From assembly GCA_035236585.1 (NCBI GenBank), contig CP141132.1:48363880-48427879 (forward strand): a stretch of 64,000 nt of DNA, read 5' to 3'. This stretch comes from Warburgia ugandensis. Its lineage: Eukaryota > Streptophyta > Magnoliopsida > Canellales > Canellaceae. A model generated the notes under the pieces. The model did no database searches, had not been told where the DNA came from, and was given only the letters and a program-made list of their open reading frames with translations. The translations under genes were made by a program, and so were the position numbers. Below, piece by piece: positions 1 to 64,000 of this stretch. How positions within the stretch are numbered: the stretch's first letter is position 1; each line of letters opens with the position of its first letter.

Positions 1-1519
1 AATTCCTTCATATAAAGATGGTGGTATGTGTATACAATTAAGATGTATGATGCATGAATTTGTAAAAGAATCTAGCTATAATAGAATGATGTACATACAA
101 AGCAAGGAAAAGAATAATACTAAGAAGATAAGTGGAAAACTATGAAACTATGCATGTAAGTATAAAATGAAGGATGCATACAATTATGAGAAACATGAAG
201 GCATGGGTGATTCTTGAAGATTATGTGGAAACATGGAGTGGAAGAAGAAAGAAGAAAAGAAAGGAAAAAGAATGAAAATTCACTAGGGTTGAGGACCTTT
301 ACCTTTGCTCAAAGGGATTTGAACATTGATGCTTGAAGGAAGCTTGGGTGAAGGTGGTCTTCCTCCTTTTTCTCCCTGTTTTGTCTCTTGAATGCTAGGA
401 AAATTTAGAAGATAGATTTTCCAACTCCATTCCATCATAATTATAAAGTTTTTAAGAATGGAAGACCTGGTAATGGAAGGTTAGGATTTAAAGGAAGAAA
501 GAATGGAAGGTTAAGGTTGAGATGAATTGGATGATGGGTAGGGAAGAGAGAGTGGGAGATGTGGAGTACATGTAGGGGAGGTTTTTTACTTGGAATGGAT
601 TTTGATAATATATTGGGACATGAAAGAAGGGGAAGTGTTGGGTAGGAAAGAAGGTTTTGTCAGGATAGGAAAGGAAGAGAGGAAATTAGGAGAGAATCTA
701 ATGATTGTGTAGGATTTGGTTTGAATTTGGAAAATAAATGAGGAGTGAAAGGTGTGGAAGTCCTGTGGAGTTTAAGTGGTCTCTAATTTCATGATGGATT
801 TGTACCATTGGATGGTAATCTATAGTGGAGATGTAACTTGCCTTAGGACTTTGATTTGACTTTCAACAAGGGCAAAGTGGCTAGGGCTTTTATCTTTTCC
901 ATGATTTATTATTGGCCCTTAGATAACCTTCATCCTATCAATGGCTTAGATTTTGTTGGAGTATCTTATCCAAAAACATCTTCTTTCAAGGATTCTTTAC
1001 TTTCCATCCTTTGATTAGACTGCTTTAGAGTAAATGGCTTAGATTTTTTAGAGATTTCCTCACCCACTCTAGGTTTTCCCATATTTTTATTCTAGCCTAC
1101 CCTAAAAATCTCCAACTAATAGAATTTCTCATATGTAGGATGATTTTTTTTTCCCCTTGAAAGTAAGAGGGAATCTTCCTTAAAAAAGAGGTGTGTATTC
1201 CTATAGAAAACTCCCCACCAATATTACTTCAATTTGGTCTTCATAGTAATTTAACTTCTTATTGGTCCATCCTTTATTGAGTCTATCTCCATTGGCTTCT
1301 TAGGATATGGATCTACATGGGTAGACCTTGAACTTTAAGTACTTGAAAAGTAAGATTGTTTTCAACCATAAATATTTTAAATATTCTCTCTTCTCCTCCT
1401 TGTTTTTGTCTCCCAATCACATTATTTCTTCATGTATTCCACTTGGAATTGAGTGGGAATACATGGAAATTTCATGCTCCCTCTTTAGTGGTCCATTCCT
1501 TAGGTTGAGTAGGAGAGAA
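1..1519. repeat. Unclassified dispersed repeat, family B (partial)
   Basis: No credible gene is visible; the longest open frames here are short and low-complexity. The stretch from about 840 to 1320 resembles 26820-27210 in order and wording, including a shared segment ending in a TTATTGG-type phrase, so this is a second copy of the repeat I call family B. It is cut at 1520 by the start of a long LTR. Family B may itself be LTR-derived, but no terminal repeat or protein domain identifies it. Confidence 0.5.
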
Positions 1520-4500
1520 TGTAACATCCCTAACTTTTGTAAAGAGATTGAATAAATAATGAAATTGAAAATTTCAAGGAAAATCAAGCTGGAATATTAG
1601 GGTTACTAAAAATGCACTTCTTATAGAAGTTGAATTAATATATAAGACATGTATAATTGAAAACATACTCAACGAACCCTTCAGAATGATTGTAAGTGCG
1701 ACAAATTCTGAGTTTAGATGAAAAATCCTCATTTTTCTCCATTTTTAAGAATAAAAGGGTAAATTGGTAATTTTACTAATCATCGAGACCTAAGATATAA
1801 AAATTTGGAATGTACTCAAAAATACGAATCCAACACCACTAAGTACGCTCAATTTCAAGCTCGGAGAATAAACTAGATTTTTCTCCATAAAAGGCTAAAA
1901 TTGTCTTTTCACAGCTATGTGGGCCCCACAAGAGGCCCACAAAGGGATCCAACTGCCAAAAAACAAATAATCATGAGTCAAACCACTACCAGCTACTAGT
2001 GGAGAAGGAGATGGTAGTGGGAATCCAAAGACAATTTAATAATCAAACGAAATCAAACATGATAATTACATGTAATCATGGAAAATTCCAAAAACCCCTA
2101 TAAATAGCTCATAAAATTGCCAAAAATTCTCTTAATGTTCTTCACAAGGTCCTTAGAATGACCCAAAATCCTAGCTCCAAAAGGCTCCCCCATCTCCCCC
2201 AATTCTTCTTTCTTTTTCTCTTTCTCTCTTATTCTTTGTAGGCATCTCCCTAGACGCACTTGGGCAGATGACCCCATGTCTGCATCAAGCGAGTCCAGGG
2301 ACGTGTCATCCTCAATGAACTAGGGTTTCCACCCAGAAAACCCTAATCCAATTACCCATCACATTCCAACCATTGGAACCAGATATTTACTATCAGATGT
2401 GTTCGGAATAAGGAGATCTACAAAAGCCCTTTAGTTTCATGATGATCTACCTCATGGACCATCGGGAAATCCCAAATGAAGAAACACTTAGGTACTAGTT
2501 ACCAGCTCCGCAGAGTTTTCAAGTTATTCTAGCCAATCTGGCCATTAAATGATGATCTTGCGCTGTTAAATGTCTTCCTTTCATGGTGATCTACCAAAGC
2601 CCTATGGTCCCCCACCTTCTCCGACAATGATAATGGAGAATTTCATGACTGAATGTATTGTCGGCTTCTAGGGTTTCTTATCTCTTTTTCTAATGAAATA
2701 TCTCTCTCTGCGGTGATCTTCACTTCACCAGACCTGCACAGGTAGGTGCACTTTTCTCCCCCTTGTTCATTCTGGCATCTATTAGGTGCTTTTCAGCCTC
2801 TAGAGATCTTCCTCGTTCGTTGATCCATCAAAAATGATGGATCTGACATGGAGGGTTGAGATCTCCTCATTTTTTGGCTTAGATAGAAATTATGAGCCAT
2901 TGGATGAGTTTCTAGGGCCCAAAAACTTTAGGGTAAGAAATCTTAGCCCTTGATGTTTTCTAATTTAGGAGATCTGGAGAAAGGTAGATCCGACAGCCGA
3001 GATTGGACTGTCTCAACTGATCTCAATAGATCAGGTTCCAGCACGTTGGAGACTCCCTGTGGATGGGGCCTTGCACGTGCGCTCATGTGTGAGCTACCAG
3101 GTGGCACGTGAATTAATTAGATCTGAGCCCGGTATGCCCAGATTTGATCTTAGCCGTTCAATTTTGAATTGAGATCTTATACCTTCAATTAAGAGCTCAA
3201 TATAGCTTTGATTTTAGATTTGAAAGCTTCTATAGATTCCTTATCACTTGTTTAAGGTATTGAACTCATGAAATGTATGTTTTAAATTGTATTTATTGGT
3301 TATAATCACAAAAATCGATACTAATAGTATTAGATTGTGATCAAGATTTTAGCTTGTTTTAAGGACCATGATCATAGAAAAATTTTCAGGTTTCTAGATA
3401 AATAAAATTAACAAAAACAATAAGATCAAATTTCAGCCCTTAAAATAGGCTGAAATCTCAAAATCCCAATTCTGATCTCAATTTAACTCCAAATTGAGAT
3501 CAGAAAATTGGGTTGGATTCCTCTTAATGAGGAGAACCTATTGAACCAATAAATTCATAAGTTTAATTCATTAAATGTTCTGAATTTAAGTAGATAAGTG
3601 TATTAACATCCTTAATCTATGAGATCTGGGATGATCAGACCATTCAAACCATACTGGATGATGATATAATAATATACTAACTTAAATAAATGGGTTATAT
3701 GTAATTTAATTGGCAGATCTTAAGCATGGATATATTTGGATGATGATATGAAGATAATATCATATGGATTGATGGACTTGATGATGATGATTTGGGATAG
3801 ATTAAGATCTATGCCCTTAAAATGGATAAAATGACTTGAGAGATCTTTTTGATCGGTTGGATCACAAAGGATCCGATCCTTTGATGAGGTGCATCAATGA
3901 TCTAATGATGAAATCAAATTAAGAAGGTATATTAGATCTAAGGGAAAATGAAAAGATCAAGTTCTAAACCCTAAAAGAGATGAAAAAAGAATAATGACCA
4001 TTGGATCATGATGAATAGTTATGGCATGTTAGATTTCCATTTGAAGTATTAAATGCTATTATAATTATCATTTATTACTTAGTAGATTTAATTGTAGATT
4101 TAATTATTTATGCTTTAATGCTTATGTTATGAAAATTACATTGAAAATGTAATTAAATGAAAATAGAGTTGAAGAACAATTACATGGAATGAATGACATG
4201 GACTTAATGATAGTAAGGGCCATAGTTAGTAGGATAATATAAGGAATATAAATTCCTTGGTCCAAAATAGGAGAATAATGAACCTCCATAAATGACATTT
4301 TAAATGTTCATGGATTTAATTAAAATCAATTAGCAAGAGTAGTTAGGGTTAAAATGCTCATAGGAACCTTATATAAGGTTGGGTTAAGGCCACCCTAGTG
4401 GATGATGAACATGGTAGTTAAGGGGGTTCTCTAAATAGAGCCTCGCTCTTCCCCCACCTTCCTTTGATGTTTGTGAGGTCTAAACACCTCCTTATATGAG

Positions 4501-5660
4501 CATTGAAGTGATCACTTTGTGTTCAACCATTCATCTTGTAAGCCTTAGCGAATTTGGCATAAAAGGAGCTGTCTAGACTTAGGATGGAATAAACTATCCT
4601 CAATCAATAAAACATTAACTGATTGAGTAACAATAAAAAGAGCATAAAAGGTTAATAAATTATCTAATCTTAATAAAATTTGTAAATAAGATAAGGAAGA
4701 TCAAACAAGATCTAAGAGAGATCTTGAAAGATCACAAACAAAAAGAATAGAAATATAATGTAGATTGTAGTATGAGTTTACTTATAGTGTAAATTGTGAA
4801 CTTAGAAGGTTTGAAACCTTGATCATATGTGATTCAAGGAAATTTAGGGCATCCCTCATAGGATAACCCAAATATATGTGGATAGAATACTTGTATAGAG
4901 GAATAACTTTATACGTATGGTTTGACAGATGTATGAATCCATACCATGATGGACAATATGGAGTGAATAACGCTTGAGATGTATGAATCAAGACCATGAT
5001 ACCACTTTGAGGTAGGTGGATGTACAAGAATATATTAAGGATTCAGTTGTATACATACATGATCTTCTATTTAGAATTATAGACCTTCATGATATAAGTA
5101 TACTTGATACCTTAGCATAATAATGATCCAATCACATGATCCAACCCCATGATCCAATTCAACTGATCCAATCTAGTAATCAAATTAAATGAGGTGAAAG
5201 TAATGAGATGTGTAGACTAAGGAAACCCTAAGAATAGGGCATAGAAAATAATCTAGCCTTAGTTAAACAGACACATCGTTTGATATGTACAATATATTTT
5301 ACATACAGGCATGGTGGCTTGTGATTTGGTTTTACACCATCCTGGGACTGGGGATGCTATGCTAAGGAAGTTATGAGGTTTTGGCCACCTGCTTCCTGAA
5401 ACTTATATGATGGATGCCATGCCCAAAGAGAGGCTAAATATCGGGTGGGGCAATCTTGGGAAGGCTGCCACTGTGATAGCCAGGGTTCCCCCCATGTGAA
5501 CCTGGATCTTGTTATTTCCATAGTTGTTATTAGTGCATTATTATGCAGTTATCGGGGTGCACTGTACGGATTAAGACTGCAACATAGTAGTCCTAATGTA
5601 TTTTTCATTATGATGCACTTATGATACGCATACTAAAATGCCATGACATTATGAGATGCT
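1520..5660 (+). mobile_element. Long LTR of a Tekay/Del-like Ty3/gypsy element
   Basis: It begins TGTAACATCCCTAACTTTTG, the same terminus type as the gypsy LTR ending at 42668 on the other strand. The body matches that LTR in reverse: the GGGCCCCACA segment near 1920, the segment with GAGCCTCGCTCTTCCCC near 4440, and the GGCCACCTGC segment near 5390. A TATA box lies at 2099-2106. No primer site or internal domain follows; its far side runs directly into CACTA sequence near 5660, so the outer end is not seen. It is a fossil LTR in plus orientation, probably all that remains of its element. Confidence 0.72.
2099..2106 (+). promoter_or_regulatory. TATA box of the LTR promoter
   Basis: TATAAATA in the context CCCTATAAATAGCTC. 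The related LTRs carry TATAAATA at the equivalent position (42075-42082, minus strand; 47105-47112, plus strand). This would be the U3 promoter for plus-strand transcription. Confidence 0.6.
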
Positions 5661-6060
5661 ACTACATGAGTTCTTGGAAAGAAAATCCCCGCATGAGAAT
5701 AAACCCTATCCAAAATTAGGGTTTGATGGTGACAAATATTTTCATCATGTTGGTTGAGGATGTTGCAATTTGAAGATTTATCATCTCTCTCCACATCTAA
5801 GAGGGTGTGAGCTAACTACCAAGAGGCCAGATCATGATGAAATGGTTCCAAATTAGCTCTTTGATCAAGTTCGATCATGTATTAATGAGATGTAATAATA
5901 TGTAATAGTTCATAAATGTAATAAAAAATATGATAAGTGAGGAGTTATTAAAAAAATACTTGATTTTCTTATTCTTATGTTCATTTTTGTATATATATAT
6001 ATAATGCATGAATCAATGCTGGATTGTATAAAAAATTGGTATGAGTGTGAGTAAGAGAGT

Positions 6061-6500
6061 TTAAAGCTAGTATATATACTTTCAAATTAAAAAATGACTT
6101 TAAAATGAATTTTCAAAGTCAGAAAAAATTACTTTAAAAATATTTTTTTAAATTCATTTTCCAAAACTGACTTTAAAAGTCTATACCTTTAAAGTTGATT
6201 TTAGAAAAAACTTTATAAGTTTATACATTTAAAGTCGTTTGTTGAAAACATTTTTTGTGGGGAAAGATTTTTAACAAAAAAAGTTCTTTTTGCTAAAATA
6301 AAATAGTTACTTTTAAAGTCATTTTTAACAAATGACTTTAAAGGTATAGACTTTTAAATTTATTATTATTTTTTTCTAAAATAGACTTTAAAAGTCACCA
6401 CTTTTAAATTTGGTTTGACACAATGACTTTAAAAGTCCCTATCTTATTTTTGTAGGAAAAACATTTTTTTGTGGTAAAAGATTTTAAAAGTCAATTTTGA
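6061..6500. repeat. CACTA-1 left subterminal repeat array
   Basis: About a dozen copies of ACTTTAAAAGTC-like palindromes and half-sites in both orientations, spaced a few tens of bases apart. CACTA elements characteristically carry such arrays, which bind the element's TNPA-type protein. The same motif recurs at 18190-18430, 52795-52990 and 53880-54270. Confidence 0.75.
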
Positions 6501-6725
6501 TAAATGACTTTTACCACTAAATTTCTCTTTGAGTGGATCTTTTATGTTTTGCATCATTCTTCAATGTTAATTGGAAATTTTCGCATGTGTGCATGTAATT
6601 TTATTTTTTCAAACACTTATATTTCTATATACCTAGTATTTGGTAAAATGCTTAATCGAGTTCATTATAATCTTTTTATGTTTAACAAGTTTTCACACAA
6701 AAATTAGCTTCAATTTGTTAAGAAA

Positions 6726-7142
6726 ATGGACAAATATGTTTGGATGACCACAACATGAACAAGAAAAGAAAATGAGGGAGGAACATAAAAGTTCATAGAG
6801 TTTGTATTTAGGGGAGGCGATGATAGTAATCACATACATTGTTCGTGCTCAAAATGTAAAAACTTGAAAAAGGAAACTTTAGAGGTATTAAGAGAACAAT
6901 TGTGCTGCAATGAAGTCAATGAAAGCTATCACCCATGGATTTGGCATAGAGAAGAACTTCCACATTGGCCTTTGACATGGGCTTCTAAATTGGGTTTTGA
7001 TTATTGGGCACACATGATGAGAACCTAAGCATGAAAGCTATCGCCCATGGATTTGGCATGGAGAAGAACTTCCACAAAAGCCTTTGACAAGGGCTTCTAA
7101 ATTGGGTTTTGATTATTGGAAACATATATCACATTGCATACA
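6726..7142 (+). pseudogene. TNP2 N-terminal exon (Transpos_assoc domain), broken
   Basis: Translation from the ATG at 6726 begins MDKYVWM and continues through a CSCSKCKN segment and YHPWIWHREE. This is the order found in the Transposase-associated domain at the start of plant En/Spm TNP2 transposases: an initial MDKSWM-like start, a C-x-C-x2-C zinc-binding cluster, then Y-x2-W-x2-HGE. Two in-frame stops lie in the first 30 codons. The last part is a direct tandem duplication of 112 bp: 6919-7030 repeats at 7031-7142, starting ATGAAAGCTATC both times. The catalytic part of TNP2 that should follow is not recognisable; a solo LTR begins at 7304. Confidence 0.75.
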
Positions 7143-7303
7143 CATTAAGATAGCCTATACTGCATGACCTTTAGGCTACCATCGATCTGACATGGCTCTT
7201 AAGAGAAAAAAATTCAATAAATATAATAAAAAATAAGAAAAATATGGCTCAAATCAAATGAGTAAGCTCACTCATATTTGACAAGTCCATCATATGACAC
7301 CTC

Positions 7304-9498
7304 TGGTGTAACTTTAAAATTATTCACAAGTGCATGAACGAAAGTAGTATTGCATGCGAGAGAGGTCAAATCCACAAGGAATCTCACAAATTTGTAAGTT
7401 GGATGGATCTTATTTAAAGTGCTCAACTTCAGCCAAAGAGAGAGATCAAAGGAATTTAATTCAAACTAGGAAAGTAATTGCAAGAAATTAGAAACTATAA
7501 TTAAAGGAAACTTGCTTAAAATATAATTAATGGAATTAGAAACTAGCCTAACTAACATGCACTTAAAAAAAGAAACTAATGCAAAATAAGCAGGAATTAA
7601 ACTAAGCAACTAACTTCAGGAAACTTTAAAAGGACACTTTCCTAAACAAGAAATTTTCTAAAGTTAAACTTTCTAAACTTAAACCAAGATGCAAACAACT
7701 AATTAAAATTTTCCAAAACAATATTAAACAACTAAATTAAAAAAAAATCAAAATTAATTAATCCAATGTTCCATGTGCATGATCCATGGGTCCAAAGATG
7801 ACTAGATTTGATGCTTTAAATGTAAACCAACATCCAACCTAAATTATGTTCTTAATAAATAGCCTAAAATTCTAAATGAATTCCTAAGGATTCAAGCAAA
7901 TAAGATGTTTTGATGGTTGGAAATAAAGCATAAAGGTTAAGGAGAATTTTTTTTATAGATTCTAAGTACTTAAGAACATCAACTTAAATCAAGCATATAA
8001 AAGAACTGAAACAATAACTTTTATCTAAGATAACAACCTAGATCTGAAGTACTTTGATAATAGAAACATTCAATAATAAGAATCCTCAAAGAATTTCATT
8101 AAATCAATGTGTAGAACTAGAAAACATAACAATGGGAAACTAAGGCAATGAAAGTAAAGCAATAAAATAAACTACTAACTTGAATTAGAGACAAAATAAC
8201 TAGAAGAAAATAGTACCAAAGAAAACCAAAGTCCAAGCTCTAAGAAGATTGCAATGTTTTAAGGTTGTCTCCCCTAACCTCTACTTGGGTGAAAACATGG
8301 AATCCATGGATATTTATAGATGAATTGTTGTCACTTTGAATGAGGCACATTCTAAGAAGAGAAAGTGGATCTAGATCTAGGGTTTCAAGCTAGATAAGTT
8401 AGGTAGAGAGTTAAGGAGGAAAGTTAGGTGGAAGATGAGGGTGAGTGACTATGTAATGAAGATGACATGATTGCATTCTAATTTGAGAAGAGGGGGGGGG
8501 GGGGGGGGGTGGATTTTCTTAGGAAGGTCGGTGGAATTCCACCCCCCTAATTAGGTCGTTAATTGAGGTTGGAATGGAGAGAGAAAAAGAAAAATACAAG
8601 GAAAATTTAGGATTTTGATATCCTTTGATGAAGATAGATCTAGGGGTTTCCTAATTAGGAAACCACCTTAATAAGCATTCAAACAAGGGGGAGGTGACTT
8701 CATAGAAGGTGGCTCCCTCTCTAAGGTAAAATCGTGGGACCCTAAGATGGATAGGGGAAAAAGAATGGGAAATTGAATTGGAAAGTGGGATTTTCTCTCT
8801 TAATGGTTCCACCAATGCATGATCATCTTACCTTATACAAATATCTCTCAAAATCCCTTGAAAATCATACTTTTAATGTAGGATAGTTGCTTGAATTGGT
8901 GCTCCAATCGTGTGGCTTCATGTTCCATTCATCCATGGCTTGATGGCTTACTTTGATGGCTCATTCCTTGGTGGCTTAGGTGGCTTCCATGCTTGTCTTC
9001 AAGGTTTAATTAGCTTGGCTTCCTTGGGCTTCCTAGTTAGACTAGGAAACCTCATGCATGGCTCCAATTCTTATGCAATGTGGTGGAAATGCATGACTTT
9101 TTGCATGGATCATTTTAATCACCTTTGTTTTCTTCCAATTTCTTCTGTGGGCTTTGCCCCTACACCCTTGCTAGGGACGCCCCACGTCTTGCACCCCCGG
9201 TGAGCTAACCACATAGCTTGACCATGAAAAACTATGCGAAGCACAACATAGGTGATTAAATCATCTTCTCACTTCCTAAAAAAGAGTAAAAACCCTAATT
9301 AAATCCAATAAAATTATGATGATTCACATACTTACTCTAGATTTGCTTTTGAACCTGCAAAATATTTAAACTTTTGAATTATTGGGTTAGAAATGCATGT
9401 GTTATAAATTTCTAAAAAAACCTTAGAAATAACACTATATTTTATAACACATGGCCTATTAATTGGGTATTTTTTTATTCAAAATTAAACACTTATCA
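7304..9498 (-). mobile_element. Solo LTR, Athila/Tat-like family, inside CACTA-1
   Basis: On the minus strand it starts TGATAAGTGTTTAATTTTG and ends at 7304 with a sequence resembling the ends of the LTRs at 30495 and 55720. The flanks are ACCTC (7299-7303) and ATCTC (9499-9503), a target duplication with one mismatch. There is no primer site or internal domain beside it, so it fits a solo LTR formed by LTR-LTR recombination. It contains an 18-base G run. The small open frame at 8910-9203 is LTR sequence, not a gene. Confidence 0.75.
8492..8509. repeat. Homopolymer run of 18 G
   Basis: An uninterrupted G run inside the solo LTR, preceded by GAAGA and followed by TGG. No other comparable G or C homopolymer occurs in the window. 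It could be real slippage or an assembly artefact. Confidence 0.85.
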
Positions 9499-9804
9499 AT
9501 CTCAGCCAAAAAAGAAATATGCATGTAAGAATACACCCTTTGAGACCCTTAGTAGGAGTATCATAAAAGATTAGCTTTTGCAAGCCCCTCATCAATTAAC
9601 TTTGAGATGGAAGCTCAAGCTCCACTCTTCCTTAAGCCCATGTTAATTGATTTTATTCACAAAACTATATGTATCTAATATCCATTTGTTTTTTATCCTT
9701 CTTTTTAAGTTAACTTTACATGTTCTTTCTATGTTTTGTTATAATGATTTGGTTAGTTAAATTCTCTTGTATGTGGTATGTACTCTAGACATATAGGTTT
9801 TCTG

Positions 9805-10107
9805 AAGTTTTTAGTGGGAGACACAATCGACATAGCAATCCTCAAAGATCCACATGGAAAATCATGGGAGGGGAAGATCAAGGGAGGCATTGATGGTGCT
9901 TTCTTCCAAGATGGTTAGAATTTGTAAAATACTATGATCTAGGTGTTAATGAAGTTGTAGTGTTTAAATACTAAGGAAATGCGGTGTTTGAGGTGGTAGT
10001 AATTGGTAGAGGTTCATACAAGAAAGTGTTTCCTCATCTTCTTAAAAATGGATATTTCAAGCGAAGAAAAACCAAGCATGCATATATTGATCATTTGAAT
10101 ATAAATA
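9805..10107 (+). pseudogene. Captured B3 DNA-binding domain exon, copy 1
   Basis: The frame through 9830-9920 reads FLVGDTIDIAI, then DPHGKSWEGKIKGG and IDGAFFQDG. A second frame continues EFVKYYDLGVNEVVVFKY, then GN and FEVVVIGR. This is the core of a plant B3 domain, whose family text is typically W-x-V-K-L, FF-x-GW-x-EFVK, LVFKY-GN and F-x-V. Compared with copy 2, four bases are missing next to the GW position, causing the frame change. A TAA at 9972-9974 follows FKY. The exon ends at a splice donor GTAAGT (10108-10113). B3 is not part of the En/Spm transposition machinery, so I infer capture of a host REM-like transcription-factor fragment. It is dead. Confidence 0.72.
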
Positions 10108-10132
10108 GTAAGTTCTCTTGATTTTGCTTTTA

Positions 10133-10342
10133 TTCCAAGAAGGTTGGTAAGAATTTGTAAAAGACTATGATCTTGGTGTAAATGAAGTTGTAGCATTCAA
10201 ATACTAAGGAAATTTGGTGTTTGAGGTGGTGGTAATTGGTAGAGATCCAAGGAACAAAGTGTTTCCTCATCTTCTTGGAAAAAATGGAAATTTCAAGCAA
10301 AGAAAACCAAGCATGGCTAAATTGGTCATTTGAAGGCAAACA
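10133..10342 (+). pseudogene. Captured B3 domain exon, copy 2 (tandem duplicate)
   Basis: It repeats copy 1 with a 229-bp offset (9904 to 10133), including the donor site, here GTAAGT at 10343-10348, and the start of the following intron. The frame reads FQEGW, then EFVKDYDLGVNEVVAFKY, then GNLVFEVVVIGRD. It carries the same TAA after FKY (10205-10207) as copy 1, so that stop predates the duplication. A further TAA (10148-10150) replaces the residue after GW. The N-terminal half of the domain is absent. It lies just upstream of the TNP2 DUF4216 end in the same orientation. Confidence 0.72.
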
Positions 10343-10399
10343 GTAAGTTCTCTTTATTTTGCTTTGGTAATAGTTCACTTAAGATTTGTCTCTGTATCT

Positions 10400-10761
10400 T
10401 TGATTTGTGGAGTTTTTGACTTTTCATTAGATGACATGGTTCATGGCTGTAAAGAGCTACAACTGGTGCCCTTGGATTGGCATTTGTTGACCTCAACAAG
10501 ATCAATCATAAAAATGATCAATTTATTTTGGCATCTCAAGAAAAACGTGTATTTTATGTGCAAGATGGACATGATAAAGGATGATCAACTATTTTATCAT
10601 CCCGTCTGAGGGATTTTTATGATAAAGACAACTTAAGTGATACTATAATAGATTTTCATTATATTATCAATACAATTCCATGAATTGATGTAGTTGGTGA
10701 GAATGAGGATTATATACATGATAATGGTGAGGAGGGTGCTTGGGTTGTCAACAATATATGA
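10400..10761 (+). pseudogene. TNP2-linked DUF4216 / C-terminal exon, broken
   Basis: Around 10486-10570 the translation reads VDLNK, then NDQFILASQEKRVFYVQDG and GWSTILSS. This matches the DUF4216 wording found at the C-terminal side of plant En/Spm TNP2 proteins (V-N-x-N, D-P-F-V-L-A-S-Q-A-x-Q-V-F-Y-V-x-D). The last piece, from 10690, reads VGENEDYIHDNGEEGAWVV and ends in NNI with a TGA at 10759-10761. Equivalent text occurs in CACTA-2 at 53405-53620. Frame changes separate the blocks. Confidence 0.75.
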
Positions 10762-11543
10762 CATGTACTAGATTTCCATTCAAAAATTCTGGATTAGAAA
10801 CTATCAAAAAATAGAAACTACAATACAAGTTAGGAAAGTGCTAAACATACAAAACTAAATGATGAATGGATATTAAGCCATGGACAAAGTGTATGATGTT
10901 TGAAAGAACTAATTAAACATGCAAAATCTTTCCATGCTTTGGTTAAAATGTTAATTAAGTGTCTGTTGGTTCAATGTTATCACATTGTTTAGAGAAAGGA
11001 GTTAGATCCATAGAATTTCATTGTTTAGTGGAACTTCCTTCTTGAATTGGAAAGGAGCATGATTTTTCTTTAGGTTTTTAGGATTTGGAACACATCCTTA
11101 TCATCAATCATCAATCATCTGGATCTTGATTTTGATTCGTTTGTGTGGAAGAGGTAAGGTCACTAGTTTTTCATTCTATTGTATGCTTTTACATTATATC
11201 CATAAAATGTTTACATAACTACATATGTAGGTAATTTCTTCAAATATATATACTTATTTTAGTTAGATTAGAAAATCAAAGTGAATAGTTGATGTCTATG
11301 TCATGGTTTCCATTTATATACCATTGTAAATTCATCAACTAGTGCCACCTTTGTACTAAAGAAAGCAAGTTACTTATGTTTTGTTCCACTTTTATTTTCT
11401 TCAAATGCATTACATGGACTATTTGATTTCATTGTTCTAATATCATTATATTCTTGTTTACAATAAATATGAAACATGAACAATATCAAAATGAAGAAGA
11501 TGAACAATGTCAAGAGCATGAACAAGAGGCCAACCTTAACGAC

Positions 11544-14151
11544 TGTGACGACCTGGGTTTTCTCATGCATTTTTAAATGCAATACCTAATTTCTTAAGGC
11601 AGGATGCATCCCTATTTGAAAACCATTCTATAAAAAACATGCAATGCAGCGTAAAACCTTTAGCTTTAAACTCATTTTTGAAAACCCCGAGTGTCATTTG
11701 CCTTCACAACAACCAAAGTAGTTTTTTGAAAAACTTCAAAAATCATAAATATTTTTCCCTAGGTCTATCCAGTCACAGCACACAGCCCAACTGTAATTAA
11801 ATACAAATACATGTCCAAAGGGTTGAGAGTTTACTTACATATATAACTGTCTCCTTTTTAATTCACTTGCTCGTAGCACTAATATCTCTTGAGGCATTGT
11901 TTATTTGTGAGTGGAACTATCCTGAAAAATGTTAAGGATAGGGTGAGTATATACTATACTCAGTAGGAGTCTATCACTACTAGTTTTATAATGCATGCGA
12001 TGTTTTAAAATCATATGCTCTTTCCAAAACATGTGCATGTCTGAATACTCAAGTTCAATATCGACATCAAAATCCATTGTCAAACTGAAATATTAACGAC
12101 TTAAAGGATCATATAATCCAAAATTTAAAGTATCATATACATATATATCATAACATCATGATATGCATAAGATGCTTCATGGAATCCAACTCATGGATAT
12201 CTAGTATGGTATGGTTGACCAACCTCATATCATGCCATAATGCACATAAATCATCAAACCATAGGGTCCACTATGCCCACGACCTCCTCGCCGTATGGTC
12301 CCTGGGTACCTAAGGACACTCGGTCATAGCCTCCACGGGGCCTATGACACATCAACCCAGTGCCGTGACACCAGTGGTAGCCCCCTGTACCACATGCAGT
12401 TGACGTAGGGACTTGCCTCTTTTTGGGCATGGTACCCATCCACCTAATAGTGGTAGAGGCCGGGTGGCCAACCCAGACCCCTCGGCATAGCACCCACGGG
12501 CTTTCTAGCCCAAATCTCATAAGATCAAATAAGCCAAAACCTCTTTTCAAAACTGTCCTCTTTTGGGTCCCTCACAACTGCCTGGCCCTCGGCACTCCAG
12601 CGTCTTTTGGCAACCCTCAAGGACATGCAATCTTTGCAAGTACTTAAATCATGCAATGTATGTACTTGTTTGCAAAACATATATGTGCATAATATATATG
12701 CAATCATTCACAAAACATGTCTATGTACAAAGAATTTATCACCTGCATGCTGAATTAAGTCATGCTAAACAAGTCATATACTTAAAACATATGTTCTCAA
12801 AACAATAATAGTTCTTTTAAAAGAATCTAATAGTGATAGAGTACCTACCTGGCTAGGTCGCGCTAACCCTTTTGTCCTCGGACGCTCCTGATCATGGTTT
12901 GGGGAATCAATGTTAGTTTGGCCTATATTTTATAGGTTTTAGAGTAATTGGTCTTTTTACTTAGGCATTAGGGGTCTATCCCTATGCCTATGGGTGTCCT
13001 AAGGTCCTAATTGGGCCTTGGTATTCTCAGTTTTCCAACGTTCTAGTGGCCACGTGCCACCATCCTATTCTAAGGGTCATGCCTACCTTTGATTGGGCCT
13101 TTATTAGGGATTTTATAGTTTGGATGTGTCCACGTCGTCGACACGGACACAACGCCTTTTGTGGCGCCTCAATCAGAGCTCTAGATCTCAAGTTATAAGC
13201 ATTTTAGTGTCGTATGTACATAGAGTCTTAAGAATGAAAAAAATGGAATGCTAGGGCGCTGCACGACTGCATCTTGCACCCTGGCTTCCTTAAGGAACGA
13301 AAAGAACCCACAGTGCTAGCGCACTACGCGTCTGCGGCGTGCGCCTCAGTGGGTGTGTCTGCAGATGCGTGTTACTCTCCGCTCGTCTTCCTCTTTAGCG
13401 GGCGCGTCCGTTGGTTTCCTCTCAGACGTGTTTCAGACGTTGGGGGACCGGGGCATCCTTGGGATGCCCTGGTTTGTCGCTGAGGAACCAGTGCAGCCCT
13501 GGGACATCCCAGGGTCCTTGGTGACTCCCTAGAGGCCTATGCCCCATGGATTTTCATGCAAAAACCTAGGGAAACTGAGCCTAGGACTATGGGTGAGATG
13601 GGTTTGGGGAGTTTTTGGGCGTACCTGCTTCGTGGCTGGTTTTCTCTCCATGTTTTCTCCTCTTGGTCACTGCTCCTCAATAGTTTTTCTTCAACGTTTT
13701 GGGCTGCCATTAGAGGCGCCCAAGAGCTCTATTTATAGAGCTAAGAGAGGGTTCTGGAGGGGGCTCTCACCGCCTTTGAATGGCAGTGGAGAAACCTCCA
13801 GAATGGGGGTGATTTCCCCTCCAATCACTGCCATTCTAGAACTCTCTAGGAGGTGGAAGATGAAGGGTGCCCGTATCAAAACGGGCCCCTGTGTTTTGCA
13901 GTTAAATCCTTTTTGTGAAAATTACAGTTTTGCCCCTGAACTTCAAGGGCCATAACTTGCTTATTTTAACTCCGTTTTGGGTGATTTTGGTCTTGTTGGA
14001 TTCCTTTTTCCAAGACGCATCTAATGGTACCATTTTTAGGACCAAGTTTCTGGGTTCAGTCAAGGTGACTAGTGAAATGACTAAAATGCCCTTATCTTTA
14101 AAACTGAACTTTTCATGGGATTTTAATATTACAAAAATTGGGTTCATTACA
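11544..14151 (-). mobile_element. Solo LTR of family X (Tekay/Del-like), copy 1
   Basis: On the plus strand it begins TGTGACGACCTGGGTTTTC and ends with GGGTTCATTACA, so read on the minus strand it runs TGTAATGAACCC to GGTCGTCACA. The flanks are ACGAC (11539-11543) and ACAAC (14152-14156), a 5-bp target duplication with one mismatch. It matches 46687-49473 in reverse and the element starting at 62353 in the same direction. A GC-rich block (about 13260-13520) lies downstream of a TATA box at 13730-13737 in the LTR's own direction. It splits a CACTA-1 coding region. Open frames inside it, such as 13539-13955, are LTR text. Confidence 0.82.
13730..13737 (-). promoter_or_regulatory. TATA box of LTR family X, copy 1
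   Basis: TATTTATA on the plus strand, TATAAATA on the minus strand, within a short palindrome GAGCTCTATTTATAGAGC. The same context occurs in copy 2 at 47105-47112. Confidence 0.6.
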
Positions 14152-15910
14152 ACAACACTTGAAAGAGAAAGGCTAGAGGGTGAACAAAGATGGAAAAGGT
14201 TGTTAAGAGAAAGTCGAATGGAATTAAAGAAATTGTCCAATACAACAATAGGGGGTAAGAGATAGTTGAGAGTTGTCTTATGGCAGTATTTTCTACTCCA
14301 CAATAAGAAGCACGGTGTCTTTCACATTTGACTATTGTAGACGCATGCCATCAATAATAAAAGATTCAATATGAGAGATGGTGAAGGTATATAAAAATAT
14401 TATATATTATATAATTTATAACATACCTTATCTTCTTATTTTCAAATATAGTAATGTACTTTGTACTTTGTAGACTACCTTTGAGATACTTGAGCACAAG
14501 AAGACACTTGCTTTGTAAGGAGCTGGTAAGCAATGGAGAAAATGGAAGAACTACCTTGTTTTCGATCATGTTGCTCCATATGTCAATGATCCATAGAGGC
14601 TATATACAGTGCCTGCATTTATTTTGACATCATTGACCAGGATGTATGGAATGCATGTGTAAAGGATCACATGTCCTTTGAATTTGAGGTATGTGCCAAA
14701 ATAGTGTTTCATTTAATTAATTATAACATTTGATTATTACACTTGATTACATACATAAAAATGTACAAGCAAGGAATGTGAGAGGAAGAAAGGTGATGAA
14801 ACTAATATACAACATCACCTTTCTAAGTTGGGCTATATGCCCATTTAGAAGAACGCTAAGTAAGTATCTATGATAGTTTATTATTTTTAAATTATACTGT
14901 ATTTGTATGCATTTTATTACCTAATGCCTTGCTTGATAGCAAAAGAAAGATGGAGCTATGGATTCGATTGACCACACCATCCTTTAGAAGATGGCACATT
15001 CAATGGACTGTAATGCCAAACATTTACAAATGAAGCTACTGCACAAGTTGCTTCTCTCATTCGAAGTGGTTCCACTTATCTGCCCTTGATTGCTTTTAAT
15101 GTTATAAAATTAAATAAATGAACTGATCATGTCCTTCTAATTAAATTTTACAAAATATTCTTACCCAAGAAAGCATGTGTATAGGAACTCTAAGCAACAT
15201 TGCTGCAATGATTACATCCTATATAGGGCTATGGACAAGAAGGATCACCCTAGTCGAGTAAGGGGCATAGGGTATGGCATTTTTCCTTTCAATTTTTTTG
15301 GTAAAAAGTACCTAAAATTGACGATTCGGAGGCCTATAATGAGTTGTGTAAGAAGATAAAAATGGATATACTTAACTAGTTGCATGAAGGAGGTTTAATG
15401 ATAGTTTTTCATTCCCTTGTACCTAATTCTCATTTTGCCCCCACACCTCTGTCAAATGTTAGCTGCAATTCCTATAGAATAAGTTCATGAAGTAAAACTT
15501 ATGCCCTTCGAAAGAGAAATTTCAACCAAGGAGGTATATACATAGACACTAAAACTTTTTCGGTCTCTTGTAATTCTCATATCTCAACATCTTTAATGTA
15601 TGATGTATTTCTGATTTGTAGGTGGGTCAATGCCTATTGGACTTGGATACATGTCAAAACTTCCTCGCAGTTGGTTCATGCTCATAGCATAAATCAACGA
15701 TTTTTGCATGGAATTAGTATGCCTCCACATACTAAGTGTGTGTCCATTCCTAAGGCTTTGAATGTGAATGGTACCCTACCATTTCCTTTTGAAATGGAAA
15801 ATACTATAACCGTTGGCCAGGTAGTTGCATATCACATTGCTTGGGTGAAAGCACTTGTCATTCCCATGGAATCCATGTTATATATCTTTTCATACTACCT
15901 TCCTCAATAA
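14152..15910 (+). pseudogene. En/Spm TNPA-like gene (Transposase_24), broken
   Basis: Several exon-like blocks match plant transposase (Ptta/En/Spm, Transposase_24) proteins in order. A charged stretch LERERLEGEQRWKRLLRES lies at 14160-14260. YNHRLSRKGY-like text, here HHLSKLGYMPI, is near 14810-14850. DHPSRVRGIGYGIFP is at 15245-15290; families usually have HPGRVRGVGxGVTP. From about 15700 comes FLHGISMPP, and around 15750-15850 LPFPFEMENTITVGQVVAYH followed by IAWVKALVIP, matching the VPVPxxxExITTVGDAVGxFVAWPKHLI tail. In the element family this protein binds the subterminal repeats. The solo LTR at 11544-14151 separates this part from a charged stretch ending at 11543. Stops and frame changes are present. 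Confidence 0.72.
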
Positions 15911-16139
15911 TAATTTTATAAAGTCCTGAATTTAATTGTTTATTAACTGCATATAAGGTTAATAAGTAGTAGAAAATGTCATCAAGGTCGTCCACTGCTA
16001 CACCTTCAGCTACCATTGTACCAATGGAATAGGTACTAGTATCTTTGTTTATTTTTCATCATAAAATTGAATGTCTTCGTTGATCAACATTAATTGACTA
16101 AAATCTCTACAACTTATACAACAACCATTTAAGGGTTGC

Positions 16140-17075
16140 ATGGAAGTCCCAACTAACACGCCTCAATCCCAAAGTTTATTCTACAGATTCATCAATGAAG
16201 ATAAGGCAATCAGCCCTGTACGGATCAAGGAAGGAGTGCTTGTCGATCTCATTGTTGAAGTGCCATGGGATCAACCCAAGCACTCTCACATTGTCTTTTA
16301 CCTAGGGTATATGCAAATATACACTTATAAAATACTTCAAATTACATATTGTTTTTTCATTGTAGGTAATAATGATTTCTTTTATGCAGCTTCTTGAATG
16401 ATTGAAAGAGCCTTTTCATTGGATGATGCTTGTTTTGGATGTGCATAGTGGTCATGCTTTCTTTTTTGATTCTTGTGGATCGTATATCCATCCCGCCCTT
16501 GTAGAAATCATAAATAATTAAGATTTTAGTCTTTTTATGTATTATGTATACGTAAGTTACTTTTCATCTATATGTAATGCATTTAAAATTTAAACTTGTA
16601 GAGTATGGTTAATGTCATCTAATGTGATTGAGACTGTGCAACCACAGAAACTCATTTGAAATAATGTTAAGGTATTGAAAATAGTTAATCACTTTATTTA
16701 TAACTAATTAAACTTATAATATTACAAATAGTATTTATCCATCCTTTTTGTTTTTCTTGTTGCACAATGTCCTAGATAACAGTTTGATTGGGGTTGCAGG
16801 TATTATGTTCAGAGATATATGAGGGCCTTAGGTGTTGACATGTCCTAATTAAGAAATGTAAGACACATTTTACTAATCATAATCTTATATTTTCACAATA
16901 TTTTTTTATTATCAATTTTAGCTCAAAAACATGTGTAAACTAAATTAAATATGTTGTATTGTAGATTGCTGTGTCTTCTGAGTGGGAAAATAAGAAGAGT
17001 TACTCCAAAGTAAACCTTAACAAAATATGTAGTGAATGGGTTGAGTACGTAATGAGTTTCAATCAGAACAATTGA
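16140..17075 (+). pseudogene. Ulp1-like cysteine peptidase (C48) gene in CACTA-1
   Basis: The exon at about 16390-16520 reads EPFHWMMLVLDVHSGHAFF then FDSCG. It contains HW (codons 16417-16422) and the D of FFDS (16468-16470), which match the catalytic His and Asp regions of Peptidase_C48. The exon at about 16780-16857 reads QFDWGC, then RYYVQRYMRALGV, matching the Q...CGYYVMRYM signature with Cys at 16795-16797. A donor GTAAGA (16858) and an acceptor TTGTAG (ending 16964) bound an intron. The last exon, 16965-17075, reads YSKVNLNKICSEWVEYVM and ends in TGA. The upstream exon (16140-16400) is weakly recognisable. Such peptidases are known passengers or components of plant CACTA and Mutator elements. 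Stops in the first exons suggest it is dead, though the catalytic exons are well kept. Confidence 0.75.
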
Positions 17076-17130
17076 AGTAACTATGTGAATGCAAATTACC
17101 TTATCCATAATAAATATTCTTTTTATTAAT

Positions 17131-18000
17131 ATGCATGCGTTCTTCTAGTTTTCATTATTTTCATTGAAGTATATATATTTTATGGGATGAATGAGGGGAA
17201 CTTGGAGTGTAGAAGTAAATGGGTATGTGTCTATGGACTTGTAAATGAAGTGAATGTGGATGTTGCATTTTCATTGATATGCATTTGTTCATCTAGTTTT
17301 TATTATTTTCATTGAAGTATATATATTTTATGGGATGAATGAGAGGAACTTGGAGTGAGTAAGTAACTTGTAAATAAAGTGAATGCTGATGTTGCATTTT
17401 CATTGATATGCATGTGTTCTTCTAGCTTTCATTTTTTGTAGTGAAGTATATATTTTATGCGATGAATGAGGGGAACTTGTAGTGTGGAAGTAAATGGGTA
17501 TGTGTGTATAGACTTGTAAATGAAGTGAGTGTGGAGGTTGCATTTTCATTGATATGCATGTATTCTTCTAATTTTCATTATTTTCATTTAAGTATGTATA
17601 TATTTTATGAGATAAATGAGGGAAACCTAGAGTATGGAAGTAAATGGGTATGTCTATATAGACTTGTAAATGAAATGAATGTGGAGCTTGCATTTTCTTA
17701 ATATGCATGTGTTCTTCTAGTTTTCATTATTTAAATTGAAGTATATATATTTTATAAGATGATGAATAAGGGGAGCATGGAGTGTGAAAGTACATGCATA
17801 TGTGTATGAACTTGTAAATGAAGTAAATATGTAGGTTGTACTATTTTCATAATATGCTTGTGTTTTTCTAGTTTTCATTATTTCCATTGAAGTATATATA
17901 TTTTATGGGATGATGAATGTTGGAAACTTGGATTATGAAAGTAAATGGGTATGTGTGTGTGGACTTATAAATGAAGTAAATGTGGAAATTGCAATGAATG
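17131..18000. repeat. 148-bp tandem repeat array, about six units
   Basis: The phrase ATGCATGTGTTCTTCTAG and its variants recurs at about 17131, 17279, 17407, 17555, 17702 and 17853. Spacing is near 148 bp, with one shorter unit of about 128 bp. Each unit contains GAAGTATATATATTTTATG, then GGAACTTGGAGT-like text, then AAATGGGTATGTGT and CTTGTAAATGAAGT. It starts just after the peptidase stop and precedes the right subterminal repeats, so it is 3'-end sequence of CACTA-1. Confidence 0.85.
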
Positions 18001-18189
18001 TTGTTGTGGTTTCTTTTATCAAGTCTTTCCAAGATAGGATATGGATGGATGATGAATTTGGATGTTTTATACCCAATATAGAAGTGAATGTATGTTTCTT
18101 TCCCATGTGCATAAAGATCGTAAGAACAATATAGAAGGTGTTGCATTGAACGTATGTAGAAATACAGGTAGTGATTACAATATAAACAA

Positions 18190-18440
18190 AAGAAATAAAA
18201 AGGAACTTTTAAAGTTGGTTTTTGAATTCTGACTTTAAAGGTTCCTGGAATTCTAACTTGGTGTTTTAGGCTTTTAAAGTCAGTTACGAAACGATTTTAT
18301 AAGTCTAACTTTTGAAGTTACTTTTTTTTTCTAACTTTTTTCTTACTTATTTTCCAAATCATCTTGATATAAATCTGTTCTTAGCCAACTTTTATTAGTG
18401 TTTATAGCTAACTTCAAAAGCTTCCTATGAAGAAGTGATG
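18190..18440. repeat. CACTA-1 right subterminal repeats
   Basis: Repeated CTTTTAAAGTTGG, GACTTTAAAGG, TTTTAAAGTCAG and similar motifs match the left array at 6061-6500. They are sparser than on the left. TAGTG at 18474-18478 may be the element's right terminus. Confidence 0.65.
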
Positions 18441-18560
18441 ATATTTCTATAATGAGATTGGAACACATCCTTCTAGTGTTTTGATTTTTCATATGTTATG
18501 CGATATGATGATATTTGAATGATCATGTTGATGTTATATGATGCTTATTTTGAGAACTCT

Positions 18561-19233
18561 ATATGACTGAGTGATATATATATATATATATATAGAAGTA
18601 TGACATATATACCTCTATATTTTGTAGGTTTGAGGCTAAAATTTTTCATGAATAGCATTAATTAGGTTTAACTTTATATTTTGCAGGTCTAGGTTACAAA
18701 TGAGAAAAAATGCACAAATTTGATAACTTTGACATTGAAAGAGAAAGTTTAGAGTCTGAGTAAGGTTATGGCTGACCTACCAAATTTATGGAGTTCGGGG
18801 GTTTAGAATGCAAAATTACCTACCAAATTTATGAAATTCAGGATTTTAGAATGTAGAATGGATATCTTTATTATTTTCAGCATAGTCATAAAACTTAGAA
18901 GCATTGCCAAACCTTATTCGTACAAAAGAGGCTGTAAATATCAAAACATAGGGTGGTAGAACTTCCTTGCATGCATGCATGCATTCCACCACCTTTTGGG
19001 AGCTTCTAAGTGAAGCTTAAGAGCGACACATGTCAAAGGAAGCATGCCAGTGAAGCACACTCAAGCCAAGGCCTGTATAAAACTTAAAACACTAACTCTA
19101 TTTCTCATCACTTCAGAAATGGGAAGCACCACATGTTGTCCAAAATTTCTCATGCATTAAGAGTCTCTTCACTTCATTCCACATGAAAGCCATGAAAAAA
19201 TAAATAAGAAAATAAGGAGAGAAACAAGGAGGT

Positions 19234-19330
<97 letters not shown>

Positions 19331-20538
19331 CTATAGTTAGTTTTCATTCAAAAATTTCAAGAAAGAGTGGTTAAGATAAATTCACATCCAAGACTATCCT
19401 AAGACAACCAATGAGAAGCCATATCCTTTAGCCTTTCCTATGTTATTTTTCAATAGTTTCCCCTTGAGCCATTAAAATATAAGCCTTTTCTTTGTTAGCC
19501 AAACAATCATTACCCATATTGAACCCCTATACTATATCCATTACCTAGTTTTTTTGGAAATATGTAGAGAAAGATAATTGAATAAACATTTTAAAGAAAA
19601 AGTATGAGCAATAGAATTCAAGATATGAACATGAAAAGGTTAAAAAGAAGAAAATTTTAAATAAAGGCTATATATAAAGTCAAGTTAAAAAGAAAGGAAA
19701 AGATAGTCAATGAAGAAGAATATTAACTCTTGTGAGGAAAAAAGTAAAGTTATGATTACACTTATAAAAGACATTTACATATATTTTATACAATCCTTGT
19801 TTATCCTTATATTCATTTCTTTGATAGCCTTGACCTAAGCCTATGTTTTGTCCAAATAGATGTCCTAACTTGATCTTGCGAGTAGTATGGCTTGGATATG
19901 GTTATGGATGAGTGGTAAATTCTATAGAGTGTACTATTTCCCATAGTTAATATCCTTTCCATGAGACCATTATCAAATTCTTTCTAGGTTATCATTCTTT
20001 GGTATGAACATAATTGAGAATTTGACATCGATATACATTATTCTACTCACATATTGAAGAGAGAGTAACTCACTTTTGACAAACTTCTTTCTGAGTGTTA
20101 AGTTTACCTTATGAGATTTGAAGTTAAAACATACTTTTAGATGGTAATTTAGGTTATATTTTATTTAAAGACTAATAAATATGTATATATTGATGTTTAA
20201 TGAAGTAATGAGATATTTTAGCATATGGGTAGGATTTTGAATTGTTGTTCATTTTTATTAGTATGCTAAATTTAGGAATTTAATGAAAGTTGAATAAAAG
20301 AAAATTCCTTGTGGAAAAAGAACTTTTATGTATGGTTTTTGAAATGTTTATGGGGGTCATATTTGGAGACCCTTATGAGACTATAACTCATCCACTAGGG
20401 GTAACCTAGGGGTTTAAAGTCTTTTTGCATATGCTAAATGCATACAACAACACTTGTGAAAGTGGTTAGGATTTTTAAATTTTAAATTTTTTATTTTGTA
20501 GTTTTTCTCTAGGAGTAGCAAGATCTAACTATCAGGGT

Positions 20539-20540
<2 letters not shown>
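18561..20540. repeat. Dispersed repeat family C, copy a, plus unclassified DNA
   Basis: The first 850 bases match 20608-21340 at roughly 80% or better by eye. Shared markers are a GCAGGTCTAGGTTACAAATG-like line, GGGAGCTTCTAAGTGAAGCT, a CACCACATGTTGTCC-like line, and a GA microsatellite at the same place. It begins with an (AT)n tract at 18574-18594. From about 19430 to 20540 I see no gene and no match elsewhere in the window. The family resembles untranslated or LTR regions of retroelements, but no domain or terminus proves this. Confidence 0.6.
19237..19325. repeat. (GA)n microsatellite, about 88 bp
   Basis: Pure GA dinucleotide repeat in family C copy a. It occupies the same position as the GA tract in copy b (21179-21252). 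Confidence 0.97.

Positions 20541-20542
<2 letters not shown>

Positions 20543-20607
<65 letters not shown>
20543..20607. repeat. (AC)n microsatellite, 65 bp
   Basis: Pure AC repeat at the start of family C copy b, at the position where copy a carries an (AT)n tract. Confidence 0.97.
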
Positions 20608-20611
<4 letters not shown>

Positions 20612-21176
20612 TATTACATGTATACTTCTATGTTTTACCAGATTTTAGTCTAGAACTTTTCACCAGGGTTAGTTCTACATTTTGCAAGTCCAAGGTATAA
20701 ATGAGAAAAAATACACCAATTTGATAGCTTTGATGCTAAAAGAGCAAGTTTAGAGTCCAAACAAATTTATGGGCTTGCCTAACAAATTTATGAAGTCTAG
20801 GAGTTCAGAATGAAAAGTGGATATCACTATCATTTTCAAAACAATCAAAACCCTAAAAGCATCACTAACCTTATCTGCTCAAAAGAGGTTGTCAATATTA
20901 AAACATAGGGTGGTGTAACTTCTTTGTACACATGCAAGCATGCCTTTCATCACTTTTGGGGAGCTTCTAAGTGAAGCTTAAGAGCCACACATGTCAAAGG
21001 AAGCACGCATGTAAAGCACAATTAAGTTGGGGCCAATAGGAGACTTAAAACCCTAACATTTTCTCTCATCCCTTTAGAAATGGAGACCACCACATGTCGT
21101 TCACAATTTTCCCATGCATTAAGAGAGTATTCACTTCATTCCACATGAAATCCATCCAAAATAAAGAAGAAAAATA

Positions 21177-21257
<81 letters not shown>

Positions 21258-22150
21258 AATGAAAAATCTACAGTCAGCTTTCATCCAAGAATTTCAAGAA
21301 AGAGTGGCTGAGATCAATTCACATCCAATACCAGCCTAAATCAGCCAATGATAATCCATTTGAGTTAGGATGAACCAATGAGAAGCAGCCATGCAATAGT
21401 GAAGAAACTAAGTTGTGATTGGCAGAGATATTTTTGGTGGGCCGACCACCAAAAAATAAAGGAGAAAATGAGTACAGTTGTAAAAATGTGTTTCTCTAGT
21501 GATTTCTCATTGGATGTAGAGAAAAATGGTGGGATGAGGAGAGAATAAAGGAGGGGAAGCAAAATGGATAAGAAAACTACAACAAAATCCTAACTATTCA
21601 CTCTAGGGCATGTAGATGCAAAGGATGAGGAGAAAGGATCCACAAAAGAACATCTTTCTTGATAGGAGACTTCAAGGATATCTCATCCACCTACCCTAGG
21701 ATTGAAGCATGATCCAATGGTATGGAATGAAGAATGGAAAGCATGAAAACCTTAGCTATCACTCCATCCTATCTAACAATCCAAGCAAGGGTTGACCTTA
21801 ATTCTATGGTGGAAATAAAAGAGGAGAAGAGAGGAAAGAATGGGAAAGATCAAAAGGATAATTGGCAAAGGGGAAAAGAGAGGATTTTGAAGCTATCATA
21901 AGGGAGGATAGAAGGCAACTTGGAGGAACAAGATTGGAAGGAGAGGAGACAAGGAAAATTCCTCCTTGTCAATAACATAGATAAAAGCAAAATAAATAAG
22001 AAAGCTCCCTTAAATGGTTAGAGTGTCCACTATAGGACTCCTTTGTTGTGTCACTCAATAAGGAACTATATATGTCTGCTTTACCCAACACACACTAATT
22101 ACAACCAACAATATTCATCAGTTTGATTTCTTCAACTCATTGAGGCACTA
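20608..22150. repeat. Dispersed repeat family C, copy b
   Basis: A second direct copy of the family C segment (20608-21340 matching 18595-19400), followed by about 800 bases with no gene. It runs into family B near 22155. The small frames inside are GA-tract or low-complexity translations. Confidence 0.6.
21179..21252. repeat. (GA)n microsatellite, about 74 bp
   Basis: Pure GA repeat, positional homologue of the tract at 19237-19325. An apparent serine-leucine-rich minus-strand frame over it is an artefact of the repeat. Confidence 0.97.
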
Positions 22151-22154
22151 TGTC

Positions 22155-22903
22155 TTAGGCTAATGAGTCGAGAGAAAATCACCTGCCTTATGAATATCAA
22201 CCATACCCATACCACTTTTTAGGAAGGATATACTTTGATTTCCATAGAAAGTGGCATAAGGTATTTCTTCATTTTAAAAGGTTTCCAAACCCTAATAGAA
22301 ATATTAGAAGGAATGGATGGAGAAAGTGAAGAAATATTGCCTAATGTATATGCTTTTTCCTTATAAAAACCCTAATGAGATAGTTAGAAAAGGAAGATGC
22401 ATAATATAGAGAACTGAAGTTGATGGAGTGTAGAAGAGTGGATGACTAAGGATAATGAAGGTGAGAAGGGTGAGGTGTGGAAGGGAATAGAGGGGGGAGA
22501 TGATGTGGAAGAAAAAGGAAGGGTGTGCCTAGGACTAAGGAATGGATGGGTGGAGCATGGAAAAAACAATGGTGTGCCCTACCTTGGACAGATGAATGGA
22601 AGAAAGAAATAGGGGTGAATAAAAGGTGTGCACTACTTATGAAAGAGAAGGATTGCTAGAGAGAGGTCCCTCCTACAAGGGGTTTTTGAGATTGGAATTG
22701 GAAAGAGATTGCGCATGTGATTAAATGAGGATAGAAAGAAAGGAATGGGATGAAAAGAGATAAGAAGAAAGAATGGTGGAGATAAAGAAGAATAGAAAGA
22801 GATAAGGGAGAATCAAATGGAATTAGGAATGGATAGAGAGGATTTATGAATGGATGGTTAGATGAATGTCCTTCTTCTGTGAGTGATGGAGACAGTCTTG
22901 AAC
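22155..22903. repeat. Dispersed repeat family B
   Basis: 22155-22680 matches 33145-33695 over about 530 bases at roughly 85% by eye. Both share TTTTTAGGAAGGATATAC, GAAAGTGGCATA, GGATGGATGGAG-type lines and CCTACCTTGGA. No coding domain is seen. It is interrupted at 22904 by a solo LTR and resumes at 26690. Confidence 0.7.
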
Positions 22904-25900
22904 TATAATACCTCAAATTTTAAATTATATTTTATATAATTTTTACAAATGAAATGAAATGAAACATTTGAAAGTTTTTAATCGTTTTGGAGTTCAAAAA
23001 TTAAGAAAACTATAAACACCAAGTTGAGTGTTGAAACCTTAATTTTTAAATTTTACTTAGAAAAAGGATTCCAATCACACTAAGAAAGCTAAAATCCGAG
23101 TATTTGGAAATTTTTTGCGGAAAGGGCAATTATGTAATGTCACCAGGAGGGGCCCATTTGTAGAATTTGAAACAAGGACTGATCAACTCATCATGATGCT
23201 CTACAATGATTATTCAAATTAAGAAAATCACTTTTAGATTTAATAAAATGTATAGAAATTAATTAAAATAAATTAAAGGGAGGGACCAATCCATTCATCC
23301 CCTTGCTCGTTCTTGGATCTACAAAAGGCCCAAGGAAAAAAGGTGATCTGAGTAGTCTTTGCTGGTCAACTAGATAAGGGATCAATGCATGACGACAAGG
23401 GATCTTATCACGAAAGCATGATGATCAATCTAATGCATCCATTGCTGAACAAAGGCTAAGGATACACCACTGAGGTAGGATTCGTAAAAACCATGTGTGA
23501 AATTGATTTTGTTTTTTGCTAGATCTAAGAAGATGCATCTATATATAAGGTTTTTAGTATGATTTTACATGCAAATTTTCAATTGAAAAACACTAATCGA
23601 ACCTTAGATTAGCATGAATTTGGACTGAGATTGCTCAATCTATGATTGAAACTAATCAGACAATCTTAGCTGTGCAATCAATTACTATTAGAATAGACAT
23701 AGGGCACCATTGGATCAATAATCAGATGCCACCATTATCTTCTTTGATCTTCATTTAGTAAAAACCCTCTAATAATTTATGCTCGAAGTACTAATCATTA
23801 AAAATCTATAAAAAAAATTGACGATTTTGATCAAAGATATGTAGAAAACTAAAAATTTGAATGATTCATACATTTTACATTAATCCTTGCATCAATGAAA
23901 TTAAAAGCACTATATTTCCACTAAAAATTAGATAAGGTTAGGGTTAAAATTCTTGAAATTTGACATATTTGAATGAGGATCATTGATTTGTCACTCTATG
24001 CACTAATCAATCAATGATCAAAATACCAGCAACCTTGCTAGGGTTCTAATCATTGAGTTTTATTCTTCAATAACAAATCCAATCACTCAAAATCAATGGA
24101 TCATGAATAAATTGTCAAAATACACCCACTAATCGATGGGATTCTTGCTCCAATGATTCTGAATAGTAACTGTATGATGCACATGCTCATCCTGGATAAA
24201 ATTCTGTGATGTCAGACCCTACTCCCACCATTAAAACAAATAAAAGATAGATGGAAATTATGATCGAACCATTTATAACTGTAAGATCACTAACCTAGAA
24301 GAAATCTATTGATCTGATATGTGATTGAAAAAGCAATGGATTAGATTAGTTTGAAGGATTGTGGCAAATATGTGAAATTAAAAGAGATTCTTAAATATGG
24401 TTCATAATAAAAAAATTAATGGACCAAATTAGGTTAGGTGATAAATTGATTAGGTGATTAATCCCAACTAGTAATAAAAGCATAGATTGACTATTGTAAA
24501 GCACTGATCCACATAGATGGCAATATGTAACTACATGGATTAATAGAATCAGGCTTTAAATTGATTATTTGAATTATCAATCAATGAACTAGTGGCTCAG
24601 ATCTAAGGTTTCAGCATGGATGAAAATTAATACTGATCCTTAGATAGAGAATTCGAAATAGTACCCTAAATGGTTGGCACATCAAATACTAATCATTGAT
24701 CAATGATAGATCATAAAACTAAAGGTCTTATGATTTTAAGATGATTTGGACCACTAGATTATAACATAAGTTCAAATTTAAGTTATCGATTGAAGATGGC
24801 ATGAAAAGTTAGAACTAATATTGAAAACATCCAATATATGCACGGTAAAATTAGAGGCACAAGTGGATTGTCAGTGGAGAGAAGATAGTGAAAGCTGTGG
24901 AAAGAGGATAAATTGTCACAAGAGGTGATCTAAATGCTACTAAGTTTCAAATGAGCTCCAAAGTGAAAAGCTTTTGTAAATTGTTTCAGCATGTTTTTTA
25001 TATAGTTATATGATGGGTGTATGACTCCTATATAACACATAAATTCTATAAGCAAAATGTTATGTTTCAAGAGTATGCAATGATTTGTAAATTGAATGTT
25101 AGAATTATGGACTTTGGGTTTTTATTAAACTCCTAAAAATGAATACTTGAAATGTTGTTATATACAATTTTATGTATTAGTAATGAATTATTTGGAAAGG
25201 ATTCTTGTGCAAGTATTCATATATGATTTGAATGTAAAAAATAATGTTTTGATTTAGATATATATTCGTGTCAGAAATGGAAAAGAGTGAATTCATTTAT
25301 TTAAAAAAAAATCAAAGAATTTGAAAAGGAACATTGAGACTTTGACATGATATGTAGTAGGGTATGATAATATCATATGATTTTTTAGTCTAATAAGCTG
25401 GGCAAGCTTTATGTGAGGGGTTTTACAGGTTGGCCTCCTATTCTCTAACCACAGAAATGGAAAATGATATCCATTGAGCAAAGAGGCATCTATCTAGAAT
25501 GGTAGTGGTGACTAGTATAAGTGTTCAAGATATCCTTTTAGATTGTATTGTAGTCCCTTTGAGGATGAAGTCGAGGTTCTGCTAGGATGTTTGTCGGCAC
25601 ATGACATAGTGATCTGGTCGTGAGCATAGAAGTGTCATCATGACTTGTTTTGGCTCTCATTGCTAGGAGCACAATTGAGTAATATCATTCAAGTTATGAT
25701 TTTAGCTCTATATATGATGAGTTATGGATATATATATATATATATATATATATGGTGAACCAAGATGGTTTTAAATGAGTACTCATGACAAATTGGGATA
25801 AAATATATTGAGGTGCAGTTATACAGAGTGATGTATATCAATTTGTGATGCTGATGACATGTTTAATCTAATACTACTTTCATGTTTCATTATTTTACAT

Positions 25901-26689
25901 GATCTTGATATTGTAATACTTGTATTGTATTTGATTAAAATTGAGATATCTAGTAATATATGAATGCTTGAAATGCAATGCGTGATGAGGACTACATGAG
26001 ATAGCTATTTGACTTGATATGCATAAACTCATTTTCAAATCATGAATGCTATATGTTTGTTGATTTAGTTTTGTAGAATTAAGGTTATCTACTGAGTATA
26101 AGTGTATAATTAACCTATCCTAAACATTTTCATATAAAAGGAACGGTAAGGAGACATAGTAACCATAGCAAGAGGAGAGCACTCTAGAAAGAATTCTGAA
26201 AGTAAAAATGAGAAACACCACCAATTGATGTTCTATTTGTTTACATTGAATTGTATTGGTTGTTCAAAATCAAGGCACGAATGCCAATTTGAACTTATTT
26301 GTAACTTATGGATGTGACTTAACAATTATGGGATAGATGCATGATTTATGATTTTGTCATGAATGTAAAAGGAGACCAAATCTCAAGCATTTACCTTTAT
26401 TTAAAAAATAATTTGTTAGGTACATCACATTGGATACAAAAAAATGTGGATGTCCAAAAAAATAGAGGAAGATTTTCAAAAATTTCAATAGAAATGTAAA
26501 GTTCAATTCTACTAATAATTTCATAACTTTAGAAAATAAAAGACACTTGGTGTTTTTGAAAAAAGAATTTCAAGAAAAATATTCTTCCATTGCATTACTT
26601 ATAGCTTAGTTTTCAAATTTAGGGATCGATCCTACATTAGAATTAAGTTTTCACATTTAGAAATGTATTATAAAACCTGGGTCATCACA
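22904..26689 (+). mobile_element. Solo LTR, Tekay/Del-like, with perfect TGAAC duplication
   Basis: It starts TATAATACCTCAAATTTT (a decayed form of TGTAATGACCC-type starts) and ends AAAACCTGGGTCATCACA. Both flanks read TGAAC (22899-22903 and 26690-26694), a perfect 5-bp target duplication, which fixes the limits. The length is 3786 bp. There is no primer site, polypurine tract or protein domain, so it is a solo LTR. It contains an (AT)n tract at 25728-25753. A segment near 25415-25460 (GGTTGGCCTCC) corresponds to the GGTGGCCAAACC block of related LTRs. Confidence 0.85.
25728..25753. repeat. (AT)n microsatellite
   Basis: About 13 AT units inside the solo LTR. Confidence 0.95.
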
Positions 26690-28628
26690 TGAACTTTGGA
26701 GATGAGAATCACGTGGAATGCTTCTTTGAAAATGAAGCATTCCACTCTTCAATATCTTAAACATGTTGAAACTTCTTTGCAAGAAAGTGTAGGATGGTGG
26801 ATAGGGCTTCATAGTTTTTTCCTCTTCATTTGTCACCATTGGATCTTACTTCCCCCTAGATTGAGTGGATGAGACTTCTTAGAAGTTTCCTTGTCCTAAA
26901 GAACATGTATTGTAACTAAATTCTTCTCATTCGTTGGATTAAGTATACCTAGAGGAAATGACTTTGATTCCAATGGGGTTCTCTTATCCAAATCTATTTT
27001 TCCTCCTTAACTCTCTCCCATATACCATATTTTTCTCTAGCTAGTAGAATTCAAAGGTAAAACACATTTTCTTGCTTGGGAGACACATTTTTCTCCTAAA
27101 ATAAAGGTGGGTAGCCTACTAAAAAAGTCTCCATAAATGGCCTTTAGTTCTAGTCTTCTTTTCATGGCTTCTCCTTATTGGCGTATCCTTATTTAAGTGA
27201 GTTCTTGATGTGCTTTAATTATTATAGTAAGTGTACCATTCTATTGAACTATAGAAAAACATACATGGGTCGATGGCACATGGACTCTTTTAAGGAGTTT
27301 TAATTAAAACTTAGTTAGAAAGAGACCACGAACCAAGTAATAAAATTTAACAAGTAACCTAAAGTGAATCACTAAGTAAGAAAGCAACTAAGGAAATAAA
27401 AGAAACAAGACAATGAAGCTAACTAAGGAAACAAAGCAAATAAATTATCTAAGAATTGAAAGACAATTTCATTAATTGAATGATTACAATGAAGTGTTAC
27501 ATAAGCAAAATAATGAAAGGAAAGCAATCAAAATTCTTCAACTTGGGCTTGAATTCTGTTGTAGGTCTTTCTTGTTGTGTCACTCAAGAGGAGCTTGTAC
27601 ACATCTCTTGAAACAATATTACACTACTTCTACCACCAAGCTTTTCTCATCTCCTTAACTCAATATACCACAACTCAAAAGTCAAATCCTTTTCCAAAGA
27701 TCCTTAGGAATAAAGTGCTAAGAAAGATAAGAAAAGAGATGCCTAAAACCTTTCCTAAAATATCACCCACCCACAAAAAGAAGAGATGGAATGGAAGTGT
27801 AAAATAAGAGGTGATTCATCTTTAAGATAGGGACAGCAATAGAGGAGGCTTCCTACCTTACAATGAAATATAAGAAAAAGAAAAAGAACATGAAGATAGT
27901 GGCTCTTGACTTAGGACTCACTAAATTCCAGCCTTAGGAGATTGCAAAAAAGATAGGCCCTTTATCATGGAAGTGTTCTTACTCTTCAACATGAAGCATT
28001 CATCTAAGAATTTAGGTGGCATTATTGAAGGATTTGGTTTCTTCTCAACCATTAATCTTGGTTTGGAAAGATTATTTGCTGCTATAGAAGGGTAGAAGTC
28101 TTCTTTCCTTCCCCTTTTTATCCAAATCCTATAAAAAGAAAAGAAATTGGCAAGCTAGTTTATATCAGCTTTCTTCCAAATTGTGAGTGGTTGATATGCT
28201 CACCCCCTACTACCAACATTTTTAGGTGACACCCTAGGGAGTTCAAGCAAGAGGGATACATGGAAGGAACAATCTTCAAGCTCAATCTAGAGGTACAATG
28301 GTGATATTTTTGTGGGCTTATTTGGTAAATTCCACTCATAGGAATTCATCTTGGGTTGTATATAACCAATTTGTTGACACTTGAAATGGTTGTAGAACCT
28401 TAAATATAGACTATTTACTTATTTAAATGGATTTGTGACTCTACATGCAACCAATTTTGATCCTGTGGAATGTACTTCTAATCATCCTAGGTTAGAACAT
28501 TAATTTTACATATATGCAGAGGTTCTGATGGAAAACCTAGTATGAAGTCGAAATATTTCAGAAAAATACTTATACATTATCACCCTTATCATTTTTTTTC
28601 ACTACTTTCAAAAAATTAGGATGTTACA
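26690..28628. repeat. Family B continuation and unclassified repeat
   Basis: This is family B sequence resuming after the solo LTR; 26820-27210 corresponds to 840-1320. No gene is seen. The last bases, CAAAAAATTAGGATGTTACA (ending 28628), look like the reverse of a TGTAACATCC-type LTR start, so family B may be part of another old LTR in minus orientation. That reading is weak. Confidence 0.5.
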
Positions 28629-28692
28629 CATAAATCTCTAATTCTCATCTTTAGGATGTTACACATAAATCTCTAATTCTCTTCTTTAGGAT
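28618..28692. repeat. 35-bp tandem duplication
   Basis: A unit beginning AGGATGTTACACATAAATCT occurs at 28618 and again at 28653, with the start of a third at 28688. It sits at the boundary between family B and the Athila/Tat-like remnant. Confidence 0.9.
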
Positions 28693-29219
28693 GTCACTCT
28701 TCAAATTAAACTATATATATGGATATTTGTACAATAACTATTTCGAGTTCAATTTTCGTGGAAAACTTTAGAAATAAAAAATAAAAAATAAAATAATTGT
28801 ATACAAATTTATTAATAAGCTAAAGACCAAATATAACATTGAATATTTGAAAATTTCAAATTCTCATCCTTGTAAATGAACCTGCCATAAACTCAATTTT
28901 TTCAAAATCTTTTTTAAAGAAATAAATTTTTGACAAAAAAAAGAAAGATGAACACATCAAAATTTTAAGTAACGCACCCCTAACTTAAATCAAACATTGT
29001 CCCCAATATTTTAGAATGAAAAATCATGGATAAATGAAAATTAGAAATCTGAGAGAAAAGAGTGAGAAGAATGGTACCTGCACACTAGTTATGGTGCATT
29101 GATCTGTCGATGTGAACATGGAAATGCCAAATAATGTACAATGAAATGCTAAATGGAAATGCATCTGTATGATGCTAAAACTAAACTACTTACAATCGAC
29201 AAGCAATGGTTTTAATTTT

Positions 29220-29930
29220 GATACAAAGGTTCATTGAGGGGAATTTCAACTTCCTCATTAGGATTTCTCAATTCTAAAAATGATTTTAATCATTGCCCAT
29301 TGAACATGGAAATGACCCTGTCATTCTCAATCTCAACAAGCCCTTAAGGATAGACAGTCCCCAAAATAAATGGGCAAGTCTATCGAGATTGTAACTTCCC
29401 TAGAAAGAGATGCAAGTAGGATCCATATAAAAAGACCTTTTGACTTGGTTGAAAAGATTTTCATAGAATATTCCTATCATGAACCAATTTCATATGATCC
29501 TGATACTATTTTGTAGTATCATTGGCATCTCTCATAAGTTCTTTCAACTCTTGGAGTTGGAGCTTTCTGTGAACACTAGCTTTATCATAGTCAAAATTGA
29601 GCTATTTGATTCCCAATATATTTTTGTGCTCTAGTTCAATGAGGAGATGACAGGCCTTTCCAAAACCTAAGCTTTAGTGTCAAATTCCAAAAGGAGTCTT
29701 AAAAAGAGTAGGTCAGCCCATAGTACATGACTAAGTAGTAAAAGCCAATCTTTTTGACTAAGATTGACCATTTTTTCCAGAATGCATTTGATCTCCCTAT
29801 TAGATACCTGTACTTGCCCACTAGTCTGTGGATGGTAGGGCTATGAAAAACCCAAACTAATGCCTATCTATATGCTACTTAACAATGGGTCAAGCAACTT
29901 AACAAACGTGATACTATAACCATGCAGCCT
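29220..29930 (-). pseudogene. Integrase C-terminal region of Athila/Tat-type element 2
   Basis: Separate blocks on the minus strand read FGKACHLLIELEHKN, LNFDYDKA, RKLQLQELKELMRDA and FNGQ. These match the distinctive Athila/Tat wording (Y-G-K-A-C-H-L-P-V-E-L-E-H-K, then LQLNELEELR, then a NGQRLK tail). In the family this part lies behind the catalytic core and contacts DNA. It is a fossil with many breaks. Confidence 0.78.
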
Positions 29931-30471
29931 ATGCTTTGGTCATAGCCTAGCTCAGGCTCATCTTTATTAAATAATGCTTGAACTAATGCAACAATCCTAA
30001 GTATTGTACAACAATTATCAATGCATGACCCTAATCTATATTGTTTATACTACTATCCAAATACACTAAATGCAATTAAACTAGAAAAATAAAAAGAAAG
30101 GGAGGGATACTTATAGTGGATGATCAAGTGTGAGCTACCATACCCCACACTTTTCTTGTATTATTACAACCCATTAAAAATTGAATTATAAAGAATTTAC
30201 AAATTACAATGGGCCTCACTATAAGCTCTACTTAAGAATCCTAATCTAGGAAAGCAAGGAAAACCTAATTTATATTGATGAAGCCGTGGCCCACAGGACC
30301 TCCACTGCTCCTTAGCCAATTTTCCTCACACAAAAATCAAAGAAATTGGTCAATATAAGGAAAATAAAAATTAAATGAAAAAATAATGCAAAACCTTAAA
30401 CTAATGCAGCCTAAACCTAGACTAGAGGAAAATAGTCTAAAGTATGGTCCACTAAACAAAACATTGTAATT

Positions 30472-30492
30472 GCTCGACAATAGTGCCAAAAG
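30472..30492 (-). other. Primer-binding-site-like segment, element 2
   Basis: The minus strand reads TTTTGGCACTATTGTCGAG just inside the LTR. Athila/Tat elements carry TTTGGCGCCGTTGCCGGGG-like primer sites here, and element 1 has the similar TTTTGGCATCGTTGTTAGGG. It is decayed. Confidence 0.6.
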
Positions 30493-30494
30493 CT

Positions 30495-33144
30495 TGTCGT
30501 GACTTTTAAAGTTAAACTCATAAGCGCATGAATTAGTTGTAGTTTTCTCATATGAGGAGGTCGATCCTACGAGAAATCGAACGAATGTGATGCTAGTGGT
30601 CCCTACTTAAAACTATCTAACCTAACCAAAATTCAAGAGATTTTTCTTCTATATTAAGTATAAAAATTAACACATGGAAATTAGAAATGTGATAAAGTTG
30701 AAAACTTTCTTAAAACATGCTTTCTAAAAATAACACTTTCTTAAATTAATTTTTTTTAAATTTATGACTTTCTTAAAGTGAAACTTGCCACAAATACAAT
30801 TCTTAACAACTTTACTAAACATGAAATTAAGCAACTATTTTCCTAATCAACTGAATTCTAAGAAATGCAATGGAAATTAAGAGGATGAACTTTAACAACT
30901 AACAACAAATTAACAACAAGCTAACAAACTAAACAAGATCAACTTAACCAACTATTTTTTCTAACATGAATAAATGCAACAATTTGGATCTCAATTAATC
31001 AACAATTTATTCAAAACCTTGATTGATTGAATGAACAATGAAGGAATAATCAAGTTGACAATATCATTCAATATTCAACTTATAAGGCTTTCAAAACCAA
31101 GCGTTCCACTTTTGTATGGGATGCATGATTTCATAAGTCTTTTGATTGATATGATTTGAAAGTTACAACATCATTCTTATGTTAACCATCAAACCATGGA
31201 AGTAACATGCAAACAATACAAACTTACTAGCATTCATCAAGTAAAAGTATTTCATTAATCATAAAAAATGTTTCACACAATTGATTACATGAAGGATGCA
31301 TTCCACTTTTGTTGAATACAAGCCACTTTTCTCTGAACTTAAATTCAAAATAAAATCCTAACAATGATTCCTCCTCTAATAGGCTTGAGATTCATGGGAC
31401 AATCTTATGGAATATAATGGTAACACTCAAGGAAAACTAAAGAAAATAATGTTAGAATTCAAGGAAGCCAAAAGAGAACTAGAAGGCAATGAAAAGCAAA
31501 GTGAAAGACTAGATTCAAGGTGACCTGCCTTAGCTATCACTTCAAGGGGAAAATCATCCTTGGATCTAAATTTGCAAGCGTGGAAAAACAAAATAATAGC
31601 AAGGCAACAACTAGCACAATGGAAACTAAGATTAAACAAAGTGATCAAGGAAAGATTCATCAAATCTTGAAGAACAAATCAAACACTAAGGAGCAGATGT
31701 GGAACACGAGGATATGCAAATACACCTTGGGAAGGAGTAGCATCCACCAAAAAGGAGAGAAAATCCAAGAAAAACAATGTAAGAAGGAAGGTTAGGAAGA
31801 AGACAGCCTCCTCCAAGTGTAGGAGGTGCCATTTTCATAAGAGGAAAAGAACCCTTTAACTTATGTTTTTGCTTGAAATTTGTACTTTTTCTCCTATTTT
31901 TTCTAGGGTCTCTTCATGATCTAGTGTGGTGGGATGAAAATAAGTCATTTGGATGGCTAGGATGGGTGGACGAGCAAGGGATTTTAAAGAGGAATCAAGA
32001 TTGCACAGTGGGTGTCCTTTGGAAGTGGAGTAGGTGGGAGACACCACTTTTTTATGAAGGGGTAGCTCCCCCTTCAAAAATCATGGAACACCATAAAAAC
32101 ATGGAAGGTGGTTGTATGGTTGAGGTAGGAAAGAGATAAGAAGAAGAAAGGAAGTTGAGAGAAAAGTGGGAGGAAAGAAATGGGTAGAAAAAATAGGAAA
32201 GTGAGGTAATATGGAGAAATTTGATTGGCTAAGGGATTTACTAAGAGGTGAGAATTGGTTGGATATTTCAAATGGGAGTTAAAGAAGGTGGAGGAGTCTT
32301 GGAATGGAAAGTCAAATTCGTGGTGCTATTTGGTGATGAGATGAAAAGTGACAAAAAGGTGGGAAAAATAAGGAAAAACATGAGAAATAGAAGGGTCTCA
32401 TACTATTGGTCCACATGCCAACTTATCCCAATGAATTTTTCTTTAATTCTCTTCAAAATATTTCTTAGAATCTCATGGATAATTTTCTTGATTTTTCTCC
32501 AATCCTAGTCTTCCATTTAGCTTAGCTTAATGGCTTTGGTGGCTAACTTTGAGTGCTCCCATAGCTGGGCTTCACTATTGGCTTAGATTACTCTCTTAGC
32601 TTGGCTACATGGCTCCTTCCTTTGGCTTGAGTAGCTTAAATTTTTTGGATTGAATTCCTTAGCTTGTCATCTTCTCTCATGGCTTATATGGCTAAGGTTG
32701 CTTACATGCAACTCATGCAAAGTGGTGAAAGTGCATATCTTCCTTCATGGGCCCACTTTGGCCACCTTTAGCTCCCTTGTTCACATCCATTTCTGGTCTT
32801 AAAGATGATGTTCACCCATTATCTCATATTGGATTAATGATTTTTAGGTTTTGACTTAATCTTTTGATCTTGTTCTTCAATTTCATCTCGATCGATCTTG
32901 GTTGTCGGATCACCATCTTGCTTCTTACAAAAAGTTAAAAATTCCAATTAAATCCTAGAAAAATATGATTGATCATATACATACCTCATATTAGCCTTTG
33001 AACCTCCAAAATATTAAAATTTTGAGTCATTAGATCAAAAAAGCATGTGTTATGAATTTTGGTCAAAAACCAATTTTACCCTTATAAATTGTAACACATG
33101 GGTAACTAATTGGGTAATTTTTATGCAAAATTAAACACTTATTA
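30495..33144 (-). repeat. Upstream LTR of Athila/Tat-type element 2
   Basis: It is bounded on the minus strand by a TAATAAGTGTTTAATTTTG start (33144) and an end matching the LTR at 55720. The AAACTCATAAGCGCATGAAT line near 30515 and the LTR start at 33110-33144 are shared with the LTRs of 7304-9498 and 55720-58621. Open frames such as 31873-32139 and 32074-32271 lie inside it and are not genes. Confidence 0.72.
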
Positions 33145-33790
33145 GCTAATAAGTTGAGAGGAAATCATCTAATGTGCCACAAATTAATGAATAACAACCA
33201 TACCTATACCCCTTTTTAGGAAGGATATACCTTGGCTGCCATAGAAAGTGGCATAGGGTATTTCTTCCTTTCCAAAGGTTTCCAAACCCCAATAGAAAGA
33301 CTAGAAGGGATGGATGTACAAAGTGAAGAAATAGTGCCCAATATATACTCTTTTGCCTTACTAAAACATAATGGAAGAGCTAGCAAAGGAAGATACACAA
33401 GACAGAGAGGAACGACAGTTGATGGAGTGAATAGAAGAGGGAAAGACAAAGCATAATGAAAGGCTAGAGGGGTGAGGCATGTGAGGGAATGGATGGGGTA
33501 GATGATGTGGAAGAAAGAAGAAGGGTGCACCTAGGACTAAGGAATGGATGGATGGAGCGTGGAAAAAAGAATGGTGTGCCCTACCTTGGAGAGGAGAAGA
33601 TGAATGGAAGAAAGAAAGAGGGGTGAAGAAAAAAGGTGTGCACCACCTGTGAAAGAGAGGGACTACTAAAGAGATGTGCCTCCTTCAAGAGATGCAAACT
33701 GGTTGCCACTATGAAGGTGAGCTTACCACTACCTTTATCACCTAGCATCATGTTCTTCTCTCCAACAATAATGGTGGATGAAGGATGAGG
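33145..33790. repeat. Family B copy adjoining element 2
   Basis: It matches 22155-22680 closely, starting GCTAATAAGTTGAGAG (GCTAATGAGTCGAGAG in the other copy). It is the right flank of Athila/Tat-type element 2. No gene. Confidence 0.7.
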
Positions 33791-34586
33791 ATGATGGTTG
33801 ATATATATCGAAATATTACATACATACCGCTATATTTAACATATTTTAACCCTAAAAAAGACTTAATTATCACTAATTAAGGTTAACTCTATAGTTTTGC
33901 AGGTACATGATACAAATAAAAATGCACAAAAATTGCTAATTTAACCCCTAAAAGAACAATTTCACCTTGCAAGCTATATTTTGGATCCATACATGCCAAA
34001 AATCATGTCTTGGAGGTTCAAAATAATCATTGAGTGTAATTGTCAAATTCAGAGCAGTCAGAAACCCCAAGCAAAACTCCTACTCAAATGAGGGTGCAAA
34101 GGTAGAAAACTCATAGTTGCATTCATTTCACCACATTAAGACTCATTTAAGAGGAGTTCAATTCAAATGCAACAAGATCATATACAACTAAAGCTTCTTA
34201 GAAATAAAAGAAGATTGGGACCAACGTGAAGAGTTTTTGCTTACTTTCTCTCTCCTACTCAAGCAAAATAAGAAGGCTAAACAATGATTGGAAATCTTAT
34301 CCATCCATAAGTGGTGAAGTGCAGTTGTTTCCATCTAAAATACATGAAGAAATCTCTAAGGAATCAAGATCATTCATTCTTTCTTACTTCAATCCAATGG
34401 TAGAGAGATGTACACATCTAAAAAGATCCTTATCCATTCAAGATAGGATAAGCATGATGTAAGGGCCAATAATGAAGCACTAGAAAGATCAAAACCCTAA
34501 CCACCTTTTCCATGTTCCTTAGGAAAGGAAGATCTCAACCAACCATAATCATCCAATCGTCCATGCATCTTAGGGTTTCTAAAAAC

Positions 34587-34661
<75 letters not shown>
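33791..34661. repeat. Family C-like copy 3 with (AC)n
   Basis: The segment near 33880-33960 (TTTTGCAGGTACATGATACA, then AAATGCACAAAAATTGC) resembles the start of family C copies a and b. The rest is low in recognisable features. It ends in an AC microsatellite that hosts a solo LTR. Confidence 0.45.
34589..34660. repeat. (AC)n microsatellite, 72 bp
   Basis: Pure CA repeat. It is the left part of the target of the solo LTR at 34662-37964; more AC units follow that LTR at 37965-37972. Confidence 0.97.
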
Positions 34662-34662
<1 letters not shown>

Positions 34663-37600
34663 GACAATCTGAGTTTTATATTTAGAAATAGTTTGCAAAA
34701 TAATGGTAGCTAAGAATTCTTTTTCTATAAACTTCATTTATAAAGATCTCGAGTGTCATTATTCATTTCAACACATAGATAAAATCTAATATACTTAATT
34801 AATGAAACATGCATATAATAATCTGAAAGATGTCTAAAAATAGATATATCATGTTCCCAAGATTGTTAATCACAACTCAAGTTATAAAAAAGAATCACTT
34901 AAAGTCAATTTACATCACACGATAAAATGATCAGTACTAGTTCTGGGACAACTATGTTAACACCTTACCCTTACTTTCTCCTGCTCAATTGGGGCACTAA
35001 AACTTCCTAATACTTATTTTGGTCCTTCTTGAGCTGATCTGTAAAAGAGTTATTAGGTTGAGTATTTATCATACCTAGTAGGATATCCAATGCTACAAAA
35101 ATAAAAAACACAGCATGCAATCCGTGTAATTTAAAGAAGGATTTCTCAGGTGATAAAACCATGCAATCATCTCATGTAAACTCGACACAAGCATTCATCT
35201 CAAAATCATTTACACATTTCTATATTCAAGCAAGAGAATTTCCAACGTAATTAATAATCGATAATATAATGATTACTAAATTTCTAAAGTAGTAATCGAT
35301 CAAATTAGATGTGAGAATCCCAACCCTATGGTAGTTATTATACATGTAGGCATCTTGGTGAACACATCAGCTGACTCGTCACAAGTACTCATCTAAAGAC
35401 CATCACTAGGCACTATTCATGGAGATGCAAAAACAAAAATCATAGGGACCATTATGCTCACTATCAACTCTCTAAATCATGTCTCTAGTATCTAGAGACC
35501 AGTCATGGCAGCCTCCACAATAACTACGGATATGTCTCAAAAAGGGTGTCGTGAACACCTCTAGTGGTCATTTCCCTACCCCAATAGTCAAGAAAAATAG
35601 GTGCCTCTTTGGGCACAGATACCTACCACCTTTGGTGGTTAGAGGCTAGAAGGCCAAACCCGTACAACCTCTTAGCAAAGTGCCCACCAGACTCACTAGC
35701 CCAAACAATGTAGATACATATATATCAAATTCAAATATTATAAAGTCACATAACGATTAACATATATTCAAATCATGCAATTTATGTGACTTATCTCAAA
35801 GCATGCAATTAATGTATATATGAAATTGTCCAATCATTCAAGAATAAAAGTTGATCATGAGATATATAAGCAGTAGCATTTTCAAATAAGAGTATGAATC
35901 ATGGGAATAAATTTACATGCTCACTGTAAGAATGCCGTATACTCAATTATTTAAAGACTAACCGAAACTAAGTCCCATAGAAATCATGTATACAAAATTG
36001 CTTGCATAGCTACCCCTCATAGTCACATAAAAAACATACTAAATATGGAAATGATTTCAAGGAAATTGATTATGTTTTGAAATTCAATTGAAACTTAGTA
36101 GCATTAGATTACTTACCTCGAAGGATGTTACTTAGGTTTTGTTGGTGTTTTTCTTCAATTTGAATCCTAGATCTCCTTCAGGGTCTTGGGCATAATTTAA
36201 GTGTAAGAATCCAATTATTATTTCCCATTCACATGTTTATGTGGTTTTTAGTAAAATTTGTCTTAAAAACTAATTTATGGAATGAATTTTGCTTAATTAA
36301 GATTGTGTACAAATCTCATATCACTAATTCTCCATAAATCATTAGTCAGATTCACAGATCAAAGACCTAGCTCTCCGATCTAGACTCTAGTCCTATTTAT
36401 CAATGGTCAGATTTGTGATCCAAAGATTGATGTTTATAGATCAGGGTTGATCTATGTGCAGAACTACCACATTATCTCATTGACCACTTCTTGGGGTTTG
36501 ATCATCTTTGATCTTATAGATCTATGAAATAATTATAGTTTCTAGGTCTTGATAAGTTTAAAATACTTTTTGATCTTAAATTTTCATATATTATTAAGTC
36601 TTGTCATCAAGACAAATCCAACAAACCTTTTTGATCATAAATCAGACTTGTATAGCCTTCTGAATAAAATATTTTGTGTTTCAAATCATTTAAAAAACTA
36701 GGATCAAATATGTTAAAATAATACAGTAACTGATTGTCATTGGGATGCAATAGAATGGGATGCGTACTCCAGAACACTCAATGCAACCTGGACTCCAGAA
36801 CACACCAGGTGCTTTGTAGTCATCAAGACGCTATGACATTATGATCACTTAGACTATTCCACATGCTCAGGGACGTACCTAGCGGGTGCATCGCTGTTAT
36901 ATGTTTGCAGTGTGTGTCTTCATAATAAAAATCAAAGGTCGGTGAGATAGTCTGATCTAGACCATCCAATCATCCACATCCAAATTAACATCTACGATTC
37001 ATTGAAAGTTGACTATTTTTATTGATCTAAGGGTTTTGGGGTCCCACAACTTCATCAAACGGCTTAGATCTTTCATCTAAGCTGTCCTTGAGGTGGTTCC
37101 CATATAGATCCACTAGATCTGTTTTCACCAGTAGATTGCCAGCTAGTGGAAATAGATCTACCAGAGATCTAGGAAGAGAGAGCTGGAAAAACAAAAGAGG
37201 AATAAGGGAAAGATTTACCTGAGCCAATTGGAGAGGGAAAGGGATTTGGTGAATCCAGATGGGTTTAGACACATTTTGTGCTTGCTGGCATATCAGCTTG
37301 CCAAAAAAATGAAAAAGGAAGGAGAAAGTCGAATAAGAAAGGGAAAAGGAAAAATGAAAAAGGAGATAGAGAGAGAGAGAGAGAGAGAGAGTGAGTGATG
37401 AGGTCGAGGAGATCGATGGGTGCACTGCCGATTGGTCTATTCAACATCGGCAATGAAAACAATGAGAGAGATGGAGCAAGGGAAAATAGAAAGGGAAATG
37501 CACCTCCAAGGGGAGTGGGAGGCCCTTATATCACCGTTGGTTCACCCTTCTTGCTAGCAGGTGCGTGATCGTTGACCTATTTTTTCTGGCGAAGGAGTTG

Positions 37601-37964
37601 GAGATGGTTAGGCAATTGCATGGGAGATCTACTATAGTAGGTGCCATTATAAAAAATGCCCCCCTCTAAATCTAGCCTTTCTATTTTTTTAAGCATGTAT
37701 AAATGGGCTAGTTGTGAAATTATTAAAATACTCTTATACTTAAAAATTATGTAACTTTCTTATCCAAACTCCGTTTTCAGTTTTCTTAGTGTCTTTGGAT
37801 TTCATTTTTTGAATAGAATCCAATTATTAAGGTATTTTCACTCAATTTGATTTCCATAAAAATTCCACTTCTAGGATTAAAAAATTTAAAACTTTTGTCT
37901 TTTTGTTTTAATCCAAATTTTCAAAAATATAATAAAATAGGACTTTGAAATTTGGGCCATTACA
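34662..37964 (-). mobile_element. Solo LTR, Tekay/Del-like, inside an AC microsatellite
   Basis: Read on the minus strand it runs TGTAATGGCCCAAATTTC to AAACTCAGATTGTCA. AC repeat lies on both sides (CACAG at 34657-34661, CACAC at 37965-37969), consistent with a target duplication in (AC)n, one mismatch. No primer site or protein domain is present. The block at about 35600-35700 with GGCCAAACCC and CTCTTAGCAAAGTGCCC is shared with LTR family X copy 1 (12430-12500). It contains a short GA tract at 37367-37391. Confidence 0.75.
37367..37391. repeat. (GA)n microsatellite, short
   Basis: About 12 GA units inside the solo LTR. The serine-leucine-rich frames over it on the minus strand are repeat translations. 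Confidence 0.9.
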
Positions 37965-38384
37965 CACACACAACCATGTGTATTCCATGCCACCCACCTT
38001 GGACTTTCTAAATTTGAAATCTCTTGATTGCTTCCATTTCCATATCTTTTCTTTTTCTTCCCATCTATTTCCATTCCCATTTATTTCTTATTTCCTTCTC
38101 CTTTCATCTTACCACCTTCTAATTCCACTCCCTTTACTCCACATGAAAAATTTTCCTCCTCAACCTAACCACCTTCTAAATTTGACCAAAATCACACCTA
38201 ACTCCTATAATGGAATTCATGCCTCCTCCTCCCTATTCCTTGCACTTTAGCATTCCATCTCAACCATTCCTCTTTTCTTCCTTGGATCTTAGCCATCCAT
38301 CCTTAGGGCTTCCACTCTTTAAACTTTATACAAGTGAAAGAAAAAGCTTTATTTTTACCTTTCCCTTGTACTTGAAAGCTAAAT

Positions 38385-38455
<71 letters not shown>

Positions 38456-38894
38456 GAGTGTTCAATATTGTATCCAAAAATCCTAAATTTTGCATTTTTA
38501 GTGCATTTGATTGATCATTTTTACACTCATATAATAGATTTGTACTAAATTGATTAATTTTCATCTAATCATAATCTAGTGTATTTTCAGAGTTAGATTT
38601 CCATTTGAAGGTAAATGTGTTTAAAACTATTGATAAAATAATACTAAATAGGATTTTTTTATGTTTTATAGGTTGTATGTTAAGATCCAAGTAGAGAGAT
38701 CATGACTATCAACATTTTATCTCGATAATCAAGCTTAAAAATAAATAGATGGTTCAAGTCAACCTAAATTTAATGAAACAAATTGAGTGAAGAATTAGAA
38801 ATCCTAGTCTTCGAGGATCATTCCATCTATTTCACCACCAAGATCATACAAGCCTAAAACTATTCACACTATGGTGTGAAAGTGGAAAATCATA
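37965..38894. other. Unclassified DNA with a GA microsatellite
   Basis: AC units, then C- and T-rich sequence, a GA tract at 38389-38451, then AT-rich sequence. No gene is seen. A frame at 38210-38548 ends in an arginine-glutamate run made by the GA tract. Confidence 0.5.
38389..38451. repeat. (GA)n microsatellite, 63 bp
   Basis: Pure GA repeat. Confidence 0.97.
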
Positions 38895-39228
38895 CATGGG
38901 CCCCATTGGTGTAGTTTTAATATTACTCGCAAAGCATGAATCAAAGTAGTACTGCATATCATAAAGGTCAATCCCACGACAAATATCACAAATTTGTATG
39001 TTGTATGGATCTTATATAAAGTGCTTAACTTCAACCAAAGAGATAGATAGATTTGGAAATGAATTCAAATGAGGAAAGTAATTGCATGAATTAGATACTA
39101 CAATTAAAGGAAACTTGATAAAATTAAAACTAAGTAATGTAATTGGAAACTTGCTTAACTAACATTCACTTAACAAAGGAAACTAATGCAAAACAAGTAT
39201 GAATAGATGAACTAAGCAACTAACTTCA
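38895..39228 (-). mobile_element. Athila/Tat-like LTR fragment
   Basis: It matches the start of the solo LTR at 7304 (TAGTACTGCATATC-type line, ATCACAAATTTGTATG, then CTAAGCAACTAACTTCA). It stops at 39228, where the Tekay-like element's downstream LTR begins. The two abut at a short shared CTTCAAGG-type sequence. Confidence 0.65.
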
Positions 39229-42200
39229 AGGAGTGATCCCTTTTCCCAAATGTTCCATGATCCTGACTGATGTATGTAATCTGTACATCCATACTTATTG
39301 TCAATATATAGATTATGAACAATCCTATTGATCACTAGATCTGATATTTAGAATGATATTTAGATCATTCATATCTAAGTATTTTTCTATCTCTAAGTCT
39401 TTGTGTGTCCATCTCCTTGATCTTGATCTTTCATAGATCCATTGATTGACAATCTATACATGTTGATAAAGATCAAGGTCGTAGATCTTCTATCATCTAG
39501 TTCTTCTTTGATCTAAGTTCAGTTATTGGATCATCCCTAAGGGTGATCTTAGTTTTCTTCCTTGAATCATCTTTGATCAAGGGTTTGGATTATCTAATCT
39601 AATGAACTAGATTTGATCTATAACATGCATACTAGCAATCATGAAAACTAAATACAATACAATATTCTTATCTTTATTGTTCTTGATCATTCAAGATCTA
39701 ATGGATCTTGTTTGATCATCCTTATCTTACTTACAGTTTTTATTAGGGTTAGATAATTTACTAACCTTTTATGATCTTAATATTATTATTCAACGAGTTA
39801 ATGTTTTGCTTGTTGAAGGTAACTTATTTTCAGCCTAAGTCTAGATTGCTCCTCTTGTTTCCAATTGGCTAAGGCTTACTAACTGAATGGGTGAATACAA
39901 AGTGGTTACTTCAATCCTCATGTAAGGAGGTGTTTAGACCTCACAAACATGAACAGAAGGTAGGGGAAGAGCGAGGCTCTATTAGATAACCCCCTTAACC
40001 ACTATGTTCAATATCCACTAGAGTGACCATAGCTCAACTTTTCATAAGGTTCCTATAAGCATGTTGACCCTAAGTACTCTTTCTAATTGATTTTAATTAA
40101 TTCCATGAACATTCATAATGTCATTCATGGGGTTTATTATTCTCCTATTTTGGGCCAAGAATTTGATAATCCTTATATTGTCCTACTAACTATAGCCCTT
40201 ACTAATGTTAAGTCAAAGTCATTCCTTCCTCTTATGTGTTCATGAAACTCTAATTTCCAATTAGATTACATTTTGGTGATTTATGCTCATTATATCTCAA
40301 CCACTACTTAACATTTGAATTTACTAATAAAATTTGACAACAATTAAATCATAAACTTTAAAGCATAGTTCCAATATAAATTTAACAAACATTTTTACTA
40401 ACATGCTCCTTATGAATGTAACTTAACCTAATGGAATAAAACTATACTTAAACTAGCATGATCCTAAGTTACCATGACATGATATCATACTAACTTGGTC
40501 CTAAGTTACACTTGCATAAAATCACACTAACATGCCCCTAAGATAATTAAATCTAGCAACCTATGTTAACAATCTAATTACATGTCATGCTAAGGTCTAA
40601 AAGTTACACTAGCATGCTTTATAACATAAATCATATTTAAAATGCTATTATCAATTAATAGAAAATGAAACTAATTACATTAATATTTTTAGAAACCTTC
40701 ACTTATGATCCAACAATTAGATCTTAGATCTTTTCCTTTTGATTAAGGGTTTTAGTTATATTTAGGGGGTTTTCTTTATTAAGGTCCAAAGATCATATTG
40801 ATTCATTTTTTTCATAATCTATCCATGATTTCATTGGATTTCATCATATCATCATCTATTTCATCCATCCCAAGATCTAATCACACTTGATCTTATTGAT
40901 CAAGTGGGTCCCTTTGTAAGTTTTAGGGTTTTTCTACCCTAGTGGGTAGATCCCTTAATATCTCTTAGATCTGTCCAAATAAACTATTTATATAACTTAA
41001 TTTCAATATTATATCATTATTAAAATATATTTCCAAGATCTGATCATCCAGATCTTGAAGATCTTGGCAATTGGAAACTTGTTTCCTAAATATAGAAAAT
41101 TTTTATTACATATTTTCTCTATTTTATCATTTCATAAGAAAATAGAGGTTGTAAGCTTTCCATAGCCTCTTTTCGATCTCGATTTGGAGTTCATATGACT
41201 CCAGAATCAGATCTGGAAGTTCACAGTCCATTCCTAGGGCCTAGATTTTATCTGAGCCCATTGGAATGGACGGCTCAGATTAGACGGGCAGAAATGAGCC
41301 GGGTAGAATGCTCGATTCGTCGGGCACGTCCGTCGTGGATGAGATACGGAAGCGCGCGGGACGATGGCCCACGCGCTGTGTGGGCGCGTGTGCGGCGTCT
41401 TGCACGTCGTCTTTTGGTTCAATCGGGAGATCGGACAGTTTGTTTGGACCGTCTAATCAATCTCTTCTCAATTGGGGGCCCAAACCTTCATGGAAATTTG
41501 TGAAAATGTTACCCTAGGGGTTTTGGACCCTTATGGATGAATTGGTAAGGTCAGATTTTTCATCTGAGCCCTCAGTCGTCCTGAATTGAAGATTCTATTG
41601 TTTACTTGATTTTTACCATTTTGTTACCCAAATAAAATTATAGTAAAGTAAAATTTTTACAAAGCACTAATAAACATGTCTAGGAAGTATTTCCACCTAC
41701 CTAATTGGAGAGAAAAATGTTGGTTATATGTCCAATTTAAAAGAATACCCTTTTGATGAAGATATGGCCCAAGATCCACCTTTCTTGCAATATTCGTTGT
41801 TTGAACCGTTGGATCTCAAAATTGATTTGGGGATTTTGTAGCTAAGGTATGGTAGGAAGTTTTGGACGGTAAGATTTGTGATATTAGATCTGGAACAGAG
41901 TGCCTAATTGAGTTTAGGTCTCTTGTTCCAATCTAGAGAGAAAAAGAAAATGAAAGTGAGAGATCTCTTGAGAGTTTTGGGTTTTTGGGGATGGATATAG
42001 GTCTAGATTTACAAGGAAAGCGAAGATAATTTTGTGAAAATTTTATGAACATTTTTGGAGGATTTTTAGGGTTGTATTTATAGGCATTTTGGGTCTTCTT
42101 TCATGATGAAGTGTAATAATAATGGGTAATTTTTTATTATTAATTTAGCGTTGGATTCTCCCATGCTCCACTTTCTTCCCCAAGACTAGCTGGTATGGTT

Positions 42201-42668
42201 TGACCTATGATTTCATGTGAGCTGCCCATAGGATTCGTTTTTGCATCCCTTGTGGGCCCCATGTGGGCCCCACATGGTGTAAAAAGACCATTTTGCCCTT
42301 TATGTATAAAAATTAGGGTTTTATTCCCATGATCTCGGATTTGAGTGTACTTAGTGATGTTGGATTCATATTTCTCAGTACATTCTAAATTTTGATGTCT
42401 CAGATTTTTTTTTAGGTAAAATTACTATTTTACCCTTTTGTCCAAAAAATGAAGAAAATTAAGGATTTTCCTCTGATTTCAGAATTTATCGTGCTTAAAG
42501 TCATTCTAAAGGGTTTGCATAGTTTTATTTCAATTGTACTTGTCTTGTTCCTTAATTATACTTTTATAAGAAGTATAGTCTAAATAATCCTAATATTTCA
42601 GCCCAAAATTTTTGAAACTCAAACTTTATTGATTTTCTCAATCAATTACAAAAATTGGGGTTATTACA
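39229..42668 (-). repeat. Downstream (3') LTR of the Tekay/Del-like element
   Basis: It begins on the minus strand with TGTAATAACCCCAATTTTTG at 42668, next to the polypurine tract, and matches the upstream LTR (52283 downward) in two long stretches (39229-39900 and 42180-42668). The two LTRs differ in length. A GC-rich stretch near 41270-41430 makes arginine-rich spurious frames. It shares most of its text with the LTR at 1520-5660. Confidence 0.85.
42075..42082 (-). promoter_or_regulatory. TATA box in the downstream LTR
   Basis: TATTTATA on plus, TATAAATA on minus, about 590 bp from the LTR start. The equivalent position in the LTR at 1520 is 2099-2106. Confidence 0.6.
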
Positions 42669-42683
42669 ATCTTCCCCCCTTAC
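42669..42683 (-). other. Polypurine tract
   Basis: The minus strand reads TAAGGGGGGAAGAT immediately before the LTR start TGTAATAACCCC. This is the second-strand priming site of the element. Confidence 0.85.
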
Positions 42684-42699
42684 AATAATTTCGTCCTTG

Positions 42700-43795
42700 A
42701 AATTTGTAATACAATACTTAATCAAACAAACTAGGGTGTGACTTCCTCATTTCCCACGTGGCTTCCGTTTCCCACGTGGCCGTCCATACAATGCTTCATA
42801 TGGTGTCGTACCAATACTTGCTTGAAAACTGTTGTTATATGCAAATTCTACTAAAGGAAGATGTTCATCCCAACTCCCTTTCCAATATAATGCACATGCT
42901 CTCAACATATCTTCTAAGGTTTGAATAGTCCTTTCTGATTGACCATCTGTTTGGGGTGAAATGCTATACTGAACTTAAGTGAGGTTCCTAAGACTTGTTG
43001 TACACTCTTCCAACATCTTGAAGTAAATCTTCCATCCCTATCAGAGATAATGGATAGTGGAATCCCATGAAGACTTATTATTTCTTTGATGTATATCTTA
43101 GCTAGACTGTCAACTGATTGGTTCTGTCTAATTGGAAGGAAATGTGCTGACTTTGTTAGCCTATCCATGTCATGGCCTGCTTGAGTCCTTGGCAATCCCA
43201 CTACAAAATCCATAGTGATATTGTCCCATTTCCATTATGGAAGTTGCAATGTTTGTAACATTCCAGCTGGTCTTTGGTGTTCAGCCTTTACTTGTTGACA
43301 ATTTAGACATTTAGCCACAAATTCTCCTATTTCTCTCTTCATGCCTTCCCACCAAAAGTTTCTTTTCAAATCCTGATACATCTTTGTACCTCCAGGGTGT
43401 ATAGAAAACTTTGATTGATGGGCTTCTTGTATCAGTTTCTTTCTCAAACATGTATTTGAAGGAACCACCAATCTCTCTTGAAAACGTATACCCCCATCTA
43501 TACCCTTAATAAATCCCTTCTTTTTACATAACTCCTGAGTTGTTGTATCTTCTTCTTGGGCTTTAAGGACTCTCTCTACAAAAGTTGATTTAATTGTGAT
43601 GTTTGTGAGTAGAGCTCTTGGTTGTCTACTTAATGCATCAGCTACTACATTTGCTTTTCCAAGATGGTATTGGATGGCAAAATTGTAGTCTTTGATATAC
43701 TCTATCCATCTTCTTTGTCTCATGTTCAAATCAGCCTCAGTAAAGCTGTATTTAAGACTTTTATGATTTTGTGAATACATTGAACTTTTCCCCAT
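42700..43795 (-). pseudogene. Integrase region of the Tekay/Del-like element
   Basis: Minus-strand blocks include an H2C2 zinc-binding segment ([17 protein letters not shown], then [14 protein letters not shown]) at about 43260-43420. Core-domain text follows (MDFVVGLPRTQ, then LHGIPLSIISDRDGRFTSRCW) at about 42960-43210. Both are typical Ty3/gypsy integrase wording. The end of the preceding RNase H domain ([15 protein letters not shown]) lies at about 43630-43680. Short text near 42740-42790 resembles the end of a chromodomain tail. It is a fossil, broken in several places. Confidence 0.88.
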
Positions 43796-43808
43796 ACAAA
43801 TAATGTCT

Positions 43809-45118
43809 CTAAATTTTCAATGCTAAAACTACAGCTGCCAAGTCTAGGTCATGTACTGGGTAATTTATTTCATGTTTCTTCAATTGTCCAGATGCACAAG
43901 CAATGACCTTCTCATTTTGCATTAACACTCCCCCTAGCCCTTTGCCTGAAGCATCACAATATATTTCATATCCTCCATTCCCATTAGGCAAAGTCAATAC
44001 TGGTGCTGTAGTTAACCTCTTCTTTAGCTCTTGAAAACCATTTTCACATTCTTCTGTCCAAGTGAATTGTACCCCCTTTCTTGTCAAGGATGTCAAAGGA
44101 AGAGCCATACGAGAGAACCCTTGAATGAATCTATGGTAGTATCCTGCTAGTCCAAGAAAACTACGTATTTCTGTTACTGTTTTAGGTTTCTCCCAATTCA
44201 TTACTACTTCAATCTTGCTGGGGTCCACTTCTACTCCATTCTTGGAAATTACATGACCCAAGAAACTGACCTTCTCTAACCAGAATTCACACTTACTAAA
44301 TTTACCAAATAGTTTATGTGTTCTGAGGGTACTTAGTACAATTTTTAAGTGTTCTTGATGTTCTTTGATATTGCACAAATTTATCCAAAAATTCTTTGAA
44401 GATTCTATTCATCAAATCCATAAACACTACTAGTGCATTGGTCAGCCCAAAAGACATGACTAGAAACTCGTAATGCCCATATCATGTTCTGAATGCTAAC
44501 TTAGGTATGTCTTCATCCTTAATACACAATTGATGATATCTTGATCTAAGGTAAATTTTGGAAAAGACCTTAGTAGATTGGAGTTGATCAAAGAGATCAT
44601 CCATGCGAGGTAAGGGATACCTATTCTTCACTGTGACACTATTCAACATTCTATAATCAATGCATAATCTCATAGACCCATCCTTCTTCTTCACAAATAT
44701 TACTGGGTGCCTCCCATGGTGAACTACTTGGTATAACAAACCCCTTGTCTAACAATTCCTGCAATTGACCCTTCAACTCTTGCAACTCTGCTGGGGCCAT
44801 CCTATAAGGTGCTTTAGAAATTGGAGTTATACCAGGAATTACTTCAATGGTAAACTCAATGTCTCTATGTGGGGGTAACCCTTGTAGCTCTTCAGAAAAA
44901 ACATCTTGGAATTCCCCGACTACAATTTCTGTTATCCTGGGCTGTTGAACATGTAAGGAAATCACTGTTGCTAGAAATGCCTGACACCCCTTGGACATAT
45001 GTTTGACTGCCTCCATAGCTGAGATGATGGATTTGTTTAAGTCATTGTGTTTCCCATACAATACTAATACTTTCTCTCCTGGTATACTAAATGTGATTTT
45101 CTTCTTGTGACAGTCCAT
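43809..45118 (-). pseudogene. Reverse transcriptase and RNase H region
   Basis: Separate minus-strand blocks carry Ty3/gypsy reverse transcriptase text: APYRMAPAELQELKGQLQEL and [10 protein letters not shown] at about 44730-44830, [20 protein letters not shown] at about 44620-44680, and [18 protein letters not shown] at about 44200-44280. RNase H follows with [18 protein letters not shown] at about 43915-43975. Order and wording match the chromovirus (Tekay/Del) group. It lies between protease and integrase as expected, and is a fossil with multiple breaks. Confidence 0.9.
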
Positions 45119-45124
45119 AACTAC

Positions 45125-45420
45125 CTAGTATTTTGCTAGCCAGTCCATACCCAATATGATGTCAAAATCCACCATTTTCAATAAAATGAGGTCTATGTCC
45201 ATTCTTTTGCCCAATACGTCTATAGGTACATTATGTAAGTATTCTTGCAATTTAACTATTTTTCCCACTAGAGTTGTTACATCTAGATCAAATCCCAAGT
45301 TTTTCACTGATAGTTGTATATTAGATGCAAACTCGCAAGATATAAAGGAATGCGTAGATCCAGAATCAAATAATACTTTGGCATAGTTGTCTGCTACAAG
45401 TAGTGTACTTCAATCACCAC
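45125..45420 (-). pseudogene. Aspartic protease region
   Basis: The minus strand has DSGSTHSFIS near 45330-45365, the retropepsin active-site text of plant gypsy elements, followed by MDIDLILLKMVDFDIILGMDWL at 45125-45200, the usual end of the domain. It would cut the Gag-Pol polyprotein. Fossil. Confidence 0.85.
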
Positions 45421-45469
45421 ATTAGACGATCCAGCTTGGCCATCAGTGATGGTGAAGACCCTTCCTTGG

Positions 45470-46392
45470 TGTCGAGGGGCAATTTCTAGTTTTGCCTCCT
45501 TGACCGCCAATGGTTTGGTACAGTAGGTGGTGACATGTCCATACTCCCCACAATTATGGTACTTGATTGGAAACCATTGTGGTTGGTGTTGTATAGGTCG
45601 AGAGTAGATATTGCCTTGATGAAATTTTCTACATCTTGGACATGGCTGTCTATTTTGCCTTGGTGCATTGTTCCTCTAATTTCTTTGAGGCTTAAAATTG
45701 TTCAAAGGTCTTTTATTCTTCTAGAACAGCCTTGGGTTATTGTTTCCTCCTCCACTGAACTTGGTAATTTGACCCTTTTTGTATTCTTCTTTAAACTTGG
45801 AGGCCATTTCCACATAGTCTACTAAGGTGGTGGGTTTAGTTCCTAGCACCTTTATTTTCAGCCCTGGGTGCAGCCCCTCATTGAATCGATTCACGGTGTG
45901 TGTTTTTGTGTTACACACATGAGTCGCGAATCTCCTTAATTATGTGAACTTGTTATCATAGTCCACCACCGACATATTCCCTTGCCTTAGGCCCAAAAAC
46001 TCTATCAACTTCCTTTCTTGTACATGAGAAGGAAAATATTTATGGTTAAATACTTCCTTAAATTCCTCCCATGTAATATCTTCAGAATTTGAGAAGAAGG
46101 TGTTGTTAGCTGATCTCCACCAAAATGCAGCTTCTTGTTTGAATAAGTATGTGGCAAATTTCACCTTCAACTCTGGAGGAGTACGTAGTGCACTAAAAGT
46201 CTTTTCTACTTCATATATCCATTCCTCAGCCTTCTCAGCTTCACCCTTGCCATTATACACTAGTCATTTTTTGAAATCTCTCCATCATTTTGTCAACTTT
46301 TTTTGGTGCTAATGGGGATTTTCCTACTTCTTCACCTGGTACAAGGGAAGATTTCCCTTGTGCTGGTGTAGTAGTAGCTAGTGTTGGTGTAG
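45470..46392 (-). pseudogene. Gag core and zinc-knuckle region
   Basis: Minus-strand blocks read AEEWIYEVEKTFSALRTPPE, then KFATYLFKQEAAFWW, TWEEFKEVFNHKYFP and FLGLRQGNMSV at 45940-46260, the Retrotrans_gag domain. A knuckle-like segment NCGEYGHVTTYC lies near 45525-45560. It would form the particle core. The region is cut at 46392 by a later LTR insertion; the gag start lies on the other side at 49474-49681. Fossil. Confidence 0.88.
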
Positions 46393-47104
46393 TGTAATGA
46401 CCCCAATTTTTAGCTGGTGTTAGAGGCAAAATAAGCTAACTTGAGATGACATGAGATAAGACCTTGAGTGAGATTATTTAAGCTGGATAAAGATGACTTA
46501 AATCCGGCATGAGATAAAATGGATGTGACTAAAAGTATCACTTAAGTTAGAGTAACATGAGTTGAAAGAGATAGTTGAGATGACATGATATAAAAGTAAA
46601 ATACAAGGTGTTGTTGAGTTGAATAAATGATTCTCTTTACTGAGGCTAGGGATGAGATGAGATTGCTTGAGATGGAGGTGATATGCTGTAATGACCCCAA
46701 TTTTTGTAATATTAAAAGCCCATAAAAAGTTCAGTTTTAAAGATAAGGGCATTTTGGTCATTTCACTAGTCTCCTTGACTAAACCCAGGAATTTGGTACT
46801 AAAAGTGGTTCCATTAGATGCGTCTCAGAAAAAGGAATCCAACGAGACCAAAATCACCCAAAACAGAGTTAAAATGAGCAAGATATGGCCCTTTGAAGTT
46901 CAGGGGCAAAACTGTAAATTTTACAAAAACAACTTAACCTGAAAAACACAGGTGCCCATTTTGATATGGGCACCCCGTCGTCTTCAACCTCCTAAAGGTT
47001 TTTGGAATGGTGGTGCTTCAAGAGGAAACCACCGCCATTCCAGAGGATTCCCCATCGCCATTCAAAGGTGGTTAGAACCCCTCCAGAACCCTCTTTAAAA
47101 GCCC

Positions 47105-47112
47105 TATAAATA
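47105..47112 (+). promoter_or_regulatory. TATA box of LTR family X, copy 2
   Basis: TATAAATA in GCCCTATAAATAGAGCTC, about 420 bp into the LTR. A GC-rich block follows 280-500 bp downstream. Confidence 0.6.
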
Positions 47113-48433
47113 GAGCTCTTGGGTGCCTCTAATGGCAGCCCAAAACATGGGAGAAAACCTGTTGAGGAGCAGCGACCTAGAGGAGAAAACGTGGAGAGAA
47201 AACCAACCACGAAGCAGGTACGCACAAAAAATCCCTAAACCCATCTCACCCACAGTCCTAGGCTCAGTTTCCCTAGGTTTTTTGCATGAAAAACCATGGA
47301 GAATAGGCCTCTAGGGAGCCACCAAGGACCCTGGGATGTCCCCAGGGCCGCACTGGTTCCTCAAGGATGAACCAGGGCATCCCAAGGATGCCCCGGTCCC
47401 CCAACAACGGAGACGACCCGCTCCAGACGAGGCGTGTCGAACGCGTCTGAGAAGAAAACCAACGAGTGCGTTCGTGGAGGCGCCCGCTAAAGAGGAAGAC
47501 GGCTGAGAAAGTCGCGCGCGTCTGCAGACGTGCCCGCTGAGGTGCATGCCACAGACGCGCAGCGCACTAGTGAAGCGTCATATTTTTGGTTGTTAAGGAA
47601 GCCAGGGTGCATGACGCTGACGCGCAGCGCCCTAGCATTCCGACTTTTTGTCTTTAAAGACTCTATGTACATAGGACACTAAAACGCTTATAACTTGAGA
47701 TCTATAGCTCCGATTGAGACGCCGCAAAAGGCGTTGTGTCCGTATTGACAACAAGGACACATACAAACTATAGAATCTTTGATCAAGGCCCAATAAAAGT
47801 AGGGCATGACCCTTAGAATAGGGTGGTGGCGCGTGATCACTAGAACTTTGGAAAACTGAGAATACCAAGGCCCAATTAGGACCTTAGGACACCCATAGGC
47901 ATAGGGATGGACCCCTAATGCCTAAGTAATAAGACACAACTACTCTAAACCCATCAAAGATAGGTTAAACTAACCTTGAGTCCCCAAACCATGTTCAGGA
48001 GCGTACTAGGATAAGAGGGTTAACGCGACCTAGTCAGGTAGGTGCTCTATCACAATTAGATTCTTTTAAAAGATCTATTATTGTTTTGAGAACATATGTT
48101 ATAATTATATGACTTGGTTAGCATGACTAGATTCAACATGCATATGATAAACATTTTGTACATAAACATGTTTCGTAAAAGATTGCATATATATTATGCA
48201 CATACATGTTATGCAAACAATTACATACATTGCATGATTTAAATACTTGTAAAGATTGCATGTCCTTGAGGGTTGCCAAAAGATGCTAGAGTCCCGAGGG
48301 CCAGGTAGTTGTGAGGGACCCAAAGAGGACTGGTTTTGAAAAGAGGTTTTTGCTTGTCTGCATGATAAGTGTAGCCTTAGCCGATGAGGACGGGCTGATG
48401 ATGGTGGACCGATGAGGGCGGGCCAGAGAGAGT

Positions 48434-48481
48434 TGACAGGCTTCTAGGCTGGCAGGCTTCTAGGTTGTCAGGATTCTAGGC
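48434..48481. repeat. 16-bp minisatellite, three units
   Basis: Units TGACAGGCTTCTAGGC, TGGCAGGCTTCTAGGT and TGTCAGGATTCTAGGC. The same repeat with four units is in copy 3 (63206-63270). It is absent from copy 1. Confidence 0.85.
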
Positions 48482-49473
48482 AAGGTTATGACTTTGAATG
48501 CGAGACTAGCATTGCATGCATGTTTTGCAACCGATTTCATAAATTGCATGATTTACGACGAACAAGTGTCATAGGCCCCGTGGAGGCTATGATCAAGTGT
48601 CCTCAGGTACCCGAGGACCACACAGCGAGGAGGTCGTGGGCATAGTGGACCCTATGATTTGATGTGCATTTCATATATCATGATATGAGGTTGGTCGACC
48701 ATACCAAACTAAAGATCCATGAGTTGGACTCCATGAGGCATCTATTGCATATCATGATGTCATCATATATATGATACTTTCACTTTTGGATTATGTGATC
48801 TTTTACGTTATAAGAATTTCAGTTGATTATGGATTCTTATACTGATGTTGAACTCGAGTATTCAAACATACGCATATTTTGAATTTTAGTTGATTATGGA
48901 TTCTTATACTGATATTGAACTCAAGTATTCAAACATACGCATGTTTTGAATGAGCATATGATTTTGAAACATCTCATGCATTTATAAAACTAGTAGTGAT
49001 AGGTCCTACTGAGTATATTATATACTCACCCAATCCTTAACATTTTTCAAACATCAGTAAGTACTCAAGGACAGGATACGTCCGTATATATCATGGTTCA
49101 GGACAGCGTCACTCACAAAAAGAGGACATCTATGTTAGTGCTATAAGCAAGTGAATCCAAAAGGAAACAAATACACATATAAGTAAACTCTCAACCCTTT
49201 GGACATGTGTTTGTACTTAGTTACAGTTGGGCTGTGCATTGTGACTGGAAAGACCTGGGGAAAAACATTTATGATTTCTAAAGTTTTTCAAAAAACTACC
49301 TTAGTTGTTGTGAAAGCAAATGACACTCGGGGTTTTCAAAAATGAGTTTAAAACTAAAGGTTTTCCGCTGCATTGCATGGTTTTTATAAATTGGTTTTCA
49401 AATAGGGATGCATCCCGCCTTAGGAAATTAGACATTGCATTTAAAAATGCATGAGAAAACCCGGGCCATCACA

Positions 49474-49681
49474 TGTAGTATGTCTCACTTCAGGTTGAAC
49501 CTGAGCCTGTGTACTTGGTATTTCTATAGGAGGTGATGAACCTTAGGTTTGTTGTAGGTGAGGAAGAAGGTTCCTCAACACCCTTGTCATCATCTCTTCC
49601 ACATTGCTCATTATTACTCTCTCCATATTGTCTTCTGGAGTATTTTGAGATGCCTGCCTTGTGACTCTCTTTGGTGGCATC
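49474..49681 (-). pseudogene. Gag N-terminal segment of the Tekay/Del-like element
   Basis: An ATG at 49681 on the minus strand starts MPPKRVTRQASQNTPED, then NMERVIMSNVEEMM. This is the usual basic start of plant gypsy Gag. It lies about 115 bases inside the primer site and is separated from the gag core by the nested LTR element. Fossil. Confidence 0.75.
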
Positions 49682-49795
49682 TACTCATAAACCAAAATTT
49701 CTATCAGTCCTCTATACAACTACTTCTATCTTAATCTAAAATTGGATTATAATCTCTCTTTTGGACATATTTGTATTGTACTGTGACTGAATGAA

Positions 49796-49811
49796 TGGCT
49801 CTGATACCAAC
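49796..49811 (-). other. tRNA-iMet primer-binding site
   Basis: The minus strand reads GTTGGTATCAGAGCCA directly after the LTR end GATCGTCACA. TGGTATCAGAGC is the standard plant initiator-Met primer site of Tekay/Del and other gypsy elements. It is not a tRNA gene. Confidence 0.93.
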
Positions 49812-52283
49812 TGTGACGATCTGGGTTTTTGTAACACGTTTTGTAATGTATTTTGAAAGGCAGGGCCCTAAATAGTGTAAAAATATTTTGCAAAACAAAG
49901 TAGAAAAAATTCTTTTCTTTAGAACTTGTTTTGTAAAACCCAAGTCATCACTTCATACATAACATAAGTAGAATTTTGTACAAAGACAAAATTCCATTAA
50001 AGGAATATACTTTCATTAAATTCCAGAATCCATCAAGTGATTCACAGTACAGCCAAATCTATTACAATACTTATCCAAAATACACAATCCAAAACTCAAG
50101 CTCACCATACAATAAAACTCTCAACAAAGAAAAATACATGTCTTCAAGGGTATACCTTGAAGATTATTCTCTTCAAGTCTTCTATTTTCTTGAGCTCCTA
50201 ACTCTCCTTCCCTGAATCTGAGATATTGTAATATTTACAATATCTTAGCAAGCAATGCTTCGTAGGGGATTCAAGAAGCATAATAATTGATAATGTAATT
50301 CCAATACTTCATAATCCCATTATCCCTAAACATATTCATGTCTCTACTCTTTACTTTGTATTTTATGTACATCCATATACATACATACATACTATACATG
50401 GGTAAATTAGTTAAATTTGTGAAAATAGTCAAATATCATTCCCAACTAAGTTGATCAATTCTCTTCATTATGAGAACTTAGTATTTCAACTAATCTTACA
50501 CTGGGAATTTCCCTTCTTGGGAAATATTGATAATATACAATTACCTAGCATTTCATTATGCTAAAACATAAGGCATTTCACTATGCCTATTCTCATATGC
50601 ATCATAGTGCAAAATAATCAAAAGGGCTACCATCATGCAGTCTGATCCATACTAGCATGCTCGGATAACTGCCTTGTTCACTACTGATACCACGGTGGAA
50701 AATATTATGTCACTGCCCATATGGGGGGACACGACTTTCACATTGGTGGCCTTCCCATAATTGCCCCACCCAACTTTTAGCCTCTCATAGGGCAAGGTAT
50801 CATCAAATCATTAAATTTCAAGGAGCGGGTGGCCAAACCCTTATAACTCCTCTAGCATAGAATCCCCCTAGGCTTATGCCTATTAAAACAAACTCACAAG
50901 CCTCCAAGCTTGTATCTAAAATAGATTTCATATATATCAGACCATCTGTCTGTTTACTTAGGACTGAAATATCTTCTATTCCCTATTCACTTATAGTCTA
51001 GTCCTTGGCCATTTTATATGTGTTTGGTTGGATCATAAGGTTTTCAAGGGATGTAATACAAGTATTAACATTACTCTTGTCAACATAAGGCCATGGGTTC
51101 AATCATGTGTATCCCATGTAAATGCATTCATCAAATCCTCCTACCTTCAAGGAGTGATCCCTTTTCCCAAATGTTCCATGATCCTAACTGATGTATGTAA
51201 TATGTACATCCATACATATTGTCAATATATAGATTATGAACAATCCAATTGATCACTAGATCTGATATTTAGAATGATATTTAGATCATTCATATCTAAG
51301 TATTTTTCTATCTCTAAGTCTTTGTGTGTCCATCTCCTTGATCTTGATCTTTCATAGATCCATTGATTGACAATCTACACATGTTGATAAAGATTAAGGT
51401 CGTAGATCTTCTATCATCTAGTTCTTCTTTGATCTAAGTTCAGTTATTGGATCATCCCTAAGGATGATCTTGGTTTTCTTCCTTGAATCATCTTTGATCA
51501 AGGGTTTGGATTATCTAATCTAATGAACTATATTTGATCTATAACATGCATACTAGCAATCATGAAAACTAAATACAATACAATATTCTTATCTTTATTG
51601 TTCTTGATCATTCAAGATCTAATGGATCTTGTTTGATCATCCTTATCTTACTTACAGTTTTTATTAGGATTAGATAATTTACTAACCTTTTATGATCTTA
51701 ATATTATTATTCAACCAGTTAATGTTTTGTTGGTTGAAGGTAACTTATTTTCAGCCTAAGTCTAGATTGCTCCTCTTATTTCCAATTGGCTAAGGCTTAC
51801 TAACTGAATGGGTGAATACAAAGTGGTATGGTTTCTTCCTCAAGACCAGCTGGTATGGTTTGACCCATGATTTCACGTGGGCTTCCCATAGGATTCATTT
51901 TTAGGTCCCTTGTGGGCTCCATGTGGGCCCCACATGGTGTAAAAAGACCATTTTGCCCTTTATGTATAAAAATTAGGAGTTTATTCCCATGATCTCAGAT
52001 TTGAGTGCACTTAGTGGCGTTGGATTTGTATTTCTCAGTACATTCTAAATTTTGATATCTCAGATTTTGATTTTTAAGGATTTTTCTCTGATTTCAGAAT
52101 TTGTCGTGCTTACAGTCATTCTAAAGGGTTTGCTAAGTTTAATTTCAATTGTACATGTCTTGTTCCTTTATTATACTTTTATAAGAAGTATATTCTAAAT
52201 AACCCTAATATTTTAGCCCAAAAATTTTGAAACTCAAACTTTATTGATTTTCTCAGTCAATTACAAAAATTGGGGTTATTACA
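49812..52283 (-). repeat. Upstream (5') LTR of the Tekay/Del-like element
   Basis: It is bounded by TGTAATAACCCC on the minus strand at 52283 and GATCGTCACA at 49812, next to the primer site. 51137-51830 matches 39229-39900 and 51840-52283 matches 42180-42668. 50640-50880 corresponds to the LTR at 1520-5660 near 5330-5560. The small frames inside are LTR text. Confidence 0.88.
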
Positions 52284-52794
52284 ATAAGTGCGTTAGATCA
52301 TTATGGTTTCGCCAAAAATCATATGATTTCATTACAAACAAGAACTGCTTCTCACTCTACACCTCACTATTGGAGAAAGGGAAACATTATGATTTGTGGT
52401 TCCCATCCAAAATTAGGGTTTAATGAAGTAAAACAATACCATCAAGTTGGCTAAGGAAGTTGAATTTTAAGGCTTTACCTTCTCTGCCTCCTTAAGCGGT
52501 GTCAGTTAAATACTAGGAGGCTAGATTTTGATGAAATCATTTTAGATTAGCTCTTTGATCATGATCTTGTATTAATAAGATATAATAATATGGAGCATTT
52601 GATATATGTAATAAAATGATGATAAATAAGGATTTATTTCAAAAAATACTTTGATTTCCTTATTCTTGTGTTTGTTTACATATATACGTGTGTGCATGTG
52701 TACAAAGAATGCATGAATCAATGCTGACTATCATAAAAAGTCAGTTTCATTGTGTACCCATGTAAGATATTGTAAAGTACTGAAATAAAATATA

Positions 52795-52990
52795 TTAGTT
52801 TTTAAAGTTGTTGAAAAAATGATTTTAAAAATAATGCCTTTTAAAGTTGCTTGAAGAGAGCAACAATAAAAATGGTGCCTTTACTTTGGTGCAAAGCAAT
52901 TTTTTTTGGGGGGGTAATGTCTTTTAAAGTCATAGAAAATAACTTTAAAAGTATAGACTTTTAAAGTTGTTTTCTAGAAATGACTTTAAA
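52795..52990. repeat. CACTA-2 left subterminal repeats
   Basis: TTTTAAAGTTG, CTTTTAAAGTC and ACTTTAAAAGT motifs as in CACTA-1. Confidence 0.65.
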
Positions 52991-53189
52991 ATTATTACTT
53001 TGTTTTAAGTGTTATTTCATCAACTTTCGGTTTGCTTTTTCCAATTGTCTTCATCAATACACAAACAGAAGCTTATATATTTTGATTTTTGTTGTGGCTA
53101 CCCTTAACCAAATCCCAACTAAGAAGGTGGTGATGTTTCAAAATTATAAGAAATTCAAAGACATCTAGTGACAATTTTATGTGATCTTG

Positions 53190-53620
53190 AGACAATTTTC
53201 ATACCATCCTTCTTTGGCATCATGGTACACTTAATAGTGCACCTCTATCGAGTGGTCGTGTATCAACCGTTGACTATAAAGAATGGGAACAGTGTACCTT
53301 TATGTGTTGCAAAATGTTTATGAACTCCAACCATACATTGAGTAAGTTGAGCATGCACTTAGGTAATAATTAATTATTAATGATTGTATTTTCTTAAGTA
53401 AAATAGGTATTTTATGTGCAAGATGAACGTGAAAAGAGATGGTCAACTATATTATCATCCTGTTCGAGGGATTTTTTATGTAGACGACCTAAGCTACTAA
53501 AATAGATTTCCTTTGTTTACCTAAACAACCCCATCAATTGAAATACTTGGTGAGAATGTGGACTATGTGTGTGATGATGGTGAGGAGGGTGCTTGAGTTG
53601 AAAACAATATATGAGGGGAC
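53190..53620 (+). pseudogene. TNP2 C-terminal fragments (DUF4218, DUF4216)
   Basis: About 53193-53275 reads IPSFFGIMVHLIVHLYRVV, the DUF4218 signature (PSFFDIMVHLxVHL). About 53300-53360 reads YLYVLQNVYELQPYIE, the following EWExAHxYVLxNCDEVxPY segment. After a probable intron ending TTAAG-TAAAATAG near 53406, VFYVQDEREKRWSTILSS marks DUF4216, and a final VGENVDYVCDDGEEGA matches the C-terminal tail seen in CACTA-1. Blocks sit in different frames, with stops. The catalytic part is missing. Function, when whole, is DNA transposition of En/Spm elements. Confidence 0.75.
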
Positions 53621-53879
53621 TATATGGATTGTATTAGTGAGTTGTAATAATTTCAGATTTATAATTAGCTCTTTTATCATCTAGTATATGGATTGGAATA
53701 AGATGAATACTATATATGTGACATTATATATATATATATGCAATTGAAAGAATTATTTCAAAACTAAATTCATTTACATATTCTTGTATTTACTATGTAT
53801 AGAATGCATGAATTAATATTGACTATAATAAAAAATTAGTTTCATTGTGTTTAAGAGATTAGAAAGTGAAAAAAATTTA

Positions 53880-54270
53880 TTTGAAGTTCAAAATATACTA
53901 GCTTTTAATGCCTTTTAAAATCATTTGAAAAAATGACTTCAAAAATCATAGTTTTTAAAGTCTTCTAAAAAATTGACTTTAAAAACAGAGATTCTTAAAG
54001 TCATTTGAAAAAAAAATTGGCTTTAAAAACTCTATCTTTTAAAGTCATTTTCTACAAACGAGTTTAGAAATATAAAATTTTTAAAGTCATTTTCTAAAAT
54101 GACTTTAAATATAGTGTTTTATAAAGTTGTTTGAAAAAATTAACTTTAAATAAGGTGTTTTCTAAAGTTGTTTTTTTCAAACGAGTTTAAAAGTTACGTA
54201 TTTACAGTCTTTTTTTTTTTTCAAACAACTTTATAAAACACCATATTAAAGTTGTTTTAAAAAATGGCTT
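53880..54270. repeat. CACTA-2 right subterminal repeats
   Basis: A dense array of TTTAAAGTC, GACTTTAAA and AAAGTTGTTT motifs in both orientations. Confidence 0.75.
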
Positions 54271-54422
54271 AAACAATCCAATGCATATAGGATGAATTTT
54301 TTTTTTCATCTTGCAATTTGCTTCTCAATTTTTGTCATCTATAGTTGTGCCCTTTGCAGTCTCTTCTTCCATTGATCATGTCATGCCCCTTTGAAAACCC
54401 GATACTAGTTAATTAAGATAGA

Positions 54423-54718
54423 TCCCCCTTCCCCTTACCTCCTCCCTACGACCCCCTCCCCCTACCTCCTTCCTAAAACCCCCCTCAACCGTCTCTTCAC
54501 CTCTCCTACCCTTCCACCTCCCCACCTCACATGCGGCAACCACTACTTAGATCACCCCTGCCTATGGAGACAACCACCTGAAGGTCCTCCCTGGCCTGCA
54601 GTGACCACCACCTCAAGTACCCCCAAAGCTTGCAGCAACTACCACCTGAAGCCCTCCTTTCCACCCTCCCCCTGTGGCAACCATTGAATACCCCCTTCCC
54701 ACCCTCTCCATGTGACAA
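54423..54718. repeat. C-rich degenerate short repeats
   Basis: The plus strand is strongly pyrimidine- and C-rich. About five imperfect units of 30-45 bp recur from 54532, each with a GGCAACCACCACCTGAAG-like core followed by C-rich spacer. No gene; the glycine- and arginine-rich minus-strand translation is a product of the repeat. Confidence 0.65.
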
Positions 54719-55410
54719 GCACCTTAAAGCTCCTTTAGGGTTTCTAACATATTCCTCCTTGGATACTCTCTTCCAAGCCTCCATGCCTCCCTTTTGCTTC
54801 AGTTCTTTGGTCATTGCACTCCTAATTTCTAGGTTAATTAGTTCATTGCTTTTGTTCCTTTCTTCATTGCTTTGGTTTAAGTTCTTTGTTTCATGCATTC
54901 TTCCCTTGTTTGAGTTCCTTGTTTGATTGATTCTTATTTCAATGCACCTTAAAGCTCCTTTAGGGTTTCTAACATATTCCTCCTTGGATACTCTCTTCCA
55001 AGCCTCCATGCCTCCCTTTTGCTTCGGTTCTTTGGTCATTGCACTCCTAATTTCTAGGTTAATTAGTTCATTGCTTTTGTTCCTTTCTTCATTGCTTTGG
55101 TTTAAGTTCTTTGTTTCATGCATTCTTCCCTTGTTTGAGTTCCTTGTTTGATTGATTCTTATTTCAATGCACCTTAAAGCTACTTTAGGGTTTCTAACAT
55201 ATTCCTCCTTGGATACTCTCTTCCAAGCCTCCATGCCTCCCTTTTGCTTCGGTTCTTTGGTCATTGCACTCCTAATTTCTAGGTTAATTAGTTCATTGCT
55301 TTTGTTCCTTTCTTCATTGCTTTGGTTTAACTTCTTTGTTTCATGCATTTTTCCCTTGTTTGAGTTCCTCATTTTGTTTCCTTGTTTGATTGATTCTTAT
55401 TTCAATGTAC
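54719..55410. repeat. 225-bp tandem array, three units
   Basis: Units start GCACCTTAAAGCTCCTTTAG at 54719 and 54944, with the third (GCTACTTTAG) at 55169. They are nearly identical; the third has a few changes and a small insertion near its end. The period is 3 x 75, so open frames stay in phase across units on both strands, giving a spurious 281-residue minus-strand frame and plus-strand frames of 74-133 residues. No domain is recognised in any of them. Confidence 0.92.
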
Positions 55411-55719
55411 ACGTGCCTCTTCAAGTTCGTTGTGCACATGTTTTCTCTCCTTCTTTGATTGATTCTTATTTCAATGTGTACGTGTTTTGTGTGCAGTGTT
55501 ACAACTTGTTTCAATTGAATTCAAGTTCGTTGGATCCCATGTTTATTGTTTAGGTTTCATGCATGAACATATCGACTACTACATGCGCAATAGTCTTAGG
55601 ATGCATGCATTCCATTTTAGGTTATTTCATGCATTCTTTATTTCTTATCCCCTTGTGCACCATACATGCATCATGCACACTCCTGTTAAGTTTTAATTGC
55701 ATGTTTTATTTGTATTGCC
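55411..55719. other. Unclassified spacer
   Basis: AT-rich and T-rich sequence between the tandem array and the LTR at 55720. Nothing recognisable. Confidence 0.5.
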
Positions 55720-58621
55720 TGTTGTTGTTTAAAATAAACTCACAAGCACCTGAATTGTTTGCAATATAGCATGATAGTGAGGTTGATGCCACGAGGAGTG
55801 AACTATTGTGATGATATCGGTCCCTTACTTTAAACTATCTGACCTAGCCAAAATTCAAGTGATTTTTCTCCTAAACTAAGAATGGAAATTAAAACATAAA
55901 CTTGGAAACCAAGCAAAGATAAGAAATGGAAACTAAGAAAAAACAAGAAATGGAAACTAAGAAAAGAGAAGAAACACACTAAATGGAAAACTTTCCTAAA
56001 ACATGCACTTTCTAAAACTAAAACTTTCCTAAATTAAAAACTTCTAATTCAATGACTTTCCTAAAGTGAAACTTTCTTAAAATGAAATATATCAACTTTC
56101 CTAAACTAACATTCATTTAACTAAAGGAAAAAAATGCAAGACAAGTATGAATTAATTCAGAAAACATAAACTAAGGAAACTACTAAAATGGAAACTTTCC
56201 TAAATTAACACTTTCCTAAACTAGAATTAGAAACTTTGTAAAGTTAGATTTTTCTCTAAAACCAATTTAGGAAACTTTATAACAGTAAAATAACATGCAA
56301 AAACAAATAATTAATGAGATCTAACTAACTTTAAAAATAAATTTAAAACATGCATGTGAATGGAAATAACAATTAAAGAGACCTTCACTTCTTAAATCCT
56401 AAAACTTCCTAAAGATGGAACTTTCTAAAATTCAAAAAAGAAATTTATAACATGAAATAAGATGTAAACAATGAATTAACTACTTCCAAAACAAAATTAA
56501 GTAACTAAATTAACCAAGAATCTAAAAGGAATGGGGTTTAGAACCACGTGCATGGTTTTTAGACTATTTGGATGATTCTGGAGCCTTAAATATGGTGCAA
56601 TTTGATGCAATTACAATGAGTTACGATGAAAAATAACTATGGGAGCTAATAAACAACATGAGAATCTAAATGGGTATCTAAGGATTCAGAAAAATAAGAT
56701 GTTTTGATGGCTAGAATTAAAGCAGAAAGTTAAGGAAATACCAATTTTTGGATTTTAGTACTTTTGAGTAGTCAATAAATCTTGTATTAGAAATCCATTG
56801 AAACCATAAATTTTATGCAAGAAAACAACCTAGATCCAAATTACATTGATGAAAGAAACATTCCATAATAATAATTCCAACAAAAATTTCTCGAATCATA
56901 TTCAATTTACATCAAAATTGTGCGTAAAAAACTGTCCAAAAAATATGAAAATTGTGCACTTTTCTAAAGCCTGAAATCCTATATAAACAACAAAATAAGA
57001 AAATCCAGAAAGGAATTTGAGAAAAGATGCTAAGTCGGTGAACTAACTAAGGAAAAATAGCCTAAAACTAAGAGAAAAGGAGGGTACAAAACATGGAATT
57101 CAAGTGGGAAAATCAAGGATTTAAGCTATCTCTTCTCTTGGCTGTAAATACCAGAGATGAATTAACTTAAATCCTAATGGAATAACAAAGAAAACAAGCA
57201 GAATTGAGGTAAAGAAGAAAGGAGAAAGCTAGGTGGAAAGAGAGGTGCAAGACTAGAAAGCAAAACAATGAAAACTAAGCAGTGAAAACTAAACCAAAGC
57301 AAGCAAACTACTAACCTGAATTGGAGAGAAAATAACTAGGAAACCAAAGGAATAAAGGCATCCAAGAAATCCAAAAGTCCAGCAGCAAATAGCACCAAAG
57401 AAAGCTTGATGTGTGTCACCCACCTCTACTTAGAAAATTCGTATGGACTATGGGGCTATATATAGATGAGTGGTTTTCTAACTTAGGAAGGGGTGAAAAC
57501 ATGAGAAAAGTGGGCCTAGGGTTGGGTATTGAATGAGGAAGGTTAGGAGGAGAAAATATAGGTAGGAATGATGCCATTAAAGATGACATAAGAGAGAGAA
57601 ATAAATATGAGCTGGCTGGTTTCTTAATTAGAAAGTCGGGAAGGCATCCTTTTCCATAAAAGGAAAGTAGCTCTCCACCCACCTAATTGGATGAAATTGA
57701 ATGGTGAAAATTCAAGGAATTAGGTGAAGAAAAAGGTTTAGGAAAGATGTGGAATGATCTAGGATTTTGAAATCAATTGAATTGAAGTAGATCTAAGGTT
57801 TCCTATTTAGAAACCCTTATCACCAAAGAGGAAAGTAGGGTGTGTCCTCCTTTTAGATGGTTGGTCCCTTCTTCACTTAAAAATGTGGAACCCTAGTAGG
57901 ATGGGTGGATTAGGAATATGGATTTTTCTATATTTATGGGTCTTTAATGCACAATCATCTTACCTTTTACATTAATCTCCTAAAATCCCTTAAAATCACA
58001 CTTTAACATAGGAAAGTTGCTTGAATTGATGCTCCAATTGTGTGACACCATCTGGCACTCCTTTTTGGCCTGATGGCTTACTTTGATGGCTCATTCCTTG
58101 GTGGTTTAAGTGACTTCATTGGTTAGCTTTAAGGCTTGAGTAGCTTGTATGGTTTATCACCCTTTTTCGTGGCTTTAATGACTAAGGGGACTTGAATGGC
58201 TCTCATGCAAAGGTGGTGGAAGTGCATGACTTACTTCATGGGCCAACTTTGACCACCTTTAGCTCCTTTGATTACATCCATTTCTTATCCTTGACCTTGA
58301 TCTCATGTTGGATTGATGACTCTTAGGCTTTGACTACACCTTTTGATCCTCATCTTCAATATTCATCTCAATCAATCTTAGTAGTTAGATCATCATCTCT
58401 CTTGCTACAAAAGTAAAAATTCTATTTAAATTCTAAAAAAATATGATTAATCACATACTTACCTTGGATTAGCCTTTGGACCTACAAAATATCAAAATTT
58501 TACTTCATTAGGTAAAAGAATGCATGTGTTAGAATTTGGTCTAAAAATCCTAATTTACCCTTATAAGTTGTAATACATGGGTAAATAATTGGGTAGTTTT
58601 TTTGCAAAATTAAACACATCA
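55720..58621 (-). repeat. Downstream LTR of Athila/Tat-type element 1
   Basis: It begins on the minus strand TGATGTGTTTAATTTTGC at 58621 and ends AAACAACAACA at 55720. 55720-55890 matches 62197-62352. Length is 2.9 kb. A minus-strand frame at 57416-57682 is not supported as a gene. Confidence 0.8.
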
Positions 58622-58636
58622 CATCCCCCAACCAGC
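58622..58636 (-). other. Polypurine-like tract, element 1
   Basis: The minus strand reads GGTTGGGGGATG directly before the LTR start TGATGTGTTT. Confidence 0.65.
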
Positions 58637-59385
58637 ATTTTGCTAGTCTTGAGTAAAACATGTAAAAAATCTTTTAGAAAAAGAAATACAATGTGCCACT
58701 TTCGTAGGCACTCACGATGTCATTAACACATGCAACAAGTCCTTAAACCCCTAGTGGACGAGATAAATGGTATAGTCTTTTGTGATTTCTTAATAGTTGA
58801 CCAAGATGAAGAATAATGAGACCATCTAAGAAATAATGTCTGCTGAAGAAAATTTGATTTTATGTATAACACTCAGAAAAGGAAGAATGGCTCAAAACTC
58901 ACTTGGTTTATAAGTCCCCACAGATCTTTTTCAAGATATCTAAGTTATATTTTCCTCTTCAACTTAAACTACATATAGCTATTTTGTGCAATTAATATTT
59001 TGAATTTAATTTTTCATGAGATATTTCGTAAAAAGAATAAAATAGTGAACTAATTGTATACAACTCCATTAATAAGCTAAAGTCCAAAAGTTAGCTAGAT
59101 ATTCAAAAAATTTAATCTCATCTTTATAAAGGAACTCATTAATTTTTTATTTTAAAAAATACAAGAAAAACATAGAAATCTCATTTCTACACTCCTAACC
59201 TAAATGAAACATTGTCATCAATATTTTGAAATATAGGACACCTAAATGATGAAAGGGTAATGCAAATTAATGTGACCTTCTAAAAAATCGTAGATTGCCT
59301 GCCAGTAAGTGCTCAGTTTAACGTCTTTAGCCAGACATGGCTTATAATTAATTTAACCATCTAAACCTAGATCTAGTCAGTTAAA

Positions 59386-59640
59386 CTAATTTTTCCTAAT
59401 CCTAAGAACAAAATGACAAGATTTCTCACCCCACTTTAAAATCTCATGGTAGTCTATAAATGTCCTCCACCTTGAAAATTTAAGTGGTGGAAAAAATATG
59501 ACATGGTAGATCACCATGATTTTGATTGTTGTGGGACCATATTGATGATCTGCTATTTTTAATATTTCATGATAGTCAATATAATTCCTCCAACTAGAAA
59601 ATTGAGGTGTTGGTAACATGATGACTTCATGTACTATCAT
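59386..59640 (-). repeat. Internal tandem duplication of about 120 bp in element 1
   Basis: A minus-strand frame contains FSSWRNYIDYHEIL and, further on, FSRWRTFIDYHEIL, encoded by two imperfect copies of about 120 bp. I do not recognise the encoded text as a known domain. It lies between the gag-like part and the downstream LTR. Confidence 0.6.
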
Positions 59641-60048
59641 GCGGTTCGTTGGATCATATGGAAATGATTGGGTCTTGTCTTGGCTAAATTAAGGGATTGA
59701 CCATTCTATTTAGTTTATCTTCTTCCTTCATTGCCCTTACATTGTCTTAAACTAGAGGCATAAGCTAACTCTCCCCTTCCTAAAATGGTTGTTCTTATAT
59801 TATTAGAGGTAGGGACATGGTTTGGCTTAAACCCTTATTCTCTTTTGATGTGTACCCTAAGGTAGGTTGATGTACATCAACTGACTCTTTTTTCTCTTGT
59901 TTTATGGGCACAAGTAAGGTGTCAAATGGGCCTACATGACTATCTTGTGATTGTTCAAATAAGGTCTGCAAGTCCCATTTAGGTACATATTCTACATTTC
60001 AAGGTTCAATATGAATTGTGGGCTCTATAGGGGATCTACTCTAGCTTG

Positions 60049-60998
60049 CTATTGAGAAGTATCCATTAAAGGCATAGTATCCAATGGCTCATTCACCTCC
60101 TCAATGGATGTGTCTTCATTAAAGTTATAAAAATAAGTGAGACTTGCATTTAATGGTTTTGGTTTGGATGTTTCTAAAGCTTCATTTTCTTCATCAATGG
60201 AAGTCTCTTTATCATAATCATAAGGAGTAAGACATGCCTTGAGTAAATACAAGTTGGAGGGTTCTATAGATGGTTGTGGACTTTATGGCTCAGAATGGTC
60301 ATAAGATATTTCCATCTTATTATCAGTAACAAATGGCTCTTTAGTGTCCCTAATTTGTTTTATTTTCTCAGTCCATTTTGTTAATGTTTTTGTGAATATT
60401 TTTCCATATTGGTTTCATTTCTACAATTCATTCTTCCCTCTCTCGTTTCATTTCCTTATGCATCTTTTCACTAGTAGCCATGGTTTGTTCTATTCTCTAA
60501 AAAAGTTGTTGCATATCCTCTTTTAATGGTTATTCTTCATACTATAGAGAAAATGACTCGTAGGGTTAGTATTACTATGGCATTTGGGTATTGAAAAAGG
60601 GTTGAGTAGGTTGAACCCATTATGGTTGACCCTAATATTCTTGATAACCATGGTAGTGTTGATCAGGGTGGGACCATTGTGGTTCTTCCTGATATTGGTA
60701 ATCTTGAGGCCATGGTTGTTCATGATGCCTAGCCCATCCATTATAATTTGTCCCAGGATAGTAATCATTGCTAGGGTATGTGAATGCATTAGGTGCTGGT
60801 ATGTGGAGCTTGTTGGCCATGAAAGAGTGGGATGGGGATGCTTATAATATGTATAATTATTACGGTACTGAGGTTGTGGTGCAGCTTAGAAGCTATTACC
60901 CTAAGCAATTGACTTTCCATAATATCTAGCCTATCCATCCATGTATCTGTGAAATCTATTCCCTTCTTAACAAGCGCATGTTCTAACATTGTATACAA
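60049..60998 (-). pseudogene. Gag-like region of Athila/Tat-type element 1
   Basis: Minus-strand text includes an aromatic- and glutamine-rich segment (NDYYPGTNYNGWARHHEQPW at about 60700-60760) like the NPGWRNHPNFSW tail of Athila/Tat Gag, followed by acidic repeats (EDTSIEEVNEPLDT and KETSIDEENEALET at 60060-60250). No zinc knuckle is seen. Fossil with several breaks. The assignment rests on composition and position rather than a full domain match. Confidence 0.5.
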
Positions 60999-60999
60999 T

Positions 61000-62171
61000 G
61001 AAACAGAAAGTTAATGAGTACTTTTTTTTCCTTTATTAAGCACAAATAAAAAAACCTAACTATATGAAACCTAAATGCTAGTCCTATGCCAAATGATGTA
61101 CAATCAAATCCTAGTATCCACTAATCGAGTAGTGTATTAATTATCTTTGCTTAGTACATAGGTGGTAACTTCTTAGACCTACATCTAAACAGCTCCTTCT
61201 TTTGTCTAGATTTGACTACTAATTAGTTAGGTTCTGCTAAAAAATGGTTAATACAATCCTCATGTTACGAGGCTTTTAGACTTCAACTAACATCAATGGA
61301 AGGCCTAAGAAAATCACTTGGATTTTAAGACACCCACTATAACCACAGTGCTCAAAAGTCACTAGAGTAACAATAGATAATGTCCTTTTTAAAGGGTCTT
61401 ATGAGCTCGATACCCTAAGTCTCTTTCTACTTGATTTTAAATTTAAATTCAAAGGTTGGGATTATGACATATACGGATATTGATTGATTCTTAGGTAGGC
61501 CAAGGAGCTGGTGATGAAATCCAGTCCCTATCTTATAAGGTTCCTGTGGGGCATTTACTATCATTAATTCCATTCCATCATAAAGTTGTAAATATGCAAT
61601 GCAATACAAAAGCAAACTAATGCAACCTATTTGCTTACCAAGGTTAGACAGGTGCTCTAATGCAACAATCCTAAGTAAAGATGGACAATTATCAATGAAT
61701 GATCCTAATCTATATGAATTATACTAACACCCAAATGCAAATTACACTAAATGCATATTATTCCTAAAAATTAAGAATTGAGTGAGAGATACTTACATTG
61801 AGGGTTTCAATGATGATCAAGTGTGGTCCACCATACCCCACACTTACCTTGTATTATTACTACCAATTTAAAATTAAATAATAAAGAGATTGCAATTTAC
61901 AATGGGCCTCACTACAAGTTTCACTCAAATCCTAATCTAGGAAAGCAATAAGACCTAAGGTAAGATGATGAAGCCGTGGCCACTGGATCGCCACCACTTC
62001 TTTGCCAATTTCCCTCGCACAGAAATCAAAGAAAGAAGGTCAATGGGAGGAAAATAGAAATAAATACAAAAAGTATGAAAAAATTATTCAAAAACCCTTA
62101 ATCTAATGCACTCTAAACCTAGACTAAAGGAAAATCATCTAAAGTATGGAACACTACGCAATTTGTTACAA
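61000..62171 (-). other. Leader (untranslated) region of element 1
   Basis: 61620-62170 matches 29890-30480 of element 2. The stretch 61190-61440 instead resembles 39840-40100 inside the Tekay-like LTR (AATCCTCATGT-AGGAGG line, CACTAGAGT, CCCTAAGT-CTCTTTCTA). No gene is seen. Confidence 0.55.
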
Positions 62172-62196
62172 CTCCCTAACAACGATGCCAAAAACT
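62172..62196 (-). other. Primer-binding-site-like segment, element 1
   Basis: The minus strand reads TTTTTGGCATCGTTGTTAGG directly after the LTR end AACAACAAG. Athila/Tat elements have TTTGGCGCCGTTGCCGGGG here. Confidence 0.72.
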
Positions 62197-62352
62197 TGTT
62201 GTTGTTTAAAATAAACTCACAAGCACACAAATCCTTTACAATATAGCATGCTAGTGAGGTCGATCCTATGAGGAGCGAACTATTGTGATGCTAGTGGTCT
62301 ATTCTTTAAAATATCTAATCTAGCCAAAATTCAAGTGATTTTTGTCCTAAAC

Positions 62353-64000
62353 TGTGACAACCCGGGTTTTACATGATGCAAATTTGATAAAAAGGCAAGA
62401 TCTCTTATTTTATAAATATGAAATGCATGAAAATATTTTTCGTTTTGGAAAACAAGATTTTGTATAAAACCTCAAGTGTCAAAACACATTGTCCAATTAT
62501 CTAGCCATGGCAAAGTTTTAAATCAACATTTTTCCCAAGAAAGTGTTAGTCACAGCCTCAGCTATAGAGAGTAACTACAATCAAGTAACATTGAAAGATA
62601 AGGTAGGGGTTTACTTACTTGCACTTAGTCTAGATGTCTTTTGTCACAAGCGTTCCTTGCCCTTAAGTGTTTACTTTGTGTCTGAAAATGTTGAGGATTG
62701 GGTGAGTATATACTAGACTCAGTAGGAGTCTATCACTACTAGTTTTATAATGCATGCGATGTTTAAAATCATGTGCTCTTTAAAAACATGTGCATGTTTG
62801 AACACTCAAGTTCAATATATCAAAAACCATTGTCATATTGAAATACTAACGACTTAAAGAATCTCACAAATCAAGTCGAAAGTATCATATATATCATAAC
62901 ATAATGATATGCATAAGATGCTTCATTGAATCCAGCTCATGGATATCTAGTATGGTATGGTCGACCAACCTCATATCATGCCATATGCAATACAAATAAG
63001 TCCACGAAACCATAGGGTCCAAACTATGCCCACGACCTCACCACCGTGAGGTCCTCGGGTACCTGAGGACACAGGGTCATATGCCTCCACGAGACATATG
63101 ACACTTCTTCGTCGTAAATCATGCAATTTATGAAATCGGTTGCAAAACATGCATGAAATGCATAAAATCTGCTCATGCTAGTATTGCATTCAAAGTCATA
63201 ACCCTGCCTAGAAGCCTGACAGCCTAGAAGCTTGCCAGCCTAGAAGCCTGCCAGCCTAGAAGCCTTGTCAGCTCTCTCTGGCCCGCCCTCATCAGCCCGC
63301 CGTCATCGGTCAAGGCTACACTTAGCATGCAATCTATACATGTAGCACATGTCTTGGCAATATATGCGCAATGTATTTTTCAAAACCTGTCCTCTTTGAG
63401 TCCCTCACAACTGCCTACCCAGCGTCTTTTGGGCAGTCCAGCATCTTTTGGTAACCCTCAAGGACATGCAATCTTTCAAAAACTCAATGCTCACAAATCA
63501 TGCAATATATGCATTTGTTTGCAAAACATATCTATGCATAAAGCATTTATCATATGTAAGCTGAATTAAATCATGCTAAACAAGTCATATACTTATACTT
63601 AAAACATGCATTCTCAAAACATTCATGGTTCTTTTTAAAAAGTCTAGTAGCGATAGAGCACCTACCTAGCTAGGTTGCGTTAACCCCTTTGTCCTCGTAT
63701 GCTCCTGAACATGGTTTGGGGAATCAAGGTTAGTTTGGCCTACCTTTTATAGGTTTTAGAGTGGTTGGTCTTACCACTTAGGCATTAAGGGTTCATCCCC
63801 ATACCTATGGGTGTCCTAAGGTCCTAATTGGGCCTTGGTATCATCAGTTTTCCAAAGGTCTAGTGGCCACGCGCCACTATCCTATTCTAAGGGTCATTCC
63901 CACCTTAGATTGGGCCTTGATCAAGTATTTTATAGTTTGGGTGTGTCTGCGTCGTCGAAACGGATACAATGCCTTTCACGGCGCCTCAATCGGAGCTCTA
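62353..64000 (-). mobile_element. LTR family X, copy 3 (runs off the window)
   Basis: It starts TGTGACAACCCGGGTTTTAC, matching the end of copy 1 at 11544 and the reverse of copy 2 at 49473. The left target is TAAAC (62348-62352). The uninterrupted homologous site in the other LTR of its host (near 55873) reads CCTAAACTAAG. Content follows copy 2 more closely than copy 1, including the 16-bp minisatellite. The right end is outside the window, so solo LTR and full element cannot be told apart. Confidence 0.82.
63206..63270. repeat. 16-bp minisatellite, four units
   Basis: Units GCCTAGAAGCCTGACA, GCCTAGAAGCTTGCCA, GCCTAGAAGCCTGCCA and a fourth, GCCTAGAAGCCTTGTCA. They match in reverse the three-unit array at 48434-48481. 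Confidence 0.88.

Follow-up and report, generated by a model that had tools for sequence, protein, structure and literature searches.

A host REM-like B3 gene fragment in a TNP2-derived unit of a decayed CACTA family of Warburgia ugandensis: probable capture, tandem duplication and decay

Introduction

How does an exon encoding a B3 DNA-binding domain come to lie, in two direct copies, beside the transposase remnant of a CACTA (En/Spm) element, and did it ever serve the element there? We examined this in a stretch of 64,000 nucleotides from Warburgia ugandensis (hereinafter the window), situated in G000:C7 (assembly of 1.12 Gb in 14 contigs). The original prediction for this locus held that a CACTA element had captured genomic DNA of a B3 gene together with its intron, and that the exon was then duplicated in tandem. 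We consider it very probable that this CACTA family has, besides ordinary TNP2 units, a second unit derived from TNP2, with the 5′ part of a REM-like B3 gene of the host in place of the catalytic core. The window is a heavily decayed member of the family: its B3 copies are unable to make a protein and the transposase core was not found in it.

Results

Pieces of a CACTA element in the window

A six-frame Pfam scan of positions 3001-17999 (E 0.1) matched PF13963, PF02362 and PF13952 alone; Transposase_21 was not found in this interval. The TNP2 protein domains among these are the transposase-associated domain (TAD; PF13963), with a profile match spanning 6741-6953, and DUF4216 (PF13952), with a below-cut-off match at 10477-10578 that covers profile positions 34-67 of 73. 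The B3 piece lies just upstream of the latter, as had been predicted. The features recognized are the following.

5705-6034 (+): R segment of the CACTA family; matches 52402-52739, and in other copies lies after DUF4216 and before the array
6071-6540 (+): subterminal-type repeat array (GACTTTWAAAGT motifs), from motif positions
6726-7128 (+): TAD (PF13963), with stops (E 9.5e-10 and 3.5e-11)
7304-9498 (strand unassigned): nested repeat, TG...CA, with target duplication ACCTC/ATCTC (one mismatch)
9608-9670 (+): REM exon 1 with ATG (MEAQAPLFLKPMLIDFIHK...); aligns to At1g16640, and the same exon is present in other copies
9671-9796 (+): putative REM intron 1; candidate donor at 9671, candidate acceptor AG ending at 9796
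9797-10107 (+): REM exon 2 with the B3 domain, copy 1; 4-base deletion before EFVK, TAA at 9972-9974
10108-10130 (+): beginning of intron 2 of copy 1, truncated at the duplication junction; exon and intron have TGCTTT in common
10118-10365 (+): second, partial copy of exon 2 with the intron start, from the tandem duplication; similar junction in L009 and L010
10343-10430 (+): REM intron 2, 88 bp, GTAAGT...CATTAG
10431-10460 (+): start of REM exon 3, from alignment with other copies; the left end of the next part is approximate
10461-10760 (+): TNP2 3′ end with the DUF4216 (PF13952) remnant, from the profile match and other copies
11469-11543 (+): start of a candidate second CACTA gene (ORF2), from an empty-site reading; without Pfam match
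11544-14151: solo LTR that cuts the candidate ORF2; target copies ACGAC/ACAAC (one mismatch)
14152-16850 (+): presumed rest of the candidate ORF2, with a weak Ulp1-like (PF02902) match near 16411
18204-18320 (+): small distal array of the same repeat motif

The Ulp1-like match is below the cut-off (E 0.041 and 0.1), and Pfam searches of the candidate ORF2 returned, beside it, weak unrelated names and nothing else. The same CACTA family left another remnant at 52402-54265, which has DUF4218 and DUF4216; a scan of the 52.8-54.3 kb part of that remnant in the three plus-strand frames gave no B3 match. Consensus CACTA ends occur 18 times in the window against 24 expected by chance, and searches for end pairs with target duplications, together with inverted-end alignment, gave no convincing CACTA...TAGTG pair with 3-bp duplications in the window or in the other copies, the latter being partly in view.

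Other repeats of the window were noted alongside. The TAD exon is itself duplicated in tandem (6919-7015 and 7031-7127, a 112-bp step, 91% identical), and an array of ~150-bp tandem repeats at 17120-17993 stands just ahead of the distal subterminal motifs. The solo LTR has relatives at 46684-49473 and 62685-64000. On the minus strand, a 225-bp tandem repeat (2.9 copies at 99%; 54719-55369) lies inside an open frame of 289 aa, and remains of a retrotransposon polyprotein, judged by eye from open frames, span 42917-46263.

A REM-like gene fragment with its introns

Searches of both copies with PF02362 matched, in agreement with the predicted B3 identity; the single copies stay under the Pfam cut-off (E 2.4e-5 for copy 2 and 0.0033 for copy 1), whereas exon 1 and exon 2 in a joined reading, made by hand with X placed at stops, reach 44 bits where the cut-off is 30.1. 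The only PDB match of weight is At1g16640 (E 8.8e-5 with exon 1 and 0.0025 without it), which we take to be a REM protein; a PDB search with a single frame alone gave no match. The ATG of exon 1, at 9608, lies upstream of the interval considered in the original prediction, and copy 1 as the beginning of the B3 fragment is thereby ruled out. In another copy, L017, exon 1 reads MEAHTPHFFKPMLDDFVHK. The 3′ end of this exon is uncertain, with GTATCT at 9671 as the candidate donor. The cargo extends from exon 1 to a part of exon 3 and includes two introns, with the exon borders placed by inference; its position between TAD and DUF4216 supports the proposed capture, introns included, inside a CACTA element. 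The window is missing ~300 bp after the start of exon 3 that other copies carry, and neither of its B3 copies has an intact reading frame, on account of a frameshift and stops.

A protein search of the genome found six B3 places beyond the copies examined, and no near-identical parent gene. The best of them, at C12:6.58 Mb, has 73% DNA identity over 192 bp and one stop; within 2.4 kb there we saw no convincing CACTA piece (a TAD-like match of 7 residues, E 0.055, and a 15-bp match, E 0.007). Another, at C5:84.59 Mb, is open over 215 aa with 38% amino acid identity. With no near-identical parent found, either the capture dates far back or the parent has been lost or overlooked. A B3 scan of viral contigs gave no match.

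Tandem duplication of the end of exon 2

The end of exon 2 is present as a direct tandem repeat, aligned as 9890-10130 and 10118-10365, with the two aligned stretches overlapping by 13 bp at the junction. The duplication, splice donor included, is borne out both by self-blastn of the window (E 9.25e-71) and by pairwise alignment of the copies (210 of 240 aligned bases identical, 9 gap columns, K2P 0.137). The two direct copies of the original prediction are therefore real, but not the spacing of 229 bp quoted for them: start to start, three pieces give 233, 235 and 236 bp. Likewise, FEVVVIGR reads in both copies as claimed, but the EFVKDYDLGVNEVV ascribed to both is exact only in copy 2; copy 1 has EFVKYYDLGVNEVV in its place, directly behind the 4-base deletion that breaks the frame ahead of EFVK. 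Each copy does have the expected GTAAGT donor (ATA|GTAAGT at 10108 and ACA|GTAAGT at 10343), and each the TAA after FKY (at 10205-10207 in copy 2). The junction falls inside TGCTTT, a string common to exon and intron, in keeping with a tandem duplication of the microhomology type in genomic DNA, which would be the mechanism suggested by the junction sequence.

The full 591-bp query with the duplication matched two other loci, one on C1 and one on C4, with junctions alike; the tandem duplication is present in these and in the window, three loci in all. We aligned exon 2 in 16 rows (L021-L024 excluded) and built a tree from 13 of them, omitting L016, L017 and L019 because they end early. The tree is star-like with most branches unsupported; within it the second copy of C1 groups with that of C4 (support 84), and that of the window falls outside the pair. 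The three duplication loci likely descend from one shared event that was blurred later. GTAAGT is kept in 8 of the 13 rows that reach the donor.

The TAA common to both copies had been taken as a sign that the fragment was already dead, or read differently, before it was duplicated. This dating of its death does not hold. The codon is a stop in 6 of 15 ungapped rows, namely both copies of the window, both of C1 and the single-copy loci L018 and L020, and reads CAA in both C4 copies as well as in the host relative L056. Since both copies of one duplication locus lack the stop and two single-copy loci carry it, the shared stop is no proof of prior death; C-to-T changes that arose more than once, or conversion, would account for it.

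Copies of the hybrid unit across the genome

Genome searches with 9790-10380 gave at least 18 matches, the window included, and those with a longer unit at least 30 rows, several rows per locus. From the former we took 16 loci beyond the window and examined all of them for CACTA pieces. B3 exon 2 is present over 100 bp or more in 13 of the 16 (contigs C1, C4, C5, C6, C7, C9, C12, C13 and C14), the R/array segment (5700-6720) in 13, the array proper (GACTTTWAAAGT arrays) in 12, TAD in 11 and DUF4216 in 11 (in L010 by a 59-bp match only); TAD and DUF4216 occur together in seven. Some piece of the same CACTA family is found in 15 of the 16, counting L010 with its 59 bp only, so the same cargo is indeed carried by further CACTA copies. 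L010, a duplication locus, has neither array nor TAD. The sole locus without a CACTA piece, L023, nevertheless holds B3 pieces: two exon pieces (4875-4954 and 5086-5165) lie 211 bp apart, and its 9.9 kb show no CACTA piece. Seven additional loci, taken from the search with the longer unit and matching mainly the 5′ part (L042, L044, L046, L048, L049, L051 and L052) all have CACTA pieces, and in four of them (L046, L049, L051 and L052) the REM piece stands ahead of an array and TAD, as if units were in tandem. L044 has exon 1 joined directly to DUF4216, with exon 2 missing (1245-1565). In L046 the REM fragment's pieces of exon 1 and intron 1 occur as two tandem copies (1558-1902), so that tandem duplication in the cargo may have recurred.

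The recurring order is array, TAD, REM fragment and DUF4216, and in the five copies inspected TAD and B3 are ~300 bp apart with the nested repeat absent. We aligned eight copies beyond intron 2. Five of these (L012, L013, L014, L015 and L020) run from exon 3 through a linker and a GACTTTAAAAGT-type motif, exact in three copies and altered in two, into TNP2 sequence; in the window, L009 and L010 the stretch from exon 3 to the TNP2 sequence is lost.

Three loci, L009, L017 and L019, were picked for an upstream scan because blast showed a second TNP2 piece (DUF4216 or TAD) in them. In each, TNP2 domains were found upstream of the B3 unit and on the same strand: Transposase_21 (PF02992, 3.9e-42), DUF4218 (PF13960) and DUF4216 (PF13952) in L017; TAD, Transposase_21 (7.3e-30) and DUF4218 in L019; and DUF4218 with DUF4216 in L009, where Transposase_21 was found neither in the upstream scan nor in the next 4 kb. 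Where the TNP2 remnants of these three loci and of the window (52.8-54.3 kb) were scanned, B3 was not matched. Past DUF4216 in L012 and L014, the stretches searched gave no family match. In five loci that we aligned, the spacers behind TNP2 units and behind B3 units are homologous. Genome-wide, a first look returned 5074 Transposase_21 candidates (150 of them scored), by which the B3 units look like a small minority.

Proposed origin of the hybrid unit: probable coding past, decay and alternative histories

To what is observed directly (identity, order of the pieces, copy number, duplication and decay) we add the following history. A TNP2-derived unit without catalytic core would have acquired some two and a half exons from a REM-like gene, whose 5′ part thus taken up is made up of exon 1, intron 1, exon 2, intron 2 and part of exon 3; this capture is itself a step that we infer. 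The resulting hybrid unit (array, TAD, REM fragment, subterminal motif, DUF4216 and R) would have spread, most likely by transposition, since copies that show this order completely or partially lie on nine of the 14 contigs. In one lineage the microhomology-type duplication at TGCTTT would have doubled the last part of exon 2 along with its donor, and the copies would then have decayed. Telling against this history are the failure to find convincing element ends or a near-identical donor gene, the B3 pieces of L023 with no CACTA piece beside them, the 59-bp match of L010, and the mostly unsupported tree.

TNPA is the DNA-binding partner of the transposase in En/Spm, and a REM-like B3 protein, perhaps joined to the TNP2 ends, might have been such a partner, the unit being an active accessory gene. 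When each locus enters with a single row (13 rows), the column majority of exon 2 shows 0 stops if read in the right frame and 8 in each of the two others, by which the spread probably began from coding sequence; with all 16 rows it has 1 stop in the exon frame, and every one of the 16 rows holds 1-5 stops. Letters shared by at least two copies lean to third positions (25, 30 and 42 at the three codon positions, versus 83, 73 and 65 for singletons), which would speak for such a gene at the p of 0.035 obtained in the first alignment (16 rows), but over four alignments the contrast ranges from 0.035 to 0.064 with 16 rows and from 0.09 to 0.16 with one row per locus; it stays weak and we claim no constraint from it. 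The two window copies differ at 6/64 first, 8/63 second and 11/62 third positions (p 0.38). At the 3′ side, L013 (5152-5460, oriented with B3 as plus) can be read without a stop from REM exon 3 on into the 3′ end of TNP2, in the phase set by exon 2, as an accessory gene would have it, whereas the same patch from exon 3 to DUF4216 has stops in L012, L014 and L020, and the column majority of the TAD in the B3 units contains 4 stops. We read the changes in the B3 units as mostly neutral decay and keep a working past at a low probability; the accessory gene is accordingly an improbable reading. Its extension to a two-gene system, in which swapping the core of a duplicated TNP2 unit for the host B3 would have given a TAD-B3-DUF4216 hybrid as a new DNA-binding partner, is to our minds just as improbable.

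Were the B3 piece not CACTA cargo but a REM pseudogene beside CACTA pieces, in a locus multiplied by segmental duplication, old and broken copies for which intact element ends were not found would be unsurprising; the same order of pieces on several contigs with differing nested insertions, the star-like tree, and the subterminal motif that separates exon 3 from the TNP2 3′ end all argue against this, and we give it a very slim chance. The piece might otherwise have been brought in by the nested repeat at 7304-9498, which in the window stops ~110 bp ahead of exon 1. Five copies inspected have the B3 piece together with an empty site for the repeat, which refutes the repeat as its carrier and leaves the idea with next to no probability.

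Discussion

Relationship to known capture systems

CACTA elements with captured fragments are already described (PMC8978399, PMC1947982, PMC2528002, PMC8903248, PMC13317346), and the introns of CACTA transposases have been treated as well (PMC4158355); the comparisons made here concern the parts of these texts available to us. In a literature search, no title reporting B3 capture by a CACTA element appeared among the matches listed, a result that refers to titles only and to a set with subscription papers mostly outside it.

The Chenopodium CACTA (PMC8978399), one of the closest known systems, resembles the present family in its architecture of TAD, Transposase_21, DUF4218 and DUF4216, in a captured transcription-factor fragment (there AP2), in a Peptidase_C48 in ORF2, and in captured tandem repeats in the 3′ region; there, however, the captured pieces lie upstream of ORF1, whereas here the piece replaces the core of a second TNP2-derived unit. 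Soybean Tgm-Express1 (PMC1947982) is likewise a CACTA element with host gene fragments whose exon/intron borders are used, but its fragments are five unrelated ones, and the available text describes neither a REM gene nor a TNP2-derived hybrid unit. Grapevine Cactavine (PMC2528002) shares captured host sequence and ULP domains, and shows no B3 cargo in the available text ("B3 DNA" occurs 0 times in the main text). The Pack-CACTA/Pack-TYPE elements (PMC8903248, PMC13317346) offer a likeness in process, namely capture via neighbouring insertions and re-mobilisation, and the subterminal motif at the 3′ junction of our fragment would fit a scar of such insertion and re-mobilisation. They differ in having been found by their ends and in being non-autonomous, whereas here the ends were not found and some copies have a tandem TNP2 remnant.

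The Warburgia family offers a multi-copy, alignable record of one capture, in which the 3′ junction, the introns, the later duplication and the decay can be ordered; and with a host DNA-binding domain in the core position of TNP2, beside an ordinary TNP2 remnant, the use of such a cargo by the element becomes testable. Set against these systems, gene capture by CACTA elements is a known process, and the cargo and the paired units are the new part.
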